From assembly GCF_001542905.1 (NCBI RefSeq), contig NZ_LOAJ01000001.1, positions 1,736,001 to 1,800,000 of the forward strand: a stretch of DNA of 64,000 bases. The letters are read 5' to 3'. Positions 1 through 64,000 of this stretch are shown here, piece after piece. The position numbers and the translations under genes were made by a program. The notes under the pieces were generated by a model. That model did no database searches. It had not been told where the DNA came from and worked only from the letters and a program-made list of their open reading frames with translations. The DNA comes from Halorubrum aethiopicum (GTDB taxonomy: Archaea; Halobacteriota; Halobacteria; Halobacteriales; Haloferacaceae). Numbering within the stretch: the first letter of the stretch is position 1; every line of letters starts with the position of its first letter.

Positions 1-846
1 GCCGTTTTTCGCCGTCTGTATCGGGTCGTTTCCGGCGTAGCCGACAAGTTGCCCGTGATCGATCGTCGCCAAGTCGTACACCGACTCCCCAGCGAGTCGC
101 TCCTCGCGGCGACGCAACCGCCGGTCTCGCGTCGGCGCATCACTTCCCATGCCCGTAACCGACGTATCCCACCACCACGGCACCGACTGGGTGTCCGCGT
201 CCGGGGCCTCACTCTGCAAGACGTACGGCGTCACCAGCTCGATGGAGTACTGGTCGTGCCCCCGCAGCCCATCGAACGACAGCGCGTCGAGATCGACGAC
301 CTGTGAGTCGACAAGCGATATCTCCCCGAACCCGTAGTTCCGCGCGCCGCCCACCCGGATCCCATCAAGCACGCTCTCATCAAGCGGGAGCACGCCCTCG
401 CGCTCACTGTGAAGATACGCGTGAACGTACCATGTCACGCGGCGCTTCGAATTCCGCTGGTGTGCCGGCACCCCGAAGAACGACTCCGGCGCGACCGCGA
501 GCCGCCCGCCGTGCGACTGGACATCCATCGTATTCTGCGCCTCACGCGGCCGGGACGCCTGCAACCATCGCTGCGCCGCATCCCGAAACACGAACAGATC
601 AGCGTACGACTCGACCGGCGGGAGCGACCCGCCGAGCTTCCCCGCATACCCATCCTGTGAATGCTCATCCGGGTACGACCCGTACTCAGACGGCGTGAAC
701 ACCCCGTGGCTCACCTGTAACTCGCGTCGCGCCCGGTCGTCGACGTCCGCCGCGATCGCTTGAAACAACGCGTGACCCGACACGTGATACGGCCGCCCCG
801 CGTACGGCGCTGTCAACTCGAACACGACCTGCTGGATCCGCGTCAT
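1..846 (-). CDS. RAMP-superfamily Cas5/Cas6/Cas7-like protein, 3' end outside the window
   Basis: This reading frame is open from an ATG at 846 to the window edge, so the C-terminus is missing and at least 282 residues are present. It carries the glycine-rich loop GGARNYGFGE at residues 166-175, typical of RAMP-fold Cas5, Cas6 and Cas7 proteins. The start ATG overlaps the stop of the preceding small gene (ATGA), so it is the last visible gene of a translationally coupled minus-strand operon with a Cas7-like RAMP and a zinc-finger protein. By family knowledge it could be the Cas5 (Csf3) or Cas6 (Csf5) member of a type IV-like CRISPR effector; which one cannot be told from this part. A non-CRISPR RAMP role is possible because no array or adaptation gene is visible. 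Confidence 0.65.
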   Translation of the reverse strand, partial: MTRIQQVVFELTAPYAGRPYHVSGHALFQAIAADVDDRARRELQVSHGVFTPSEYGSYPDEHSQDGYAGKLGGSLPPVESYADLFVFRDAAQRWLQASRPREAQNTMDVQSHGGRLAVAPESFFGVPAHQRNSKRRVTWYVHAYLHSEREGVLPLDESVLDGIRVGGARNYGFGEISLVDSQVVDLDALSFDGLRGHDQYSIELVTPYVLQSEAPDADTQSVPWWWDTSVTGMGSDAPTRDRRLRRREERLAGESVYDLATIDHGQLVGYAGNDPIQTAKNG

Positions 847-1316
847 ACCACACCACACCCCCTTCGGTTCACATCGAGATCATAACACACCGACCCATCC
901 CGGGTAACTGCATCACCACAGCGAGCCCCCACTCGACTCAACCACCACTCACCACCAGCAGGAGACACAGCCCCACCAAGCACCCGCAACGCACGGCGAA
1001 CCGCTGGTGAGGCGTGTACTACCGGGCGGTCCAACGACCCTCGACCCTGGAGAGCCGGGAACACAACCGGACACGCAGTCCGGCCTGCCGACTCACCGCA
1101 CGACCATACTGCCCGACCCGCACACCACCACACCCCGCCTGTGCAGCTCGACGCGATCGACGATCCCGCGCCCGGGAGTGGGCGGTCCGGGACGCATCGA
1201 CCCTGGAGAGCCGGGAACGCGACCGGACACGCAGTCCGACCCGCCGACTCACCGCACGACCATATCGCATAACCGGAGTCAGCAGCCCGGCCGTCACGAC
1301 CGTGACGACGGGTCAC
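843..1316 (-). CDS. Small Cys/Trp-rich repeat protein in the RAMP operon (uncertain)
   Basis: A GTG at 1316 overlaps the stop of the gene before it (GTGA), and its stop overlaps the next ATG (ATGA). Both junctions match the coupling used elsewhere in this operon, which is the main reason to accept it. The 157-residue product contains two copies of a segment with the core SCGESAGRTACP, encoded by 68-bp direct repeats spaced 156 bp (52 codons) apart, so the repeat is in phase. The composition is odd for a haloarchaeon: rich in Arg, Cys, Trp and Gly and poor in Asp and Glu. I do not recognise a family. The alternative is a non-coding spacer that happens to be open. A genuine gene is only slightly favoured. 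Confidence 0.35.
   Translation of the reverse strand: MTRRHGRDGRAADSGYAIWSCGESAGRTACPVAFPALQGRCVPDRPLPGAGSSIASSCTGGVWWCAGRAVWSCGESAGRTACPVVFPALQGRGSLDRPVVHASPAVRRALRVLGGAVSPAGGEWWLSRVGARCGDAVTRDGSVCYDLDVNRRGCGVV
1041..1264. repeat. Pair of 68-bp direct repeats
   Basis: Copies at 1041-1108 and 1197-1264 match at 64 of 68 positions and are 156 bp apart. The offset is a multiple of three in the minus-strand small ORF. With only two copies and a long spacer they do not make a CRISPR array. Confidence 0.8.
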
Positions 1317-2134
1317 GCATCCACCCCCACCGTGCCGCGCATCTCACCCGCGACAGCATCCTCAATGTACTGTAGCGCCGTCGACCACGACCGGATGCGA
1401 CGGAGCTGTGCGTCGACGTGTCGCCACCATACCGTGTCACGGTCCACCGGCGACCCAGACACGCGACTCCACACATCCGCAAACGACTCAGCCGGCGCCG
1501 GACCAAGCCACGCCGCCGACCCGTCCGGTGACGCCGTCAACCGCATCGTCACCCCATCCAACCACAGGATCGTTCGATGCGGCACCACCACGTCCACGTC
1601 GAGCGCCGCCTGCTGTCTCACCACTCGATCCGCATCTCCTGGCGGTGCGTCCGCTGCTGGTTCAACAACCAAGAACAGGTCATCAAACACGTGGCCCGCC
1701 CGGTACGCATCAAGCAACGCCGACACCAACAACACGTGATACTTCAACGACGAATACGGCAGAAACACCGACTCATTCACCAGCGACGCAGTCTCACTCG
1801 TCAACCACGCCGCGTGCAACTCTTCCGGCGACCCATCAACCAGCGGCGTGATCGAAGTATCCTGTACGGGGACCACCCCCGTTTCGAGTACCGAGCCCGT
1901 GAGCAGCGACAGCCGCGCTGGCGACGCGTGATTCGCCACCGTCTGCTCGGGTTCGCCGTCCGGCCGGCTCAACAACGCCGCATCCCGATCCGCTCCCAGC
2001 GGAACCGAGTCATTAACCGGCACATCGAACAGCTCGTCACACCCCGACCCGTGCTGACGACCACGCAGTTTGTGGACATCGTGCCGATACGCCACCCGCA
2101 GGTCCACGCTAACTATGTCACTCGCTTGCGCCAT
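1313..2134 (-). CDS. Unrecognised protein of the RAMP/type IV-like operon
   Basis: A longer frame begins at 2206, but the ATG at 2134 overlaps the stop of the upstream Cas7-like gene (TGATG). That coupled start is chosen, giving 273 residues. I see no nuclease, helicase or P-loop motif. The protein has a hydrophobic middle stretch (VFLPYSSLKYHVLLVSALLDA) and an Asp-rich remainder. By position, after csf1-like and csf2-like genes, it would sit where a csf3 (Cas5-like) or other effector subunit could be, but no glycine-rich RAMP loop is evident, so the role is inference from context only. It is followed by a GTGA overlap with the small repeat protein gene. Confidence 0.6.
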   Translation of the reverse strand: MAQASDIVSVDLRVAYRHDVHKLRGRQHGSGCDELFDVPVNDSVPLGADRDAALLSRPDGEPEQTVANHASPARLSLLTGSVLETGVVPVQDTSITPLVDGSPEELHAAWLTSETASLVNESVFLPYSSLKYHVLLVSALLDAYRAGHVFDDLFLVVEPAADAPPGDADRVVRQQAALDVDVVVPHRTILWLDGVTMRLTASPDGSAAWLGPAPAESFADVWSRVSGSPVDRDTVWWRHVDAQLRRIRSWSTALQYIEDAVAGEMRGTVGVDA

Positions 2135-3051
2135 CACAGCTCCCCCATACTGTTCACACGCTCTTGCAGCGGCGTCACGAACTGCTGACGCACTGACTCC
2201 CGCCACAGGTCATCCTTCCACGTCATTCCCGAGGTGGCGTCCTGCGCGCGATTGTACACCCGCTTGATCTCAGCGTCCGTGTACAGCGGGTTGATGACGC
2301 GCGCATCCACCATCCCCGCCCCGAAATTCCGCGCCCCACCCAACTGCAGTTCGAACTCATCACTATGCGCATCCAGGTAATCAACCGCCTCAACCAGCAG
2401 CCCGACGTACTCCGGTTTCAGTTCTCGGAGCGAGAGTTTCCACGTCCCCACGAGATTGCCGACAACGTCTCGGGACGCCATCCGCAACGGCTGCCCGTCA
2501 TCCTCACTGTTCCGTGAACGCACCTGCGTATTCAGTTGCCGATAATGCGCTTCCGCTTCGCCCTGCAGGACGTCGACTTGCCGGCGAATCGGAGAAAACC
2601 GGAGCGGCCGACGGACCAACCGCCCCGCCCGATCATTAAACCCTCCGAACAAGTCATAGACGACACAGCCGGCGTCGCCATCCACGCACGAGCCCTTCTC
2701 GTGGTACCCGGCGTCAAGGTCACGCTCATACACATCTTCGAGCATATAGTCCGCATTCGCCTCACCCGGATGACACGCCGACCCGCCCGCCACCTGCACC
2801 ACACGTTCACAGCCGTGGCGGAGCCACCCTGAGAGTGGGAACGGCGACACCATCCCCCCAATTTGGTTCTGCGGGTCGTCCGCCTCATACCGATCCGCCG
2901 AGGCATGGTGTCGATCGGTCACGATCCCATCGCCCGGTGCGAGCAGCGGAATTTCGAGTCCCACGTACAGATCTGGAAGTGTGAGATGTTCGACGTCGTC
3001 CGGCAACGTCACCTCACGATCCAAATGCGACGTCTCAAACTCCGGCACCAT
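2134..3051 (-). CDS. Cas7-like RAMP protein, Csf2-like
   Basis: The product has 305 residues from the ATG at 3051, which overlaps the stop of the zinc-finger gene by one base. It has the layout of Cas7-group RAMPs: an N-terminal strand with GLEIPLLAPGDG, a SPFPLSGWLRHG segment (the usual G-S-LKG-LR position), a Cys-containing stretch followed by YDLFGG (the CxxCxLFG position), and near the C-terminus GGARNFGAGMVDARV, a glycine-rich loop. In CRISPR effectors such proteins polymerise along crRNA. Being next to a small zinc-finger protein fits type IV csf1-csf2. RAMP membership is fairly firm; the Csf2 assignment is inference. Confidence 0.7.
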   Translation of the reverse strand: MVPEFETSHLDREVTLPDDVEHLTLPDLYVGLEIPLLAPGDGIVTDRHHASADRYEADDPQNQIGGMVSPFPLSGWLRHGCERVVQVAGGSACHPGEANADYMLEDVYERDLDAGYHEKGSCVDGDAGCVVYDLFGGFNDRAGRLVRRPLRFSPIRRQVDVLQGEAEAHYRQLNTQVRSRNSEDDGQPLRMASRDVVGNLVGTWKLSLRELKPEYVGLLVEAVDYLDAHSDEFELQLGGARNFGAGMVDARVINPLYTDAEIKRVYNRAQDATSGMTWKDDLWRESVRQQFVTPLQERVNSMGEL

Positions 3052-3545
3052 CACCAACCACCCCCATCAGCCCGAGTATCCTCACAGACAGCCGTCAGCA
3101 ACGGCATCGGACCATCCCGACGCTCAGTGACGGTAGTGCTCCGGGCCTCAGCACCGCGCGCCGCATCACCCACCACACGAGCCGACCCCGACGACGCCAC
3201 ACTCACCACCACCACCGACCGCGCAACCAGAACCAACCACGACGACTGCACCGCCACATCAGAACACAGCCCAACCCGACCAGTCACCACGAGCTCGTCG
3301 ACGCCGCGTATGAACTCCGTCGGGTGCGTATGCTTATCCGCCCCACACATCACGTATCCGATCTCAAAAATGGGGTTGCCAGCCGCCCGGAAGGCATACG
3401 CCGTCACCCCATCGCCTTCCCGGATCTCACACCCGCACACCTGACACACCGCCGGCCCTTCCCCGAGCGCATAAAATTCCACTTGATTTATCTCTTCAAT
3501 TAACTGATCGACGTTCTCTTGACCGCTGAAGTCCTTCTTTGTCAT
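3051..3545 (-). CDS. Small zinc-finger protein, Csf1-like
   Basis: This is the first gene of the minus-strand operon, 164 residues. Residues 34-39 give CQVCGC and C67 with H72 and H74 supply the second half of a probable zinc site. A well-formed stretch follows (GRVGLCSDVAVQSSW). The last about 45 residues are low in acidic residues and look less conserved, and may exist only because the frame is open up to the next start. Type IV CRISPR systems start with Csf1, a small zinc-finger large-subunit substitute, so the call rests on finger plus adjacency to a Cas7-like gene. A plain haloarchaeal zinc-ribbon protein is the alternative. Confidence 0.55.
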   Translation of the reverse strand: MTKKDFSGQENVDQLIEEINQVEFYALGEGPAVCQVCGCEIREGDGVTAYAFRAAGNPIFEIGYVMCGADKHTHPTEFIRGVDELVVTGRVGLCSDVAVQSSWLVLVARSVVVVSVASSGSARVVGDAARGAEARSTTVTERRDGPMPLLTAVCEDTRADGGGW

Positions 3546-3701
3546 GGGTTCTTACTTTCTGTGTGGGAACCCGGTCCGCGTGCGCCAACACGCGGGCATT
3601 CTAATCGATTGCCCCGTGGGACCGAGTGTTCAATCTCTCCTAACACTCCTATTCACTTATACTTAACGGATAGTAAATACAGATCATATTTACAGATATG
3701 T

Positions 3702-3956
3702 ATGGTGAGAGATAAGAGGAACCAGAAAAGACATAACGTAAATATGCCCCTGAGAATAGACGAGAATACTGAGAAAGTGATTGATGAATTTGTATCTAAA
3801 GGCAATCTCACAACGGGTGCACTTGTGGATTTTACAGGTCTATCTCGACCGACTGTAACAAAGAGGCTAGATAGGCTTCATGCTGCGGAGTTTATCGAAT
3901 ATGTCCATGAGCCAACAGCACTCTGGCAACTCACTGAAGATCCTAGATCGCGTTGA
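3702..3956 (+). CDS. Small winged-helix DNA-binding protein
   Basis: The open frame begins upstream, but the first part is antisense to the csf1-like gene, so an internal start is needed. ATG 3702 has an AT-rich TAGTAAATA box at 3671-3679, about 27 bases before it, as for leaderless haloarchaeal mRNAs; ATG 3744 is the alternative. The 84-residue product contains a helix-turn-helix followed by a wing (ALVDFTGLSRPTVTKRLDRL), then a strand pair ending near the C-terminus, like small MarR/ArsR-type regulators. It lies between two defence-type operons and could repress either. No partner or ligand domain is present. Confidence 0.6.
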   Translation: MVRDKRNQKRHNVNMPLRIDENTEKVIDEFVSKGNLTTGALVDFTGLSRPTVTKRLDRLHAAEFIEYVHEPTALWQLTEDPRSR

Positions 3957-4090
3957 ACCTTCTCTCAAACTCACTCTTTTTCCGTGAAAGAGAGTAATCT
4001 CGAGCCTGAACACTCGTTAATCGATCTGCCTAACTGTTCATCCTAAGCTGAACACCACTACGGATCTATTTGATGCTGGAATAGCTATCC

Positions 4091-5341
4091 TTGTATATGG
4101 GAACACTGTCAATGACTGAGCCTGAAGTGCTAGCAACAACAAAAGAGCAGTTATTTACCGGATATGAGACTGGCTCAGGATACACCGTTGTCGACACTCA
4201 ATTCTCAACCGATCAGTGGTTGAATAATGTTCCAATCCCGCAGGAAGTAACCGAGACCCTAGCGCCATTCAATCACGTACGTGTGGGTTCAGGGTATCCT
4301 GATCTTGTTGGCGCTGGTTCGATAGCAGGTGACTCCTTTCGAGGTCACTGCGGAGACCTAGACTCTCCACCTCTAACCGTCGTTGAAGCGAAGGGATACG
4401 GATCGACTGGGCAGGTTGACACAGAGATGGGAATTGTTCAAGCTCATAACCGGCTACAGGGGGCGAATCTGGGGTTTTTAGCTGCTCCTCGCAGCTCTAT
4501 CTCGCCAGAAACCCGAGCTCTTGGTCGAGAATTAAATATCGGTGTTCTCGGAGTAACGGAAAACCAATCGGTAGAGGTACTTGAGAAACCGCGAGCAGTT
4601 GGCACACAGGTCGGTCAAGAAGCATCGACGATACGTTTCCAAGCCGGTCCACAGCGCGTTGCTGACCAGTCGTTTCATCTTAACCGCCCAAAAAACTATC
4701 TTGGGTATCCGTTCTGTGTCTACCATCCCGAACCGACTAGGGATGTTCTCGAAGAATACGTGGTGGGAGATTTCAAAAGTGCCAGAGACGGTGCTGCATT
4801 CCTCGGGCTGATAGAGAAGCAACCAGACGGCTCTGATGTTCTATCTCCTTTGGGTGAGGAAGTGCTTCGATTCGGGTTACAAAAACACGAGCAATCATTG
4901 AAATCTGTGTTAGAAGAATTCAAATTATGGAAAGGAGAGCAGACGAGACTAACTCAACTAGCACCTGACTGGGCGTTGATTGCCCGACGTGTTGTGTTCT
5001 CTTTTCCCGCAACACAGATGCTCGTAAAACATATTCAAGAGCTTCAGAACAAAGATCAGCCGCCGATTCTACCTACCGTAGTGGAGCATCTGTTTGATAC
5101 CTCGGCTACGTTTGCGGTCGAATTCTTCATTCGGGATACAGAAGAGGCACGGTCTGCAGTACTGACGGCCGATGGCGACTTGATTACTCCCTCACTGTTG
5201 GAACCACACGTGTACCGTTCAGTGGTCGCGTATCAATTTAAACAGATGCTGTACCATTCTGGCATCCTTGTAGAGTCCGGATCTGATTCGAGTAATCTTG
5301 AACCACAGGAGAGTGACTGGCGATTGGAACAACCGATCTGA
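4091..5341 (+). CDS. Probable PD-(D/E)XK-type nuclease-like protein
   Basis: The 416-residue product has in its N-terminal third an arrangement expected of PD-(D/E)XK enzymes: YPDLVG with D71, then after a beta hairpin VVEAKG with E99 and K101, followed by a helix with Gln (residues 114-120). The C-terminal two thirds are helical and unrecognised, with a possible winged-helix segment near LSPLGEEVLRFG. The start could also be the ATGs at 4097 or 4112. It runs toward the minus-strand TGT operon and ends 40 bases from it. Inference: the nuclease or target-recognition part of the adjacent modification/restriction system. A PD-(D/E)XK fold without cleavage activity cannot be excluded. Confidence 0.6.
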   Translation: MYMGTLSMTEPEVLATTKEQLFTGYETGSGYTVVDTQFSTDQWLNNVPIPQEVTETLAPFNHVRVGSGYPDLVGAGSIAGDSFRGHCGDLDSPPLTVVEAKGYGSTGQVDTEMGIVQAHNRLQGANLGFLAAPRSSISPETRALGRELNIGVLGVTENQSVEVLEKPRAVGTQVGQEASTIRFQAGPQRVADQSFHLNRPKNYLGYPFCVYHPEPTRDVLEEYVVGDFKSARDGAAFLGLIEKQPDGSDVLSPLGEEVLRFGLQKHEQSLKSVLEEFKLWKGEQTRLTQLAPDWALIARRVVFSFPATQMLVKHIQELQNKDQPPILPTVVEHLFDTSATFAVEFFIRDTEEARSAVLTADGDLITPSLLEPHVYRSVVAYQFKQMLYHSGILVESGSDSSNLEPQESDWRLEQPI

Positions 5342-5381
5342 GGTCCGAGAGCCTCAAAGCTATCAATAGCGGGTCCAGAGA

Positions 5382-7403
5382 CTACTGGGGTGGTGTCGAT
5401 GAGAGCACGTCATTTAGGTGCTCAGATAGCTCTTCAAGATGAGTTGCTCTGAAGTGTTCAGTGAGTGCGCGCATTTTCGGGTTTTTCGGGAGGACAACGC
5501 CATCTCCGTACTCGGAGAGCGCTTGCTCTATTACGGTGCGGTAGGTTTTGCTGGTCGCATAGCCAACGATGGCATCGAACTGTGAACCGTATTCTTCAAG
5601 GTAGGAAGTCAAACGGTTCACGACGAGTTGTTGGCGTTGTTTCTCAGCGTTCGTCAGCACGTACTCATATGATTTGATCTGCGAGAAATTTTCGTATTGT
5701 TCGGGTACAGGGCCGTACATACCAGAGACAGTCACTTTGTGGATCTGATCATTCCACTCAGCGGTTGCGTCTGCTACGACACGGTGCGTTCGGGAATTCG
5801 AATACGGTTTGGTTTGGCTACACGGGATAATGAGCAGTACGCGCTCATCACCGATCCGGTAGTCCTTCCGTTGAAGAATGTTGAAATCTTCCGGTGTATG
5901 CTCAAGTGAGATTTCTTGGTTATCGACTGGGATATCCAAGTCAAGCCGTTCCTGATCTGCATCGCTTTGATCGGTGGTGAGTCGATTGTAGCCGCGCTCA
6001 CGGAGCTGTTGTGCCAATTCACGGTCTCGGACTGTTGCTCTTTTTAATGCTCGTTTGATGTTCCCGACATCGTTGCGAGCCATTTTGGCAACGTATTCAA
6101 GTAACTCGCCGCCACCGTCGTTGATCAACTCCCGCACGTGATTCATTTCGTCTTGGTAAACACAGAAGTTATGATAGCTCATCAGTGCGTAAAAATCGCT
6201 CTTCATATATTCTCCGTCTCGATCATACGACTCGCTGTCATACATTGTGCCCTGCAGCTGCTCGAAACCTATCCGTCGTAGCTGCTCACATGCGGGACAT
6301 TGACAACCCCAGTCGTCGGGAATCTGATCCGCAGTGAATTTCGACCAGTCCGCTGCCCATCGTGCGTCGGCTGTCCGGTTGACGTCAACCCCAAAATCAC
6401 CCAAATCGTGTGTCGAAGCGTTCGGATTTCGGACAAGTTCCTCATCTGAAGCTCCGATCTCTCGATTGATGAATTTCTTGAACTGTGCTGCTTGCACATA
6501 GCTTGACGAGTCAAATGAATCCGCGCCAAGAAGCGTCAGGAGCGCCGTGAACTTACCACTAATCCCGAATAAATGAAGCCCGAGATCATTTTCCCGGTCC
6601 GCAGGAATCGCATCCTTCGCACCTTGCACGATGTCAACCAGCATTTCGACGTTCGTTCGGAGTGGGACGAGTGACCCGATTGCAAATCCCTCAAATGACT
6701 TGTCGATGTGCGTCGCACGGTCAAGGAACGTCCCGACGTACCAATTGATCGTTTCGTAGTCGTGACCGTGAATAGCGACATACACCGCGGGCGGATCTGG
6801 CTGATCCTCCAAGAGTTCAAGACAGCGTATGGCGCTGTCAATACTGTCTTCCATTCGTTGAGTCGTCTCCTCATCGTTCAGATTCGGTGGGATCGGATAG
6901 TCTAGGGTAGCGATGATATCAGCGCCATAATCGAGCTGCAAGTCTAGAATACTCTCTGGATTCGTGTAGATAGCCCAGTCATTATCATCGCCTCCCTCCG
7001 TTGGCGGGTCGCCGAAGGTATCGGAGTTTAGAAGCTTGAATCCGCCTGAGTCTACAAATAACGGCTTAGTGAAACTCTCCGGCTGTGAGTGATACGGCTT
7101 GACCGGCTCATGATCTGTGAAGTGGTCGTGGATCGGTTTCGAGCGCCAGTTCTCAAGCGATTCGGGAGTAATATTGAAATCCAAGAAACTCATCGCTTGG
7201 AACATCGCGCCTTGAAACTCGGGTTCTCCGAAGAGATGATTCCGCAATCGACTCCAAATTCCGCCGGACTTCTCGTTGGGTCCACCAATAAAATTGACTA
7301 CGGGGAAGAACGCTGGTGTCTGGACATCGCCATGTGGTGTATGGATCGTACCGCGGCGTGCGTTGCCAGCATCGTCAGTCGTGTCGGTCTCAAACGATGC
7401 CAT
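5382..7403 (-). CDS. TGT base-exchange enzyme fused to an ArcS-like (DUF5591) domain; DpdA-like
   Basis: The 673-residue product has two parts. Residues about 15-420 form a tRNA-guanine transglycosylase barrel: DSGGFK (D118), the LDYP loop (D168), FAIGSL (240-245), SFDSSSY with the expected nucleophile D298, and the zinc ligands C367, C369, C372 and H411. Residues about 515-660 contain PCSQTKPYSNSRTH at 527-540, an exact fit to PC-X3-KPY-X2-S-X2-H, the motif I know as diagnostic of archaeosine synthase ArcS. Canonical ArcS has lost TGT activity and carries a PUA domain for tRNA; here the TGT site looks intact and no PUA is seen. That points to DNA as substrate, as with bacterial DpdA. Inference: preQ0 is exchanged into DNA and then converted toward an archaeosine-type base. 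It is the last gene of a minus-strand operon. Confidence 0.85.
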   Translation of the reverse strand: MASFETDTTDDAGNARRGTIHTPHGDVQTPAFFPVVNFIGGPNEKSGGIWSRLRNHLFGEPEFQGAMFQAMSFLDFNITPESLENWRSKPIHDHFTDHEPVKPYHSQPESFTKPLFVDSGGFKLLNSDTFGDPPTEGGDDNDWAIYTNPESILDLQLDYGADIIATLDYPIPPNLNDEETTQRMEDSIDSAIRCLELLEDQPDPPAVYVAIHGHDYETINWYVGTFLDRATHIDKSFEGFAIGSLVPLRTNVEMLVDIVQGAKDAIPADRENDLGLHLFGISGKFTALLTLLGADSFDSSSYVQAAQFKKFINREIGASDEELVRNPNASTHDLGDFGVDVNRTADARWAADWSKFTADQIPDDWGCQCPACEQLRRIGFEQLQGTMYDSESYDRDGEYMKSDFYALMSYHNFCVYQDEMNHVRELINDGGGELLEYVAKMARNDVGNIKRALKRATVRDRELAQQLRERGYNRLTTDQSDADQERLDLDIPVDNQEISLEHTPEDFNILQRKDYRIGDERVLLIIPCSQTKPYSNSRTHRVVADATAEWNDQIHKVTVSGMYGPVPEQYENFSQIKSYEYVLTNAEKQRQQLVVNRLTSYLEEYGSQFDAIVGYATSKTYRTVIEQALSEYGDGVVLPKNPKMRALTEHFRATHLEELSEHLNDVLSSTPPQ

Positions 7404-7476
7404 TCTCTACACGTCATTGAGGATGGGATGTGATAAGTTCGGTCGTTCCGCGAGGAGACAATCTCAATTGGATCTG

Positions 7477-9027
7477 CTACAGTCTGTCCTGAACCGTGAC
7501 GATATGGATGTTATGCCGACGACCATTATTATAGATTAGTCGGTCGTTCTCAAGGTCAATCGTGACCTCTCCACTATGATACCCTGAGCGCTCAAGCTCG
7601 CTTAGCTCGTCGCGGTCGCCGTACGACCAACAAACGATCTTATCGACGCTCTCAAGCGGTTTATCCGCCTTAAAGTGATCCGTGAGCCGACGATGAATCG
7701 AACTCGCGTAGAGGTTGGTATCCTGACGAACCAGCGCGTTGACCTCCGCACTTGGGTCGTAATCTTCAACTGTAATCTCCGGTTCAGCCCCAAAGCGGTT
7801 CGAGCGCTCCAATCCGAGAACGACTTCGGCGTCGTTGGATGGCGTGAATCGGTTTCGGTCTTGGATCCGTTGCTCGCGTTTTTCGATGGATGATTGTTGG
7901 GACTCTGCGCGGCGGGTGAGTTTCGCCTTGCGGCGGTGAGACAAGTAATCTTTGAACCACGGATCTGATGCAATCTTCGAAAGATAGTGGCTGAGTTCCT
8001 CTACAATTGCCTGATATACCGGGCTAGACTTGTTCCGTATCTTTTCACGGTTTGCCGATAATTCGAGGTCTTGGCAGTTTGCGATGAAGAAAAAATGAAG
8101 GAACTCGTTGTCGTGTGAGATGGTGTCGTTGACCCGCTCAACTTTGATGTGGTCTTTTGCCAGCCAGACACCGAACTGTGCCGAGTGCTTTCCGTAAGTA
8201 GGGAGCTCGTTACGAGCGTCTTTGCCTCCCACCATTCCAACCACCTCTACAGTTGTTTTCGTTCCGTTTTCGGTTTCGACAGTGAGTTCCCGTGGCGGGT
8301 AGTGTTTACACATCCGCGATTCCGAGAACTGGCCCTCTCCGGGGTTCCGCTGCTCGGTCGGGAACTCAAGCTTGTTGTTCATTACCAGTTGGTCTCGTGT
8401 GTCGTCGATCTCGTCACCGAGGGTGACCGTTATTTCCATTTCTGGGAAATCATCTGTGAAGAAGTGACCTGTTGATCCGGCGAGCGTCTTCCATTTCAGG
8501 TAGTGCTCAATCTTGTTGTAGGTGAGCGATGCTGGCGAGAAACCGTGCCCGGATTTGAATCCGGTAATACGGATGTGCGTCCCGGAGTTCCCTTCTTTGA
8601 CTGCCTCCTCGTTCAGCACATACTCGGGCATTGTCCGGTTATTGAGCTTTTCCCACGGCTGATCCATCTGTGCGCGTAAGTTGGTCCCGTTCTTCGTGGT
8701 ATTGACGAGTACCTCCTCGCTTTTGTAGAAAATCTTCGTTCCGTGACCTTTGTACCCGATCGAGCCGTTTTGACGGCCGCGTTTCGTGGAGTTTCCGAGA
8801 TCGAAGAACGACTCAAGATCAGCGTGATCCATCCCCTCCCCGTCGTCTTCGATAACGATTTCTGATCCAATCGGTCGGTCTCGAATGGTAATTTCGACTT
8901 CCGTCGCACCAGCATCATAACTGTTCGACAGCGACTCGCGGATCACTTCAAGCGGATCCTCGAAGTCGCTGGCGATCTCTAGAAATTCGTTTACTTCGTT
9001 GACTTGCGGTGTTTTCGTTGTTGACAT
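7477..9027 (-). CDS. GHKL (Hsp90/MORC-type) ATPase
   Basis: The 516-residue product starts with a Bergerat ATP-binding fold: N-box around RESLSNSYDAGA (E31, N35), DDGEGM at 61-66 and the glycine lid GYKGHGTKIF at 91-100. A middle domain includes SANREKIRNKS, similar to the transducer part of Hsp90/MORC/MutL-like ATPases. A basic coiled-coil (RRKAKLTRRAESQQSSIEKREQR, near residue 370) and an unrecognised tail follow. It lies between two TGT genes in one operon, its start next to the stop of the second TGT gene. Such ATPases often clamp nucleic acid in defence systems; a role in modification or in sensing unmodified DNA is inference. Confidence 0.8.
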   Translation of the reverse strand: MSTTKTPQVNEVNEFLEIASDFEDPLEVIRESLSNSYDAGATEVEITIRDRPIGSEIVIEDDGEGMDHADLESFFDLGNSTKRGRQNGSIGYKGHGTKIFYKSEEVLVNTTKNGTNLRAQMDQPWEKLNNRTMPEYVLNEEAVKEGNSGTHIRITGFKSGHGFSPASLTYNKIEHYLKWKTLAGSTGHFFTDDFPEMEITVTLGDEIDDTRDQLVMNNKLEFPTEQRNPGEGQFSESRMCKHYPPRELTVETENGTKTTVEVVGMVGGKDARNELPTYGKHSAQFGVWLAKDHIKVERVNDTISHDNEFLHFFFIANCQDLELSANREKIRNKSSPVYQAIVEELSHYLSKIASDPWFKDYLSHRRKAKLTRRAESQQSSIEKREQRIQDRNRFTPSNDAEVVLGLERSNRFGAEPEITVEDYDPSAEVNALVRQDTNLYASSIHRRLTDHFKADKPLESVDKIVCWSYGDRDELSELERSGYHSGEVTIDLENDRLIYNNGRRHNIHIVTVQDRL

Positions 9028-10269
9028 TCAGAAGTATCCTCCAAGTGATTCGTTTACAACGCGGTGTGCGTGCTGTTGCATCGATTTCTCCCGTCCCAGT
9101 GACTGCTCGATGTATGAAATCAACTCCCCGTCTCCCGGACTCTGAATCGCGGATTGCATTCTCTGTATTTCTTCTTTTTGAATAATTAGGTTGTGCATCG
9201 CAACCGCTCCAAGCTTGTCTTTCTGATACTCTGCATCTCCCTCCATACGCTTCACCAATACATCATCACTACAGACTTGACAGTCACATTTCGAAAAATC
9301 AACATCATCCACAGGCTCAGAATTGTACAACGAGGTATCGTATTTTCCGTTAATCGCTGAATGAATGTATGATGATGAATCAAACGTGTCTGCACCAACT
9401 GCAGCTAGGAGGGGAATCGCACTAGATGAGATCCCTAGGACGTGGAGAGGCAACTCTTCGAATCCCCAGTCAGCCAGGACTTCACGACAATCACTCACAG
9501 CGGTGATCAGCTTTTCCTTGTTATCTTTGAGTGGAACGAGACTCCCGAGGGCAACTCCATCGAACTCTCGATGGACACGGTCCCGGCCGATGACCTTCTC
9601 TACCTCTGAAAGAAACGTATCGAGCATAGAGTAGTTGTACCCATGGAGTGTCAGATACCGTGTGTCGTCTCGGCTGGTTAAGTTCAGGAACTCGTCGACG
9701 TTTTGGGCAGTCAGTCTTGCTTTCTCAACGCGAGTCGGATAATCATCATCGGGTGCAATAGGCCGATCAAGATTTACGAGGACGTCTCCTCCGAGCTTTC
9801 GTTGTATCTCCACGATTGCTTCCTGATCAACTTCGACCTCAAAGTCGCTACCATCAAGTCTGCTATCTCCAAGGAATTTGAATCCACCTGAGTCAAGAAA
9901 GAGGGTGCCATCAAAATCAAACACATCGCGTTCTCTGATCGGTTCAGAAATGTAGTCTTCGTACCGTTCTCTCGAGATCCCATAGTCCGTTAGCGACGCA
10001 ACAGATGTCATTACTCCGTCAAAATATCGGCTGTAATCACCACCGTTTACGACTTCGTCTCCGTTCATAAACTCCTTGATAGTTCGGTGGATACCGCCAC
10101 CATACAGACTTGCGTCTGTTCCTCCGGCATAGAAATTAACAACTGGAAGAAGGTTCGGAGTCGATAGTTCCGTGTCGCCGATCCGCAAAACTCCACTTCG
10201 AGCGTCACCCGCCTCAGCGGAAATCTCAAAGATGTCGTTTTTGAACTGCTCTGACCGGGACTCCATCAC
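9028..10269 (-). CDS. Second TGT base-exchange enzyme, DpdA-like
   Basis: The 413-residue product is a stand-alone TGT barrel. It shows LDSGGF (D126), NLDRP (D168), ALGSLVPL (240-247), TFDSSSY with the expected nucleophile D297, and a zinc site C328, C330, C333 and H359. It shares the TP-x2-PVVNF start and the FDSSSY signature with the longer TGT of this operon, so the two are paralogues, but it has no ArcS-like part and no PUA domain. Its ATG overlaps the stop of the small upstream gene (ATGA). Family knowledge: TGT proteins exchange guanine for 7-deazaguanines; DpdA does so in DNA. The pair may form a heterodimer or use different sites or precursors (inference). Confidence 0.8.
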   Translation of the reverse strand: MMESRSEQFKNDIFEISAEAGDARSGVLRIGDTELSTPNLLPVVNFYAGGTDASLYGGGIHRTIKEFMNGDEVVNGGDYSRYFDGVMTSVASLTDYGISRERYEDYISEPIRERDVFDFDGTLFLDSGGFKFLGDSRLDGSDFEVEVDQEAIVEIQRKLGGDVLVNLDRPIAPDDDYPTRVEKARLTAQNVDEFLNLTSRDDTRYLTLHGYNYSMLDTFLSEVEKVIGRDRVHREFDGVALGSLVPLKDNKEKLITAVSDCREVLADWGFEELPLHVLGISSSAIPLLAAVGADTFDSSSYIHSAINGKYDTSLYNSEPVDDVDFSKCDCQVCSDDVLVKRMEGDAEYQKDKLGAVAMHNLIIQKEEIQRMQSAIQSPGDGELISYIEQSLGREKSMQQHAHRVVNESLGGYF

Positions 10270-10724
10270 GCAGTCACCTCGCTACACATATCATTGCGTA
10301 CTACTTGTTTCAACTTCCGACCTTTTGTTCCGATCCCATCCCCCTTGATATAGGCTATGTCGACATTATTATGGTTAGAAATATCACCAACAGCTTGAGT
10401 GTAGACAGACCCCATATTCATAATAGCAGTCTCATAATCACCAGTTGAGATACAGTGACGTAGGTCTTCTGTAACGTATTCGCGTAATTCGCTAGCCCGC
10501 GAAGGCGTCATACGTCGATCATAGTTGGTGATATCATCGTCGGCGCAGAGTATTCCGTGCTCCGCCGAGAGAATTCGAAGTTCAATATCTGATCTAAATG
10601 CGCCCTCTCTCATTGCTTTTTTGATAATTTTGAAAAAATAGCCATCGTACACTTCTATAGCTCGGGTTGGTTTGGTCACCTGATTTTTAGTGGCTGAACA
10701 GGACTGAACGAGGAGCGTGGGCAT
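10266..10724 (-). CDS. DUF6884/YaaA-like small protein, possible DpdC counterpart
   Basis: This is the first gene of the TGT operon, 152 residues. It has SCSATK at 8-13, SAEHGIL at 53-59 and YDRRM at 68-72, the pattern of DUF6884-type proteins related to YaaA. The SCSxTK loop also resembles the PCSxTKPY loop of the ArcS-like domain in the last gene of the operon. In bacterial dpd clusters DpdC, described as YaaA/DUF328-like, changes inserted preQ0 to an amide form. A base-tailoring role on a 7-deazaguanine is therefore plausible but inferred. The ATG at 10724 faces the divergent 833-residue gene across a 213-bp AT-rich region that must hold both promoters. Confidence 0.6.
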   Translation of the reverse strand: MPTLLVQSCSATKNQVTKPTRAIEVYDGYFFKIIKKAMREGAFRSDIELRILSAEHGILCADDDITNYDRRMTPSRASELREYVTEDLRHCISTGDYETAIMNMGSVYTQAVGDISNHNNVDIAYIKGDGIGTKGRKLKQVVRNDMCSEVTA

Positions 10725-10937
10725 TGCATCGGTATCGATCCCGACCAGTCAAAAGTGTGTCCCCTAGGAATAACCAAATCAACTATTCCCGTCGAAAATA
10801 TCTATATTCCAGACAGTTATCATATACTACCGGCAACAACGTATCACAATCGCCACCATTATACTTTCAAGAACTCGTGAACTACTCTACTACAATACGG
10901 AAGCCGAAGGGTATGCCGCGGTAATATCAGTAACCAA

Positions 10938-13439
10938 ATGGACGCAGAAAGAATCTCAAAACAGTCGAAAGGTAACGTCGACCAGTCATTACTAGAAGGA
11001 ACGGGTAGCGGCGGAATGTTATCTGCGGGGTATTTCAACGATAAATCGCTTATTGATCGACTTCACGACGGTGAGCGTGTGGACTATGCTCTCCAGAATC
11101 TCACTAAAGGAATTACACTCCGTAATGGGGACTCCGATGATACAATAAGCCCTCATTCGAGCTATCGGACAGTCCTACTCGTAACTGACGAGCGTCTCCT
11201 CTATGTCGTCGGTCAAGAAAACGGTGATAATACGTTCTCCGTCCGGTTCGAGGATATTCGAGATGTCGAGATATCTCACGGCGTTTTGAAAGACCGAATT
11301 ATTGTCCAAACAGACGCTGAAACGTACGATATGTACACACAGAAAGGTGGTGGTTTAGACGAAGCTTCCAAACACATCTCTGGGTTCTCAGAAAAGTCGA
11401 ATGAATCATCTGTCGATGAGCAAATAGAGCGAAAAAACAAAGAATGTACAGAAACCGATCCAAACGAGCCTCCCGGCAGACCCGAACATTCTGCTAATGT
11501 ACTAAAACAGGCCGGACGTAATACGGATTCCGAGGGAGATCCGTCGAATTCAAACTCAGATATGTCTGTGACCGTTGAGATACTCGTTTCGAATATCGAT
11601 GGAGAACCAGTCCCTGACGCAAGGATCAAAATCACTGGAACGACACTCTCAGTGAACGGACGAACTTCGCAAACTGGGCGGTGTAGTATCTCTGTTTCCG
11701 AAGCCTCCGCATCGGTCAAGATGGAGGTCAATCACCCTGAGTATCAAACAATACGGGAAGGGGTAACGTTGGCTGATGGTGCTGTTATCGATATCACCCT
11801 CAAAAGTGTTGATAGTACTGACAGTCACTCGGAAGAGAAGTCTCGCTCTGACGGTGCCGATTCTACTGAGACTTCAGATACAGGCAATGGATCACCGGAG
11901 CGTACGGAGCTATTGGACGAACTCGTTGCGCTAAATGAGCGCTTCTCCCAGAAGGTGACTCGAGGGAGAATGCGCACTGACGGAAAGTACAGTCCGGAAG
12001 ATTATGAGACGGCGTTCGGATCGTGGTCAACTGCCGTGGATCAAGCGCAGTTTGATCGGACGAACGAGAGGTCGTCAGCCCAACCAAATCAGCAAACGTA
12101 CTCGAGACAGGAAGTTATCGACGCCCTCGTTGACCTAATCGAGAAGGTGGAGGGTCGGCCTAGTACATCGGATATGAACGATTTGGGTGAGATGTCCGCC
12201 TCTCCCGTCTACCAGTATTTCAAAAGTTGGGATGCTGCCGTTGATGCTGCAAAGGAGGAACACGGTGCGGTAGAGTCAGATCACTATCGAGGTCAATCTG
12301 AGAAATCCGCTGACGGTTCAGCTACAAATTCTCCTTCGAAGGATACGGCGTCGGAACAGACGGAAGACAGTGACTTAACAGCCGATCAGCAGGATTCGGA
12401 GGTGTCCTCTGAGGCCTTTGCCGAACTCAACGGTTTTCGACGTGATTTGTTGGTCGTGATCAATGGGTTGGAAGCACCGAAGGGACTCGAAATAAAACGG
12501 GAACTAGAGGAGTACTATGACGGAACGATTCACCATGGTCGTCTTTATCCCAACCTAGACACGCTCGTGGAAGTAGGCTTCCTCGAGAAGTCGGCACAGG
12601 ATGAACGGAGCAATCGATACGAGTTGACGGACCTCGGTGCCAATCACATTGAAGCCCGATATCACTGGCAGCGGGATCGAGTCGCCACTAACGAAAACCA
12701 AACACAGACACCTGACCCCAAAGACAGGACGACATCAGAGACCGCTAAGGACGACACCCCCAGTAAGAAAGAGCAACGAGATAATACTCACACAGAAAAC
12801 ATTCCACATAATTCGGCGACGGAGGATAGCAAACAAAATTCCAACAGTGAGCCAACCGAAGAAGATGACTTCGAATGGGGTGTCGAAGAGTCAGATTTAG
12901 TCTCGGACAATCTTGATGAAGTACCAGAAGGACGTCTCTCTAACGTAGTTGTAGAAGTCATAAAAATCCGAGATATTTCGCCTGGGAAACGCGATTCGAT
13001 CGTCGAAATCAAGCTATCGAACGGGAAGCGAATCGACTTCACAATCTGGAACAAGCACGACATTGAGATTGATTTTCAGACTGGGGATAAGCTCCGGTTA
13101 AATGAGGTCAGACTCAAGCGATGGGAAACCGATCACGGATACGCTCATCAATTGAGTAGTACGAAAGACCTCACAATCGTTCCCATTGAGGAGTCTGGTG
13201 TTCAGCGGCCGTTTGAGGAAGATGAAGAAGACGAGTGTGTAAGTGGTGAGTCAGAGAAAGCGCACGACATTGATCAGCTTATTGGAGTAGGAGGTGCGAC
13301 GAAAGCCGACGCGGAGGCTCTCATAGAATCCGGGTATATGACGACTGCGGATCTAGAAAATGCCTCGCTCGATGACCTCCGATCGGTTTCGGGACTTGAC
13401 GACGGAACGGCTTTGCGTATCAAAGCAGAACTCGGGTAG
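10938..13439 (+). CDS. Multidomain DNA-binding protein (PH-like, Ig-like, HNH-associated repeats, winged helix, OB, HhH)
   Basis: The 833-residue product strings together small domains. Residues about 30-150 resemble a bacterial PH-like domain (TDERLLYVVG). Residues about 208-295 are a carboxypeptidase-regulatory/Ig-like fold (DGEPVPDARIKITG). Residues about 325-370 and 390-435 are two homing-endonuclease-associated repeats (RGRMRTDGKYSPEDYETAFG and a diverged copy). Residues about 500-575 are a PadR-type winged helix (HGRLYPNLDTLVEVGFLEK). About 650-755 could be an OB fold, and the last 55 residues are a helix-hairpin-helix pair (LIGVGGATKADAEALIESG). Acidic linkers separate them. No catalytic site is seen. 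It is divergent from the TGT operon and convergent with the ATPase/helicase operon. I infer a DNA-binding scaffold or recognition subunit. Confidence 0.75.
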   Translation: MDAERISKQSKGNVDQSLLEGTGSGGMLSAGYFNDKSLIDRLHDGERVDYALQNLTKGITLRNGDSDDTISPHSSYRTVLLVTDERLLYVVGQENGDNTFSVRFEDIRDVEISHGVLKDRIIVQTDAETYDMYTQKGGGLDEASKHISGFSEKSNESSVDEQIERKNKECTETDPNEPPGRPEHSANVLKQAGRNTDSEGDPSNSNSDMSVTVEILVSNIDGEPVPDARIKITGTTLSVNGRTSQTGRCSISVSEASASVKMEVNHPEYQTIREGVTLADGAVIDITLKSVDSTDSHSEEKSRSDGADSTETSDTGNGSPERTELLDELVALNERFSQKVTRGRMRTDGKYSPEDYETAFGSWSTAVDQAQFDRTNERSSAQPNQQTYSRQEVIDALVDLIEKVEGRPSTSDMNDLGEMSASPVYQYFKSWDAAVDAAKEEHGAVESDHYRGQSEKSADGSATNSPSKDTASEQTEDSDLTADQQDSEVSSEAFAELNGFRRDLLVVINGLEAPKGLEIKRELEEYYDGTIHHGRLYPNLDTLVEVGFLEKSAQDERSNRYELTDLGANHIEARYHWQRDRVATNENQTQTPDPKDRTTSETAKDDTPSKKEQRDNTHTENIPHNSATEDSKQNSNSEPTEEDDFEWGVEESDLVSDNLDEVPEGRLSNVVVEVIKIRDISPGKRDSIVEIKLSNGKRIDFTIWNKHDIEIDFQTGDKLRLNEVRLKRWETDHGYAHQLSSTKDLTIVPIEESGVQRPFEEDEEDECVSGESEKAHDIDQLIGVGGATKADAEALIESGYMTTADLENASLDDLRSVSGLDDGTALRIKAELG

Positions 13440-13458
13440 CGGAATAGCCGCTCGATGC

Positions 13459-14160
13459 CTACGACAACGAGAGTTCCACGTAATCTTCGAGGTCGGAATC
13501 GCGCAGCAAGTCGATTTGCTTGTCGGTAAGCTCGTCGAGAAAGAGTTGTTTATCGGATAGCAATCCCTCAACGATCGGTTCTAACGGCGTCCCAACGTAC
13601 GGGCCGAATATCTCTTCGCGGCACTCTTCGAAGTACTCCCGCATATCCTTTCCGTAGTCTGCAGCCCGCTGCTTGAGTCTTTCAAAGCTCCACTCATCGT
13701 CTCGGTAGACCTGTCCTTTCCAATCCCAATCGGAGAGGAGTTCGTGGACCGCTTGGAGCCTGACTTCGCTCACACGTTCAACACGCTCATTGAGTCGCCT
13801 CATTCCGTTCACACGACTCTGCATTCCGATTCGAATCTCGTGGATCTCGTTGCTCACCCGACGTTTCTGGTCTTCAACCTTCGATCTGAGCGCATCGATG
13901 CGGTCACCAAGTACCTCGAAATCGCCTTCTTCCAACAACTCTCGTGCCTTGGCAACGGCTTGTTTGGCATCATCGTCGATCTTAAGATCAGTCTGAAGGA
14001 ACTCTTCAGCCAGGATCCGTTGGAGTATCGTTTCCTCCATCGTTTCGGCGATATCCTCTAATCGGGAAGCAAGCTGTCGGTGACGATACTGTTGGTAGAT
14101 CTCTTCGATGCTTTCTTCGAAGTTTTTGTCGGGCAAATTTTCAGATTGTTCAGTCGACAT
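13459..14160 (-). CDS. Coiled-coil protein, last gene of the ATPase/helicase operon
   Basis: The 233-residue product is almost entirely helical and highly charged, with heptad-like stretches over about residues 20-140 (RQLASRLEDIAETMEETILQ) and no recognised domain. Its start overlaps the stop of the large ATPase gene by 11 bases, so it belongs to the same transcript. It is probably a structural partner of that ATPase. Function unknown. Confidence 0.65.
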   Translation of the reverse strand: MSTEQSENLPDKNFEESIEEIYQQYRHRQLASRLEDIAETMEETILQRILAEEFLQTDLKIDDDAKQAVAKARELLEEGDFEVLGDRIDALRSKVEDQKRRVSNEIHEIRIGMQSRVNGMRRLNERVERVSEVRLQAVHELLSDWDWKGQVYRDDEWSFERLKQRAADYGKDMREYFEECREEIFGPYVGTPLEPIVEGLLSDKQLFLDELTDKQIDLLRDSDLEDYVELSLS

Positions 14161-17083
14161 AGTGAGTACTCACCTCCGTGAACTCCTCTCCGAGCTTATC
14201 GGTACCACTAGTTCCTGTTAGCGGGACTTCTCTAAAATTCGCCACCACTACATCGTTATCAAGTTTCAGACTAGCCAGAGTTGCTGTAGTTCTAGCGAAT
14301 GGATTTCCACCATACAGCCGATTGGCAAGCTCAGCTGCACTCACGGCATCATCCAACTCTGATTGAGTGTGATTACACACCTGCCCGAGCTGTTCCGTGA
14401 GATCGGGATCAACCGCATCGTACGTCTTCAGTTTTTTGTACCGATCATTAACGGATTGTATGTCCGTATCCGACAGCATCTCTGAGACGTATTCAACGGC
14501 TTCGCGCTGATAGCTGTGGTCCGTTGTGTCGTTGAGCGCCTTCCTGATATCGTACATCGTGTCGGCAAGGTCACGTACGTTATGACCCGATACGAATCGG
14601 ACACGTGATGCAATATTTCCGATGTATTGGCGACCGAGCATCCCAAGGACTTCGAAAGGCGGGTTTTGCTCCAAACGGTTGCGGACCTCCGGTACGTCGA
14701 GAGTGCTGGCAGAAACGCCTAGCAACGAGCCAAGCACATCTTCAACGTACTTTGCGTCCTCCATCGCTTCCTTGACTGCCTTAATCTCTTCATGTCCAAG
14801 CACTTCGTCAAGTCCCGAGAGCAGTTGCCGGTCAACCGTGAGTTCATCGTCAGATTGGTACCGCTCGTTCAGTCGCTCGGCAGTCACTTCGTGCCACGGA
14901 TCATCGAGAAGTGTTAGCGTCGAATACGTTGCGAGAAGGAAGTCAGTGAAATCGTATCGAGCGTGCCGCTTGTAGAACACGCTGTCGCTGTTCAGTTGTG
15001 TTTCGATGATCTTGTTACGCCACTCTTCAGCGTATCCGGTGAGTTGAGTACCGGCGGCTTCCAACTGTGCCGAATAGTCTGCGGATCTCGGTTCTATGTC
15101 TCGACGTACTCCAAATTCGACGAGCCGACGAAGGTCGGAACGGCGAAAATCACCTCTGTCAAGAATGATCTGGTCGGGATCCGGTGGCTCGTTCGAATCG
15201 GGATAGACGAATGGAGATTTCTGGCTACTGAGCATATAGCGCAGTGAGGTTCCCTCGATTAGACGGAGATCATCAGTGATCTCTTCCAAGAGATCCCGGA
15301 GAGCACGTTTGATGTACTCGTCCGTTTCAATGTACTTCGTTGGGTCTTCGATCCACGAGTCAATCTGTTCTTTTTGTTCCTTGATTTCCTGTTCAACTCT
15401 AGATCGACCACCACCACCACCACCACCAATTCTGTGTCCGCACTTAGAACAAATCTGGCTACCATCGGTATCAGTTCTCCACGCTACAGCACCACACTCG
15501 GGACAGGGATCGGGGTTTGGTCCATCCCCGGTAGATGCTACCTCTACCTGATGAGCACCAACTTCTATTTCGTTGGGTAGCCCGGTCGTTTCGAAACCAA
15601 ACGCGTCGACAAATTCTCTATTGATAACGACGTGGTCCCCCTGCTCACGTCCGTACCATTTAGCGAGATCGGCATACTCCTCGGCATCTTCGTAAACCTC
15701 GTCTGCGACAGAAACCGTATTCCCGAGTGGCCTGAGAACGTCTGCGGACGACGGAGCTTCAATATATCCTTCATGGTAATCCTGTAACACCTCGAATATC
15801 GTCATAATAAATTCACGCGGGGACTGCTGACTCTCGTCGAATCCGGCATAGATCCGCCGAACGAACGTCTGGTTGAACGGGAATAAGTCACGGAACGATT
15901 CCTCACAGAAGCCACAATCGGCGCAGATTGACCCCTCTGAGGCTTCTTTGAGATCGAACGTTCCATCGTCAGTGTTCCGATCGTATTGAACGCTACCGTC
16001 GTGTGATTTGATATATCCGAGATATGGACGTACAAAGTCAACTGCAGAGTCTTCGTTCAGGAATAGCACCGTATTCGAATCCTGTTCATTGGTCTGGAAG
16101 AACTCGAAGCGATCCTCCGCCGTCCGGGTGTGTAAAACCTCTGTAGAGTCACGGGTTCCCGCGACAATGAAGTCCCAATTGTCCGCGGACTTATCGCGCT
16201 CCATATACTTTCGGAGTCGCTCTGCTTCCATCGCGGCGATAGAGAAGTCCTCGAAGACGATGACTGGCCGAGTGTCCTCGAACTGTTGTCCGACTTGGTC
16301 AAGCACGTCACCAAGCGAAGAGGTATCGTAGTTCTCCCTGATTACCTGCCAGAGAGCGTTGTTGAACGCTTCGACGGCTTCTGAAACGCCAATTTCCTCA
16401 TTGAAAATTTTCAGTTCATCACGCTGTCTGTATTCGTTTTCTCCGATGAACTGAATCTTCTGAGCATACTCGCCCCGCTCGACGAGACGATTCAGTTTCT
16501 CGGCGATATAATCACGTATCTTGTCGGTCTGCTCACCGTCGGGAGCAACGTCGTACCCCTGCCTGCGCAGTGTGAGCGTCGCTCCCGAAGTGGCATTGTC
16601 TGCTACGGTCTGCGGGATGTCGACGATGTCGTCACGTAGGCGCTTGAACTCAGACGCTCCCGAGAGCTCTTCACCGAAGTGCTCTTGGTAGAACTCCGGA
16701 ATCCGCTCGGAAAGGATCGACATTAGATCGTCGTCTTTGTCGATGTGAAGCATCGGACGACCGTCGAGTCGGAGCCGGTGAGAGAGGTACGCGCAGAGTT
16801 CCGATTTACCGGTACCGACTTCTCCTTCGATGACGACGGCGAAATTCCCGACCCGATTATCAGAGAATTCTTGATAGATGCGATCCTCGTCCCACGTTTC
16901 ACCTCCCGCAGCTGTACCGCGGAAGACCTCCATGGACCGGTGCGTGAATTGGAAGAGGTCGTAATCCTCAGAACGGACTGCAGCGACCTTACTGAACAAT
17001 CGACGAAGCGTCTCTTCATCGACTTCGTCGAAGTGTGGACAACGTGCCGAGTCGGATTCGTCTGGTTTCACAATTTGATTCAT
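14150..17083 (-). CDS. Large P-loop ATPase with zinc ribbon, DpdH-like by size and context
   Basis: The 977-residue product has Walker A GEVGTGKS at 87-94 and a Walker B-like VIVFEDF near residue 273, indicating an AAA/STAND-type ATPase. A CADCGFC cluster follows near residue 390. A CPECG...CSKCG zinc ribbon lies near 535-560, followed directly by a run of seven glycines encoded by a CCA-type triplet tract around 15412-15430. The C-terminal half is helical and unrecognised. Its start overlaps the preceding gene (ATGA). Bacterial dpd clusters encode a roughly 1000-residue ATPase, DpdH, beside a short DpdG; size and neighbour match here, but I cannot prove homology by eye. Confidence 0.65.
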   Translation of the reverse strand: MNQIVKPDESDSARCPHFDEVDEETLRRLFSKVAAVRSEDYDLFQFTHRSMEVFRGTAAGGETWDEDRIYQEFSDNRVGNFAVVIEGEVGTGKSELCAYLSHRLRLDGRPMLHIDKDDDLMSILSERIPEFYQEHFGEELSGASEFKRLRDDIVDIPQTVADNATSGATLTLRRQGYDVAPDGEQTDKIRDYIAEKLNRLVERGEYAQKIQFIGENEYRQRDELKIFNEEIGVSEAVEAFNNALWQVIRENYDTSSLGDVLDQVGQQFEDTRPVIVFEDFSIAAMEAERLRKYMERDKSADNWDFIVAGTRDSTEVLHTRTAEDRFEFFQTNEQDSNTVLFLNEDSAVDFVRPYLGYIKSHDGSVQYDRNTDDGTFDLKEASEGSICADCGFCEESFRDLFPFNQTFVRRIYAGFDESQQSPREFIMTIFEVLQDYHEGYIEAPSSADVLRPLGNTVSVADEVYEDAEEYADLAKWYGREQGDHVVINREFVDAFGFETTGLPNEIEVGAHQVEVASTGDGPNPDPCPECGAVAWRTDTDGSQICSKCGHRIGGGGGGGRSRVEQEIKEQKEQIDSWIEDPTKYIETDEYIKRALRDLLEEITDDLRLIEGTSLRYMLSSQKSPFVYPDSNEPPDPDQIILDRGDFRRSDLRRLVEFGVRRDIEPRSADYSAQLEAAGTQLTGYAEEWRNKIIETQLNSDSVFYKRHARYDFTDFLLATYSTLTLLDDPWHEVTAERLNERYQSDDELTVDRQLLSGLDEVLGHEEIKAVKEAMEDAKYVEDVLGSLLGVSASTLDVPEVRNRLEQNPPFEVLGMLGRQYIGNIASRVRFVSGHNVRDLADTMYDIRKALNDTTDHSYQREAVEYVSEMLSDTDIQSVNDRYKKLKTYDAVDPDLTEQLGQVCNHTQSELDDAVSAAELANRLYGGNPFARTTATLASLKLDNDVVVANFREVPLTGTSGTDKLGEEFTEVSTHYVD

Positions 17084-17913
17084 TGAATCACCTCAATCGA
17101 GTTCGCCTCTCTGTCGATTCCCCTCCGCCGAGGGACACCATTCAGATCGACGGCAGCAGCGTCGCCCGATTCAACAATTCTAATCTCCTCCTCCCGCACT
17201 AGGTTGAAAAGAACCCGCGAGAGGGAGGCTGGTACGTTTCCGTCGGCTGTAAGCTCAATAAGGAAGAGATTTTCCCGCAACCAATCGACATACTCTGTAA
17301 TTGTCACGCGTCCGTTCGTCCCAACTTCGTCCACTGCAAGCTGAATCGACTCTTGAATCATATCCGGGCCTGGGTAGACGGTATGTCTTCTGCCGTTGGC
17401 CTTGTGAACGAGGTTAAGAAAGTCAACGAGCCGGGACCAGTTGACGAACTTGTGTTCGTTTAAATCAATCTCTCCCTGTTGAGACTGAGGACCGTATCCA
17501 CGCTCGCGGTGCCGCCGGTTGATCTTCTTGTACAGGGAGGAATCGTCGGAATCGAACGCTTGAATTTCCTCCTGAAGGAGGTATTGATAGTTGAGTAGGA
17601 CAACAGACTGTCTTCCCCAGTCTGTTTCCTCGGCTTCCGAAGTAAGATTATATAGCACACCAAGCCGGAAGTCGAGCTCTTCATCGCCGGTCTTCCACGG
17701 GAGGTCAACGGCGTAGTAATCAGGCTCTTGACGGCCGACGAGTCCAATTGCACGCAACCCGTTTATTCCTTGGTTCAGAAGATCGTCACTAAGTACGGTG
17801 TCGTTTTTGAGTTCACCTTTGGTGGTGTTTCCGCGCTTTATCGACCAGTAGACGGTCCGCAACGGGGCAGGCGTCTGTACCGTGTTCAGAATGTAAGGTG
17901 CTGTTTCGCTCAT
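17080..17913 (-). CDS. Unrecognised protein upstream of the large ATPase, possible DpdG counterpart
   Basis: The 277-residue product starts SETAPYILNTVQTPAPL and has a probable N-terminal winged helix (KRGNTTKGELKNDTVLSDDL then NGLRAIGLVGRQ). A C-terminal segment around EYVDWLRENLFLIELTADGN looks like a second winged helix. No catalytic motif is visible. Both ends overlap neighbours by four bases (ATGA), so it is translated with the ATPase and the 309-residue protein. In bacterial dpd clusters the gene beside DpdH is DpdG; the match is by position and approximate size only. Confidence 0.6.
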   Translation of the reverse strand: MSETAPYILNTVQTPAPLRTVYWSIKRGNTTKGELKNDTVLSDDLLNQGINGLRAIGLVGRQEPDYYAVDLPWKTGDEELDFRLGVLYNLTSEAEETDWGRQSVVLLNYQYLLQEEIQAFDSDDSSLYKKINRRHRERGYGPQSQQGEIDLNEHKFVNWSRLVDFLNLVHKANGRRHTVYPGPDMIQESIQLAVDEVGTNGRVTITEYVDWLRENLFLIELTADGNVPASLSRVLFNLVREEEIRIVESGDAAAVDLNGVPRRRGIDREANSIEVIQ

Positions 17914-18839
17914 AGTGGATGCATTAGCCAGTCGTGATACCGTGCGTCGATCGGGCTTGTCTCGGGGTTGAGATCCTTCGCCGCCTCTCGAGCCAAACGG
18001 ATCTTTGGACTGCGTTTCGCGTAGGAGGGGTCAAAAGTTGTTCCTTCCATCGAGACTGATCGATTCAGATCGTGTGCGATCTCCGATGCAGTCGATTTGT
18101 CCCACTCGATTCGTCGTCGGAGCCAGCCTCCGAAGGCTTCGATCACGTCGTCACTCTCCAAGGGTGAGACCCCAAGTTCGTCCCTGCGTGCGAAAATGTT
18201 TGAGAAGGTATCGTAGAGTGGAAGGTACGGCGCTTCCGTGAGTTCGTCGAACAATTCGGATGTCGTCTCGATCGGATCTCCTTCGACCAGCTCGTAGAGG
18301 TTCGCGTTGTCTTGTACAAAGAGATTCTTTGTGTCTCGAAGCGGCATCCCCCAGCCTTCGCTCTCGTAATGCTCGACAAATGCCTCATAAACGCGGTCAT
18401 ACCGCCCGATATGTCGACAGAACGGCTCGTGGTATAGGGGGCGAAGGCCACCAGATGGTTGGAATCGGCGCTCGTCAGCGACGACGATCAATGATCCCTC
18501 GGAACTCGCGTATCGGTTGACGAGGTCATTCATCGTGTACTGCGTGTTCTTTTCATAGTAGCTCGTCGTGACGACACAAAGGTCCTCTGACGGAGGAAGC
18601 TGTATTCCCCCGCTAACGTGATAATCATACCCGGGAAAGTCGTATTGTCTACCCCCACGTTCGTGTTGCCACGTGTGCTTGAGCTGACGCCACGAAGTCG
18701 GGTACGTGGCGTGTTCCGTACCGAGATAATTAATCGCGGGCAGCGATCGCAATTTCCAATAATGGACGTTTCCATCTGGGTCGTGAATGAACGCGACATC
18801 AGCGTCGTTCATCCGATTTTGGACTGCTTGTAGACTCAC
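17910..18839 (-). CDS. Unrecognised protein between helicase and ATPase genes
   Basis: The 309-residue product has no motif I recognise. It begins with a strand-rich part (DADVAFIHDPDGNVHYWKL), has a hydrophobic strand LCVVTTSYY around residue 107 and another around SLIVVADERRF, and ends with basic helices. The alternation suggests an alpha/beta fold, possibly nuclease-like, but no conserved acidic-lysine set stands out. ATGA overlaps on both sides put it in the same coupled operon as the large helicase and the ATPase, so it should be a stoichiometric component of that system. Confidence 0.55.
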   Translation of the reverse strand: MSLQAVQNRMNDADVAFIHDPDGNVHYWKLRSLPAINYLGTEHATYPTSWRQLKHTWQHERGGRQYDFPGYDYHVSGGIQLPPSEDLCVVTTSYYEKNTQYTMNDLVNRYASSEGSLIVVADERRFQPSGGLRPLYHEPFCRHIGRYDRVYEAFVEHYESEGWGMPLRDTKNLFVQDNANLYELVEGDPIETTSELFDELTEAPYLPLYDTFSNIFARRDELGVSPLESDDVIEAFGGWLRRRIEWDKSTASEIAHDLNRSVSMEGTTFDPSYAKRSPKIRLAREAAKDLNPETSPIDARYHDWLMHPL

Positions 18840-21800
18840 TGCTCACCTCCATCGACGACGGCAGTGAGTGTCCGGTGATCAAGCAGATCATTTTCGAGAT
18901 AGTGGCTCGGCGTCCGCGAGAGCAACAGACACTCGTCACAGTAGTCGACGCATCGGTCACAATCACCGACATCGATGACGTTGTCTGCGACTTCCTCAAG
19001 GCTCTCATAAACGTGCCAGCCGATACCGTTGCCACCCTGGCGACCGTCCACGATGTATATTTCAACTGCGTCTTCGGTAATCGACGCCTTGACTCGATAG
19101 TCGGACCGGTCACACTTGACGACAACCGGAATAGCCCGATCAAGTGCTTGTTCGAGGCTGATCAACAGCTGTGGCCATGAGGCCGTGGGATGGGTCACCC
19201 GTTCGAACCGCTCGGCGATCGCATCGCGCTCAAACTCGAGGCGCAGTCCCTGCGTGTGATGTTGTTGCCCCACCGGACGGTACGTCTCTTCCTGTGACTT
19301 TTCGAGCCGCTCGCGCCACGAGAGTCCATCAGTGGAGCCGCCACCGTCCTCTTTCTCGATCAACGCCTGGGATCGCAGTATCTCGGTCGAAGGGCTCATC
19401 GAATGACCGCGCTCGAAAGCATAAACGAAGTCCGTCAGCTCGAATTGTCCGTATTCGATATCGCAATCTAAACCAAATAGTTTCGTCTCCTGACGGTCGC
19501 GCTCTGCGTCTGTTGAACGAACGTACGTCGACATCTGTGCGAACGTCCGATAGGAACGCTGTCCTCCCTTGGCTACCGAGCACTCGACTGACGAGATGCC
19601 GTGGATTTGTGTGGTTGTGAGGTCGGAGTCGCAATGTGGACAGATAGTCTCATCGGGATCGAAGCTCCGGAACCGTCGATCACACTCGTCGTTGTCACAG
19701 ACGGCGACGTCAGTGAGCGGTTTCTGTGTTCCCCGGACGTCATCGACGATGTATTCTGTTCCGTGTAGCGACACCATTCCCCCGAGATCGTTCTCTTCTC
19801 CGGGATACATATCGTACAGTCGACCGCTCCCTTCGAAGGAGATTTCTTCCCGTTGACCGCTGAATTGAACGGGGAAGTTCTGACCGAAACTTCGGTAGTT
19901 GGCGAGATACCCGAGCTTACTCAGCCACTGATCGAGACGTGACGTGTTGCGTGTGAGTTCTCGGTTCGTCGCCGCGCCTGTGGACATCCCGCGGAGCCGC
20001 GAAAACGTCTGGTCAACACGCCGTGATAGGGAGAGCGGGCCGTCACCGAAGAAAACCTCTTCGTACACCTCGACTCCACGTTGGCCAAAAATACCGGAGA
20101 GATATTCTCGTAGGACATCGTCCATCTCCTCTTGAATGAACTCTTGGAGGATCTGTAGTTTGTCTTCAACGGAGGTGACAAATTTCTCTAAATTCTCAAG
20201 CTCCGGCTCCGAGAGCCGATAGGTCAACTCAAACACTTGGTCTTCGTGCGGATTTCGAGCAAGGTATGCGAATACCTCTGTAACGACGTGTCCCGCGAGT
20301 ACCTCGTCGAAATCCTCCGGATCAGGAATCCGGACGGGTTCAAATTCTCCGAGATAACTATCCAAATTGGCGTAGTAGTGGCCGTCGACTGGGTGTTGTC
20401 CACGGATCACCGTCATCACGAGTGACGAACTACCTCGGGTCCGACCAGTTCGTCCGGATCGTTGGACGTAGTTCGTGAGCGTCGGTGGAACGCCGACTTG
20501 CGCGACCGTATCGAGGCTCCCAATATCGACCCCGAGCTCCATCGTCGGCGTTGAACTGACTACGTTCACCTCCGGTGGATCCTTGCGGAATCCTTCTTCG
20601 ATAGCACCACGGATTGCTGGCGAGATGTTCCCTTTATGTATGCCGACCGTGACGAACTCTGGTTCCTCTCCCCCCTGAATCGGTTCGGTCACGTCGTGGG
20701 CCCAATGGTCAATAGCGTAGTCCCATCCGGACTCGACATCGGCGTATCCGGGGTTCACAACGAATTTTGCCTCATTTGTTCGGGAGAACCGAGAATACGT
20801 CTCTATCGGGTTTCCACACTCCAAACAGGTATCGAGGGCGTCACCCGATTCCGTAGTGGGGAACGACGCGTAACACTCCGTACAGAACGCTGCATCGGGA
20901 ATTAAAACAAGATTCGACTCGTCCTCTCGAACGTTCCGAGTGAACACTCCGCTCTCTACCGGCGGTTCGACCAACCCGCTTTGTTCGAGGGAATCCCTTG
21001 CCTCATCGAAGTAGTTCCCCACTTTGGCACGCTTCTCGTCATCAGTAATATTGGCTCGATCGACTCCGCGCTTGAGGGATTCGTGACTGGCGATGGAGAC
21101 GATTCCACTCTCAAGAAACCGACTTAGGACGTCGTTGAGGACGTTATCGATCCGGGCACGGCTGGTTTCGAGATCGCTGTCGAGTCGGTCGAGAATCTTC
21201 TCCCGAGACAACCCGTCGATCTTTACGCCGGCGTATTGGAACGAGGCGTCGCCGAGCACGAACCGCTTGTAGAGTGCATATGCGATTGTGAGGTCCGTTG
21301 GATCATCGAAACCCATGACGGCGTCAGCGGTCACAAGCGCGCTATCGAGTAGCGCCTCGCAGTTGGAGAGATATGCGTGAGCTTCGATATCCTCCCTCAA
21401 CGGGACGAGGAAGTTGTAAGCTTCCGCGTCCTCGTCGAGATTCTCCTGAACTAGCGGCTCCCAGTACTCCTCGCGGAGGGTATCAGCAACCGATTTGAAA
21501 AGCTCGTACTGGTCGGCTTCACCACCAGCCTCTAGTAACTCTTGGAGGTAAATCGTCTGTGCCATCAGTCCATACTCGGTTCCAATGATTTCTTCGCCCA
21601 CGCTCTCAGCAGCGCTGTGCGAGTCCGAGAAGACGAGCGTCTTATTCGACGGTGCAACACGGCATACCTCCGATAACATATATGAGAGAAGCGAAGATGT
21701 GGGAACGCCGATGTCAGTTAACCGGGGCGATCCTCCGCATCCTGGGCAACCACCAGTACCATCACCACGTATCGGTGCGAACGTTTTCTCTTCTTCCTTA

Positions 21801-23572
21801 TTGTCGACCGCGACGTACGGTTCGTGACATGTACCTTTACGACAGAACTGTACCTCGGGGATTGGTGCGGCACCGCATTTACGACACCGGTTGTCCCTTG
21901 AGAGCGCCCCGCACTCACGGCACCAGTGGACCCGGTGTGGTGGCTTGAGGAATACGTGGTATTTCTCAGTTACAATTCCTGCGAGTCGACCGAAGGCCAT
22001 AATCGTATCGAGAACGCCTTCCGGGTCTGAAACCCCTTCGCGCTCCACCTCTGCGACAAGGCCCTCGTAGGATCGGAATCCTACCTCACCCGTTGTATCC
22101 CGGTCGAACCACTCGGTGAAAGCTGCCACTTCGGGGAGTTCTTCAAGCACAAACTCAAGCCATCCACTCGCAAATCCACCGGACTCGATGGCGGCCTCAA
22201 CGAGAGCGTCTCTACCTTCCTCCGTTCGCACGGTTTCGCCAACATCTGCTATATCGTTGGTTTCAGTATATTCGGCTGCTGTGTCGTAAAGTGGTTGGAA
22301 CGCCCACCCTGGGGCTGAGGATGAAGGTTCGATAGAGTCCTGGGCCAGTAACCCGACCTCTCTGAGGGATTCAACCGCGCTCTGTAGACCATGCTCGGCG
22401 ATAAATCTATCTGGGTCGGCTACACCGATTCGGGCGACTGCGAGCGCAGCCACGATCTCGTCGAGACTGCTCCCCGGGAGTCGGCCGAAATCGGGAGTAG
22501 TTTGAGGGCGAAACTTTCGGCCGGTGAACTCAACGCTGTTGATTGAATCCTCATCGCTACCGGTGAGCGAGGCGGCGAGTTCCGTGGGGTTGTCTACTGT
22601 CGCGGACACCATCGTAACTTGCGGATCGTTTTCCGCATAGAACTCTTTTAGACGCCGCGAGAGCATTGAAATCGCTGCCCCTTGAATTCCGCTCCACACG
22701 TGGGCTTCGTCAAAAACGATATGCTCTAGCGGCTGTTGACCTGGCTGGTCTCCGAGAATGTTTCTTGTCTCCGCCTTATCGTTGACGAACATGTAATCCA
22801 ATGCTTCCGGGTTCGTGAGGAGGATATCCACCCCCTGTCGGATCGAATCACGAGTTACCTTAATCCACGAGTAGGAGTTATCTGCCGTTCCAACCGCGGA
22901 ATCGCTCAGTATCCGCAGTTTCTCGTCCGGATTTCGTGGGTCTATTAATCCGCGTACGTACGTCCCCTCCTCCATCTCGAAGTCCCGAGCCCCGACACGA
23001 GCCGGCGTATCGGAGTCCCAGATGCCGATTGTGATTCGATCTTCCGGGGCGCGATCCCGATTGATGTGATCGAGGTATGTGATAAAACGGTTGAACTGAT
23101 CGGATCCCAAGGTCTTCATGGGATAGAGAATTGCCGCCTTCAGTCCGGGATTGTCGACGGAAAGACAGGTATTGAGGATCGGAAGGAAGAACGATTCGGT
23201 CTTTCCGGATGCGGTCGGGACCGCGAGAACATTGTCACCGGGCTCAGTTTCTATCGCTTTGATCGTCTCCGCTTGGTGTTGGTAGAGCTGACCGTCAGGA
23301 TCGCCGCCGAACACTTCTCGCCGAATAGCATCTACAATGTCGTCGTGGTAATCAAGACCGTCGAGAAACTCGGCAGCGGTCTGACTGTGGAACGCGGGTG
23401 CGTCGACGAATTCGACAAAAGGACCCTTACGCTCGATTGTCTGATCAGAAACAAACGACTGAGCCCCCTCCACTCCATCGACATCGTTGAGCTTGGTCAT
23501 AGCACGGTTCCACCAAGTGATCTCGGCCGCTCTATCGGTGGCAGCGTTGAGTCTGTCTTGTGGTGAATTCAT
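18836..23572 (-). CDS. Large DEAH helicase with zinc clusters and DUF1998-type C-terminus
   Basis: The 1578-residue product is a superfamily 2 helicase: Walker A PTASGKTES at 119-127, FDEAHVW near residue 288, SATVDN (motif III), and the STPTMELGVDIG...VQRSGRTGR block (motifs V-VI). Four Cys clusters follow the pattern of zinc-binding helicases: CRECG/CRKCG between the lobes, CTECY/CLECG, CDNDEC/CPHC, and CDRC/CDEC near the end. The C-terminal GRQGGNGIGWHVYE fits the DUF1998/MrfA group. Such helicases occur in DISARM (DrmA/DrmB) and in dpd clusters (DpdJ). It opens the operon with the ATPase. A restriction-side translocase is inferred. Confidence 0.8.
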   Translation of the reverse strand: MNSPQDRLNAATDRAAEITWWNRAMTKLNDVDGVEGAQSFVSDQTIERKGPFVEFVDAPAFHSQTAAEFLDGLDYHDDIVDAIRREVFGGDPDGQLYQHQAETIKAIETEPGDNVLAVPTASGKTESFFLPILNTCLSVDNPGLKAAILYPMKTLGSDQFNRFITYLDHINRDRAPEDRITIGIWDSDTPARVGARDFEMEEGTYVRGLIDPRNPDEKLRILSDSAVGTADNSYSWIKVTRDSIRQGVDILLTNPEALDYMFVNDKAETRNILGDQPGQQPLEHIVFDEAHVWSGIQGAAISMLSRRLKEFYAENDPQVTMVSATVDNPTELAASLTGSDEDSINSVEFTGRKFRPQTTPDFGRLPGSSLDEIVAALAVARIGVADPDRFIAEHGLQSAVESLREVGLLAQDSIEPSSSAPGWAFQPLYDTAAEYTETNDIADVGETVRTEEGRDALVEAAIESGGFASGWLEFVLEELPEVAAFTEWFDRDTTGEVGFRSYEGLVAEVEREGVSDPEGVLDTIMAFGRLAGIVTEKYHVFLKPPHRVHWCRECGALSRDNRCRKCGAAPIPEVQFCRKGTCHEPYVAVDNKEEEKTFAPIRGDGTGGCPGCGGSPRLTDIGVPTSSLLSYMLSEVCRVAPSNKTLVFSDSHSAAESVGEEIIGTEYGLMAQTIYLQELLEAGGEADQYELFKSVADTLREEYWEPLVQENLDEDAEAYNFLVPLREDIEAHAYLSNCEALLDSALVTADAVMGFDDPTDLTIAYALYKRFVLGDASFQYAGVKIDGLSREKILDRLDSDLETSRARIDNVLNDVLSRFLESGIVSIASHESLKRGVDRANITDDEKRAKVGNYFDEARDSLEQSGLVEPPVESGVFTRNVREDESNLVLIPDAAFCTECYASFPTTESGDALDTCLECGNPIETYSRFSRTNEAKFVVNPGYADVESGWDYAIDHWAHDVTEPIQGGEEPEFVTVGIHKGNISPAIRGAIEEGFRKDPPEVNVVSSTPTMELGVDIGSLDTVAQVGVPPTLTNYVQRSGRTGRTRGSSSLVMTVIRGQHPVDGHYYANLDSYLGEFEPVRIPDPEDFDEVLAGHVVTEVFAYLARNPHEDQVFELTYRLSEPELENLEKFVTSVEDKLQILQEFIQEEMDDVLREYLSGIFGQRGVEVYEEVFFGDGPLSLSRRVDQTFSRLRGMSTGAATNRELTRNTSRLDQWLSKLGYLANYRSFGQNFPVQFSGQREEISFEGSGRLYDMYPGEENDLGGMVSLHGTEYIVDDVRGTQKPLTDVAVCDNDECDRRFRSFDPDETICPHCDSDLTTTQIHGISSVECSVAKGGQRSYRTFAQMSTYVRSTDAERDRQETKLFGLDCDIEYGQFELTDFVYAFERGHSMSPSTEILRSQALIEKEDGGGSTDGLSWRERLEKSQEETYRPVGQQHHTQGLRLEFERDAIAERFERVTHPTASWPQLLISLEQALDRAIPVVVKCDRSDYRVKASITEDAVEIYIVDGRQGGNGIGWHVYESLEEVADNVIDVGDCDRCVDYCDECLLLSRTPSHYLENDLLDHRTLTAVVDGGEQ

Positions 23573-23944
23573 TTTATATGATATCTGATCTTACCTTCGG
23601 GTTCACGTACTCGACAACAGTAAGAAGGCAAGATTTTATGGCGTTCCGATGCCGGACCCGGATCGCTAGATTTGACGGTCGGTTTGTCAACGTTATCTCA
23701 CGATTTACGCGACTCTGATGTAAAGTCACGGGTCAAAGAATCACGGTAGATACTGGCGCGCCGGTAAGAGTTTGCTGAAAACCACACCGTAAGGCCGTAA
23801 TGGTCGTGGAAATCTACAGAAACCGCTTCCTTACCCTTTTCTGTATTCCACGCTTATTATTAACAAGAAGTTTAGTTCGCAGTTATTCCAACCTACGCCG
23901 GAAGATTGAACTTGATATCCGAACCACACGTGGTATCTCACTCG
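23573..23944. other. Divergent intergenic region between the two helicase genes
   Basis: This stretch must contain the start signals for both helicase transcripts. AT-rich segments lie near 23573-23590 and 23853-23873 (CTTATTATTAACAAG). I see no gene, no repeat array and no convincing hairpin. A TTG at 23906 could extend the plus-strand helicase, but the ATG at 23945 is preferred. Confidence 0.5.
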
Positions 23945-26900
23945 ATGAAATATTTTGATTCGAATTCGGATCGATCGCGCGTCGACGATGATGTAGAACC
24001 CCTCGTTCACGGGATTCTCGAAAATACGCAAATCTTCGGTCCAGATACAGAGGACCCTCCACGGGTCACCTCCGCGCTCAAATACGTTCAGGAGCCGCAG
24101 AAGCGCCGAAGACCGGGAGAATACGACGGCGACGACGAGTTTATCGAGAACATTATCGATATTTTTGGATTTGAGCCTCTGAACTTCCAACAGACGAGCT
24201 GGGACATCGTCCGCGACCTCAACGAACGACGACGGGGAGGGGATTCTCAAGGCGCAATATTCTCCGCACCAACCGGATTCGGAAAAACGGAAGCGTTCCT
24301 CGGTCCGCTGTATCAGTTATTACAGAATGACGATCTCGATCGGGTAGCTCTGGTATACCCCAGTAAAGCGTTATTACAGGACCAATTAGGCCGTGTCCTC
24401 GAACACCTTCACACGATCAAAACTACTACCGATGAGCAGCTGTCGGTCGGCGTTTGGTCGGGAGATACAGCGTACAAGCCCGAGGACGTTTCCACGGAAG
24501 ATGCACTGTTCGAAGGAGCCGGTCAGCGAAAGCGATTCAGACTTGCCAACTGTTGGTGCGGTGATCACCAAGCTCCGCACGCATTTCAGTATGAAGGGGG
24601 CGGCAGCCACTACGACCTCGTCTGCGAACACGACGAAGCGCACCGATTTAGCGATCGAGAAGTTGTCCTGAACAGAGAGGATATCAGACGAAGCGATGGA
24701 CCAGATATCGTCCTTACGACACTCGAATCGCTAGAGCTGTTCGGATTGAAACCGAACTACAGCCTCATTGATGAAATCGATGCCATTGTCTTCGACGAAG
24801 TACACCTTTATACCGGGATTCGTGGCGCACACGCGGCGAACATCATCGAGAACATCGAGGAGATTACGGATCACTCAACGCTCTGGCTTGGAGCGAGTGC
24901 GACGGTCGACGATGCCGAGCAGTTCGCAGCCAAGATTTTCCCGATTCCGGACGGTCGGATTAGGGCTGTTTCTCCACCCGATGAAGACTTTGCTACCGAC
25001 CACGACGATAAGGAGCATTACTTCTTCCTGAAGGCAACGGAAGACGGGCCCGGTGTCTCGTCTATGTTCATCCAACAGATCCTGCTTCTTGGTCACGCAA
25101 TGCTCCAACAGAAGGGTGAACCACGCGGAAAGGTCCTCTCGTTCATCGATAGTATCAGTCAGGTCAATCAGAAGCGCTCGCAGCTAGAAGACGCGGACCA
25201 ACAACGCGACTTATGGCGATACCACACCGACATCGATGAACCAGGAGACTGGCGCGAAGTTGCTAACGGGATGGACCGAGAATTTATCGATGGACCTCTG
25301 AATTTCTCGTCCGTCTTTTCCGACGTTGGGTTCGATGTCTCAGTCGTACAAAGCGACGTACTCCTGTCGACGAACTTCCTTGAGGTCGGTATCGATGTCG
25401 GGGATATTTCGATCGTTACGCAGTACCGGACGCCGTGGAATCTCTCATCCTTCGTTCAGCGCGTCGGGCGTGCTGCCCGTGAGTCGGGAACGGACTCGTT
25501 CATCTTCGTCTTCCTATCGGATCTCACGAGCGACGCGAATATGTTTTACCGAGCTGATCGGTTCCTCGGCTCCGAGATTAGGACACCACTGAAGTCTGAC
25601 AATGAGGTGATTGATTGGATTCACCAGCGATACCGTGAGTTCTACGAGGTCTCATCACGCGTCCGTGACCGCCACCACTACTCCACGAGCCAAGAAAAGA
25701 CGGAGTTCCACAAGGAGTATCTGGTCGGTGAACTCGGTTGGGAATCATATCATAACCTGATTTCCGATCCTCAGATGGTGCTGTCCCGTGAGCTTGGGAT
25801 GACCGATTCGTTCTCACCCCTGACTGGGCAGGAGCCAATTACACACGTATTGGCTAAAATCGAGACCAGAGAGGCAGAAATACAGCGAAAACTGGGCGAT
25901 CTCGGACTTGACGGTGACTCCTCTACCGGAAATACGGCGAGAGAGATGGTTGAAGGCGTCCGTGAGGACATACTGTCATACGTCCAAGAGCGAGTGGTCC
26001 TCGTGGAACAGTGTCGAGAATATGATGGCCCACTTGTTGAGGAGTCAGTCCTCGACAGGTTGGAAGAAGTCCTCGTGCAGTCTAGAGACACCATCGCGGA
26101 CACGAATCCGGACCCGATGGCAGAGCTAGATCGCTTCCGTGATGTACTTCCTCTACTCTACGACTCTAAGGCAAGTGTCCTCAGAATAAAGAACGCCTAC
26201 GATCGTGACGAGATCGACCTTCCACGACTCAATTACGATGTTGGCGACCTTGAGGACGCAGTCGAACGTGTTGCGGACGCGGTCGACGACGGAAGAGCGG
26301 GCGCGCTTGTCCGTGAGAGAAAACGGATTTACTACCTCAAACAATCACTAGAGGAGCTCTACGACTACCAGTCGATCCAATCCAATTTCCTCAGTCTCTA
26401 CTATGTCAAGCATCTCCTCCGCGGTGCGTACTACTACGATCGTTTTCTACAGGTTAACAATGATTCTCTCGGCGGGGAGGTATGGTACGTTCCCGAAAAC
26501 TACTTCGATGACGCGGGGCAGTATTTCACCGTATTCCATGGAAAGAACGATACCGAGGGGAGCGACCAGTCAATTGATACGTTAGTACATTCGTATACCC
26601 CCTTCAGAAGTGAATATAAACAAGAAGCCGGCCGTCTGCAAGCCTTCGTCCCCGAAACAGTAGTTGAAGACGATACAGTCCGGTTCGTTTTCGAAGACGT
26701 ACCTGGTGAACGACGGGACGGCCTCATCATTCCCGACTCGATCAGACTCGACGAAGTCACTGATCTGAGCGGATCGAAGGCACTGAACATCGTCAGATAC
26801 TGTCCGCAGTGTCTTCAGATTCTCGACCAGGATAGCTGCTTGCGCCATAACGACTCGGCCTACGGTAAGATCCATGCCAGCCCCGATGTCGAAACGGACG

Positions 26901-27988
26901 TTGTCCTCGGCGGTGATGCTGAATCGCGGGAGATTTCGACTCTCTCAGACGTTTCAGGCGAGATCAGACTCAGCGGTGCGTCCTTAGAGATTACGCCGGC
27001 GATGTATGCTCGCTCGGCGGACGAATACATCTTCACGGGCGGTGATCGAATAGAACGCTCCATCGAGACTCCCGAACAGACACTCGGATTCGAACTAGAC
27101 ACGCGAGGTATTACGTTCGACGTGTCGGGTTACCTCGAACGTATTGACGACCCGGATGTCATCTCACGAGTCGATAGATACAAGAATAACTCTGAGGTCG
27201 GACTACGAGAGATTGGTGTACACACGGCCGCCCACTTTTTCACCCAATTAGTTGCCGACGTGGCTGGGGTAACTCCGGGGTCGTTGTTTTATGGCGTAGA
27301 CTCCGAGGAGGAGGTTGTCTACGTCTTCGAGCGGTCGCAGGGCGGACAGGGACTCGTGGATATGGTCTTCGAGGACTTCCAAGAGGACCCGGGAACTACA
27401 CTTGAATCAGCGACTCGGATCACGTACGATCCGCAAGTGATCTGCGAACGACTCTGGGCAGACAAAGATTTCATCGACAAGATCTCTACTTCCGATATCG
27501 GCCGGGCGAAAATCGAGGAAATCGTCCGTGCATCGGACGAGGTGCCAGTGTTTGAACACGTCGTCGAGCAAGTCGTAGAAGAAGTACAGTCGTCCATCGA
27601 TCGAGCACGTCAGCTCGTTCGTGAGGAAAACATATCCGTACGACGTGCGTGTATTGTGAAACACGTGGTCGCATCAGCTCGGATAGATGGCGATGACACG
27701 TATCCCGAGGGAGAGGTGAGCAAGCACCTTACAGACTTCGACAATCACGAGCGGGTGAAGGCACTCTTCTTTTCGCCAAATATTGACGGCTGCGTTGAGA
27801 ATCTCCAACTGTCGGAATGTATCTCGGGCCACGACCAGTCGGACACACTTAGTTACGTCCTTTTAGAGGAACTCCGTGAAGAGCTGATTGAGCGGATTGA
27901 GCATAAGAATCTTAGTGATGAGCTATTTGACCGTGAAGTCCTACCGGGAGGTGAGTACGATGGGACGAGCATTTTCCTTACCCTCTAG
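23945..27988 (+). CDS. Second large DEVH helicase with DUF1998-type C-terminus, DpdJ/DrmA-like
   Basis: From the ATG at 23945 (an upstream TTG at 23906 is possible) the product has 1347 residues. It shows Walker A APTGFGKTEAF at about 108-118, VFDEVHLYTG, GASATVD, and the STNFLEVGIDVGDI...VQRVGRAAR block, hence a superfamily 2 helicase. Cys/His clusters lie near CWCGDHQAPH and YCPQC. The C-terminal FERSQGGQGLVD is the DUF1998-type signature. It overlaps the phospholipase-D-like gene by 29 bases. Helicase plus single-HKD protein is the DrmA/DrmC pair of DISARM and the DpdJ/DpdK pair of dpd clusters; TGT genes nearby favour the latter. Role inferred: ATP-driven DNA tracking during restriction. 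Confidence 0.8.
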   Translation: MKYFDSNSDRSRVDDDVEPLVHGILENTQIFGPDTEDPPRVTSALKYVQEPQKRRRPGEYDGDDEFIENIIDIFGFEPLNFQQTSWDIVRDLNERRRGGDSQGAIFSAPTGFGKTEAFLGPLYQLLQNDDLDRVALVYPSKALLQDQLGRVLEHLHTIKTTTDEQLSVGVWSGDTAYKPEDVSTEDALFEGAGQRKRFRLANCWCGDHQAPHAFQYEGGGSHYDLVCEHDEAHRFSDREVVLNREDIRRSDGPDIVLTTLESLELFGLKPNYSLIDEIDAIVFDEVHLYTGIRGAHAANIIENIEEITDHSTLWLGASATVDDAEQFAAKIFPIPDGRIRAVSPPDEDFATDHDDKEHYFFLKATEDGPGVSSMFIQQILLLGHAMLQQKGEPRGKVLSFIDSISQVNQKRSQLEDADQQRDLWRYHTDIDEPGDWREVANGMDREFIDGPLNFSSVFSDVGFDVSVVQSDVLLSTNFLEVGIDVGDISIVTQYRTPWNLSSFVQRVGRAARESGTDSFIFVFLSDLTSDANMFYRADRFLGSEIRTPLKSDNEVIDWIHQRYREFYEVSSRVRDRHHYSTSQEKTEFHKEYLVGELGWESYHNLISDPQMVLSRELGMTDSFSPLTGQEPITHVLAKIETREAEIQRKLGDLGLDGDSSTGNTAREMVEGVREDILSYVQERVVLVEQCREYDGPLVEESVLDRLEEVLVQSRDTIADTNPDPMAELDRFRDVLPLLYDSKASVLRIKNAYDRDEIDLPRLNYDVGDLEDAVERVADAVDDGRAGALVRERKRIYYLKQSLEELYDYQSIQSNFLSLYYVKHLLRGAYYYDRFLQVNNDSLGGEVWYVPENYFDDAGQYFTVFHGKNDTEGSDQSIDTLVHSYTPFRSEYKQEAGRLQAFVPETVVEDDTVRFVFEDVPGERRDGLIIPDSIRLDEVTDLSGSKALNIVRYCPQCLQILDQDSCLRHNDSAYGKIHASPDVETDVVLGGDAESREISTLSDVSGEIRLSGASLEITPAMYARSADEYIFTGGDRIERSIETPEQTLGFELDTRGITFDVSGYLERIDDPDVISRVDRYKNNSEVGLREIGVHTAAHFFTQLVADVAGVTPGSLFYGVDSEEEVVYVFERSQGGQGLVDMVFEDFQEDPGTTLESATRITYDPQVICERLWADKDFIDKISTSDIGRAKIEEIVRASDEVPVFEHVVEQVVEEVQSSIDRARQLVREENISVRRACIVKHVVASARIDGDDTYPEGEVSKHLTDFDNHERVKALFFSPNIDGCVENLQLSECISGHDQSDTLSYVLLEELREELIERIEHKNLSDELFDREVLPGGEYDGTSIFLTL

Positions 27989-28418
27989 CGGCCTCCGATA
28001 TCTGCTCGGCCACGCACTCACATACGGTGAGTATGTCGTGATCTGTTCACCGTGGTTAAGCGATGTCGACGTACATCTCCCACTCACGGAGGATGTCAAC
28101 GAACGCAGAATGAAGCTGACTGCTGCGATTAGAGCGCTGAACACCCAAATCGATGTCTACGTCCGCCCGGACGAATCGAGTAACAACTACGCACTCTCTC
28201 GACTCACCGATATTGAGAATGTCAACGTTCACCAGATAAGCGACCTACATGCGAAAGCAATAGTTACCGAGAAGTACGTCTACGTCGGGTCTGCGAATAT
28301 TACCCGAGGGGGGCTACTGACCAATCTAGAGCTCTGCGAGGTTCTTGAAAACGACTACGGAAGCGTAGAGGCGTATCTCACAGAGGAGTTAGAAATTAAC
28401 CCCATCTGGGAGAATTGA
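27960..28418 (+). CDS. Single-motif phospholipase-D-like protein, DpdK/DrmC-like
   Basis: The start is set by an unusually strong Shine-Dalgarno site, GGGAGGTGA at 27946-27954, five bases before the ATG at 27960 and inside the end of the helicase gene. The 152-residue product has one HKD-type motif, LHAKAIVTEKYVYVGSANIT, with H97, K99, G110, S111 and N113. The usual Asp is Glu (E104). PLD-fold nucleases act as dimers of one motif each. The N-terminus (YVVICSPWLSDVDVHLPL) is the typical first strand. It is shorter than most family members and may be trimmed. It is probably the nuclease partner of the preceding helicase. Confidence 0.75.
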   Translation: MGRAFSLPSSGLRYLLGHALTYGEYVVICSPWLSDVDVHLPLTEDVNERRMKLTAAIRALNTQIDVYVRPDESSNNYALSRLTDIENVNVHQISDLHAKAIVTEKYVYVGSANITRGGLLTNLELCEVLENDYGSVEAYLTEELEINPIWEN

Positions 28419-28429
28419 TCGATTATTTA

Positions 28430-28829
28430 GGCTCTGTTGAAATCCTATGATTCAGACAGATTCTCATCTGAAACAGCCGGTCGATGAGGGCTGCGCATTG
28501 AGTACCGCCTGTGTTATCAAAAGAAACTACAGTTGTCAACCCACTGTATAGAGTATGGTAATCTCAACAGCATCAGTATGGGACGAAGTTGCAGATGAAT
28601 TGGCAGAGAACCAGATAATTGAGTATGAAAATGCTACTGTGTACGGTGATTTTGACCAAGGACAAATTCTCCATCAAGGCCGTATCCGAATCTTGCCAAA
28701 CAGTTGGGTCGCACTACCCACTGGACGTCTTCTTTCTCCGGAAGCAGTCCACCATATTGATGCATAAATCTACTGTACTGACCACGACCAGGTCAGAATA
28801 TATCACTTCCAGAGTATTTCAACAGAGCC
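28430..28829. mobile_element. 400-bp MITE-like element with IS6-family-type ends
   Basis: The left end GGCTCTGTTGAAAT starts at 28430 and the right end ATTTCAACAGAGCC finishes at 28829, perfect inverted copies over 14 bases. The sequence fits IS6-family (ISH15-type) termini. No transposase fits in 400 bp; only a 70-codon ORF is inside. I find no clear 8-bp target duplication: the flanks are attattta and gtacattt. Related ends occur at 31762, 56564 and 58510. Confidence 0.75.
28555..28767 (+). CDS. Hypothetical 70-residue protein inside the MITE-like element
   Basis: ATG 28555 opens a 70-codon frame with a haloarchaeal-style acidic composition (SVWDEVADELAENQ). It begins about 125 bases inside the left terminus. 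I do not recognise the product. It is either a passenger gene mobilised by IS6-type ends or a remnant of a flanking gene enclosed when the element formed. Confidence 0.45.
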   Translation: MVISTASVWDEVADELAENQIIEYENATVYGDFDQGQILHQGRIRILPNSWVALPTGRLLSPEAVHHIDA

Positions 28830-28851
28830 GTACATTTAAAATATATTCCAG

Positions 28852-29511
28852 TTAAGCCGGTCGTTCCACGAGTTCTGTGACGGCGTAGAACGGGAGCGTG
28901 TCGATCAGCGCGACAAGGAGTTTCACGATGTACTGTCCGGCAATGATCGATACGAGCGCCCAGCCCCACGTTGGGTTCCCACCAAGGCCGAGTGCGGGGA
29001 AGATGGCGAAGCCGAGCGTGATGAACACGACGGTGTCTACGCCTTGACTAATTGCAGTGGATCCGCAGTTTCGGAGCCATCGGTGACGGCCAGCAGTGCG
29101 GCTTTTGAGATTGGCGAAGAGTCGGACGTCGAGGTGTTGGGCGGCTGCGAGTGCGACGACGGAAGCAAGGATGATCGATGCGGAGCCGCCAAGCGTCGAC
29201 ACGAACGCTTCCTGCCCACCGTAGAACGGGGCAGACGGCATCCAAATGGCGAGGAACACGAGGGCATACGCGATGACGAGCGTGACGACGGTTCCGTTGA
29301 CCACGGTCGCAGCGTACTCTTTCCCGTGGTACTCAACGAGTAGGTCTGAAGCGAGGTACGCGACGCCGAACGCAACGAATCCGGCGGGGACGGCGACGCC
29401 GCCAAGTCCGGGGAGTTCGATCCACGTGAGTTTCGCTGCGAGGACGTTTGCGAGGACAATTGAGCCGGCGAACACAGCAGTAAAGATTGCGCGAGTATCC
29501 TCGGTCTCCAT
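28852..29511 (-). CDS. yhhQ: YhhQ/VUT-family queuosine-precursor transporter
   Basis: The 219-residue product has about six hydrophobic segments, among them AIFTAVFAGSIVLANVLAAKL at the N-terminus and ASIILASVVALAAAQ in the middle. The motif FGVAYLASDLLVEYHGKEYA is characteristic of the YhhQ (VUT, DUF165) family, and length is normal. Known members import 7-deazaguanine precursors such as preQ0 and preQ1. The gene is divergent from queD by 180 bases and follows the helicase/PLD genes after the MITE-like element. Here it would provide salvage of preQ0 for tRNA archaeosine and, by inference, for the neighbouring TGT enzymes. Confidence 0.85.
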   Translation of the reverse strand: METEDTRAIFTAVFAGSIVLANVLAAKLTWIELPGLGGVAVPAGFVAFGVAYLASDLLVEYHGKEYAATVVNGTVVTLVIAYALVFLAIWMPSAPFYGGQEAFVSTLGGSASIILASVVALAAAQHLDVRLFANLKSRTAGRHRWLRNCGSTAISQGVDTVVFITLGFAIFPALGLGGNPTWGWALVSIIAGQYIVKLLVALIDTLPFYAVTELVERPA

Positions 29512-29660
29512 TAGCGGTCACCACCGGCTATGATCGTACAACTGCGTGCGGTGCTCTGTTGCGGTTCGGCCGGGGGAGATACCGGTGGGCAACGAGAGAG
29601 TTGGCGGAGAGACGATCGTGAGTGGTGCTGCTGTTCCATCGATGGAGTATCGAAACTCAA

Positions 29661-29670
29661 TATTTATATA
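29661..29670 (+). promoter_or_regulatory. TATA box for queD
   Basis: TATTTATATA is centred about 27 bases before the ATG at 29692, with no Shine-Dalgarno site between. This is the standard picture of a leaderless haloarchaeal promoter and supports that ATG over the upstream in-frame start at 29530. Confidence 0.7.
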
Positions 29671-29691
29671 TTCCCTGGGTATTCTTCGAGT

Positions 29692-30153
29692 ATGGCCCGA
29701 GGTATATCAAGAGGAGAATCCGAAGTAGATGTGCTTCAGGAAACAGGCCAACGAACACTCCAAATCGGAGCGAACAACCCCATCCGAATTAGCTCGGGCC
29801 ATCGAATTCTGCATCACGACGGGAGGTGTTCGCGGCCACACGGTCACAACTACGAGATCGCTGTCGAAGTGACTGGTGAACTCACCGAAGAGGGCTGGGT
29901 CGTCGATAAAGGGGATGTCACGGACGTCATTGACGCGTGGGATCACCGGTTCCTCGTTGAAGCGGGTGACCCGCTTGTCGAGGCGTTTGAGGCGTCCGGC
30001 GACGGCGACGCGCTCGTCGTGTTGGACCACCCGCCGACGGCAGAGGTGATGAGCGTCTTGCTTGAACAACGGATGCTCGACGCGTTCCCAGACACCGTCT
30101 CGGACGTGTCGGTGTCGGTGAGCGAAACCGGCGAGCTCTGTGCAACCTACTGA
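29692..30153 (+). CDS. queD: 6-carboxy-tetrahydropterin synthase QueD
   Basis: The 153-residue product has the QueD/PTPS site: H37 in SSGHRILHHDG, then CSRPHGHNY with the catalytic C46 and zinc ligands H50 and H52, followed by DHRFLVE further on. QueD converts 7,8-dihydroneopterin triphosphate to 6-carboxy-5,6,7,8-tetrahydropterin, the second step toward preQ0. The start is fixed by the TATA box 27 bases upstream. Its stop overlaps the ATG of queE, so the two are coupled. Together with queE and queC it supplies preQ0 for archaeosine in tRNA and probably for the DNA-modifying TGT enzymes of this island. No folE-like GTP cyclohydrolase gene is seen in the window. Confidence 0.92.
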   Translation: MARGISRGESEVDVLQETGQRTLQIGANNPIRISSGHRILHHDGRCSRPHGHNYEIAVEVTGELTEEGWVVDKGDVTDVIDAWDHRFLVEAGDPLVEAFEASGDGDALVVLDHPPTAEVMSVLLEQRMLDAFPDTVSDVSVSVSETGELCATY

Positions 30154-30929
30154 TGCCGGTGGCAAGTGATGCAGAGGAACCTGTAACGGACGGTGACGCG
30201 GCTGGTGAGGGGCTCCCGATCAACGAGGTGTTCTACTCGTTGCAGGGTGAGGGAACGCGTGCTGGCGTCCCTTCGGTGTTTGTGCGGACTGCTGGGTGTA
30301 ATCTGCGGTGTTGGTTCTGTGATTCGTACCATACGTCGTGGGAGCCGACCGGGGCGTGGCGTGACGTCGACTCGATCATCGAGGAAGTCCAGTCCCACGA
30401 GCAGGCCACCCACGTCGTGCTCACGGGCGGGGAGCCACTCATCCACGAGGAGTCGGTCGGGCTCGTAGAGCGACTGGCCGCCGAAGGGTATCATACGACG
30501 GTGGAGACGAACGGGACGATATACCGGGATGCCCCGATCGATCTGGCGAGTATCAGTCCGAAACTGGCGAGTAGTACGCCGACGCCGGAACGGGACCCGA
30601 AAGGTGACGGCGAATTCGAAGAGCAACACGCGGAGAACCGGATCGATATGGACGCGCTGTCCCGGATGGTGGATGCGTACGAGACGCAGTTGAAGTTCGT
30701 CGTGACGGATGAGTCGGATCTGCCGGAGATCACGGATCTGGTTGACCGGGTGCGGGCGGCGACGGCGACGACCGTGGCGGACGATGACGTGTTGTTGATG
30801 CCGGAGGGTATGACGCGGGAGCAACTTGATGGGACGCGCAGCGAGGTCGCCGAGTTAGCGATGGTGTACGGGTACCGGTACACGCCGCGACTCCACGTTG
30901 ACCTGTGGAACGACGCGCCGGGCACATGA
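30153..30929 (+). CDS. queE: 7-carboxy-7-deazaguanine synthase QueE (radical SAM)
   Basis: The 258-residue product carries INEVFYSLQGEG at 23-34 and the radical-SAM cluster motif CNLRCWFC (C49, C53, C56), then LTGGEPL, the usual SAM-binding GGEP. QueE rearranges 6-carboxy-tetrahydropterin to 7-carboxy-7-deazaguanine. Length fits archaeal members; a Gly/Ala/Asp-rich N-terminal extension of about 20 residues precedes the core. The start overlaps the queD stop. The 112 bases before queC hold no gene. Confidence 0.93.
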   Translation: MPVASDAEEPVTDGDAAGEGLPINEVFYSLQGEGTRAGVPSVFVRTAGCNLRCWFCDSYHTSWEPTGAWRDVDSIIEEVQSHEQATHVVLTGGEPLIHEESVGLVERLAAEGYHTTVETNGTIYRDAPIDLASISPKLASSTPTPERDPKGDGEFEEQHAENRIDMDALSRMVDAYETQLKFVVTDESDLPEITDLVDRVRAATATTVADDDVLLMPEGMTREQLDGTRSEVAELAMVYGYRYTPRLHVDLWNDAPGT

Positions 30930-31041
30930 GCGTCGCCCAGGGCCAGCCCGGTCGAGATCGTGTGGTGCCGCGAGTGCGGCGTGGGCGTCGTACGCGGTGG
31001 GGTGAACAGAGTACCGATCGATTCGACGCAACTGAGCAGAT

Positions 31042-31731
31042 ATGAGCAACACAAGTGCGGTGATTCTGGTGTCCGGCGGGATGGATAGTGCGACGGCTGT
31101 GTACGAAGCGATTGAGCAGGGGTACGAGCCGTACTTCCTGCACACGTCGTACGGGCAGCGCACCGAGAACAAGGAGTTCGAGTGCGCGAAAGCGCTTGCT
31201 GACGAGGTTGCTGCGGCTGACTTTCTCCATATCGAAACAGGGCATCTCTCACAGATCGGCGCATCGAGCCTGACGGACGAAGAGATGGACGTGGCCGACG
31301 CCGATATGGAGAGTGATGAGATTCCGACGTCGTACGTCCCCTTCCGCAACGCCAATCTGTTGTCGATGGCGACGTCGTACGCGGAGGCGACTGATTCAGA
31401 GGCGCTGTTTATCGGCGCGCACTCGGAGGATTTTTCCGGGTATCCTGACTGTCGCCCGGCGTTCTTCGACGCCTTTCAGAACGTGATCGACGTCGGGACG
31501 AAACCGGAGACGGAGATTGAATTGAAAGCGCCGTTCGTTGAGTGGTCGAAAACGGAGATTGCGGAGCGCGGGTTGGAGCTCGGCGTGCCGTACGAGATGA
31601 CGTGGTCGTGTTACCGGGATGACGAGCCAGCGTGCGGGACGTGCGATGCGTGTGCGTTCCGGCTTGAGGCGTTCCGGAACGCCGGATCACGCGATCCGAT
31701 CGCGTATGCAGAGCGGCCGGGGTTCTCGTAA
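31042..31731 (+). CDS. queC: 7-cyano-7-deazaguanine synthase QueC
   Basis: The 229-residue product has the PP-loop SGGMDS at 11-16 and the C-terminal zinc site C190, C198, C201 and C204 (CGTCDAC). QueC uses ATP and ammonia to turn 7-carboxy-7-deazaguanine into preQ0. It follows queE on the same strand after a 112-bp gap, so it could be co-transcribed or have its own promoter. An IS6-type end relic starts 31 bases after its stop and marks the edge of the island. Confidence 0.93.
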   Translation: MSNTSAVILVSGGMDSATAVYEAIEQGYEPYFLHTSYGQRTENKEFECAKALADEVAAADFLHIETGHLSQIGASSLTDEEMDVADADMESDEIPTSYVPFRNANLLSMATSYAEATDSEALFIGAHSEDFSGYPDCRPAFFDAFQNVIDVGTKPETEIELKAPFVEWSKTEIAERGLELGVPYEMTWSCYRDDEPACGTCDACAFRLEAFRNAGSRDPIAYAERPGFS

Positions 31732-31761
31732 CTCAGCAGTCAGCACCCGTCTTATTTTATC

Positions 31762-31851
31762 GGCACTGTTGAATTCCTATTCTTCAGACACACTCTTTCC
31801 AGAACAGTTGGTTGGTGAAGACTGTGTATTAACCACTGTGAATTCTACCAG
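31762..31851 (+). mobile_element. Solo IS6-type left-end relic
   Basis: GGCACTGTTGAATTCCTAT at 31762 and about 70 further bases match, with many substitutions, the left end of the 28430 element (GGCTCTGTTGAAATCCTAT, then TTCAGACA). No matching right end is seen before the next gene, so this is a decayed solo end. Confidence 0.55.
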
Positions 31852-31960
31852 TTCAAAGAAATATTCTAATCATAATGCGCGATACATCGCATAGTTCTCG
31901 CACACTAGTAGAATACGTTGTTAAGTCACAGTATCGCTTTTGTGGAGGCGTTCTCTTCTG

Positions 31961-32200
31961 CTAATTCTTCGAATGTCTGTGTGAATTCGGCGGCGATTCG
32001 AGAATACCGGTCGTATATCTGTTTGGAAGCAAGTGTTCTGTGACGACGGTTGGGACGTTTTCTTCTTGCAGGAGTCGGCAGAGGTGTGTGATTTCGATTA
32101 GCGCCAGGAAGAACGTGCCACGATCATTTCGATGAAGGAGTTCATATGCGGTTTCGTCGGGAAGTTTTCGAGCGTCGAAATCGACGGTAGTAGAACTCAC
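31961..32200 (-). CDS. Hypothetical 79-residue protein
   Basis: The GTG start at 32200 overlaps the stop of the AlbA/Schlafen-type gene by four bases (GTGA), which supports it as a real downstream cistron. The product has one helical hydrophobic stretch (FFLALIEITHLCRLL) and no recognised domain. Function unknown. Confidence 0.5.
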   Translation of the reverse strand: MSSTTVDFDARKLPDETAYELLHRNDRGTFFLALIEITHLCRLLQEENVPTVVTEHLLPNRYTTGILESPPNSHRHSKN

Positions 32201-33555
32201 CAGTTCACGTCGAACCGAATCTCCTTCACATTCGCGTACACACCTTTTGTAAACTCATTCCAATCAGTCACCAAGAACCGCTTCGTCTCATAGTCGTGGT
32301 CCTCATCGAAATAATCCCAGTCCAGAAGGTATGCGAAAAGACGATCATATTTCGTAAGAGGGCTCAAGCCTTCAAGATCCACCTCCTGTTCCACTAGATC
32401 CAGTTTATCGAAGAACGGATTCACACAGAGAACGCCATCAACAGTTCGATGATTTTCGCCTGCCGGCACATCATCCCGCTTCACCTGTTCAATCGCCCCC
32501 ACAGGAATCCGTCCCGGCTCCTTGACCTCGTCTGTCGGTATATCCACTTCGTGGGCCTGCGACAAGTACAGATCCGTCCGTTCTGAAAGTTCGATTAGAG
32601 GGCGAATATCAGCTGGATGGCCGTCGATCAAGAAGTTGATGGCGATGTTCCGGTATCCGTCGTGCTCCACGAAGGGGCCAGCATATATGATAATGGTCGA
32701 TTCCGGATACACCGCGTCAAGGTTAGATATGAATACTGCCTGCTCATTTCCATAGAGGTCCAGTTCGTATTCGTGGTCCTGTTCTGCTTCCTTGTATCGC
32801 TCTGCTTGACCCCTGAGATTGTACACGAAATTCTGGAAGCCTCGACCAATCCAAGCGGCTTTAGACTGGTTGATTGTGAACGATGACTCGCTGTTTGAAA
32901 GAGCGAACAAGTCTTCTAAGATGGCAAAGATGTGTTCGACTTCGACCTCGTGTAAGTGTCCTGCTCGGATATGGATTCGGACTGGGTTCCCCGGATAGTA
33001 GATATTCGAGAACAGGCAGATATCCGAGATATGACCATCCGGGGCCTTAATAAAATAATTCGATGACTCACCGTCTGGAAGCCTCAAATACCCTTCGTCG
33101 GAATCATCATCTTCAATCTGGTCTTCGTAGTGATCAGCCACATCGTGGCCGTGCATATATCCCACGCGCGTATTTCGGCGGACCGGGAACACCGGCTCGT
33201 CCATCTTCCAATGGCGGAAACTATGAAGCGTATTGGATTGATCAACAGCGAACTCTACGACAGTCTTCCCATTATCGACTTGGGGTGTGTTGGTGTTGAA
33301 ATCAAGAGTGGGCTCTACCCGGTCATAGATTACGTTGGTAACCGACTCTACCCGTTGATGAGGAACGGACACATCCTGAATGAGATCGGGTTCGCCATCG
33401 TCGTTGTCACGGACACCGAGGACGAGGCTTCCGCCTTGACTGTTTGCCATAGCGCCGAGCTCAAGAGCTATCTTCCGATTGGCAACCTCTTTGCTCTTGT
33501 ACTCAAGACGACCATCCTCCGGATCTCCGCGATCAATAGGCTCACTAATATCCAT
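32197..33555 (-). CDS. AlbA_2/Schlafen-type putative nucleic-acid-binding protein
   Basis: The 452-residue product begins with LEYKSKEVANRKIALELGAMANSQGGSL at about 17-44 and continues VLGVRDNDDGEP, the signature of AlbA_2 (divergent AAA-4, Schlafen-like) domains. These bind nucleic acid, and some cleave tRNA or regulate transcription. The rest, beginning after about residue 150, is an unrecognised alpha/beta region. Schlafen-type domains are frequent in prokaryotic defence islands. It forms a two-gene unit with the 79-residue protein. Which activity it has cannot be told from sequence alone. Confidence 0.75.
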   Translation of the reverse strand: MDISEPIDRGDPEDGRLEYKSKEVANRKIALELGAMANSQGGSLVLGVRDNDDGEPDLIQDVSVPHQRVESVTNVIYDRVEPTLDFNTNTPQVDNGKTVVEFAVDQSNTLHSFRHWKMDEPVFPVRRNTRVGYMHGHDVADHYEDQIEDDDSDEGYLRLPDGESSNYFIKAPDGHISDICLFSNIYYPGNPVRIHIRAGHLHEVEVEHIFAILEDLFALSNSESSFTINQSKAAWIGRGFQNFVYNLRGQAERYKEAEQDHEYELDLYGNEQAVFISNLDAVYPESTIIIYAGPFVEHDGYRNIAINFLIDGHPADIRPLIELSERTDLYLSQAHEVDIPTDEVKEPGRIPVGAIEQVKRDDVPAGENHRTVDGVLCVNPFFDKLDLVEQEVDLEGLSPLTKYDRLFAYLLDWDYFDEDHDYETKRFLVTDWNEFTKGVYANVKEIRFDVNW

Positions 33556-33701
33556 ATAACTGGTTCCCCTGTTCTTAGCCAGATTAAATCAAGGTTGACG
33601 TCGAATAACCCTCCACAGCAGACATAACATAGCATAAATTCGGGCACACCGAAATGATTTTGTGAGGAATAGGGCTATCTTTGATTAAGGAACGTAACCA
33701 A

Positions 33702-34268
33702 TCAGTTCTTATTACCGAATCCATCTGGATCGAGATGTTGTCGCTCATCGTCGGTGGTGATGGCTTCTTCATAGATTTCGTCTTCGCGTCGCCATTTGAG
33801 CCAGCGGTACCAGAAGCCGCTAAGCTTGGCTTCTGCTTTCAGGTTATGTCGTTTGTCGGCGAGTTTTTCGAATCGGTCTCTGAGCCATTCTTTTTCGCGG
33901 GTGCCATCCTTCAAATCGAGTTCGATGAAATTCTGGAGATCGTCGTGGAGTTCTTGGTAACTCCGACCAACGTCGTGGAGTTTTTCTGAGCGTTGGCCGG
34001 GTTTCCGGTTGGCTTTTGCGAGGGAGATAGTTCCGACGAGGAGGGAGAGGGAAACCATGCTCCATTGTGGGAGAGTTCGCCAGGCTAATCCATAAGTGAG
34101 GATCGCACCCAGAAAAGCAGTGAGGACGGCTGATCCGACATCGACCCAACTCCAGAAGCTGGCTGCGGTGTAGTATCGTTTGAAGTTCCAGAGATTGCTG
34201 TTCTGTTCCTCTAACGCGCGGTTGTAGATACGGTCACGGAAGTCGAGGTCAACGTCATCATCTTTCAT
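33702..34268 (-). CDS. SLATT-domain two-TM membrane protein (CBASS-type effector)
   Basis: The 188-residue product has a charged N-terminal helix (RDRIYNRALEEQNSNLWNFKRYY), two adjacent membrane spans at about 38-62 and 68-85, and a long cytosolic helical tail. This is the SLATT layout, a pore-type effector proposed to act on membranes in nucleotide-signalling defence. It is the last gene of an operon and lies 22 bases after a CD-NTase gene, the usual partner. By inference the cyclic nucleotide made by that enzyme opens or assembles this protein and arrests or kills the infected cell. Confidence 0.8.
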   Translation of the reverse strand: MKDDDVDLDFRDRIYNRALEEQNSNLWNFKRYYTAASFWSWVDVGSAVLTAFLGAILTYGLAWRTLPQWSMVSLSLLVGTISLAKANRKPGQRSEKLHDVGRSYQELHDDLQNFIELDLKDGTREKEWLRDRFEKLADKRHNLKAEAKLSGFWYRWLKWRREDEIYEEAITTDDERQHLDPDGFGNKN

Positions 34269-34290
34269 CCCTCATCACCTTCCCTATCTC

Positions 34291-35373
34291 CTAGTTGAAG
34301 TCGTCTCCATGGACGTCTTGCAGCGTTTCCTTCGCCTCCTCAGTCTTTCCTTGCTCTTGAAGCTGCTTTGCTTCCTCCAATTTCTGCTTGGCCTGCTTCG
34401 CCTTTTTCGCGGCGTCCCTTCGTTCGCCGCGGCTCATACCTTGATCCACGTGCTCGTCGTAGACGGGTTCCTTGGTCCGGCTGTTCACCCGGCTAGGTAG
34501 AGATTGGACGAATTCGCGGGTCATCTCCTGGTAGGTGTCCGGAACCGGTTCGCCACGCTGGGCCTTCTCCTCGAAGTAGTTGTAGACCATTGTTTCCATA
34601 TGGAATGAGCGCACGGGGACGTTGTTGGTCTCGGTCCACTTCTTCATCGTTCGGGTTAGCCCGGCGACCTTTCCGTTGTGTGCTTGGTCCCGAGCGTCGA
34701 ACATCTGCTTGTACTTGCGGGGATTGGTGCCCTGCCACGACTGTTGGCCATGCGTATCCGGAATGGCATAGCCGTCGCTCGCGTCAGTGAAGAGGCCGAA
34801 TATGCCCCGTGGATGGTCCGCATGCGGTACCTCGCTGTAGCGGAAGGCTGGTGCGATTTCGATGGTCGAATCGTGGTACTTGACCTGGACAACGTTTTGA
34901 TCGACCTTCACTTCAGTCTGTGAGAACCGAGGGTCGTTCTCGATCCGCCGTTTGATAGCGTTCAAACAGTTTCGTGGCCCATTTTTCTGCTCGATCCATT
35001 GCCGGTGCTCATCAGCATCGAGGACGACCATTACGTCGGCGTCCGAATCTTCGTTCAAGGGGGCCGTCATAGTGCCCCGTGTGTAGGACCCGATCAGCTG
35101 ACTGTCCTCGATTTTCATATCTTCGCTGAGGATGTCGACGAGCACGTTGCGACGGTCAGATATGGTCTCCGTTTGCCGGTCCGTGATTTCGGTTTCCTCG
35201 ACGTGATCCTGGTAGCACTCCTCGACTTCATCATTTTCGGGCTCCTCTTTGTGCTCCGGTTCGGGATCGTCAGAGATGGCGTCGTGAAGCGTTTGGCCTG
35301 CTCCGCCGGTGTCTCCGGGTTCGCGGCCACTGTGCGAGTACGTCTGGCCGGTGGAGTTGTAACCACCCCCCAT
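34291..35373 (-). CDS. CD-NTase (SMODS-type) nucleotidyltransferase, CBASS synthase
   Basis: The 360-residue product has the nucleotidyltransferase core LIGSYTRGT with G95 and S96, then DSDADVMV giving D111 and D113. The third carboxylate is expected in STIEIAPAF, where E172 takes the place of the usual Asp. The first 60 residues are acidic and disordered, and the last 60 are a Lys/Glu-rich helix (AAKKAKQAKQKLEEAKQLQ). CD-NTases make cyclic di- or tri-nucleotides on phage infection. Pairing with a SLATT protein is the known CBASS arrangement. The ATG directly adjoins the preceding stop, so it is coupled with three upstream genes. Confidence 0.85.
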   Translation of the reverse strand: MGGGYNSTGQTYSHSGREPGDTGGAGQTLHDAISDDPEPEHKEEPENDEVEECYQDHVEETEITDRQTETISDRRNVLVDILSEDMKIEDSQLIGSYTRGTMTAPLNEDSDADVMVVLDADEHRQWIEQKNGPRNCLNAIKRRIENDPRFSQTEVKVDQNVVQVKYHDSTIEIAPAFRYSEVPHADHPRGIFGLFTDASDGYAIPDTHGQQSWQGTNPRKYKQMFDARDQAHNGKVAGLTRTMKKWTETNNVPVRSFHMETMVYNYFEEKAQRGEPVPDTYQEMTREFVQSLPSRVNSRTKEPVYDEHVDQGMSRGERRDAAKKAKQAKQKLEEAKQLQEQGKTEEAKETLQDVHGDDFN

Positions 35374-36219
35374 CTATGCCGTCACCCCCTCACTGTTCGA
35401 CCAGGCCATAATTGGCATCTGTCCGTGCCCAAGCGCATCGTTGATGTTGTCTTCCATCTGTATGTAGCGTTCCTGTGATTGGTTGTATGGGATGTCGCGG
35501 AGTTGGACTTCGTCGATCCAGCGTTGCCCTGCCGCAGCCACGATCTGGGGCGGAAGCTGCTTCAGCCGATGCGTGGCTTGCAGGCCGATGAGCATTACCC
35601 GGAGATAGGGTGCTTCAGAGATGACGGTTCGCAGGTCCTCTTGAAGTTGGTAGAATCCGATGTTCGCTGTAAAGTACTGCGTGCCGTAGAAGACGCAGTA
35701 CCGTGCTCCGAGGTATTGGAAGACTTGGTAGCAGAGCCTGCGCTCATACGGTGTCTCGCCTTTGAGCAGGGGAATAACACGGGTTTTCGTGCCGTAGAGA
35801 TTGCTGGCTATCCAGATTGTTCCTTCGAGGCATTTGAGTACGTGTTTTCGCCGCAGCAGGGCGTCGTCGTCCTTGTAGACGGGGTAGTCACACGGAATGT
35901 GGAAATCGGGCTGGAACTGCTGAATCATATCGAGTTCGTCGTCCCAGCCCAAGTTGGAGAGCAGACGGTCGTTGATCGTCGTGGTCGTGATAACGGTGAT
36001 ATGATCTCCGAAGTAGGATTTGGCTGTTTCCCCCTTGTTGACCAGTGTTTTGACGGCCGTTATCCTGAGCAGCACTGTCAACTGTCGGGAGTGGTCTTCG
36101 TGGAAGCGGTCGTGGGCTTCCTGCCGCTCAATGAGGAGGACTGGTCCTTTGGGTGCTTCGTCGGTCGATGCGATGTTGAATCCCTGGTGGTTTTCGGTGG
36201 GGATTTGGTGTTGAGTCAT
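35374..36219 (-). CDS. Unrecognised CBASS-operon protein with barrel-like sequence
   Basis: The 281-residue product alternates short hydrophobic strands and helices: FHIPCDYPVY, TRVIPLLKGE, ARYCVFYGT, VMLIGLQATHRLKQLP, IVAAAGQRWI. The order resembles the second half of a TGT-type TIM barrel, but the zinc motif and the catalytic Asp signatures are absent, so a base-exchange activity is not supported. It sits between a 237-residue unknown and the CD-NTase with almost no spacing. It may be an accessory protein specific to this operon. Confidence 0.6.
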   Translation of the reverse strand: MTQHQIPTENHQGFNIASTDEAPKGPVLLIERQEAHDRFHEDHSRQLTVLLRITAVKTLVNKGETAKSYFGDHITVITTTTINDRLLSNLGWDDELDMIQQFQPDFHIPCDYPVYKDDDALLRRKHVLKCLEGTIWIASNLYGTKTRVIPLLKGETPYERRLCYQVFQYLGARYCVFYGTQYFTANIGFYQLQEDLRTVISEAPYLRVMLIGLQATHRLKQLPPQIVAAAGQRWIDEVQLRDIPYNQSQERYIQMEDNINDALGHGQMPIMAWSNSEGVTA

Positions 36220-36225
36220 GGTAGG

Positions 36226-36939
36226 TTACTCCTCAAGGAGCGTTGTCTGGTACTGCGGGTTGATGAATCGGGAGAGGACGTTGTCCGCGACGTATTGTAA
36301 CGCTTCGACCTGTTCCCGCATACGTAACGATTGTTCGTAGAGGACAACGATTCCGCGTTTATCGAACCCGACCGTGATTTCGGTGCCTCCGTTTGGCAGC
36401 TTGACTTTGACTTTGGAAACGGGTTCGCCCTCGTACCGGTCCCAAAAGTCGGTGGCCTTTAGGCTGCGTCGGTCACGGCCGGATATTTGTTCTGGCTCCG
36501 AGCTCTGTGTGGGGTTGAGATCCGCTTTGACGATGTCTGGTGCCTGCCCAATGATCTTTTGTAGGGTAGTTTCCTCGAAGCCCAGTGTTTCGAGGGCGTA
36601 GCCGGGGACGAAATTGGTTTCGAGGAACTCCTGAAGCTCGTTCTCAACGTCATTGTTGCAGTTCCCGATGGCAACGAAGTCACCGCCTAGGAACACCACT
36701 GGGTGTTTCTCGAGGATCTTCGTCTCGTGCTCACCACCGAGCGTTTCATACTCGAACTCCCGCTCTATTGCGTACTCGAACCAGAAGGCGTCGTTAGCTA
36801 TGCTTTCGAACGTCTCAGGGAGTGTTCCGCGGCGCAAGTCCTCGTTTGATTCTCGTGCTGAGAGCTGTGCAACTCGTTCTTCGACGTTGTCTGTATCGAG
36901 GTCGTCGTGGGGTGTGGGTATCAGTTTGTAACTAGGCAT
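36226..36939 (-). CDS. Unrecognised protein of the CBASS-like operon
   Basis: ATG 36939 is chosen because a strong purine-rich site (AGGAGGGGG in the minus strand) precedes it within ten bases; the open frame starts at 36960. It overlaps the end of the ATPase gene by eight bases. The 237-residue product has a strand-rich middle (HPVVFLGGDFVAIGNC) and a helical C-terminus, with no motif I know. Co-transcription with an ATPase and a CD-NTase suggests a sensor or regulatory role. Confidence 0.6.
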   Translation of the reverse strand: MPSYKLIPTPHDDLDTDNVEERVAQLSARESNEDLRRGTLPETFESIANDAFWFEYAIEREFEYETLGGEHETKILEKHPVVFLGGDFVAIGNCNNDVENELQEFLETNFVPGYALETLGFEETTLQKIIGQAPDIVKADLNPTQSSEPEQISGRDRRSLKATDFWDRYEGEPVSKVKVKLPNGGTEITVGFDKRGIVVLYEQSLRMREQVEALQYVADNVLSRFINPQYQTTLLEE

Positions 36940-38044
36940 GGAATTCCCCCTCCTGCGCAATGCGGCGCTGGATCAAGGGTTTCACCGGGGCAGCCACCCG
37001 ATAGAATGTGGACCTGCCCGCCTTTTCCTTATCTAGCAGTGAATCATCGAATAGATTCTGAAGATGGTACGAGATCGTGGATTTGTCCCGATCCAAGAGC
37101 TCGACCAGTTCGGACGGTCGACGACCCTGTGAATGCCGGGCCAATAAGATATGTTTGAGGATCAGCACCTGTTTCTCCGATAGATCATAGATACGTTCTG
37201 CGGCGTCGTCTAAGTGGAGTGTCTGTGCTGCTGCATCAACTGCTGCAATGTCACCGAGATTGAGGTCGTTGAGAAAGGTCTCTTTGAGTGTTTCTCGGAG
37301 GATTCGGTGGAACAGGCCGGGGATACCGGAACTGTACTCGTAGATCCGCTGGTACAGCTCTGTGGATACCTCGACGGGGCCGGTACTGAATGCCTCCATC
37401 GTCGCATCCAAGGCTGTGACCGAGTCCGATTCATCCAGCGGTGTAAGCTCCACCTCCTGTGAGACCGTGAGCGTGGCGTTGATTTCGTCTTTCACCATCT
37501 GCCACCGCTCAGGCGTCCACGTCGTCACGACAAACACATCGTCAACGCGGTTTCTGATAGTCTCCAGCGAGTGCTCAATTCGTTTATCTCCATCACAGTC
37601 ATCCAGCAGGATGACCGCTTTGTCCATATCAGCGAGTTCAGCGAGAACATCGTCCCAGTATGGTTCGCCCTCTTCAGTATCCTCCTTGAACCGGGCTGCC
37701 GAATACTCTCGGTACGGTAACCCGGTATCTAACCGGTCCAGCATATGTTGGATGGTCGCAAGAAGCTGGGTTTTCCCGAGACCGGTCACCCCGACAATGG
37801 GGATGTGGTGTGGCCCCTCTCGCCGAGAGAAGAACCCGAGGAACTCGGCGATTTCCTCGAGCTGAGCGTCGTGGTTGGGCGCATATTCCGGCTGTTCCCG
37901 GAAGTACTGCTCCACGAACGCACGCGTCACACGATCGGGACGAATATGCTGGTCCTGGAGCCAGGCTTCATAGTTGCTGATATTGCCCTGTTGTCCGCGT
38001 GCAAATGCTTCTTCGAATCGATGCTGCTTATCGGAATCAACCAT
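36932..38044 (-). CDS. P-loop ATPase with C-terminal winged helix
   Basis: The 370-residue product has Walker A GVTGLGKT at 85-92 and Walker B AVILLDDCDG at 143-152, an AAA/STAND or Orc1-like ATPase core. A C-terminal winged helix (about 295-360, RDKSTISYHLQNLFDDSLLD) resembles ArsR-type domains. It opens the operon that ends with CD-NTase and SLATT genes. It is not the TRIP13-type ATPase of known CBASS types, because no HORMA partner or pore-loop arrangement is seen. It could be a DNA-binding sensor ATPase or an autoregulator of the operon. Confidence 0.75.
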   Translation of the reverse strand: MVDSDKQHRFEEAFARGQQGNISNYEAWLQDQHIRPDRVTRAFVEQYFREQPEYAPNHDAQLEEIAEFLGFFSRREGPHHIPIVGVTGLGKTQLLATIQHMLDRLDTGLPYREYSAARFKEDTEEGEPYWDDVLAELADMDKAVILLDDCDGDKRIEHSLETIRNRVDDVFVVTTWTPERWQMVKDEINATLTVSQEVELTPLDESDSVTALDATMEAFSTGPVEVSTELYQRIYEYSSGIPGLFHRILRETLKETFLNDLNLGDIAAVDAAAQTLHLDDAAERIYDLSEKQVLILKHILLARHSQGRRPSELVELLDRDKSTISYHLQNLFDDSLLDKEKAGRSTFYRVAAPVKPLIQRRIAQEGEFHA

Positions 38045-38210
38045 ATATTTCGTACAGTACCCCTCCTATTCAAACTGTTGTATTATTCCCAAATTAATAA
38101 AACATTAGGGTCAGTAACACGACCAACAACGAGTATGTCCGAGATCCCGACCACCCAACTGATTTTAAATATGAACGCAGAGGCGGTCTTTACTGACCTG
38201 TGATCATCAT

Positions 38211-38621
38211 ATGGTTTTGAATAGGATTCGTCGATTGCTCATCTCCATTCGTTCATTCGTCTCGCAGACAGTGAGGATGTCTTCCTATCGATATGGATGT
38301 CTACTGTTTGCGACTGCGACGGGTACTGTTGCCCTCGCTGTGATTACTGCTGTTTCACTCGAAGTTGGCTTCCCTATCCCGCTTTTGTCCTCGTTTTCCC
38401 GGGCCCCGACGAAGGATTTCTTCGGGTCCTCCCTCAATCTCATTCTGAGTATTATTAGCCTCGTTTCGCAGGGCTCTCAACTTTATAGCGAAGGTTCTCC
38501 TTCGATGTCTGACCGTCTTAGTCGATCTCCCAGATCGCACATTCGATCTGTTACGGCTCTAAAAGCTTTGAGTGTATTTCGGTCAGCCCCTGGATGGACG
38601 ATCACCTCTTTTAGAAGGTGA
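38211..38621 (+). CDS. Possible small membrane protein
   Basis: A 136-codon frame has two hydrophobic segments (GCLLFATATGTVALAVITAV and a second near SSLNLILSIISLVSQ), so it may be a membrane protein. The last 139 bases lie antisense to the DUF2971 gene, which is unusual. The true product may end differently, or the frame may be chance. It is divergent from the CBASS-like operon. Confidence 0.35.
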   Translation: MVLNRIRRLLISIRSFVSQTVRMSSYRYGCLLFATATGTVALAVITAVSLEVGFPIPLLSSFSRAPTKDFFGSSLNLILSIISLVSQGSQLYSEGSPSMSDRLSRSPRSHIRSVTALKALSVFRSAPGWTITSFRR

Positions 38622-39280
38622 TTGAGATCTACATCGATTCTGATCTTGTCTTCCTCATGCTGCCCTAATGCCTCAACAGATTCTGACCTTCCCTCCAAAT
38701 CATCTCTTTGAGAGTACGCAGCCAGCACATTTGTGATCAGTCGAACTTCGCGCTCACCAGAATAGTATTCTCGCTTGTATTTGAACAAGTCTAAGACACT
38801 TCCACTACGGGATTCTTCGCTTCTATCGATTAAATTTAGAGACGACTGGGAAAAATCGACATACTCTGCTTCACCAATGTGAATACTGAAGTCATCTTCG
38901 ACATCCAATGAATCTAAAAGTTCATCAAGAGTAGTTTTAATCACGACTCCTCTAGGGGCATATGAATCCCACATCAGTACCGACTCAACTTGGTTGACAT
39001 GCCAGCAATTGAGATGGACAAGAGTTCTGTATTCCCGATAAATTTGTCTGATGTCCGGATCCAAGTGGGTTGCTTCTGGTAGCGTTCCTTCAAATTTGTC
39101 TTCAAGTCGGTCCGCACGTGAAAAGTATAGGCTTGATTCGAGTAAGAGGGAAAGGTATTGTTCTACCGAAAGATACCGCCAAAGAAACTCGTCGTCTTCT
39201 AACTCTGGAAGATCAAATGCGTTCTCGTATTCCTCCACTTCTGGATGACGTGGATCAGAGAGGCGTTCAATATATGGCAT
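38483..39280 (-). CDS. DUF2971 family protein
   Basis: The 265-residue product starts with the family pattern LWRYLSVEQYLSLLLESSLY followed by FSRADRLEDKFEG, then NCWHVNQVESVLMWDSY and a late ERE-x-RLI segment. DUF2971 proteins are common in defence islands and phages; their activity is not established to my knowledge. The 66 bases between its start and the next plus-strand gene form a divergent promoter region with a short CCCGC/GCGGG inverted repeat (39290-39307). Confidence 0.8.
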   Translation of the reverse strand: MPYIERLSDPRHPEVEEYENAFDLPELEDDEFLWRYLSVEQYLSLLLESSLYFSRADRLEDKFEGTLPEATHLDPDIRQIYREYRTLVHLNCWHVNQVESVLMWDSYAPRGVVIKTTLDELLDSLDVEDDFSIHIGEAEYVDFSQSSLNLIDRSEESRSGSVLDLFKYKREYYSGEREVRLITNVLAAYSQRDDLEGRSESVEALGQHEEDKIRIDVDLNHLLKEVIVHPGADRNTLKAFRAVTDRMCDLGDRLRRSDIEGEPSL

Positions 39281-39346
39281 CTGTTTTCACCCGCGTTATT
39301 CAGCGGGAGTAATAAATAGTGCATCCAAACAGAGTAAATCACAAAG

Positions 39347-40021
39347 ATGAGCTCTGGTACCGAGGAAGAAATGCCATTGTATCGCTACACGACCACTACA
39401 GAATTACTGTATCTTTTCGAGAAGAACCAATTGCCCACGAAGCCGGTTTCAGATCTCAGGGTGGGCTGTGACATTCCTGAACCGGAATGCATCGAAGGCG
39501 TAGCCTCTCTGGTCTGGGAAGAACTTAATCAAGTAGCTGAGTATACAGAGTGGTACGCGGAGCCTGAAATTTCCCGATCCACATGGGACCGATTCGCTGA
39601 TGCGACACTTGCCCTCAGAAGCTCAAAAACCGATCTCTTATCCCAGTTACCAGATCAGATGGCTCGTGTCGAAGAAGTCTGTTACGCCGACCTAGAGGAT
39701 TTCTCAAATCGCCCTCCCACTGATGGTTATGGGAATTACCCAGTTGATGCACTAGGTGGAATCTTCGGAGTGAAGTCATCCAAGTTCGATAATCAACGGT
39801 CTGTGAGAGTATTTGTTGTGCCCGATGGCATACTTGATGAGTCCGATGGGATGTTTAGTTATTCGAGCTTAGAATCCTTCGAAGGAACCCGACCTGAGAT
39901 CGGTGTAGTGTCAAACGAGTTGATTCAGAGAGTCGAAGTATCACCGAACGCACCATCTTATACTGAAGATGTGGTTAAATCCTATTTGGACGACCATGGC
40001 TTAGGATCTCTAATGTCGTAA
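39347..40021 (+). CDS. Hypothetical 224-residue protein
   Basis: A TATA-like AATAAATA lies at 39311-39318, about 30 bases before the ATG. The product is acidic and soluble, with LYRYTTTTELLYLFEKNQLP at its start, reminiscent of the DUF2971 opening of its divergent neighbour, but the rest does not follow that family clearly. Function unknown. It could be a partner of the DUF2971 protein. Confidence 0.55.
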   Translation: MSSGTEEEMPLYRYTTTTELLYLFEKNQLPTKPVSDLRVGCDIPEPECIEGVASLVWEELNQVAEYTEWYAEPEISRSTWDRFADATLALRSSKTDLLSQLPDQMARVEEVCYADLEDFSNRPPTDGYGNYPVDALGGIFGVKSSKFDNQRSVRVFVVPDGILDESDGMFSYSSLESFEGTRPEIGVVSNELIQRVEVSPNAPSYTEDVVKSYLDDHGLGSLMS

Positions 40022-40058
40022 GTCACGTTGGATTTCACCTACATCTATCACTGGACCT

Positions 40059-40511
40059 ATGGGTCTCCCAGATACAATTGCCCCCCTAACGACAGAGCAT
40101 CACTACACTGAACTCACCCGAATAGAACATACGCGCTTCGGGATCGACCTATTTTACCATCAAGTACCGCTGGACTGGTTTCTCGTAATCTCCGGCGAGA
40201 TCGACGCCTGGACTCACGAATTCTTTCGGGGAAACAGGGACCTCTTCGAGGGGGATTATTCAGTCGTAGCAGTTGACTTTGACTACGACGTGGACCCAAA
40301 CCCCGACGGTACTGGGAAAACGTTTCACGTCCTGTTCTGCGATTCTGTGGGGAAAGAGCGGAAATGCTACCCACGCGCACATTATCTCCTTCGGCTACTG
40401 GAGTACGACGAGGACATTTACGAAGTGGTAGCGGTGAATCCGACTGACAAACGTGATGGGGTTCTCGTCGCTATCCAAGAACGATTGCCACACGTGCCCA
40501 ATACTAGGTAG
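40059..40511 (+). CDS. Hypothetical 150-residue protein
   Basis: The product is acidic, alternating strands and turns (DLFYHQVPLDWFLVISGEIDAW; VVAVDFDYDVDPNPDG), with no recognised domain and no membrane span. It follows the preceding gene after 37 bases on the same strand and may be co-transcribed with it. Confidence 0.55.
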   Translation: MGLPDTIAPLTTEHHYTELTRIEHTRFGIDLFYHQVPLDWFLVISGEIDAWTHEFFRGNRDLFEGDYSVVAVDFDYDVDPNPDGTGKTFHVLFCDSVGKERKCYPRAHYLLRLLEYDEDIYEVVAVNPTDKRDGVLVAIQERLPHVPNTR

Positions 40512-40585
40512 ATTTTCCGGTATCCTGAGATCACTTACATTCTGCGGAGTAGTTATTTACTGATCCCCAGTACAAAAGGCAGGTA

Positions 40586-41614
40586 ATGAGTAATCCGCGA
40601 TCTAATGGCTCGTATTCTTACGACGGCCGGTTAGTTTTCAATGGGTTGTATTCCACTGAGATTCTTGACCCGAATTTTGACCTAGAGACGACCGTTGAAG
40701 ATGGTCTTAAGGATTTCACTCGCGGCACTAACGAGGAACCAGGGAGTGGTTATCATATGCTGGATTTCGCTGAACGCGTCTCTGAATCACCGGATATTAG
40801 TCGGCAAATTAAATCAGAGTTAGAGGATGTCTACGGAATCCGGTACCGGTACGAACAATGGAACGAACGCGAGGTGGAATCGGAGAATGGCGACGGAACC
40901 GAGTACCGAAACGTGCGAACGACGGATAGCGTGGACGTCTATTGGGATTCTCCGAACTACTTGGTCATCAAAGGCAATAAGACCGAAGCACGGCAGGCAG
41001 GGAGTCTCATCGAATCAAAACTTGGTGATTATATTAGAACGCGGGAAATCGGATTCGCTTCAGATTTCCTGTTGTGGATCCTCTCCCAGTACAAGAACGG
41101 CGAACAGCTCGGTGAGGAACTCTCCGCGAAACTCCTCAGCAACGCCCGTATCGAAGGGGAAGAAGACCGGTTTGGTCGGAGTAACCGGGTGGACGACTCA
41201 ACAGATATTGCCAAAGCCACGACGATCCTGATGGGGATTCTCCGCGGGAAGGAAATGGCGTTCCTTGAAGGAATCTTCGGGCTGCACGGGAAGTTCGTTG
41301 CCGCCCGAATCGAAACTGGTGGCCGGATCCACATCAAGGCTGAACAAGACATCGAAGGGTCGAATCATCTGGAACGTATGGCCTTGTCCGTGTGCTTCCT
41401 GAAAGAACTACTCGCCGTGTACGACCACTGGCAGTCTCTCCCGTCGGAAGATAAGTACCCGCCGGTGGAGTTCTTCCAAAACCTGTACGAAGAATGCGAA
41501 CGGCAAGGCGCTGAAATCACGTTCCCAGTCGATGAGGTGATCCGACGGTACCGCGAAAAGGGGAACCGAGAGGAGTACAAAAAGCGACAATCCGGAATTG
41601 CTGAGTTCCAATGA
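40586..41614 (+). CDS. Hypothetical 342-residue protein
   Basis: A TTATTTA box at 40553-40559 stands about 30 bases before the ATG, so this gene probably starts a transcript. The product is acidic, begins with a strand-rich part (YDGRLVFNGLYSTEILDPNF) and has a helical C-terminal half (ERMALSVCFLKELLAVYDHW). I do not recognise it. It is followed on the same strand by two more unknown genes and the giant GHKL protein, possibly as one defence unit. Confidence 0.6.
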   Translation: MSNPRSNGSYSYDGRLVFNGLYSTEILDPNFDLETTVEDGLKDFTRGTNEEPGSGYHMLDFAERVSESPDISRQIKSELEDVYGIRYRYEQWNEREVESENGDGTEYRNVRTTDSVDVYWDSPNYLVIKGNKTEARQAGSLIESKLGDYIRTREIGFASDFLLWILSQYKNGEQLGEELSAKLLSNARIEGEEDRFGRSNRVDDSTDIAKATTILMGILRGKEMAFLEGIFGLHGKFVAARIETGGRIHIKAEQDIEGSNHLERMALSVCFLKELLAVYDHWQSLPSEDKYPPVEFFQNLYEECERQGAEITFPVDEVIRRYREKGNREEYKKRQSGIAEFQ

Positions 41615-41685
41615 CGCTACGAAAGTGCCGGGGTAGAAGGACTCGTAATCGTGCCCGTCGTACGGTTACATAGACGAGGTAATGT

Positions 41686-42342
41686 ATGGGATCAAGTAGT
41701 CTCCGTCGGACGCGAATCCCAGGCAACGGGCAGAGATTTCGTGAGCTGTCCGATCTCTCGACCAACGGGTTCAGTCTGTCAGACGTGGACGAGCGGACGG
41801 TTAGTGGTCTCTGCGACGAGTACCCTTTTGACGGACAATCGGCGTACAGCGGGGTGATAAAATACTCTGAGGATGCTATGTGGGGCGGGGGTCGAGACGT
41901 CAAGCTTGAGTTTGAGTTCCGTGACCAGTCGAACCTGTTCATCTTGGATACGGAGGTTGACCTGCCATCAGTTGAATCAGTGATAAAGAAGCTCAACGCC
42001 CTCTCAGCGGACGATGTGAAGATTTACCGGTCATTGACTGTGCACCGGGATCGCCTATGGAATTTCCTGAATAATGCCGACAAAATCATCGAACTTACTC
42101 TGATTAGTGACCAAGGCACCGAGATCTCGTTCGAAGAGCTGAGGCCCGAACCCTATGATACCGAACTTGAAATTGAACAGTACCCAATAGAATCGGCTAC
42201 TGTCGTCTTCTCCTACGAAGGAGAGCAAATCCTCACCCGGTACACTGATGGGACGCTATCCGTCCATAGCGATGTCTCAGAGGCTACTGAGTATCTTATT
42301 CAACTCTTTGAGCGCGACGTGATTGCGGAGTCTGGAGAGTAA
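41686..42342 (+). CDS. Hypothetical 218-residue protein
   Basis: The product is acidic and soluble with no recognisable motif. It shows alternating predicted strands such as DVKLEFEFRDQSNLFILDTEVDL and a helix ESVIKKLNALSADDVKIYRS. It ends 11 bases before the next gene, so the two are likely translated from one mRNA. Confidence 0.55.
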   Translation: MGSSSLRRTRIPGNGQRFRELSDLSTNGFSLSDVDERTVSGLCDEYPFDGQSAYSGVIKYSEDAMWGGGRDVKLEFEFRDQSNLFILDTEVDLPSVESVIKKLNALSADDVKIYRSLTVHRDRLWNFLNNADKIIELTLISDQGTEISFEELRPEPYDTELEIEQYPIESATVVFSYEGEQILTRYTDGTLSVHSDVSEATEYLIQLFERDVIAESGE

Positions 42343-42353
42343 CTCTACCGACT

Positions 42354-42965
42354 ATGGCTGGTGCTTTTCTCAGTATCGCTCATCTACGCGCTGAATTCCG
42401 CCCGTTTCTGTCTGAGTACAAATCGTCGATACTCGCGTGGGGGAGCGGGATATTCGGCACCGTTCTCTGGATTGCATCGTCAGTCCTTAGTTCCACACCA
42501 GTCGCGGTCTCCGCAGCCGGAATGTACGTAGTCCCTGCTGTTGGATACTACTTAGCGTATCGCCCGTTCGGGATTCAAATCGATTTAACCCCGATTGCCA
42601 CTGTCGAGGGGGGAAAAGAACCGGATAAGGTCGCTGAAAGCCGGGGAGAAGCGATACTCAGTTCTGGTGAATGCGAGCTTCAAGGCGGTGTTACGATTTC
42701 TGAACGATTGGATGACTTCACTCTTCAATTCGATGTACCAGACGATATCCGTGTCGAACTGCGAGACATCCCCTGTGCGGAACAGGAGTACGACCCAGAG
42801 AAGAACATCCTCTGGGCAGATAACGTGTCTGTGTACCGTTTTTCGATTGTTCTGTTAGTGTACTCTGACGAGTACGTAGAGGGGCAGACATACGAGTATC
42901 CTCTCAAGATACGGGACGGAGAAGGTGGGAAACCAATTCAGTCAATAGACTTGGTAACGAGGTAG
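42354..42965 (+). CDS. Two-TM membrane protein with soluble beta-rich domain
   Basis: The 203-residue product has two N-terminal hydrophobic segments (IFGTVLWIASSVLSSTPVAV and a following SAAGMYVVPAVGYYLAY), then a beta-rich domain of about 130 residues (LDDFTLQFDVPDDIRVELRD). The layout resembles small effector proteins with a membrane anchor, but I recognise no family. It follows the 218-residue gene by 11 bases and precedes the giant GHKL gene. Confidence 0.6.
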   Translation: MAGAFLSIAHLRAEFRPFLSEYKSSILAWGSGIFGTVLWIASSVLSSTPVAVSAAGMYVVPAVGYYLAYRPFGIQIDLTPIATVEGGKEPDKVAESRGEAILSSGECELQGGVTISERLDDFTLQFDVPDDIRVELRDIPCAEQEYDPEKNILWADNVSVYRFSIVLLVYSDEYVEGQTYEYPLKIRDGEGGKPIQSIDLVTR

Positions 42966-43028
42966 ATCCTGCACCAAGGCCTCACGGAAGAAGATACTTA
43001 GTGAGGCGGTAGCAGCACTCTAATGAGG

Positions 43029-43046
43029 TATGACTGTTACGTCATA
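43029..43046. promoter_or_regulatory. Short inverted repeat before the giant GHKL gene
   Basis: TATGAC at 43029-43034 and GTCATA at 43041-43046 are perfect inverted copies around a six-base spacer, ending four bases before the ATG at 43051. The position would suit an operator or a start-site hairpin. It may be chance. Confidence 0.3.
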
Positions 43047-43050
43047 AAGA

Positions 43051-46000
43051 ATGAGCAAGACGTTCGATTCGTTGGGGAAAAATCCGAGGACAAACGAGGG
43101 TCTGCGGAGTCATTGGGCGGGGTATTGGGAGGATTTGGTAGCAGATCTTCGTGATGATTCGCTTGAACTGCTTGATGGGCAGCCGAATCTGCGGAGTGCA
43201 TTTCGGAAGGATACGTCGTTAGGACAATCGGAGCGGACGATTGCGGAGGATCATCCGAATCGGGAGATTCTGGAATTGCTGCAGAATGCTCGGGACGAAG
43301 CACAGTACGCGGATGACGGGCAGGTGTTTATCGCCGTGACCGATGAGGGGCTGCTCATTGCGAACAATGGGCGGAGCTTTAATTTCCATAACCGGTCGGT
43401 CGAAGAGGCGGCGACCGGTATCGGGAAGACATCAAAGGACACGCCTGATGAGATTGGGAAGATGGGGATTGGTCTCAAGTCGATCCTCGGGAAAGGGGAG
43501 TCGTTCGAAGTGTGGACGGAGACGCCTGACGCGTCGGGTGAGCAGCAGGCGCTTCGCGTCCGGTTTTCGAAGGCGTATCTGCTGGCTGCGATTTTGAATA
43601 CGATCGGGTACGATCACGGCGTGGACGGGCTGGGTGAGGAATTCAACACTGATGCGTTCCCGGTTGATTTTGATTTGAGTCGGAACCAAGATGGGAAGTC
43701 CCCGTCCGATTTGAGTGCGGATAACCGGCGTGCATTAATGCAGCTGTTTTTGTTCGCGTATCCGATCCCGTTGTCGCTGTCGGCACGGCGAAGTGAACTC
43801 GCCGGTCTTGCCGACTATTTAGTCCACGGGAATGACCGGGGTGCGGCTCCGAATGACACCGTAGCGGAGTACGGTGGGGAGTTTTCGACTGCGGTGTTCG
43901 TCGAGTTTGCGGACGAGAATTGGCGGGAAATCGTGACGGAACTCTACGGCGTAGACGCGGTGAGTGAGTTACCGGATGATGCTGTTGAGGAGTCCGGGAT
44001 TGCCACTACGTCTCCGGAACGTGTCTGGTGGTATGTGGACGGGACGCGGTCCGGGTCACTTGATCCGGAGACGCTGGTTCATTTCGACACGATCGACGAG
44101 GTGAACGCAGTCCGCGTCTCGGACAACGAGATTGACGAGCACATTTCGTGGGATATAGAGCCGGAACCCGGTATGCTGAGCAGCGATTCTGTGCAGCATA
44201 CCAAATGGCGAGTCACTCAGGTTGATCGGGATGGGATAGAGGAAGAGGAGACTGCCCATATGTTCGACGGGTTCCGGTTACCGGCTGGCGAGCGGGATCA
44301 CGGGACGCGGATTCTGGTTCCGCGTCCGAGTGACGATTGGCCCGTTATGGAGAGGGACCGGTTTGGGGACGGAGAGCCGCATTCGTTGAAGGATTACCCG
44401 TTGTACCTGTATTACCCAATTAGTCAGCGGGATCCTGGGTTGTCGTTTTCGTTGCACGGCGAGGTTTCAGTGACGCCGAATCGGCAGAATATCAAGGACG
44501 TGTCCCAGCGCTACGTGGATTATAATCGCCGTGTGTTCGAGGAGGCAACGGAGCTTGTCGGGCGCGTTGCCGAGCAGACGGCGGAGGTCTCCGAGTCGGA
44601 GTATGATTGGTTGAGTCTGTATCCGTGGGTGTTGCTGCCGGACCAGACACAGGAAGACGAGTGGGAACCGGACGCGCGACCGACCGAGGCTGATGAGTTG
44701 CTCGGGTATCTTCGACAGCAACTGTTGGATAGGTTGTGGGAGGCGGAGTGTATTCCGATTGCGGGTGGGGATTCTGCGGCTCCGGCGCAGATTCAATCTG
44801 ACACGGGCGAGGCTGGGGCTACGGATTCGGATTCGTTGTTGTTAGACTGGTCGAGCGATGGGTGGGATGGGGTGCGTGCGGTGTACCTGTTGAGTGATCA
44901 GTTGCCGGTAGCGGGAGCGCCGGCATTGAAACCGGGCAATCGGGCGTTCGGGAGTCCTGGAGACGGCCGCGTGTCAGTTGCAGTGCCAGCCGCGGATCGA
45001 ATCTGGGGGCTGTCACAACTTCGGGGCGCGTCGGACGATCGACTGGTGAGTCGCATTGAGAGTTTGCTTCGTGTGACTGACGAGAACGAGGCGGCTGTGA
45101 CGGCGGGGTTACGAGATCGGTGGGTCGAGTTGGTTTCTGTGGCGCTCGCGCGGAGTGACCGTGGCAGTGACGGTGAGTCAGGGGTACAGTGTGCGGCTGA
45201 TCCGGCTGACGCGATACTTCGGGCGACAGCTCGGTATTTCGAGCCGGTGTCGAGTTCAGAGATCAGTGATTTACTTGGGGCTGATCGGCGTGCGTTGGAC
45301 GGTGTGTATCTCTTACCGTGTCAACTGAAGCAGTCAGAACCTGGGGACGAGCTGGAGGGCGTCAAGGCGAAGTCTCAGAAGAGGGTATTGCTGCAGATCG
45401 AGAATCAACAGGTTCGGTCGGAAGGGGATCGGCGGCAGCCGCTCTCTCGAACGATTCTATGGAACGTCCCGAATGACGCGACAGACGTCATAGCTCCGCC
45501 GGAGGACGGGCAGTTCACTGTGTTCTTCCTCGCTGAACTCGCTGAGACCGATGACCGTATTAATGCATTACTCGATGAGGCAGGGGAGTCCTGGGGGATC
45601 CGAAAGTACCAGACCGACCGGCAGGAGTATTTCCGATCGCTCGTCGCAAGTTTCGAGCGTGAACAGAATAATCGAGTATCTCCGACTGCGCTTCGGTTTC
45701 TCGCAGAGCGTGTCGATGAGTTCACCGCTGCAGACCTGAACACGCTTCCCGCTGGATACGTCGCGCACGATTTGTTAGAGACCGTCTTGAAAAACGGGGA
45801 ATATGATCGGTTGCGGACGCGGTTCCGGCTTCGACATACGTCACTCACTTGGGTATCGCCGTCAGAGACGGAGCGATCTGACGTGCCGTTAGGAACCTGT
45901 GAGTTCGGTCCGCAGTGGTGGCCGTTACTGAAACAGGAACTGGACGGCCCTGAGACCGATGTGCTACAGAATCCGTCCTTGAGTCTTGATTCAGTGCTTA

Positions 46001-49000
46001 CCCGGAGCGAAGATGGTCCTGGGTCAACGATCGTTTCAGAGCCGTCAGGTGCCCCGCTTGAAGTTGGGGAGACGACACTCCCTGGACCGTTCGATCCGGT
46101 TTGGGAACCAGTGTACGCTCAGATGGAGACTACGGACCCGGTGACTGCAGCCTGGGAGCTTGCGAGGACACTGTCCCTCTTCGGTGTTGGCGTCACACCG
46201 AACGTGAGCGCTCTGTGTCATCACGGGCCTGGATTGCAACGGCCGAACGATGGTGTGACGAAAACGTCGTGGGATCCCCGCGAATGGGAACTCCCTCAAG
46301 CAGACTCGTACCGGTCGGATGTGGTAGCGTTACAGCGAGAGCTTAGTGAGGACGGCCAGGACATCAATTCTCCAGCGTACCTTTCGTTCGTCACTGGGTT
46401 CGGGAATCACTCGGTCCAGACCGGGAAACACACGAGTAGCCAGTGTCACGGCCGGCCGTATACTGCCGATCGAGGGTACGGGGCGCGTATTAGTTCGTGG
46501 GTGTGGAGCACGGATCTGCAGCGGATGACTGCTGATCCCGCTGGGCTCATTCAGTGGTTAGAGCAACACGAGGACACGTTACGGGAAACTGTGCTGGAAA
46601 CCGGGTGGTATTGTGACGGTGGGAACAACCACATTCAGCGGCCGTGGTCCGAAACAGTGCCGACGGTCTTCAACTGGCAGCTTCGAAACACAGCGTGTTG
46701 GGACCCGGTATTTGATGATCAGTTCTCAGGGTGGGTAGACGAGGCGTGGGGAGAAGACGCGGTGCGGTTACGGTGGGCTGTCCAAGACGGTGGTCGCGGT
46801 GAAGTCACACAGCTTCTCCCGACAGTTCCGAGTGACTCGGAATCAGATCAGCAGATATCCGACGACCTGCTCTCGTGTCTCGGTGTCGAACCGATCGATG
46901 AGCTAACTGCGATTCAAGCGGCAGACAGGCTCCAGAAGCTCCAAGCAGTGCTGGCTACAGAGGACTCGCTCGACGATGTGCACCCTGTTCGAATGCGGAC
47001 TGACGGTGTGGAATCGGCGTGGATGTACGTGTACACTGAGTTGCTGAATCCGATTCTGCAGTCGTTAGCTGATCCTGTGGAACACGTGCCGAGTGTCTTG
47101 GAGTCTGAATTACTGACGCATCTTCCGCTCCGGTTCCGGAACAAAGAGTGGTATGCTGTTCCGATTGACCAGATACAGGATGAAGGAGAGGCTGAACTGA
47201 AGTTCAAATACCATACGCAGCGGTCACTACGACAATGGGAGAAACAGGAAGCCAGGAACTCGGATCTGTATCTGTTAAAACCGCCGACCCGCGGTGGTCT
47301 CACGCCGTTAGCAGACGCGTTAGGCATCTCATCGCTGGACGTTGAGCAGCCGATTCTACAGGCAGATGAGTTGGACAAATTGGCCGAGGACGGGTTGCAG
47401 CCAGCGAAACAGGAATTAGAGCGGCGGACGGAATGGATTCTGGCAACGCTGAATCGATCAAATCCCGATACGATCCGTGAATCGAGAGACACGTTCCAGA
47501 CTGCGATCGACCATCTCGCTCGTGCGCGGCTGCACGAGGAACAAACGGACGACTTCTTCGACACCCGGTCTCGGCTGTATCGAGTCTCGGATGACGATGA
47601 CGCACCGCTGGGGATCGTCTTGAACGACGACGAGATACAGGACAGTGACCCGCAGAAGATCGTTGAAGCGACTGCCGCGGGGATCGCGTTCCTCTTTGAG
47701 ATGCCGGGTCGATACGAGGAGATCCAGCCTGCACTGAGGGCATCGTTGCCGAGTCCCGAGAAATTAGAACGGGAGTGGGAGCAACGCGGTCACGACCTCG
47801 ACCTGGTTCGGACTGCGCTCGGCGTACAAGACCATCGGGAACTTCTCCGTGACGTCGAAGCGCTGTATGAGTTAATCGAGGCGCTCGGCGGGGACGCCCC
47901 AAACAACGTGGACCGGATCCGGTCGAATTTAGCCGATACAGATTCCGGCACGATCCAATGGGTTCGCAGTCAGTTCCTGCGTGGGACTGACGCTGAGGAG
48001 ACGCCTGAACCGCCGTCTCCGCAGGTGGCAGAGACGATTGACCTCTTGTCTGAGGCCGGAACCCGATTACCATCGGAACTTGGAAGCGACAATGCTACTC
48101 CACTGTTCGAGACCGTTATCGCAGAGCAAAACACCGCTCACGAGCAGTGGGTCGAGTGGTCGCATACACTGGCAGCACACGATGGTGACGTGTCTTCGTT
48201 CATCCAGTGGGTTGCTGCGAATTCACGACTCATCACGGAGCAGTGGGTTCCGTCCCACCACGCTCGCTGGTGTGCCAGAGTTGAGCAGTTCTGCATCCTT
48301 CGTGACGAACGGGAAGACGCCGACTTGGCATCGATTGCAGCGCTTGAAGACGTACTTCCGTCCATCGAGACGGATGATCCGATCGCCTGGGAAGATACAC
48401 CAACAGCGACGGCGAATCTATCGGGTACTGATTTTTCGCCTTCTGATCGGTGGTTCGACGTCGCACCGCAGGAAACCTTCGTGGGCCGAGTACTCACACC
48501 GCTCATTGAGACTGTGAGCGAGCACGCTCCAGGGGGTCGGAAAGAATATGTCGCAGTTGCTCTTAGGGAATTCATTCTCAACGGGGAGGTTCCGGCCTCA
48601 CAGGTAGACTCTCGAACACGCCAGCAAAACGCGTTTCGAGAGGTGCAATCACAACTTGATGATGATCTTGACCTCAGCAACGGGATGGTCCCTGGTCGAG
48701 GCCGCACGACAGTAGCGACGTTCGGTGGTGGATCCGGTAACGAGAATGGTGACGGGGACTCACCTCGGATCTACGGCGAACGCGGAGAACGTGCTGAAGC
48801 AGCTGCAGTCATCCATATTCTGCAGCGCCTCGGTCGATGGTTGGATGAAGAGAGAAACGACTTCGATTGGTTGCTGACCGAGCTTGCGGGGCTTGAAGCT
48901 GATCAAGACAGCGCGGGGTACAAGTGGCACACCAAGAATCGCTGGAATGGGTCTCTGAAGCGGTATTTCAAGCATAAGTTTGCAGCGGAGGAGTACCAGT

Positions 49001-49485
49001 CCCTGGATCGGTTCACGGGTGGAGACAGTAACCTGTGGGAGGATCCGTTCGTACAGATCCTCAACGCGACTCAAGAGTATGGGCTCGGATTCGATTTCAT
49101 CGACCCGTTTGGCCCCACTGCAACACAAGATCAAGACGCTGCTCCGACAACTGATATCGTCCCAGTTGAAGTGAAGGCTGCAGGCCTGTCATCGGAGTCT
49201 GATTCTGTTAGTTTCCGCTTTTCGACGAACCAACTCCGACAAGCACAGGCGTTTGTCTCTGCCGGGTACCAGTACGTAATTCGGTTATTTGCGACCCCCG
49301 GAATTGGATCCGATGACTGGCTGCGTGAGACGCGAATCGTGGATGAGATAATCCTGAACGAAGAGAACCCTCCAGGTGCTGCATTAGGTGGTCTTGGCTC
49401 GGAGGGCCGAACAAATGGTTCTGCAACGATCCCTGCCGATGCAGTCGCGGGCGGTGAAATGTACATTGAGCGCATATTTGAATAA
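43051..49485 (+). CDS. Giant GHKL ATPase with NO-VEIN (DUF3883)-like C-terminus
   Basis: The 2144-residue product begins with a Bergerat fold like that of sacsin-type proteins: N-box REILELLQNARDEA at 71-84, GLLIANNGRSF at about 100-110, and KMGIGLKSI at 137-145. A long alpha-helical middle has no recognised enzyme. Near residues 1960-2080, after an Arg/Glu-rich segment, comes a DUF3883-like nuclease-fold domain with VEVKA (about 2037) and a following SFRFSTNQLRQAQ helix. Such giant proteins occur in defence islands. Inference: ATP-driven conformational sensing coupled to a PD-(D/E)XK-like terminal domain. It may work with the membrane protein and the unknown genes upstream. Confidence 0.8.
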   Translation: MSKTFDSLGKNPRTNEGLRSHWAGYWEDLVADLRDDSLELLDGQPNLRSAFRKDTSLGQSERTIAEDHPNREILELLQNARDEAQYADDGQVFIAVTDEGLLIANNGRSFNFHNRSVEEAATGIGKTSKDTPDEIGKMGIGLKSILGKGESFEVWTETPDASGEQQALRVRFSKAYLLAAILNTIGYDHGVDGLGEEFNTDAFPVDFDLSRNQDGKSPSDLSADNRRALMQLFLFAYPIPLSLSARRSELAGLADYLVHGNDRGAAPNDTVAEYGGEFSTAVFVEFADENWREIVTELYGVDAVSELPDDAVEESGIATTSPERVWWYVDGTRSGSLDPETLVHFDTIDEVNAVRVSDNEIDEHISWDIEPEPGMLSSDSVQHTKWRVTQVDRDGIEEEETAHMFDGFRLPAGERDHGTRILVPRPSDDWPVMERDRFGDGEPHSLKDYPLYLYYPISQRDPGLSFSLHGEVSVTPNRQNIKDVSQRYVDYNRRVFEEATELVGRVAEQTAEVSESEYDWLSLYPWVLLPDQTQEDEWEPDARPTEADELLGYLRQQLLDRLWEAECIPIAGGDSAAPAQIQSDTGEAGATDSDSLLLDWSSDGWDGVRAVYLLSDQLPVAGAPALKPGNRAFGSPGDGRVSVAVPAADRIWGLSQLRGASDDRLVSRIESLLRVTDENEAAVTAGLRDRWVELVSVALARSDRGSDGESGVQCAADPADAILRATARYFEPVSSSEISDLLGADRRALDGVYLLPCQLKQSEPGDELEGVKAKSQKRVLLQIENQQVRSEGDRRQPLSRTILWNVPNDATDVIAPPEDGQFTVFFLAELAETDDRINALLDEAGESWGIRKYQTDRQEYFRSLVASFEREQNNRVSPTALRFLAERVDEFTAADLNTLPAGYVAHDLLETVLKNGEYDRLRTRFRLRHTSLTWVSPSETERSDVPLGTCEFGPQWWPLLKQELDGPETDVLQNPSLSLDSVLTRSEDGPGSTIVSEPSGAPLEVGETTLPGPFDPVWEPVYAQMETTDPVTAAWELARTLSLFGVGVTPNVSALCHHGPGLQRPNDGVTKTSWDPREWELPQADSYRSDVVALQRELSEDGQDINSPAYLSFVTGFGNHSVQTGKHTSSQCHGRPYTADRGYGARISSWVWSTDLQRMTADPAGLIQWLEQHEDTLRETVLETGWYCDGGNNHIQRPWSETVPTVFNWQLRNTACWDPVFDDQFSGWVDEAWGEDAVRLRWAVQDGGRGEVTQLLPTVPSDSESDQQISDDLLSCLGVEPIDELTAIQAADRLQKLQAVLATEDSLDDVHPVRMRTDGVESAWMYVYTELLNPILQSLADPVEHVPSVLESELLTHLPLRFRNKEWYAVPIDQIQDEGEAELKFKYHTQRSLRQWEKQEARNSDLYLLKPPTRGGLTPLADALGISSLDVEQPILQADELDKLAEDGLQPAKQELERRTEWILATLNRSNPDTIRESRDTFQTAIDHLARARLHEEQTDDFFDTRSRLYRVSDDDDAPLGIVLNDDEIQDSDPQKIVEATAAGIAFLFEMPGRYEEIQPALRASLPSPEKLEREWEQRGHDLDLVRTALGVQDHRELLRDVEALYELIEALGGDAPNNVDRIRSNLADTDSGTIQWVRSQFLRGTDAEETPEPPSPQVAETIDLLSEAGTRLPSELGSDNATPLFETVIAEQNTAHEQWVEWSHTLAAHDGDVSSFIQWVAANSRLITEQWVPSHHARWCARVEQFCILRDEREDADLASIAALEDVLPSIETDDPIAWEDTPTATANLSGTDFSPSDRWFDVAPQETFVGRVLTPLIETVSEHAPGGRKEYVAVALREFILNGEVPASQVDSRTRQQNAFREVQSQLDDDLDLSNGMVPGRGRTTVATFGGGSGNENGDGDSPRIYGERGERAEAAAVIHILQRLGRWLDEERNDFDWLLTELAGLEADQDSAGYKWHTKNRWNGSLKRYFKHKFAAEEYQSLDRFTGGDSNLWEDPFVQILNATQEYGLGFDFIDPFGPTATQDQDAAPTTDIVPVEVKAAGLSSESDSVSFRFSTNQLRQAQAFVSAGYQYVIRLFATPGIGSDDWLRETRIVDEIILNEENPPGAALGGLGSEGRTNGSATIPADAVAGGEMYIERIFE

Positions 49486-49667
49486 CCACTTCTGAAATAG
49501 TCCCTTTAGAAATCCGTCTCAAACAAATGGGTAGCATTGAGTGCTCGGTCCGATAAGAGATCGACAAGGAGTGCTGGCGGCGGTACAAGTTCGGTGGCTA
49601 CATCACGCGACTTGACGAGTTTGATTGCAAGGACGTCCGGGAGTTCCACGGGATACACAAGGCGTAA

Positions 49668-50333
49668 CTACTCGCCATCAAACAGTCGCTCGCCGGTCTC
49701 CGTGGGGAGGTCTTCGACGACGATTTCGTGATACACTTCGTCGATGTTGTAGGAGACACGGCGGAGCACGGCTTGATTCGTGTCTGTGTCGAGGATGGCG
49801 TAGGCGGCGCGCGGGTCGCCGTCGCGTGGCTGACCGACACTTCCGGGGTTGACGATGAGTCGGTCGTCGATGGTTGCGGAATGCTGGATGTGCGTGTGGC
49901 CAAGCACAATACCGGAGTAGTCGTCGAGATACGGACGTAGCTCCGGGAATCCGCGTGGGAAGACGTACTCGTCTCGGTTCTCGGGATGGGAGTGGACGAG
50001 CAGGTACTCGCCGTCAGCAATCGTCGTTGTCTCGGGAAGGTTTTGGAGCCACTGGCGTTGTGTATCTGAGAGTGCTTGCTGGGCGTATTTGAGGCCGGCA
50101 TACGCCGTGTTGTTGAGCCGGTACTCGTCGGGCGTCTCGACGGTTCTGTCGTGGTTGCCCTGTACAGTAGTTGACACGATACCCTGGATTCGCGTGACGC
50201 ACTCGCTGGGCATCGGATTGTACCCGACTACATCACCGGCACACACGATTCGATCAACAGAGGGCATATCGGCTAAGACTGCCTTAAGCGCGGGGTAATT
50301 CGCATGAACATCGGAGATGAGCCCGACCTTCAT
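49668..50333 (-). CDS. Calcineurin-like metallophosphoesterase (YfcE/MJ0936 type)
   Basis: The 221-residue product has the full set of metal-binding motifs: GLISDVHAN at the N-terminus, CAGDVVGYNP, GNHDRTVE, VHSHPE and GHTHIQ. Length and order fit the small archaeal/bacterial phosphodiesterases of this type, which hydrolyse phosphodiesters in vitro with unclear natural substrates. It is a stand-alone minus-strand gene. A repair or housekeeping role is as likely as a defence role. Confidence 0.9.
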   Translation of the reverse strand: MKVGLISDVHANYPALKAVLADMPSVDRIVCAGDVVGYNPMPSECVTRIQGIVSTTVQGNHDRTVETPDEYRLNNTAYAGLKYAQQALSDTQRQWLQNLPETTTIADGEYLLVHSHPENRDEYVFPRGFPELRPYLDDYSGIVLGHTHIQHSATIDDRLIVNPGSVGQPRDGDPRAAYAILDTDTNQAVLRRVSYNIDEVYHEIVVEDLPTETGERLFDGE

Positions 50334-50388
50334 ACAGTGGTATCCCGGAGAAACCGTGTGTTAGTATCCACCCCGGAGCTTATTCGAT

Positions 50389-50703
50389 TTACCCAGACCA
50401 TCCGTGAGCAGCTTTGTGACATTGATGACACAGAGTGACTAGGTTCGAGCTGTGATCTGTGCCATTCATCGCCTTTGGTACGATGTGATGAACTTCGAGA
50501 TCGATATCATTGCTTCCGGAGGAGCGCTTACAGTTCTGACATTCGTGGTTGTCTCGTTGTAGTATCTGTTCGCGCTGTGTGGTGGAGACAGCGCGCCGGT
50601 CAGTCGAGGATGAACCGGGAGCTGCAGCTTGACTGCTGGAACCGTGCGGAACGGAATGCGAGTCAGAGGCTTCTAAGGCCTCTTTGAGGTCAAATGCAGT
50701 CAT
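50389..50703 (-). CDS. HNH endonuclease
   Basis: The 104-residue product has a C-terminal HNH core: RDNHECQNCKR (first zinc pair), VHHIVPKAMNGTDHSSNLVTL (the HH and N of the motif) and CHQCHKAAHG (second pair and last His). The N-terminal 40 residues are low-complexity Ser/Ala. Its ATG overlaps the stop of the 193-residue gene, so the two are one unit. It is probably a DNase; target unknown. Confidence 0.85.
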   Translation of the reverse strand: MTAFDLKEALEASDSHSVPHGSSSQAAAPGSSSTDRRAVSTTQREQILQRDNHECQNCKRSSGSNDIDLEVHHIVPKAMNGTDHSSNLVTLCHQCHKAAHGWSG

Positions 50704-51281
50704 TCATTTCCTGTCGGGACTCCGAGGCCTTGCTCTTGGACTCTACGTTCGATATTTTCAAGGTCGTCTCGAAACGCATCTGCATATCTACCTTCGATAT
50801 CGCCGTACACCCGCTGGTGGCAAACAGAGCGGATTGCGGATAGAGAGAGGTCCGCATTGACTCTAAGGCGGGTAGCTTCCATTGCGTTTTTCACGAGCAC
50901 GCGAGTACTGTTTTTATCGCCCGCAATCTGATAGTCTGCAAGATGCGTCGGGCCGGTGTTGTTAAGTGAGGCCTTGAGGTAATGCCAGACAACGGATTGG
51001 ATCCGTTCAGCAACAAGCTTCGAATCTTTCCAACTGCCAGGCAGCTCTTCATCAATAATCTGGATGTGGGCATCAGTTAGCCGACTAGACTTCCAGTCGT
51101 CAGGGATAATCTGCTGGTTGCCCTCTCCGAGTCCGGCTTCTATCGCCTCGTAAGCGAACGAGCAGGTCGTAGCGAGCGCTTCGTCGAAGGAGTCTGGCTG
51201 TTCATTGTTGACGAGGTAGTGGATGTTCTCCACTTCCTGCTTGTATCCGGGGGAGATGCGTGGTCTGACTTCCTCGGCCAT
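50700..51281 (-). CDS. Hypothetical partner of the HNH nuclease
   Basis: The 193-residue product is mainly helical (FDEALATTCSFAYEAIEAGLG; LSLSAIRSVCHQRVYGD) with no motif I know. Four-base overlap with the HNH gene suggests a complex or an immunity or specificity function. Haloarchaea carry similar two-gene HNH units, but I cannot name the family. Confidence 0.6.
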   Translation of the reverse strand: MAEEVRPRISPGYKQEVENIHYLVNNEQPDSFDEALATTCSFAYEAIEAGLGEGNQQIIPDDWKSSRLTDAHIQIIDEELPGSWKDSKLVAERIQSVVWHYLKASLNNTGPTHLADYQIAGDKNSTRVLVKNAMEATRLRVNADLSLSAIRSVCHQRVYGDIEGRYADAFRDDLENIERRVQEQGLGVPTGNE

Positions 51282-51580
51282 ATCACGATATGGATTCGCC
51301 TCTCACTTATTGGTACCGGTGGTACCAAACTTCCACATTTCGTGTTAAAATATGCTGCTAAATTCGCATTCCTATCTAACGACTGTTTCACTAGGGAGAG
51401 TAGCTGCATAGCAGCGCTTCAACAAGCTGCTGGAGGAGAGTCGACAGCGGAGAGCAAGTACAACCCGGGTCGAATTCGGGGTTCTTGTGTAAGGCCGCAT
51501 AAATTACGGTTTGGAAGGATGTCGGGGCGGTTGAGTAATTCGGAGAGGGTTGAGTGGAAGTCGTTGATGAAGTGGGCTAC
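51282..51580. other. Intergenic region with no clear gene
   Basis: The stretch upstream of the 193-residue gene contains GGTACCGGTGGTACC near 51311-51325, a short palindromic segment that could be a promoter element or operator. A weak frame near 51519-51590 encodes a basic 23-residue peptide, which I do not accept as a gene. No RNA gene is recognised. Confidence 0.4.
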
Positions 51581-51805
51581 TCATCGGTGACCACTTCCGC
51601 GGATGACGGTGACTTGTCCACAGGTCTGGACGGCGGGTTGTGGTTCTCCGCAGGTTGGGCAGCGCGTGTCTGTGATCAGGTCTACCAAGTCATCGCAGCC
51701 GTCGCACATCACGAGCCCGATCGTGTTGAGGCGACCGTCGGTGATGGGGACGGTTCGGAGCCAGCCGTCGCGGGAACATAATTGAAGAACCGCGCCAAAA
51801 TGCAT
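51581..51805 (-). CDS. Small zinc-ribbon protein
   Basis: The 74-residue product has CDGCDD and CPTCGEP, two CxxC pairs 15 residues apart, as in haloarchaeal zinc-ribbon mini-proteins. An AT-rich box (AATAATAATTA in the minus strand, 51821-51831) is placed for a leaderless start at 51805. It is divergent from the ATPase pseudogene by about 33 bases. Function unknown; such proteins often regulate or support stress responses. Confidence 0.6.
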   Translation of the reverse strand: MHFGAVLQLCSRDGWLRTVPITDGRLNTIGLVMCDGCDDLVDLITDTRCPTCGEPQPAVQTCGQVTVIRGSGHR

Positions 51806-51837
51806 AAGTCATTATCGTAGTAATTATTATTCAAAGT

Positions 51838-53226
51838 ATTACATTCTATAACCGGGTGGAGGAGCTTGATGCGCTTTCGTCTGCGTTTGAGTCGCCCGGT
51901 TCAGACGTGTTCGTCGTCTACGGGCGTCGGCGTGTCGGCAAGACGGAGTTGCTGAAGGAGTTCTGTACCGATCGGCCACATATTTATTTTCTCGTGGCGC
52001 AGGAAGCCGAGCACCGGCAGCGCGAGAAGTTCATCAACCAGGTTACAGCGTTCTTCGACGAGCGCACTCCACGGATCGACGGGTGGGACGAGGCCTTCGA
52101 CTACCCCGGGGAGAAACTCCAGTCCGAAACGGTTGTGGTCGTCATCGACGAGTTCCCGTACCTCGTCGCGGAGAACGACTCGGTTTCATCCTACGTACAG
52201 GGCTTCGTCGACGAACAACTCCAGGAAACCGATTCGATGCTGGTTCTCTGTGGGTCAAGCGTGAGTACGATAGAATCGGAGGCACTCGGCCACGAAAGCC
52301 CGTTGTACGGGCGTCGAACGGGGCAACTCGACGTGCAGCCGTTCTCATTTCAGCAGGCCCGTGAGGTCATCGACTACGAGATGGTAGACGCGGTTCGATC
52401 GTACGCGGTTACTGGTGGGACGCCGATGTATCTCACGCTGTTCGATTACGGGCGATCGCTCGCAGCGAATGTCCGGTCACAGGTGCTATCGCCGTCAGCA
52501 GTACTGCACAACGAGCCGGAGTTCTTGCTTTGAACGGAGCTCCGGAATCCCGCCCGGTATATGAGTATTCTCGAAGCGGTTGCGCTGGGGCACACGACGC
52601 CGAACGGGATCTCAGGAGCGACGGGAATCGATGCCGGTCCGCTATCGAAGTATTTGCAGACGTTGCGGCAGCTTCGACTGATCGATCGGGAAGTCCCTGT
52701 AACGTCGGGGAAGAAGTCCAAGCGGTCGCGGTACCGTGTCACTGACGAGTTCCTACGGTTCTGGTTCCGGTACGTTGAGCCGAACCGCTCCAGTATCGAA
52801 GAAGCTCCGGACATCGTCTACGACGGAACGATCGCCCCTGATCTCCCGATGTACGTTGTCACCGCGTTCGAGGACGTGTGTCAGGAAGCCGTGTGGGAAG
52901 GGATTCGACGCGGTGAGTTTGAGCCGTACTCGGAGGTCGGCCGCTGGTGGTACGGGGAAGACGAGATCGATATTGTCGGTCTCGCACCAAGCGACGACCG
53001 GATCCTGTTCGCCGAGTGCCAGTGGACATCGGCTCCAGTCGGGACGGCGCTCGTCAATGACCTGCAGGCAACAGCAGAGAACATCAGATGGGGGCCAAAT
53101 GAGCCGGAAGAGTGCTTCACACTGTTCTCAAAAGGCGGGTTCGTCGACGGACTCGAAGATCAACTCGACGAACACTGGTCGTTATGGAACCCCGCAGAGA
53201 TGGATGATCTTCTCACACCGTCCTGA
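51838..53226 (+). pseudogene. Archaeal ATPase (DUF234 type), interrupted by an in-frame TGA
   Basis: The conceptual protein reads through YNRVEELDALSSAF, Walker A VYGRRRVGKTELL and Walker B VVVIDEFPYLV, then EFLL, a TGA at 52531-52533, and TELRNPARYMSILEAV without change of frame. The second part has a winged helix (SGATGIDAGPLSKYLQTLRQL) and a DUF234 nuclease-like C-terminus. A CGA-to-TGA change would explain it. The homologous N-terminus would begin at ATT 51838, where ATG is expected, so the start also seems lost; a GTG at 51856 is the best start now. These ATPases are about 460 residues. Two short proteins might still be made, but loss of function is likelier. Confidence 0.75.
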
Positions 53227-53291
53227 AGGGTGGTGCTCGTCAGCGTTGAGGGAACGTATATACGACGGGAAAAACAGGTTGAGTATACTCG

Positions 53292-54656
53292 ATGCCAGTC
53301 TTGGATAATCTCTCTGGGTTCGAGTTCGAGGACGTTATCGAGGACGTCTTCCGGAATCATGGCTACGAGAACGTTCGGCAGGCTGAACGGACGGCTGACG
53401 AGGGGCGCGACATCCTCATGGAAGAAGTCGTCGACGGAACTCGCCGGGCCATCGTTGTCGAGTGTAAGCATACGGGGACTGTCGGGCGACCGGTGGTGCA
53501 GAAGCTTCACTCGGCGATTGCGACCTTCGAGTTCGATGGGCCGAAACGTGGGATGGTGGTCACGACTGGTCGATTCACTAATCCGGCTATCGAGTATGCT
53601 CAGCGGCTCCAACGGAACGATGACCCGTACCCAATCGAGCTCGTTGACGGTGCAGATCTCCGTGAGATCGCTGACGAAATTGGGCTTGATCTCTACAACG
53701 GTCGGATCGAGATCCTGTGCGACGAAACGCTCCGGCCGTATGACCCAGCGACGTCAGTGACCGCACCCGTCAAAGAAGCATTCCAAGACATCGAAAACAT
53801 CCAGGCATCGAAGCTTCCCGCGCCGTATTCCACCGTCACGTTCCGACCAGTTGTCGCCGTGACAGCGGATACGAACGCGATCTTTGAAACGTCGGTTGGC
53901 GTGATCCACCGGATCAACGAACGGTCCCGGTTCGTCGTCCACGCCGAACGCGGACGCCCCCAAGCTGCGTCAGATGATGTTTCGACCCTCGTGTTGGAGA
54001 ACCTCCACGCGACTGTTGATCTCGACGCAGACCAGTTCGAGAGTTCGTTCGATACAGTTGAAGATCGGCGGTTCGGGCAAACCCAGACCGAATACAAAGA
54101 CTGGGCCGTTGACCGTCTCAAAGACCATCACACGACGACCGTCTCCTATACCGGTGACAACAACGTCACGTACACGAAAACGTGTGAACCGAATCGATCC
54201 GACATTTCGGTGCAGTCAATCGAACCGGTGTACCTCCCGCAGGTTCGGCACACGACGGACCTACAGGAGTACTCGTATCCGTACGAGTATTTCGCGGCAG
54301 GACCATCACGCGTAACGAGCGAAGACGGAATCCACCAGTGCGTCCACTGCGACACAACAGGCACCGACAGCACCTACACGTACTGTGCGAACTGCGGAAG
54401 TATCAACTGTGACTCGCACATCAAAACCGAGCGATTAGAGGACACACCGGTCTGTACCGGGTGCGCGGTGACCAAGCGCTTCGCGTTCAAAACGAAGTAC
54501 TTCTACGACGAGGCGAACCGAGACACGTTCCGCGAACAGTACGAAGCCATGCCATTCTACGAGAAAGCGATGGAAAACACGCCGCTCACCGTCGGCACAG
54601 TCGTTATCGTCGTACTCGTCTTGCTCGGAATACTCGTCAGCATCGGTGGCCTCTAA
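53292..54656 (+). CDS. Mrr-type restriction endonuclease with zinc ribbon and C-terminal membrane span
   Basis: The 454-residue product starts with an Mrr-type core: FEDVIEDVFRNHGYENV, then GRDILM (D40), VVECKH (E57, K59) and VVQKLHSAI, the expected PD-(D/E)XK layout. A middle strand-rich domain is unrecognised. Near residues 350-395 lie CVHCD, YCANCGSINC and CTGC zinc pairs, and the protein ends with one hydrophobic span (VGTVVIVVLVLLGILVSIGG). Mrr enzymes cut modified DNA; a membrane anchor would place it at the entry site of foreign DNA (inference). It lies 65 bases after the ATPase pseudogene. Confidence 0.8.
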   Translation: MPVLDNLSGFEFEDVIEDVFRNHGYENVRQAERTADEGRDILMEEVVDGTRRAIVVECKHTGTVGRPVVQKLHSAIATFEFDGPKRGMVVTTGRFTNPAIEYAQRLQRNDDPYPIELVDGADLREIADEIGLDLYNGRIEILCDETLRPYDPATSVTAPVKEAFQDIENIQASKLPAPYSTVTFRPVVAVTADTNAIFETSVGVIHRINERSRFVVHAERGRPQAASDDVSTLVLENLHATVDLDADQFESSFDTVEDRRFGQTQTEYKDWAVDRLKDHHTTTVSYTGDNNVTYTKTCEPNRSDISVQSIEPVYLPQVRHTTDLQEYSYPYEYFAAGPSRVTSEDGIHQCVHCDTTGTDSTYTYCANCGSINCDSHIKTERLEDTPVCTGCAVTKRFAFKTKYFYDEANRDTFREQYEAMPFYEKAMENTPLTVGTVVIVVLVLLGILVSIGGL

Positions 54657-54677
54657 CAGGTCCTCGTGACCGGTTCG

Positions 54678-55940
54678 CTACCGGTCCTCAAGTTCGTCGA
54701 TTGCGACCGACGCAGCGTGTCGTACCTCCTCGTTTGGATCAGTTTCTTCGATGTCTCGTAACCGGTCCAGTGCGTCTTCGGCTGCGAGGTAGCCGAGTGC
54801 CCAGCAGGCATTAGATCGGGCGTACGCGAAGTCCTCGTCTAATGCGTCGATCAACGGTTCGATTGCGGGTTTGACGGCATCCGGATCTGCTTTAGCGATT
54901 CGTGCAAGGATCGATGTCGCGTTGTACCGTGCCTTCTCATCAGCGTCGTCCAACAGCTCGATTGCCCGTGGGACCACCGGCTTGACCTGATCAGGGTATG
55001 CGTCAGCCAAGTCTGCTAACAGACCGGCTGCATTCGCGCGAAGTTTGTAGTGATCCGCGTCAAGTAATTCGATTGCCGTTGGGATCGTGTCTTCAGCGAC
55101 GTTGGGGTAGTCCTTCGAGAGTGTTCCGAGGATGGCGAGCGCACCGATCCGGTGTGATTCATCACTCTCGCCGAGGTACGCGGTGAGCTGTGGGGTGATC
55201 GGAACGACAGCGTCTGGATATGCTTCTGCGATGCGTTGAATCGCCGTGATCGCTGTTGCGTCAGCGGGCGTGCCATCTTGGAGGTGCGCCGCAAGTTTTG
55301 GTACCGCGTCAACGACAGCACCCGAATTCGACTCAGCAATCGCCGCAATGATCGACATTGCGTCATCAAGAACTTCGGGGTCAACGTTCGGAGTGAGAAA
55401 TGTAATAACTTCGTTACTAGCAGGGACTACCTCTTCGGGGTGCTCTTGAGCGATATACGAGAGTATCGTGAGTGCTTCAGCCTGTACAGCCGAATCTGAT
55501 GCCTGTAATTCACCCGTTAGTGTGGGCACAGCTGTGAGACCAGCAGTGGAATCCGTTTTTGTGAGTTGTGCGAGCCTGTACAGGGCCAATCGCTTCGGTT
55601 TCTCCTCGTCTGTTTGGATGGTATCAATCAACTCGTCGGTGTCGGGCGTGTCTACGTCTTCCGGAGAATTCTGAAGGTCGTCGTTGTCGTAGCTGTGACC
55701 GTACTGGTCGTACACGACATAATCTTCGAATTCGGTTGCTGGTGGGATTGTGATGTGGGAGAGTTTCAACTGGTGGCTGTGGAGCGTGAGTGCTTCCCCC
55801 AGCGGTCGCATCAGATCGATCTCGACGAGATTGTATCCGACGTCGGGATAGTGGGCTTCTCGCTCTTCGTGGCCACTTTCGAAACCGTCACTTGCACTGT
55901 CGTCGATTCCGTCATTCGGTGGATCTGTGTTATCGGTCAT
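54678..55940 (-). CDS. HEAT-repeat protein
   Basis: The 420-residue product has an acidic N-terminal region of about 110 residues, then some eight HEAT/PBS-type repeats of about 38 residues each (for example DADEKARYNATSILARIAKA and RSNACWALGYLAAEDALDRL). HEAT arrays mediate protein binding. It is convergent with the Mrr-type gene (21 bases between stops). No partner is evident from context. Confidence 0.85.
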   Translation of the reverse strand: MTDNTDPPNDGIDDSASDGFESGHEEREAHYPDVGYNLVEIDLMRPLGEALTLHSHQLKLSHITIPPATEFEDYVVYDQYGHSYDNDDLQNSPEDVDTPDTDELIDTIQTDEEKPKRLALYRLAQLTKTDSTAGLTAVPTLTGELQASDSAVQAEALTILSYIAQEHPEEVVPASNEVITFLTPNVDPEVLDDAMSIIAAIAESNSGAVVDAVPKLAAHLQDGTPADATAITAIQRIAEAYPDAVVPITPQLTAYLGESDESHRIGALAILGTLSKDYPNVAEDTIPTAIELLDADHYKLRANAAGLLADLADAYPDQVKPVVPRAIELLDDADEKARYNATSILARIAKADPDAVKPAIEPLIDALDEDFAYARSNACWALGYLAAEDALDRLRDIEETDPNEEVRHAASVAIDELEDR

Positions 55941-56112
55941 CCCTGTTGGAGTACTGCCGTGACGCTGACCCGCGGCCCAATATGGACTCCACTATGTATT
56001 TTCATCAACCGGATAGTTAATCCAGTGGGCTTCGAGTCATATTTTAGTTTCAACCTTGTCAAGGCGGAGTCCTCTTCCTCAAGAAGCAACGCAGCGACCA
56101 GCGGGAGCAAGT

Positions 56113-56427
56113 AGCGTTAACGAGAACGTCGCTCTCGTTAGCACATCAAACGACTGCGTAATTGCGAGTGGTGGTGTACGAACGGGATTGGACGTGGCAG
56201 AAGCGATTCCCCTGGGTGCCCACGCCGGTGGGTTGGCGAAGCTGTTTCTGAAACCAGCCACAGACGGGTCGGACGCTGTCGTCGAACGAATTGAGGACCT
56301 GATCGCCGAGCTACAGACAGCAATGTTCGTCACCGGTGCAGGCTCGATCGACGATCTCCAGCAGGTGGCATACGTGTTGCAAGGAGAAACACGCGAGTAC
56401 GTGGACCAACGAACCAGTGGCGAGTAG
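56113..56427 (+). pseudogene. 3' remnant of type 2 isopentenyl-diphosphate isomerase
   Basis: [20 protein letters not shown] followed by [28 protein letters not shown] and a tail of [12 protein letters not shown] is the C-terminal FMN-binding part of the type 2 isomerase (Fni/IDI-2), about 105 residues of a protein of about 350. The first about 20 codons of the open frame (from 56056) do not fit the family, so the gene is 5'-truncated. An IS6-type end lies about 120 bases downstream, which suggests mobile-element activity removed the rest. Confidence 0.75.
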
Positions 56428-56527
56428 TACCGTATTCCCTAGTTTCAGCAGGATACCTATAACAACACGGGGGAAAAGAGAGATCCGACTCCAATACGTG
56501 TCCACCTGTATTAACCGTGATCGGCCC

Positions 56528-56564
56528 GGAATATATCACTTTCTGAAGGTTTCAACAGAGCCTC
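56528..56564. mobile_element. IS6-type right-end relic
   Basis: GAATATATCACTT at 56531-56543 and GTTTCAACAGAGCC at 56551-56564 match the right end of the 28430-28829 element. No left end is found upstream in correct spacing. Confidence 0.65.
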
Positions 56565-56710
56565 TCGTATGAAACAGCCGGTCACTGAATTCTGCGGGTT
56601 GGTCACGGACTTTTCTACCATTACAACGGAAGGTTCCTTATGTGCTGCAAGATACAAAGCGCATACAGCGAATCAGATACGTAATTGGAGATAATATTCG
56701 TCGGTTGGTT

Positions 56711-56720
56711 TATATAATAT
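56711..56720 (+). promoter_or_regulatory. TATA box for the histidine kinase gene
   Basis: TATATAATAT is centred about 36 bases before the GTG start at 56752, which implies a leader of roughly ten bases. Confidence 0.6.
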
Positions 56721-56751
56721 GCTATTGTCACTCTCATAGCGGGACCGATTT

Positions 56752-58380
56752 GTGAGTTATCTCTATCTCGCACATCTGTCGGTGTTCACAGTCGCGGCCC
56801 TGCTCTGTCTCGGTAGTATTCCCCGAGCGCGGTCGATAAAGCACGACGAGACGCGCGAAGGATTCGTTGCGATATTGCTCACCTGCAGCCTCTGGGCCAT
56901 CGGATATTTGGGGTACTTTCTGCTACCGACTCCCGAGGTTAAGGTCGCGTCCTACATCTTCGGGTTGATCGCCGCCCTCGCGTGTGTCGGTGCATGGTTG
57001 TACTTCAGTGCGGCCTATACCGGGCGATCACCTCGCCAAGCGCCGTATCCCCACCTCATCATCGGTGGCTTCCTGGGTATCGTTTTAGTGAAAGTCACGA
57101 ACCCCATACATCAGCTGTATTTCACGACTACGTGGGTCACTGAGCCCTTCCCCCATCTTGCTCTTCACCAAGGGATCCTTCACTGGATCATCCTTGCCAT
57201 TTCCTACGTCGTCATCGGTATCTCCTTCTTCATATTGTTGGAACGATTCTACCACGCCGGAACAAGCGCACGCCCGTTGGTTGCACTCGTTGGCATCACC
57301 GCCCTTCCGATAGCCTTCAATATTTATGGTGTACTGGGATCGTCCCTGCTCCCAATCTGGTATGAGCCCTTCGGGGTGGCGATGTTCTCCGTTGGGACGC
57401 TGTTTGTGTATTTCGAGCGGTTTGAAGCCATTCAATTCGCCGGTGGTACTGACACCCCGACGATCTTCCTCGATCGAGATTGGACGATTCGAGACACCAA
57501 CCTGGCGGCAACAACCATGTTTCCAGAACTTGACGAGGGAATCGGGCAGTCCTTAGACGCCGTCCTCCCGATGGCCGCGGAGGCGGCCACTGATGGGGAT
57601 CCGAATCCGATACGCATCAATCACGAAGGTTCGCCCCGATATTATCACGTCTCCACGACATCGATTTCGACCGGTGAAGTCGTCACGGGTCGGGTGCTTA
57701 CGTTAACTGACGTGAGCGAACAGGAGCAGTACCGCCGTCGGTTGGAGCGACAAAATGAGCGCCTCGAACAGTTTGCCAGCATCGTCTCGCATGATCTCCG
57801 CAACCCGCTGAACGTTGCTGAAGGCTATCTGGAATTAGCCCGGGAGACTGGTGAGTCTGAGTCCTTAGACAAAGTGGCGAGGGCTCATGATCGGATGTTT
57901 GAACTCATCGAAGACTTGCTGGAGTTAGCGAAATCCGGGATGAATATCGGGGAAACCGAGACGGTGGAACTTGCCAATGTGGTCCACGATTGTTGGCAGA
58001 TGATCGCTTCAGCGGAGGCTACGTTAACGGTTCAGGAAGATTTGGTTATGAGCATAGAGGCCGATCGTGATCGTCTCAGGGAATTATTTGAGAACCTCTT
58101 TCGAAATGCCATCGAGCACGGGGGTTCCGACGTTGCGATCAAAGTCGGCACGTTACCGGAGAAGAGGGGATTCTATGTGGAAGACACTGGCCCAGGAATT
58201 CCGGAAGCGGACCACGAAAAAGTATTAGAACCGGGATATTCCACGGCAGAAGATGGAACCGGGTTTGGTCTGGCAATCGTGAAGGAGATCGTGGAAGCCC
58301 ATGGGTGGGAGATCCGCGTCACCGATGGCACTGACGGCGGTGCACGGTTTGAGATTTCTGGCGTGGAACCTGTTGAGTAA
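56752..58380 (+). CDS. 7TM-sensor histidine kinase
   Basis: The start is GTG. The 542-residue product has seven hydrophobic segments over about residues 1-220, matching the N-terminal 7TM region of archaeal histidine kinases. A PAS-like part follows (about 225-325), then the dimerisation helix SIVSHDLRNPLNVAEG with the phosphorylated H347, and a catalytic domain with NLFRNAIEHGG (N-box), EDTGPGIP (G1) and GTGFGLAIVKEI (G2). No response regulator gene is nearby. The gene lies between a truncated left IS6-type end at 56565 and a right end at 58510, so it may have been carried as passenger DNA. Confidence 0.88.
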   Translation: MSYLYLAHLSVFTVAALLCLGSIPRARSIKHDETREGFVAILLTCSLWAIGYLGYFLLPTPEVKVASYIFGLIAALACVGAWLYFSAAYTGRSPRQAPYPHLIIGGFLGIVLVKVTNPIHQLYFTTTWVTEPFPHLALHQGILHWIILAISYVVIGISFFILLERFYHAGTSARPLVALVGITALPIAFNIYGVLGSSLLPIWYEPFGVAMFSVGTLFVYFERFEAIQFAGGTDTPTIFLDRDWTIRDTNLAATTMFPELDEGIGQSLDAVLPMAAEAATDGDPNPIRINHEGSPRYYHVSTTSISTGEVVTGRVLTLTDVSEQEQYRRRLERQNERLEQFASIVSHDLRNPLNVAEGYLELARETGESESLDKVARAHDRMFELIEDLLELAKSGMNIGETETVELANVVHDCWQMIASAEATLTVQEDLVMSIEADRDRLRELFENLFRNAIEHGGSDVAIKVGTLPEKRGFYVEDTGPGIPEADHEKVLEPGYSTAEDGTGFGLAIVKEIVEAHGWEIRVTDGTDGGARFEISGVEPVE

Positions 58381-58473
58381 ATCCTCTGTATTTTCCACGC
58401 GGTTTCTCACACGAGTTTGGTAGGTCGGGACCTCACCTCGATATGTGAGTCACCCGTACTGAGAGATTTCGGA

Positions 58474-58510
58474 TGCAAAAATATCAACTGCAGAGGATTT
58501 CAACAGAGCC
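58474..58510. mobile_element. IS6-type right-end relic
   Basis: ATATCAACTGCAGAG and ATTTCAACAGAGCC ending at 58510 match the right ends at 28829 and 56564. Confidence 0.65.
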
Positions 58511-58602
58511 AGATGGGTTTGATTAACTGCTAAATTGGTAGCATTTTCATACCGGCTATGGTCAATACAGGCTATTACTGGGCGTAGTCTATGATCTAAC
58601 TC

Positions 58603-58630
58603 CCTCAGTCACCGCGTAACTTGACTGAGG
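58603..58630. promoter_or_regulatory. 9-bp inverted repeat upstream of mre11
   Basis: CCTCAGTCA at 58603-58611 and TGACTGAGG at 58622-58630 are perfect inverted copies with a ten-base spacer, 34 bases before the TATA box. The position suits a regulator-binding site. A transcript-end hairpin is the alternative, though no T-run follows. Confidence 0.5.
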
Positions 58631-58663
58631 TACATATTTTACTTTCACCACGCTGAGTGTAGG

Positions 58664-58670
58664 TTTATAA
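58664..58670 (+). promoter_or_regulatory. TATA box for the mre11-rad50-nurA operon
   Basis: TTTATAA is centred about 27 bases before the GTG at 58694, which implies a leaderless transcript and supports that start. Confidence 0.65.
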
Positions 58671-58693
58671 CCCCTCCGAGAAGTGATGTATGT

Positions 58694-60094
58694 GTGACTC
58701 GATTCCTCCATTTGGCGGATATTCATCTCGGTCGGCAGCAGTACGGCGTGTCGCAACGGGCGACTGACGCGAAACTCTCGTTCCAGCACGCGCTGTCGCA
58801 AGTTTCGGCCGAGGATGCCGATGCGGTGTTGCTCCCGGGCGACTTGTTCGACAGTCGGGACGTGCGGCCGGAGACTCTCGCATCGGTTGAAGACGTTCTC
58901 GCGGATGTTGAGGTCCCGGTGATCGTGAGTCCGGGGAATCACGATCAGAATATGAGTCGCCGACGGAACCTGACGTGGCTACAGTACCTAAACAACAAGG
59001 GGCTTATCACGTTGCTGTCGGCTGATTTCGCCGATGACCGTGCGTCGTTTGCTCCGACTGACGTGGAGTCTCCACGGAACGGTGGTGGCGGGTACGTCGA
59101 TCTGGAGACGGATGAGGGAACGGTTCGTGTGTTCGGCGTGCAGTACCGCGGCGCGTATATGGAACGACAGATCTCGGCGGTCGTGGACGGGATCGAAGCC
59201 GTGAACGCGTCCGAGGGTGAGCCGGCGGCGACGGTCGTGTTAGCGCACTTCGGTGTCGATGACGCGGTGCCTGACCTGGGTGCGACGGTGTCCGTCGCGT
59301 CGTTAACGCCGTTGATGGACGCGGTGGACTACGTGGCGCTCGGGCACATTCACAAGCGGTACGAGGTGGAGAACGTGTATAACCCGGGGAGTTTGGAAGC
59401 ATTCTCGATCCAAGAGGGGCGGTGGGACGACGCACACGGGTACTACGTGGTGGATGCGGCTGATTGGTCTGCAGACCACCGTGCTTCGAAGCGACGGCCG
59501 TACGTGACGGTCGAGTTCGACGTGTCGGGGTACCGGACGTTCGATGACCTCCGCACCGCGTTCGAGGACGCGGTGCGTGACGAGCAAGGGATGGTCGAAC
59601 GCGTGTGTAGTAACGCCGAGTTCCAGGCGGGTGACGGGTCGCGTCGTGATCCGATCGTGAACCTGCGGTTGACTGGGACGCTGTTGCTCGATCACGTCGC
59701 GTTCGACGTCGATGCGTTACGTGATATCGCGGGAGAGACGCTGGAGGCGTTGTATGTCCAGCCGACGGATAACACGGAGCGGAAAGCGATTCAGGAACTG
59801 CTCGGCGATATTGAGCGTGACGAGGCGTTCGCGGCAGATGGGACGGTGAACACGGACGCGTTACAGGAAGGCGTGTTCACAACGCTTGCTGAGGAGTCGC
59901 GGTACAGTGCTGCCGCAGATGACGTCGCAGCGACGCTGGACGAGCTTGAAGGGCTTGTCACTGAGGATAACGCTGATGTCGGTGAAGCGGCGTCGTACTT
60001 GCGAGAGCGGCGCCGGGAGTTGTTCCCGGATGGCGTCGGCGAGCCAGAGGGGACGGATGAGGCGGCCGCCGTTAATGGGGGTGAGGCGGAGTGA
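58694..60094 (+). CDS. mre11: Mre11-type DNA double-strand break nuclease
   Basis: The start is GTG with a TATA box about 27 bases before. The 466-residue product has the phosphoesterase motifs LADIHLG, PGDLFDS, PGNHDQN, LAHFGVDD and ALGHIHKR over the first 230 residues, then a capping domain. The C-terminal 80 residues are helical and acidic and would bind the Rad50 coiled-coil base. With Rad50 it forms the end-processing complex. Its stop overlaps the rad50 start by four bases. The mre11-rad50-nurA order without an adjacent herA is a compact variant of the archaeal end-resection operon. Confidence 0.93.
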   Translation: MTRFLHLADIHLGRQQYGVSQRATDAKLSFQHALSQVSAEDADAVLLPGDLFDSRDVRPETLASVEDVLADVEVPVIVSPGNHDQNMSRRRNLTWLQYLNNKGLITLLSADFADDRASFAPTDVESPRNGGGGYVDLETDEGTVRVFGVQYRGAYMERQISAVVDGIEAVNASEGEPAATVVLAHFGVDDAVPDLGATVSVASLTPLMDAVDYVALGHIHKRYEVENVYNPGSLEAFSIQEGRWDDAHGYYVVDAADWSADHRASKRRPYVTVEFDVSGYRTFDDLRTAFEDAVRDEQGMVERVCSNAEFQAGDGSRRDPIVNLRLTGTLLLDHVAFDVDALRDIAGETLEALYVQPTDNTERKAIQELLGDIERDEAFAADGTVNTDALQEGVFTTLAEESRYSAAADDVAATLDELEGLVTEDNADVGEAASYLRERRRELFPDGVGEPEGTDEAAAVNGGEAE

Positions 60095-62814
60095 CGGTCG
60101 TTATTGAGTCGGTGACGTTAGTGGATTTCAAGAGTTACGCGGACCGGACGACGATCGAGCTCGGCGACGGTGTCACGGCGATCGTCGGGGAGAACGGGTC
60201 GGGGAAAAGCACGGTGCAGGAAGCGGTCGGGTTCGCGTTATTCGACACGCACCCGTTCGACAACCAGGACCGGCTCGTGCGGGACGGTGAAGCGTCCGGG
60301 CACGTCGAAGTGACGTTTCGGGTCGTTGAGACGGGTGAGGTGTACACGGTGCGGCGCTGGGCCGGCCGGTATAAGTTCGATGTGCTTGATGCGGACGGGG
60401 ATGCGCTCGGACTGGACACCGGGTCGGCGATCAAAGAGTGGGTGGCGGAGAAACTCGGCGTGGACGATGCGGACGATTTATCGGAAGTGTGGGAGCGGAG
60501 CGTCGGGGTGCCGCAGACGAGTTTCCTCGCTGATTTCACGCAAAGTGAGACGGACCGGGTGGACACGTTCGACCCGTTGTTCGATATCGAGCGGTACCGT
60601 GAGGCGTACAAGTCGTTGAGCGGCCTGGAAAGCAATTTCGACGAGGAAATCAGCGCGAAAAACGAGGAGGTCAGCGAACTCCGCGGCGAGTTGAATGACT
60701 TGCCGGACGTCGAATCAGAAGTCGAAGAATTGGAGGACGAGTTACGAGGGTACGAGGCCCAAATTGCGGCGATAGAACACCGTGTGACGGTGCTACAGGC
60801 GGAATACGCGGCGCTTGAGGAAGTCGAGGCTGCGCTTGATGAGAAGCGGGGAGAGTTGGAATCGCTTGAGGACACGGAGATTCCCGCAGCAGACCGGCAA
60901 CTCGAACAGGCCGAAGAAGCGCTGGCGGACGCCGAGGCCGCGGTCGAGACGCTGTCCAATGTCGAAGATGAGTACGAGGCGCACCGCGAGGCAGAGAGCG
61001 AGCGTGAACAGTTGGAAGAGGAAATCGCCGAGCGCGATGAGTTAGTCGGTGAGCGCGACGAGATCAAAAGCGAAATTGAACAGAAGCAGACCAAAGCTGA
61101 GCAGAAAGAGGAGGCAGTTGAGACGGCGGAGAAAGCGAAACAGCGGCTCGAAGAACTCGAATCAGACGTCGAGGAGTACCGAGAGTTAGAGACGGAGGTC
61201 GCGGACCTTGAGGACGACGCAGAGAGGATCGCTGAGATTGATTCGGAGATCGGCGAGCACGAAGCCGAGATCTCGGCACTCGAAGACGCAATTGAGGAAC
61301 TCGAAGACCAGATCGAGGCTGCTGAGGCGCAACGTGACGAGGCCGAGAAACTCGAAACTCTGCGCGAAGAGCGCCGTGAGTTGTCTGTCGAACGAGAGTC
61401 GCTACAAAAGGGGGTGAAAGAGTTAGAAGCGCAAAACCAGGAGTTAAGGGAAATCGACGTGGATGAAGCGTCGGACGTGCCGTGTCCGACGTGCGATCGA
61501 CCGATCACGGCGGACCACCGCGATTCGGTGATCGAGCAGAACACAGAGCGGATCGAGGAAATCGAGTCGTCGGAACTCCCGCGGATCAACTCGCGGCTCA
61601 GCGAACTCGCCGACGAGATCGATGACGCCGAAGCCGCAGCCGATGCGGTGGCGGAAATCCCTGAACACGAATCCGAGATTGACGATTTGAGTGAGGAAAT
61701 CGGTGACCTCGAATTGACAATCGAGGAGTTACAGAGCGAGCAGTCCGAGCTCGAAGCCCGCACCGAAGACCTTCCTGAGAAGCAGCGTCGCCTCGAAGCA
61801 CTCGATGGTGTTGAAGAGGACTACACGGCAGCGGAGACACGGTACGAAGATAACAAGTCCGCTGAATCAGAGGTAGAGTCGATTCAGGAGCGTATCGGGG
61901 AGTTAGAGGCTGAAGTCGCGGAGCTCGATGAGGAGATCGCGTCGTACGGTGACCTTGATTCGGAGCTTGACGCGGTAAAAGAGACGCTAGAGGAGACGAA
62001 GGAAGGGTATGAAACGTACATCGCTCACGAGGAAGAGGCGAGTAAACGTGACGAGCGAGAAGAGGCGGTAGAGGAAGCGCGGTCCGAATTAGCAGACCTC
62101 CGATCTGAAGCGGAGGGAGTCAGAGAAGAAATCAGCGAGTTGGAATCGAAGTTCGACGAGGAACGGTTCGAGGCCTTGGATACCGATATTGAATCGTTTG
62201 AGGCGGAGAAAAATCAGCTCACAGGCAAGCGAGAGACCGTTGAAGGGAATCTGAGTGACGCCCGGAGCGAACTGGACGACCTGTACGAAAAACAGTCCGA
62301 AAAGGAAGCACTCGAAGCGGAGATTACTGAGCTAGAACGTGACAAGCGGTTCGCCGGGTGGTCGCGGAACACGTTACAGCAAGGGGCGGCGGATCTGCGT
62401 GACCTGATGACGACGGATATTGGGCATCGCGCGAACGAGGTGTTTCAGCAGCTCCGCGGGAATCCGACGGAGACGCTGGTGTGGGATAAGACGTACAACC
62501 TCCGTGTCCGCGTGAAAGGGCAGGACAAGCCGTTCGATTCGCTGTCCGGCGGGGAGAAAATGGCGGCAGCGCTCGCTGTCCGCTTGGCGATTCTTGAGCG
62601 ACTTGCGAGCGTCGGGATGGCGTTCTTAGATGAGCCGACGGCGAATCTGGATACGGAAAAGAAGCAGAACCTCGTGAATCAGTTGGAGTCGCTTGAGGGG
62701 CTCGGACAGTTGACCGTAGTGAGTCACGACCGGACGTTCGAGGCGATGACAGAACGCGCAGTCGTGCTTGAAAAAGATGAGACTGATGAGGTTACGCGAG
62801 TGGTGTCTCAGTAA
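60091..62814 (+). CDS. rad50: Rad50-type SMC-like ATPase
   Basis: The 907-residue product has Walker A GENGSGKS near residue 34, two long coiled-coil arms, a zinc hook CPTC (C465 and C468) between them, and at the C-terminus the signature LSGGEKMAAALAV and Walker B AFLDEPTANLD. Length is usual for archaeal Rad50. GTG start at 60091 overlaps the mre11 stop; its TAA overlaps the next ATG by one base. The regular Ser-rich frame seen on the opposite strand is a by-product of the coiled-coil codons. Confidence 0.95.
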   Translation: MTVVIESVTLVDFKSYADRTTIELGDGVTAIVGENGSGKSTVQEAVGFALFDTHPFDNQDRLVRDGEASGHVEVTFRVVETGEVYTVRRWAGRYKFDVLDADGDALGLDTGSAIKEWVAEKLGVDDADDLSEVWERSVGVPQTSFLADFTQSETDRVDTFDPLFDIERYREAYKSLSGLESNFDEEISAKNEEVSELRGELNDLPDVESEVEELEDELRGYEAQIAAIEHRVTVLQAEYAALEEVEAALDEKRGELESLEDTEIPAADRQLEQAEEALADAEAAVETLSNVEDEYEAHREAESEREQLEEEIAERDELVGERDEIKSEIEQKQTKAEQKEEAVETAEKAKQRLEELESDVEEYRELETEVADLEDDAERIAEIDSEIGEHEAEISALEDAIEELEDQIEAAEAQRDEAEKLETLREERRELSVERESLQKGVKELEAQNQELREIDVDEASDVPCPTCDRPITADHRDSVIEQNTERIEEIESSELPRINSRLSELADEIDDAEAAADAVAEIPEHESEIDDLSEEIGDLELTIEELQSEQSELEARTEDLPEKQRRLEALDGVEEDYTAAETRYEDNKSAESEVESIQERIGELEAEVAELDEEIASYGDLDSELDAVKETLEETKEGYETYIAHEEEASKRDEREEAVEEARSELADLRSEAEGVREEISELESKFDEERFEALDTDIESFEAEKNQLTGKRETVEGNLSDARSELDDLYEKQSEKEALEAEITELERDKRFAGWSRNTLQQGAADLRDLMTTDIGHRANEVFQQLRGNPTETLVWDKTYNLRVRVKGQDKPFDSLSGGEKMAAALAVRLAILERLASVGMAFLDEPTANLDTEKKQNLVNQLESLEGLGQLTVVSHDRTFEAMTERAVVLEKDETDEVTRVVSQ

Positions 62815-64000
62815 TGCCGTTGTACCCTGACCGTGTCGCCGAACAACTGGAAGCGAACAAAACGGAAATTCATCGCTTCACGCATAACGATACGCGTGTC
62901 GTCGAGGTGTACCGTGACCGTCTCCGCGAGGCGGTGACAGAGTCGCAAGCCGTGATTCGTGACGTGGTTGGTGATGATCGGGATTCGTACCCGGGTGCGG
63001 TCCCGACAGGGGAATGGGACGAGAGGTCGGGCCCGGTTGTGCCGTTCGACGTGTCGGTGCCGTGGGATAATCACGAAGCGGTGAACGAGTTCGCAGCAGA
63101 CGTGTTAGCTGGTGTGTCAACGGTAGCGGCGGACGGGTCGGAGATCGGGCCGACACGCGAATTCACAGTGCCGCTCGGACTGGTGCAGACGGCGTGGTGC
63201 CGGAATGGGCATTCACCGTCGCGTGATTACGAGGAGGACGTCACAACTCGGCTGCTTGTGCCCGCTGATCTAACGGAAGACCGTGATGACGGGCGTCGGT
63301 ACGTGGACGGGCAGGCACCGGCGCACGAACGGTACCGTGAGGAAGCGCGGACGATCATCGATTGTATTGAGCGATTCGCGGACGTGACGCCACCGCCGGT
63401 CGTGTTGTATGATGGGCCGCTCGTGCCGTCGTTCGCTAACACGTTCACGCCGGACATCCGAGATGAGTATTACCGTGAGCCGATGTCGATGGTGCTGGCG
63501 GCGTCGGAACATCACGGCGTCCCGGTCGTCGGGTACACGGCCGGGAGCGGCAGCACGAACCTGGCGAAACTGCTGCGCCGGCAGTACCCGGACGCGTTAG
63601 GTGACCGGCCGTTCGTCGCGGACTCCCGGATCCTTGACCCGTTCATCAACCACTGGGGTGACCGATCGCAGTTATTCAGCAACCGGCAGGACGGCGCGGT
63701 TGACGCGCTGACGACACAGTACCGCGGCGAAGCGTACGAGTTCTGGGACGACGTGTTGTTTGCGTACCTCAACATTCCGGGTGGGGACGCTCTCGATCGC
63801 GTTGAGCTTCCAGGCTGGGTGCTTCGAGACAACTGGGCAGAGTACGTGTTCAATGTCGTACGCGCGGAGGCCGGCGTTGGACGTGGGTACCCAGAGGTCC
63901 TGCAGCAAGCCGATGCCAACGCGGTGCTAGACACTGGAGCGAAAAACCGGTTCCTCGCGCTAGTACAGGAGTTCGCAGACGAACACGACCTACCGATCGA
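62814..64000 (+). CDS. nurA: NurA-domain 5'-3' nuclease, 3' end outside the window
   Basis: ATG 62814 overlaps the rad50 stop (TAATG) and the frame is open to the window end, giving 395 residues of an incomplete protein. VAADGSEIG at about residue 102 supplies the first metal-binding Asp of NurA proteins. VLYDGPLVPSF and the following VVGYTAGSGSTNLAKLLRRQ fit the later NurA motifs. NurA acts with HerA and Mre11-Rad50 to resect DNA ends. If herA exists in this operon it lies beyond the window. Confidence 0.85.
   Translation, partial: MPLYPDRVAEQLEANKTEIHRFTHNDTRVVEVYRDRLREAVTESQAVIRDVVGDDRDSYPGAVPTGEWDERSGPVVPFDVSVPWDNHEAVNEFAADVLAGVSTVAADGSEIGPTREFTVPLGLVQTAWCRNGHSPSRDYEEDVTTRLLVPADLTEDRDDGRRYVDGQAPAHERYREEARTIIDCIERFADVTPPPVVLYDGPLVPSFANTFTPDIRDEYYREPMSMVLAASEHHGVPVVGYTAGSGSTNLAKLLRRQYPDALGDRPFVADSRILDPFINHWGDRSQLFSNRQDGAVDALTTQYRGEAYEFWDDVLFAYLNIPGGDALDRVELPGWVLRDNWAEYVFNVVRAEAGVGRGYPEVLQQADANAVLDTGAKNRFLALVQEFADEHDLPI

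Follow-up and report, generated by a model that had tools for sequence, protein, structure and literature searches.

The gene at positions 5382-7403 (minus strand) of the window, the whole 64,000-nucleotide stretch of Halorubrum aethiopicum DNA that we analyzed, encodes a 673-residue protein (ATG start) that joins an intact transglycosylase (TGT) domain to a C-terminal DUF5591 core of the ArcS type. This TGT-DUF5591 fusion, hereafter FUS, is a real enzyme architecture, for which we found no description in the accessible literature, inside a known type of system; what is new is the C-terminal DUF5591 on an intact TGT. We propose, with a probability of about 0.68, that FUS modifies DNA bases as a subunit of a restriction-modification system of BRIGADE type I. 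The proposal builds on domain content, intact active sites, the absence of a PUA domain, synteny and co-occurrence, each established computationally.

FUS consists of a TGT domain (residues ~1-445), a linker (~446-510) and the ArcS-type core (~514-660). Pfam matched the TGT domain with 102 bits (E = 4.7e-29) in two stretches, the best at 111-444, and DUF5591 with 59.5 bits (E = 4.3e-16). Neither PUA nor TGT_C2 was found in FUS by the Pfam scan, although the same scan of the genome's own ArcS, used as a positive control, returned DUF5591 (203 bits), PUA (51 bits) and TGT_C2 (40 bits). The TGT match of this ArcS is only partial (profile positions 211-352 of 357). In FUS, PCSQTKPYSNSRTH at residues 527-540 is an exact PC-X3-KPY-X2-S-X2-H motif; about 8e-6 occurrences would be expected by chance over the six frames of the window, and one was observed. 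Both active sites are strongly conserved. Residues D118, D168, H212, G243, D298 and H411 are invariant in all 41 full-length relatives, the zinc cysteines C367/C369/C372 are retained in 39-40 of them, and within the motif C, K, P, Y and S are kept in all 41, P in 40 and H in 39. Such retention of catalytic residues and core motif implies that both sites of FUS are under selection. An earlier note on this DNA had placed D118, D298, C367/C369/C372/H411 and a perfect ArcS motif exactly here and had described the active site as intact and the PUA domain as missing; all of this holds, for the residues also across the family.

We modeled FUS with AlphaFold2 using an alignment of 23 relatives (mean pLDDT 75.8, pTM 0.74). 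The model comprises two domains only, a TGT barrel and, behind a flexible or disordered linker (479-500), an alpha/beta domain that extends to residue 669. Based on 23 sequences, it speaks for the fold of each domain and not for DNA contacts or the placement of the domains relative to one another. The top PDB matches found by Foldseek are the archaeosine TGT 1iq8 (E = 9e-19) and bacterial TGTs, with target TM-scores of ~0.8. Structure prediction, which the earlier note had suggested as a check, thus revealed a complete barrel and no PUA domain. With its full barrel, two catalytic aspartates and zinc site, FUS has the hallmarks of the TGT superfamily. Among family models, it scores 88 bits with the archaeal TGT model TIGR00432 and 72 bits with the ArcS equivalog NF040592, well below the cut-off of 440, and has no match to the DpdA equivalog NF041059.

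Upstream of FUS, three genes lie on the same strand. The first (7477-9027, minus strand) encodes a 516-residue GHKL/HATPase_c_3 ATPase, assigned by Pfam (HATPase_c_3, 2.3e-17) and synteny; it always adjoins the gene of a small transglycosylase, TGT2 (9028-10269, minus strand; 412-413 residues). The site of TGT2 (D125/D167/D296 and zinc ligands C327/C329/C332/H358) is as intact as that of FUS, and its structure model is of about the same quality, with 1iq8 and the heterodimeric mouse TGT (7b2i) among the best structural matches. The third gene (10266-10724, minus strand) overlaps that of TGT2 and codes for a 152-residue DUF6884/DpdC-type protein (Pfam DUF6884, 2.5e-10; PADLOC DpdC, 2.8e-5) with a conserved C9-S10-x2-K13.

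Further along the window, a minus-strand five-gene operon (23572-13459) starts with a 1578-residue YprA/MrfA-type helicase (18836-23572), which has an MZB domain (Pfam) and is closest to Druantia DruE, i.e. to the ARMADA/BRIGADE side (PADLOC DruE 1.7e-45 as the best match, DpdJ 4.6e-24). It continues, by synteny, with proteins of 309 (17910-18839) and 277 (17080-17913) residues, a 977-residue P-loop ATPase with a zinc ribbon (14150-17083; weak Pfam AAA matches) and, as the last gene, a 233-residue protein (13459-14160). The plus strand then encodes a second YprA-type helicase of 1360 residues (23906-27988; best PADLOC match DpdJ, 9.5e-46) and a DpdK-like PLD-family nuclease (27888-28418; PADLOC DpdK 8.5e-12, Pfam PLDc_2 7.3e-7). 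A putative YhhQ-type queuosine-precursor transporter (28852-29511, minus strand), recognized by eye from its sequence and syntenic with QueDEC in relatives, precedes the plus-strand genes for preQ0 synthesis, QueD (29530-30153) and QueE (30153-30929), both assigned by sequence and synteny, and QueC (31042-31731; TIGR00364, 187.8 bits). No other QueC of the genome scores above the family cut-off, so the supply of preQ0 is common to the island and to tRNA archaeosine synthesis.

The window holds several other genes of interest. Between the two operons, an 833-residue plus-strand protein (10938-13439) with PH-like, HNH-repeat, PadR and helix-hairpin-helix matches is kept at that place in close relatives only. 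A 2144-residue protein (43051-49485; PADLOC TmtA, 1098 bits) is a candidate defence gene. A CD-NTase-type oligonucleotide cyclase (34291-35373; PADLOC 1.6e-162) belongs to a CBASS-like region (32197-38044) together with small neighbor genes and an AAA/HTH protein. Three minus-strand genes at 1313-3545, one of which matches the RAMP superfamily marginally (E = 0.009), are possibly CRISPR-related, their context extending beyond the window edge.

The DUF6884-TGT2-ATPase triad, FUS, the five-gene helicase operon, the helicase-PLD pair and QueDEC recur together in diverse haloarchaeal genera and on two plasmids, the modules being shuffled in orientation across genera. The conserved set consists of DUF6884, a second intact TGT, the GHKL ATPase, two YprA helicases, the PLD nuclease and, often, QueDEC. 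This set matches type I of BRIGADE, which was named in the 2025 preprint by Bell et al. and is reported there from haloarchaea only (PMC12458937). There, type I is characterized by a 7-deazaguanine cluster, a PLD nuclease and two YprA helicases, one ARMADA-like and one Dpd-like; the authors infer base hypermodification and restriction (PMC12458937). Our literature search found no experiment on any BRIGADE system, and neither a TGT nor ArcS nor a fusion protein is mentioned in the main text of the preprint (PMC12458937). The FUS locus has every one of these type I elements: a DruE-like YprA helicase of the ARMADA/Druantia branch with its MZB domain, another YprA helicase, this one from the Dpd branch (best match DpdJ), a PLD nuclease, where type I may have PLD or PD-(D/E)xK, and a 7-deazaguanine cluster (the TGTs, DUF6884 and QueDEC) in hosts that are all Halobacteria. 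Because of this match, DNA is the likely target of FUS, and the DNA-modification context envisaged in the earlier note is supported.

Other known systems resemble the locus in part. With bacterial Dpd (DpdA-K) it shares a TGT-family enzyme, a DUF6884/DpdC-type protein, a DpdJ-like helicase and a DpdK-like PLD nuclease, and QueDEC and YhhQ are frequent neighbors of bacterial Dpd as well (PMC11888242). Unlike bacterial Dpd, the FUS locus has a GHKL ATPase in place of DpdB and two TGTs, one of them fused to DUF5591; moreover, TGT2 reaches just 26 bits with the DpdA equivalog NF041059 (cut-off 200). The DpdB ParB-like ATPase has no match among the scanned neighbor genes of FUS; the GHKL ATPase may possibly stand in for it. 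A TGT has also been recruited into an archaeal and bacterial defence operon known as BREX-related capture (PMC12839542), but the genes scanned at the FUS locus include none of its core components (PglZ, DUF6079, HerA and GNAT). Separately, a Haloferax alexandrinus plasmid (locus L040, 12018-18076) codes for a 964-residue protein that matches TGT weakly and has a stretch of DUF6884 at its C-terminal end. It adjoins a TGT, an uncharacterized protein and a BrxC/D-type ATPase and possibly represents another archaeal TGT-based defence system.

We then considered the relationship of FUS to the tRNA enzymes. In archaeal tRNA, ArcS adds lysine to preQ0 and RaSEA completes archaeosine (G+) (PMC11298593). 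TgtA and ArcS align over their full length in a profile comparison. The transglycosylase signature D-S/A-G-S/G-F is lost in 29 of 29 canonical ArcS, and the ArcS motif was not found in the genome's own TgtA. tRNA ArcS resembles FUS in that a DUF5591 core bearing PC-X3-KPY-X2-S-X2-H comes after a TGT-like region; its barrel, however, is broken and accompanied by C2 and PUA domains, whereas FUS has a complete barrel and neither of the two. The contrast with tRNA ArcS drawn in the earlier note is therefore real. With TgtA (tRNA-guanine(15) transglycosylase) FUS shares a complete TGT domain, the catalytic aspartates and the zinc site. It differs from TgtA, which acts on tRNA, in its active-looking core, in H212 replacing Gln and in a separate position in the tree. 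Profile comparison identified TGT2 as nearest to the FUS TGT domain, and in the TGT-domain tree FUS and TGT2 group with two non-TgtA proteins (P0003 and P0004) apart from TgtA, the relevant joins having moderate support (SH-aLRT 83-92) and the non-haloarchaeal sequences long branches. Phylogeny of the DUF5591 part, also proposed in the earlier note, likewise separated the FUS core from ArcS (see below). H212 was considered as a DNA-specific mark and rejected: it sets FUS, TGT2 and P0003 apart from TgtA, yet Gln is present in the bacterial-type DpdA-like proteins P0002, P0004 and P0008.

It might be argued that FUS is a tRNA enzyme making an archaeosine-type base, a paralogue of TgtA or ArcS that resides in a defence island by chance. 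Its homology to archaeal TGTs (88 bits with TIGR00432), its ArcS-type core and the proximity of QueDEC would agree with this, and we nevertheless consider it highly improbable. The genome has a tRNA TgtA and a PUA-bearing ArcS of its own, both encoded elsewhere, so that tRNA archaeosine is already provided for without FUS; the only RaSEA lies outside both the island and the window, ~0.2 Mb away. In addition, FUS is devoid of the PUA and C2 tRNA-binding domains, and its H212 is conserved, as against Gln in nearly all of the canonical TgtA that were checked. FUS is also patchily distributed, accompanied in most cases by restriction-type genes and in every case by another gene of the TGT family.

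This distribution was derived from 391 haloarchaeal genomes, 38 of which contain FUS relatives; 11 further listed genomes, matching solely via a shorter TGT protein, were excluded from the count. Two plasmids also carry FUS relatives, and the 22 named FUS loci from the genome-contig scan are all haloarchaeal, including Halorubrum, Natrinema and Halorussus. Among the carriers are Halorubrum coriense DSM 10284, H. lipolyticum DSM 21995, H. kocurii JCM 14978 and H. cibi DSM 19504. A sample of 393 genomes spanning the phylum yielded no FUS outside Halobacteria. A viral origin was rejected, since two IMG/VR scans gave no relative and tblastn against phage records gave only a Staphylococcus phage TGT with 22.7% identity. 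TGT2 is present in 42 of the 391 genomes, 37 with FUS and five without, and a single genome has FUS without TGT2 (Fisher p ~3e-45, a value in which related genomes are not independent and phylogenetic dependence is not removed). In this one genome (G236) a PF23859 DpdA gene (E = 1.6e-24) faces FUS, so that a TGT-family enzyme besides TgtA and FUS is found in 38 of 38 FUS genomes (37 intact small TGTs and one PF23859 DpdA). At the only FUS locus lacking TGT2 (L068, 16780-19892), where this DpdA faces FUS, a DpdJ-like helicase lies downstream. Two differing FUS genes (654 and 673 residues), belonging to separate FUS subgroups, lie face to face on a Haladaptatus plasmid (L038, 19989-24688).

The constant second TGT-family enzyme means that FUS need not insert the base alone, and it weakens the idea of the earlier note that a single enzyme performs both insertion and conversion; what stands of that idea is that both sites are intact in one chain. 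A possible, if doubtful, alternative is that TGT2, with DUF6884 and the ATPase, inserts preQ0, and that the TGT fold of FUS is a DNA-binding or dimer partner, FUS acting through DUF5591 only. Besides the presence of a non-TgtA second enzyme in all 38 genomes, eukaryotic tRNA TGT offers a precedent, as it is a heterodimer and its structure 7b2i is among the best matches of TGT2. However, a scaffold would have no need of the catalytic and base-binding aspartates, which are invariant in 41 FUS proteins, and the barrel is lost in canonical ArcS, where the TGT part does serve as a scaffold.

The five genomes with TGT2 but no FUS raise another alternative. In these, a GmrSD-type endonuclease takes the place beside the GHKL ATPase. 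TGT2 with DUF6884 could make one base (dADG, as DpdC does) and FUS a second, different one; each TGT does have its own cysteine-core partner, and the TGT2-DUF6884-ATPase triad evidently occurs without FUS next to a GmrSD enzyme. We regard two independent marks as rather unlikely, since the near-complete co-occurrence of FUS and TGT2 favors a joint function. The FUS-less loci (L104, 7919-15355; also L102, L103, L105 and L106) are BRIGADE-like, with the GmrSD-type endonuclease adjoining the ATPase and with a second DUF6884 gene and a 310-residue protein flanking the other side of the triad. Profile comparison of this protein (P0007) gave no significant indication of a hidden second TGT (best p 0.026).

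The FUS core has in common with 29 canonical ArcS the motif, G564, V566, P567, E571 and Y579. It departs from the ArcS-invariant T560, S561, P562 and H615, and an ArcS-invariant Trp is deleted in all 41 FUS. At G561, Y615, P639 and mostly R597, the core is instead like the AF0587-like DUF5591 proteins (PDB 2q07) and unlike ArcS. These proteins (L215-L226) belong to other archaea within the phylum; they are open frames of 220-335 residues, distinct from ArcS, and have the full motif in 12 of 12 cases. The FUS core, ArcS and the AF0587-like family form three separate clades. The presence of PC-X3-KPY-X2-S-X2-H in a separate family means that it is not diagnostic of ArcS, and an 'ArcS motif' should not be equated with archaeosine. 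The motif rather points to the cysteine-based chemistry of the superfamily than specifically to archaeosine synthesis. Thus, the archaeosine-type product expected in the earlier note keeps the intact motif in its favor but not its specificity. DpdC, the maker of dADG, is in turn reported to have the Pfam domain DUF6884 (PMC11888242), so an amide product is as likely as an amidine.

Taken with homology and context, from which we infer the DNA target, base exchange, order of steps and restriction, our preferred reading of FUS as a BRIGADE type I modification subunit would work as follows. QueDEC would make preQ0. FUS and TGT2, probably together and perhaps as a heterodimer, would, along with the GHKL ATPase, replace guanines in host DNA by preQ0. 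The nitrile would then be processed by cysteine-based cores, DUF5591 of FUS in cis (Cys528) and the DUF6884/DpdC-type protein in trans (Cys9). The finished base would mark self DNA, and unmarked DNA would be attacked by the YprA helicases, the operon of the 977-residue ATPase and the PLD nuclease. More tentatively, FUS may be bifunctional, exchanging guanine for preQ0 in DNA, with its own core then turning the nitrile into either an amidine or a conjugate with an amino acid (an archaeosine-type base or preQ0-lysine), the self mark of a two-transglycosylase complex.

Precedents exist for both the chemistry and the fusion. Vibrio phage nt-1 has a DpdA2 and an ArcS homologue, and dPreQ0, dADG and dG+ were detected in its DNA (PMC6884629), so this chemistry is possible on DNA. 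In common with FUS is the combination of a TGT-type and an ArcS-type protein; in nt-1, however, they are separate proteins of a phage genome, the former of the DpdA2 subfamily. A cyanobacterial DpdC-DpdA fusion on a Picosynechococcus plasmid (L041, 1074-3149; DpdC 4e-11, DpdA 3e-129) does combine a transglycosylase and a cysteine-core nitrile-processing domain in one chain, which is therefore not unique to FUS, but the domain order is reversed and the extra domain is DUF6884/DpdC, not DUF5591. A second TGT gene lies near this fusion, flanked by two helicase genes. The new arrangement claimed in the earlier note consequently narrows to the C-terminal DUF5591 on an intact TGT, within a system that fits BRIGADE.

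In archaeal tRNA, insertion of preQ0 by TgtA and its conversion by ArcS are divided between two paralogues, TgtA having no ArcS motif and ArcS no transglycosylase. FUS keeps both halves intact and is devoid of the tRNA-binding domains. BRIGADE, until now defined mainly via its helicases, gains from FUS a concrete predicted modification chemistry, and FUS leads us to predict that culturable strains of Halorubrum and its relatives have a 7-deazaguanine base in their DNA. If FUS is indeed bifunctional, this base would be one so far unreported from archaeal chromosomes.

Follow-up and report, generated by a model that had tools for sequence, protein, structure and literature searches.

Two paralogous TGT genes, T1 and T3, were found in a four-gene block of a 64,000-nucleotide stretch of Halorubrum aethiopicum DNA (the window), and it is fairly probable that they represent two separately complete base-exchange units, which together serve for self-marking in a restriction island of the Dpd/BRIGADE kind. 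Comparison with other genomes suggests that the cell marks its own DNA with two modified bases, and the two modification units would probably make different 7-deazaguanine marks. All four open reading frames of the block were confirmed, and all lie on the minus strand:

5382-7403, minus strand: T1, a TGT domain and an ArcS-like DUF5591 domain in one protein (673 aa; Pfam, fold match to TGT)
7477-9027, minus strand: MORC/MutL/Hsp90-type GHKL ATPase that accompanies T3 (Pfam, GHKL motifs)
9028-10269, minus strand: T3, a short TGT (413 aa; Pfam, tree, active-site residues)
10266-10724, minus strand: DUF6884 protein, a DpdC-like candidate for preQ0 tailoring (DUF6884, 2.5e-10; weak PADLOC match to DpdC)

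The T3 and DUF6884 genes overlap by four bases, the GHKL ATPase gene abuts T3 with no gap, and 73 bases separate the ATPase gene from T1. The Pfam TGT domain scored 102 bits in T1 and 83.5 bits in T3 (cut-off 26.3), DUF5591 in T1 59.5 bits, HATPase_c_3 in the GHKL gene 63.7 bits, and the DUF6884 domain 41.1 bits, and the Pfam scan found no PUA domain in T1 or T3. The match of the DUF6884 protein to PADLOC DpdC was weak (2.8e-5). The GHKL motifs, E31..N35, D61xGxG, and G91xKGHGTK, are invariant among 24 orthologues of the ATPase.

T1 and T3 share 27% identity over 449 columns (E = 2e-41) and form sister groups (support 98/94) in a 75-row tree, which upholds the paralogy proposed in an earlier note on this DNA. 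The pair is not a chance occurrence, since orthologues exist. The hallmarks of the TGT superfamily (fold, catalytic aspartates, and zinc ligands) were all found, the fold match having been run for T1. The DSGG aspartate, a second aspartate, the nucleophile aspartate, and the CxC..C..H ligands are present in both proteins, and 38 T1 and 42 T3 orthologues show little or no variation in these catalytic and zinc residues. The T1 motif PCSQTKPYSNSRTH is kept with the catalytic residues across the 38, and the active-site residues are complete in 40/40 T1 and T3 rows tested. The description of two TGTs with intact signatures and different lengths (673 and 413 residues) was thus confirmed. In the base pocket (Gln203 of TGT), HG stands in place of the QG of Dpd.

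Both genes occur in 37 of the 43 haloarchaeal genomes positive for T1 and/or T3, a co-occurrence test in which relatedness was ignored and the E-value limits differed (1e-30 for T1, 1e-20 for T3), and their distance matrices correlate at 0.85. Because of this co-occurrence and covariation, T1 and T3 probably cooperate, in keeping with the proposal that two active TGTs belong together. The same two values would also be expected from a heterodimer or from an obligatory two-step pathway. The earlier note had named the routine presence of only one of the genes as evidence against its view; single-gene genomes do exist (6/43), though they are not the routine case among haloarchaea.

The fixed unit was found to be DUF6884-T3-GHKL, in an order invariant in all 42 T3-bearing haloarchaeal genomes; the GHKL gene adjoins T3 in every one (42/42), and the distance matrices of these two genes correlate at 0.95. 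The trio is also intact in the five of these 42 genomes that have T3 without T1. T1 is a separate, mobile unit, whose place and strand vary between genomes, and T3-GHKL-T1 lie on the same strand in 11 of the 37 genomes with both genes (counted from the gene map). The ATPase that was described as separating the two TGTs does so in the window, but this arrangement is not conserved, and the ATPase goes with DUF6884 and T3. A conserved gene trio does exist (42/42), although T1 is not among its members. The GHKL ATPase was also considered as a partner of both TGTs and rejected, since it tracks T3 only.

A heterodimer as in eukaryotic TGT had been suggested, and an obligate T1-T3 pair of one catalytic and one targeting subunit was considered. 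TGTs generally dimerise, and the presence of both genes in most positive genomes, together with their covariation, would suit such a complex. In the eukaryotic heterodimer QTRT1-QTRT2, however, one subunit lacks the catalytic residues, whereas T1 and T3 are both intact. T3 occurs without T1 in the five genomes above, one haloarchaeal genome has T1 without T3, and no T3 match was present in the flanks examined, several of them short, at 15 bacterial T1 loci (cyanobacteria, Poribacteria, Chloroflexi). Single-gene occurrence of this kind makes an obligate heterodimer unlikely. A Haladaptatus plasmid carries one T3 and two T1s, and in genomes G081 and G099 T3 is 67-71% identical to that of the window, as against only 48-49% for T1. 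Taken with these discordant identities, the suggestion was judged very improbable, and two specificities or chemistries for T1 and T3 are tentatively favoured instead.

In the proposed mechanism, unit A consists of DUF6884, T3, and GHKL, and unit B of T1 alone. T3 would swap guanine for preQ0 in DNA, with the MORC/MutL-like ATPase possibly providing ATP-driven DNA engagement, a task that falls to the ATPase DpdB in the bacterial systems. The DUF6884 protein might hydrate the nitrile to the amide, as does DpdC, according to the parts of the Dpd literature compared (PMC12839542, PMC6884629). The TGT domain of T1 would insert a base that its ArcS-like domain could then tailor, by analogy with ArcS, to an amidine or a lysine conjugate. 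If this is true, two distinct 7-deazaguanine marks would be placed in one cell's DNA by two separable enzymes, and a fused TGT-ArcS protein could build an archaeosine-type side chain in DNA.

One alternative is a single pathway leading to one mark, in which T3 and GHKL insert preQ0 and T1 serves mainly in a second step through its ArcS-like domain. Strong co-occurrence and covariation would be expected of it, and a second DUF6884 gene is found at 4/5 T3-only loci, where T1 is missing; this extra gene could stand in for the tailoring domain of T1, so that both TGTs may belong to a single pathway. Nevertheless, T1 retains a full TGT active site, unlike the genome's own ArcS, bacterial T1 occurs without detectable T3, and the trio already has a DUF6884 protein of its own. 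We therefore regard a single pathway as rather unlikely.

The block is embedded in an island with the following genes:

4091-5341, plus strand: candidate PD-(D/E)xK nuclease, convergent with T1 (motif by eye)
10938-13439, plus strand: HNH-repeat/PadR/HHH protein, optional accessory (relatives in 8/43 genomes)
13459-14160, minus strand: small effector-module gene (orthologues in 21/43 genomes)
14150-17083, minus strand: large P-loop ATPase, effector module
17080-17913, minus strand: effector-module gene
17910-18839, minus strand: effector-module gene
18836-23572, minus strand: HEL1, a YprA/DruE-like helicase with an MZB (DUF1998) zinc domain (best match DruE, 1.7e-45)
23906-27988, plus strand: HEL2, a DpdJ-like helicase (PADLOC DpdJ, 9.5e-46; NCBIfam DpdJ, 1.9e-42, under its cut-off)
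28852-29511, minus strand: queuosine-precursor-type transporter (Vut_1)
29530-30153, plus strand: QueD (PTPS)
30153-30929, plus strand: QueE-type radical SAM protein
31042-31731, plus strand: QueC, the sole strong QueC match in the genome

With two YprA-type helicases, an ATPase module, preQ0 genes, and a PD-(D/E)xK-like ORF, the surroundings match BRIGADE. In that ORF, GYPDLV..VEAKG..QAxxRL was recognized by eye, and its broad form is found in the eight orthologues having that stretch; Pfam and PDB gave no match. The helicase/ATPase module and the nuclease might attack DNA without the marks and would be the effectors that read them. Correlations with HEL1 (0.41 for T1, 0.49 for T3) are lower than among the marking genes, and HEL1 is not obligatory nearby, since only 26/43 neighbourhoods have it. 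About 24 kb away there is a gene for a CBASS-type cyclase.

The same genome encodes its own arcTGT and ArcS for tRNA. T1 resembles this pathway in joining a TGT domain to an ArcS-type DUF5591 domain, which shares the motif PCSxTKPYSxSxxH with the genome's ArcS; in the alignment, the TGT half of that ArcS does not begin until about residue 215 of T1. T1 differs in having no PUA domain, in keeping the TGT catalytic residues, and in scoring far under the cut-offs: 88.5 bits (120.5 for T3) against 350 for ArcTGT (TgtA, TIGR00432), and 72.1 bits against 440 for ArcS (NF040592). These scores and the separate tRNA genes ruled out that T1 or T3 is an ordinary arcTGT or ArcS. QueC probably also serves tRNA archaeosine, because it is the only strong QueC in the genome; for the same reason, preQ0 genes private to the island were unsupported.

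That the substrate is RNA (tRNA or other) or protein, rather than DNA, has some basis in that TGT and ArcS are tRNA enzymes. Type IV CBASS uses deazaguanine chemistry, T3 weakly matches a PDB chain named Cap10 (E = 0.012), and the cyclase mentioned above is in the region. Set against this are the separate arcTGT and ArcS, the missing PUA domains, and a neighbourhood of DNA helicases, nuclease-like genes, and relatives of Dpd genes. An RNA or protein substrate is hence considered improbable, and DNA the presumptive one.

Each unit was also found on its own, in the vicinity of a nuclease gene of restriction type. In all five T3-only genomes, a homologous 829-aa gene directly follows GHKL, and the one of the five that was scanned contains GmrSD_N and GmrSD_C; a GmrSD_N/DUF262 homologue lies near bacterial T1 at four cyanobacterial loci. 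No GmrSD/DUF262 gene was seen adjoining the window's own TGTs. If two autonomous units are indeed at work, TGT marking would be modular, with a marking unit that changes partners: helicase effectors of the Dpd/BRIGADE kind or nucleases of the GmrSD/SspE type. A viral origin of T1 and T3 was dropped: no relative of either was confirmed in the viral_contigs search, and among phage records T1 had a single match, at 23% identity, whereas T3 had none.

Several known systems bear comparison with the island. BRIGADE (Bell et al. 2025, PMC12458937, preprint) is a class of Dpd-like defences found in halophiles, and the window's island fits its type I, as far as the compared parts of that preprint describe it, in being from a halophilic archaeon with two YprA-type helicases and 7-deazaguanine genes. 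Where type I has a PLD or PD-(D/E)xK nuclease nearby, the window has the candidate at 4091-5341. The helicase pair corresponds to an ARMADA/Druantia-like HEL1 and a Dpd-branch HEL2 (by family matches, not their tree), and the 7-deazaguanine cluster to QueD, QueE, and QueC (29530-31731). The main text of the preprint contains zero mentions of TGT, transglycosylase, DpdA, or GHKL, and the parts compared do not describe a pair of TGT units or their exchange.

The likeness to Dpd (DpdA-K; PMC12839542, PMC6884629, as far as compared) lies in the combination of a TGT, an ATPase, and DpdC-like logic, in the DpdJ matches of the helicases (PADLOC), and in a DpdH-like ATPase of a sister island, a canonical DpdA island whose distant relative of the 14150-17083 ATPase matched DpdH. 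On another plasmid (L232), a related ATPase gene adjoins canonical DpdA (832 bits). The window differs in having GHKL instead of DpdB, and two TGTs. The set that defines Dpd (DpdA, DpdB, DpdC, and restriction genes) was not found: among ten genes scanned, PADLOC gave only a weak DpdA match for T3 (1.7e-5), weak DpdC matches for the DUF6884 protein, and no DpdB. On the DpdA model (NF041059, cut-off 200), T3 scored 26.1 bits and T1 gave no match; with their separate branch in the tree, this ruled out either being DpdA. DpdA (53 genomes) and T1/T3 (43 genomes) overlap in one genome (Fisher p 0.017, assuming that all 43 are among the 382 genomes and ignoring relatedness).

The likeness to Ssp/GmrSD-type modification-sensing nucleases lies in the GmrSD/DUF262 genes adjoining the T3 trio (five haloarchaea) and near T1 (four cyanobacterial loci), with TGT-type genes replacing the phosphorothioation genes. 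Tentatively, haloarchaea may lay down two DNA marks through autonomous TGT units, one MORC/MutL-driven and the other a one-polypeptide archaeosine/lysine-type unit, each also occurring alone with a GmrSD/SspE-like nuclease; such minimal restriction systems are not described in the portions of the literature compared. BRC, a BREX-related capture with TGT (PMC12839542), also has a TGT adjoining an NTPase in a defence island, and its authors propose that the NTPase substitutes for DpdB. It differs in its HerA/FtsK, PglZ, and GNAT core, and the sections compared report no DpdB/DpdC homologues and do not mention GHKL. The earlier contrast with bacterial dpd clusters, which have one DpdA, misses a second, short TGT in 34/40 canonical haloarchaeal DpdA regions, where the pair occurs with a BrxC/D-like ATPase. 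If two marking units are at work, this would also offer a simple account of why two TGTs recur in haloarchaeal islands, either T1 and T3 with GHKL or DpdA and a short TGT with a BrxC/D-like ATPase.

The TGT locus consists of four genes arranged head to tail on the minus strand, in the order DUF6884, T3, GHKL and T1:

10266-10724, minus strand: DUF6884 protein, 152 aa (Pfam)
9028-10269, minus strand: T3, the short TGT, 413 aa (Pfam TGT, well over the cut-off)
7477-9027, minus strand: GHKL ATPase, 516 aa (GHKL motifs, structure-model match)
5382-7403, minus strand: T1, the long TGT, with TGT and DUF5591 domains, 673 aa (Pfam TGT, well over the cut-off)

The first three genes overlap or abut, and a gap of 73 bases precedes T1. 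The proposal of two paralogous TGTs of unequal length with intact signatures (673 versus 413 aa) was borne out. T1 and T3 are 27% identical across 449 columns, and both keep the aspartates of the active site, two catalytic and one that binds the base, as well as the CxC..C..H zinc site. They were placed as sister groups (support 98/94) in a 75-row tree that also included archaeal arcTGT, E. coli TGT, DpdA and further short TGTs, and in which the program flagged long branches for E. coli TGT, Nostoc TGT, one bacterial T1 row and others. The catalytic and zinc columns are invariant or nearly so across orthologues (38 for T1, 42 for T3), and the GHKL motifs are invariant in 24 orthologues of the ATPase. 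Predicted models of the ATPase (mean pLDDT 76) and of T1 (mean pLDDT 79) resemble Hsp90, MORC and MutL structures, and TGT structures, respectively. No PUA domain was detected in T1 or T3.

T1 and T3 were used as queries against 391 haloarchaeal genomes (one per species, evenly drawn, relatedness ignored in the counts), and 80 stretches around the matches, from 42 genomes, were mapped together with the window. Orthologues of T1 were found in 38 genomes and of T3 in 42, with both in 37; five genomes have T3 without T1 (G027, G142, G290, G295, G370), and one has T1 without T3 (G236). The earlier note had drawn T3-GHKL-T1 as the trio. That arrangement is present in the window, but it is not the natural unit and is one arrangement among several: by the neighbourhood map, T3-GHKL-T1 lies on one strand in only 11 of the 37 genomes with both TGTs, whereas DUF6884-T3-GHKL is kept in order on a single strand in 42/42 T3 genomes. 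In the remaining genomes with both, T1 is convergent with the DUF6884-T3-GHKL trio (7/37), upstream of it on the same strand (10/37), divergent from it (3/37), or far off or separated by other genes (6/37; at most 180 kb, in G002). Because the trio order is fixed while the position of T1 varies, the ATPase is the partner of T3.

T1 and T3 nevertheless co-occur far more often than expected by chance (37 of 43 positives among 391 genomes; Fisher p ~3e-45, relatedness ignored). Pairwise distances correlate at 0.95 for T3-GHKL, 0.88 for T1-GHKL and 0.85 for T1-T3, compared with 0.41 for T1 and 0.49 for T3 against HEL1, the YprA/DruE-like helicase, which itself correlates at 0.96 with its ATPase partner. 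Hence, the marking genes move as a set, with the helicase module being swapped. The two TGTs thus belong together by inheritance, but tight physical dependence, as in the suggested heterodimer, is argued against by G081 and G099, whose T3 is 67-71% identical to that of the window but whose T1 is only 48-49% identical, and by a Haladaptatus plasmid (L225:24749-29448) with two different T1-type genes beside a single T3 trio.

Each unit also occurs alone. The five T3-only loci (L140-L144) share a 310-aa gene, DUF6884-T3-GHKL, and an 829-aa gene right after GHKL (5/5); an extra DUF6884 gene precedes the trio in four. In L140, the sole locus scanned, the 829-aa protein carries both a GmrSD_N and a GmrSD_C domain, along with SspE-like matches, and the cassette is a candidate minimal TGT restriction system. 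Fifteen bacterial loci, from Poribacteria, cyanobacteria and Chloroflexi, encode T1-type proteins (TGT plus DUF5591, mostly 619-704 aa; L207 is a fragment, L180 is split), with no match to T3, GHKL or DUF6884 in the available flanks, several of which are short. Downstream of the T1-type gene in L175 lies a GmrSD_N gene with PADLOC NsnA/SspE matches, and homologues of it lie downstream in three further cyanobacterial loci, L170, L177 and L180, with a gene like HEL2 (the DpdJ-like helicase) intervening in L170. GmrSD/DUF262 and HEPN genes are close to the TGT-DUF5591 genes of these four loci. In Poribacteria, the upstream neighbours in L169 and L171 are mutually homologous, and the scanned L171 copy is a PLD-SNF2 helicase.

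The surroundings of the locus include:

4091-5341: candidate PD-(D/E)xK-like ORF (motif found by eye; no library match)
18836-23572: HEL1 (DruE-type helicase match, MZB domain)
23906-27988: HEL2 (DpdJ match)
29530-31731: preQ0 genes

The helicases and preQ0 genes fit BRIGADE type I, as would the candidate PD-(D/E)xK-like ORF; this type is described as exclusive to halophilic archaea in a 2025 preprint (PMC12458937), in whose main text TGT, transglycosylase, DpdA and GHKL have zero occurrences. Among papers sought for a connection of TGT or DpdA to haloarchaea, to GHKL or to DUF6884/DUF5591, none was found that describes the T1-T3 pair. HEL1 was found in 26/43 neighbourhoods and its ATPase partner in 22/43; in many genomes the effector therefore lies at another place or is of another kind. 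The G+C content is ~0.46-0.59 at 4001-42000 and 0.66 in the first 2 kb of the window, as expected of an acquired island. The window also holds CBASS-type genes at 33702-35373 (cyclase, 34291-35373, PADLOC 1.6e-162; 2TM/SLATT-like effector, 33702-34268), a 2144-aa protein (43051-49485) with a 1098-bit match to the PADLOC defence family TmtA, and a RAMP-like gene with its neighbour (1313-3057), recurrent in 8-9/43 neighbourhoods and perhaps remnants of a CRISPR-type system.

Canonical DpdA (PADLOC model) was found in 53/382 haloarchaeal genomes and overlaps the T1/T3 list in the T3-only genome G290 alone (Fisher p 0.017, presuming that all 43 genomes are among the 382 and ignoring relatedness). 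A second, short TGT (~344 aa) lies near DpdA in 34 of 40 regions from 39 genomes, two of the six misses being at contig ends; next to it there usually come a 298-aa gene and then a BrxC/D-like ATPase (L265-L304), and the long TGT is DpdA fused to or adjoining DUF6884. In haloarchaea, a short TGT and its own ATPase thus recur alongside a long TGT carrying or adjoining a base-tailoring domain. At one pocket position, HG is found in the short TGTs, T1 and T3 (52/52 rows), and Q in DpdA, E. coli TGT, the Nostoc row and 10/11 arcTGT rows. In known TGTs this residue contacts the base; the substrate pocket may thus differ. Short-TGT-branch members also occur on methanogen-type archaeal contigs (L183:9908-10939, near QueC and QueD relatives; L187:9800-10828), and one DpdA region (L281, G284) holds two QueC-QueE-QueD sets in 20 kb.

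By analogy with the Dpd system, T3 probably replaces G in DNA by preQ0; the GHKL ATPase would take the part of DpdB, and the DUF6884 protein that of DpdC. T1 would insert and tailor the base within a single protein; its DUF5591 domain retains PCSxTKPYSxSxxH, like the ArcS of the same genome, and Thermococcus ArcS transfers lysine onto preQ0 nucleosides (PMC11298593). The genome also encodes a distinct arcTGT and a distinct ArcS that serve tRNA. Marked haloarchaeal DNA is plausible, since Hutinet et al. 2019 (PMC6884629) mention, for halovirus HVTV-1, a DpdA of the host as well as dADG and dG+ at low levels in the viral DNA.
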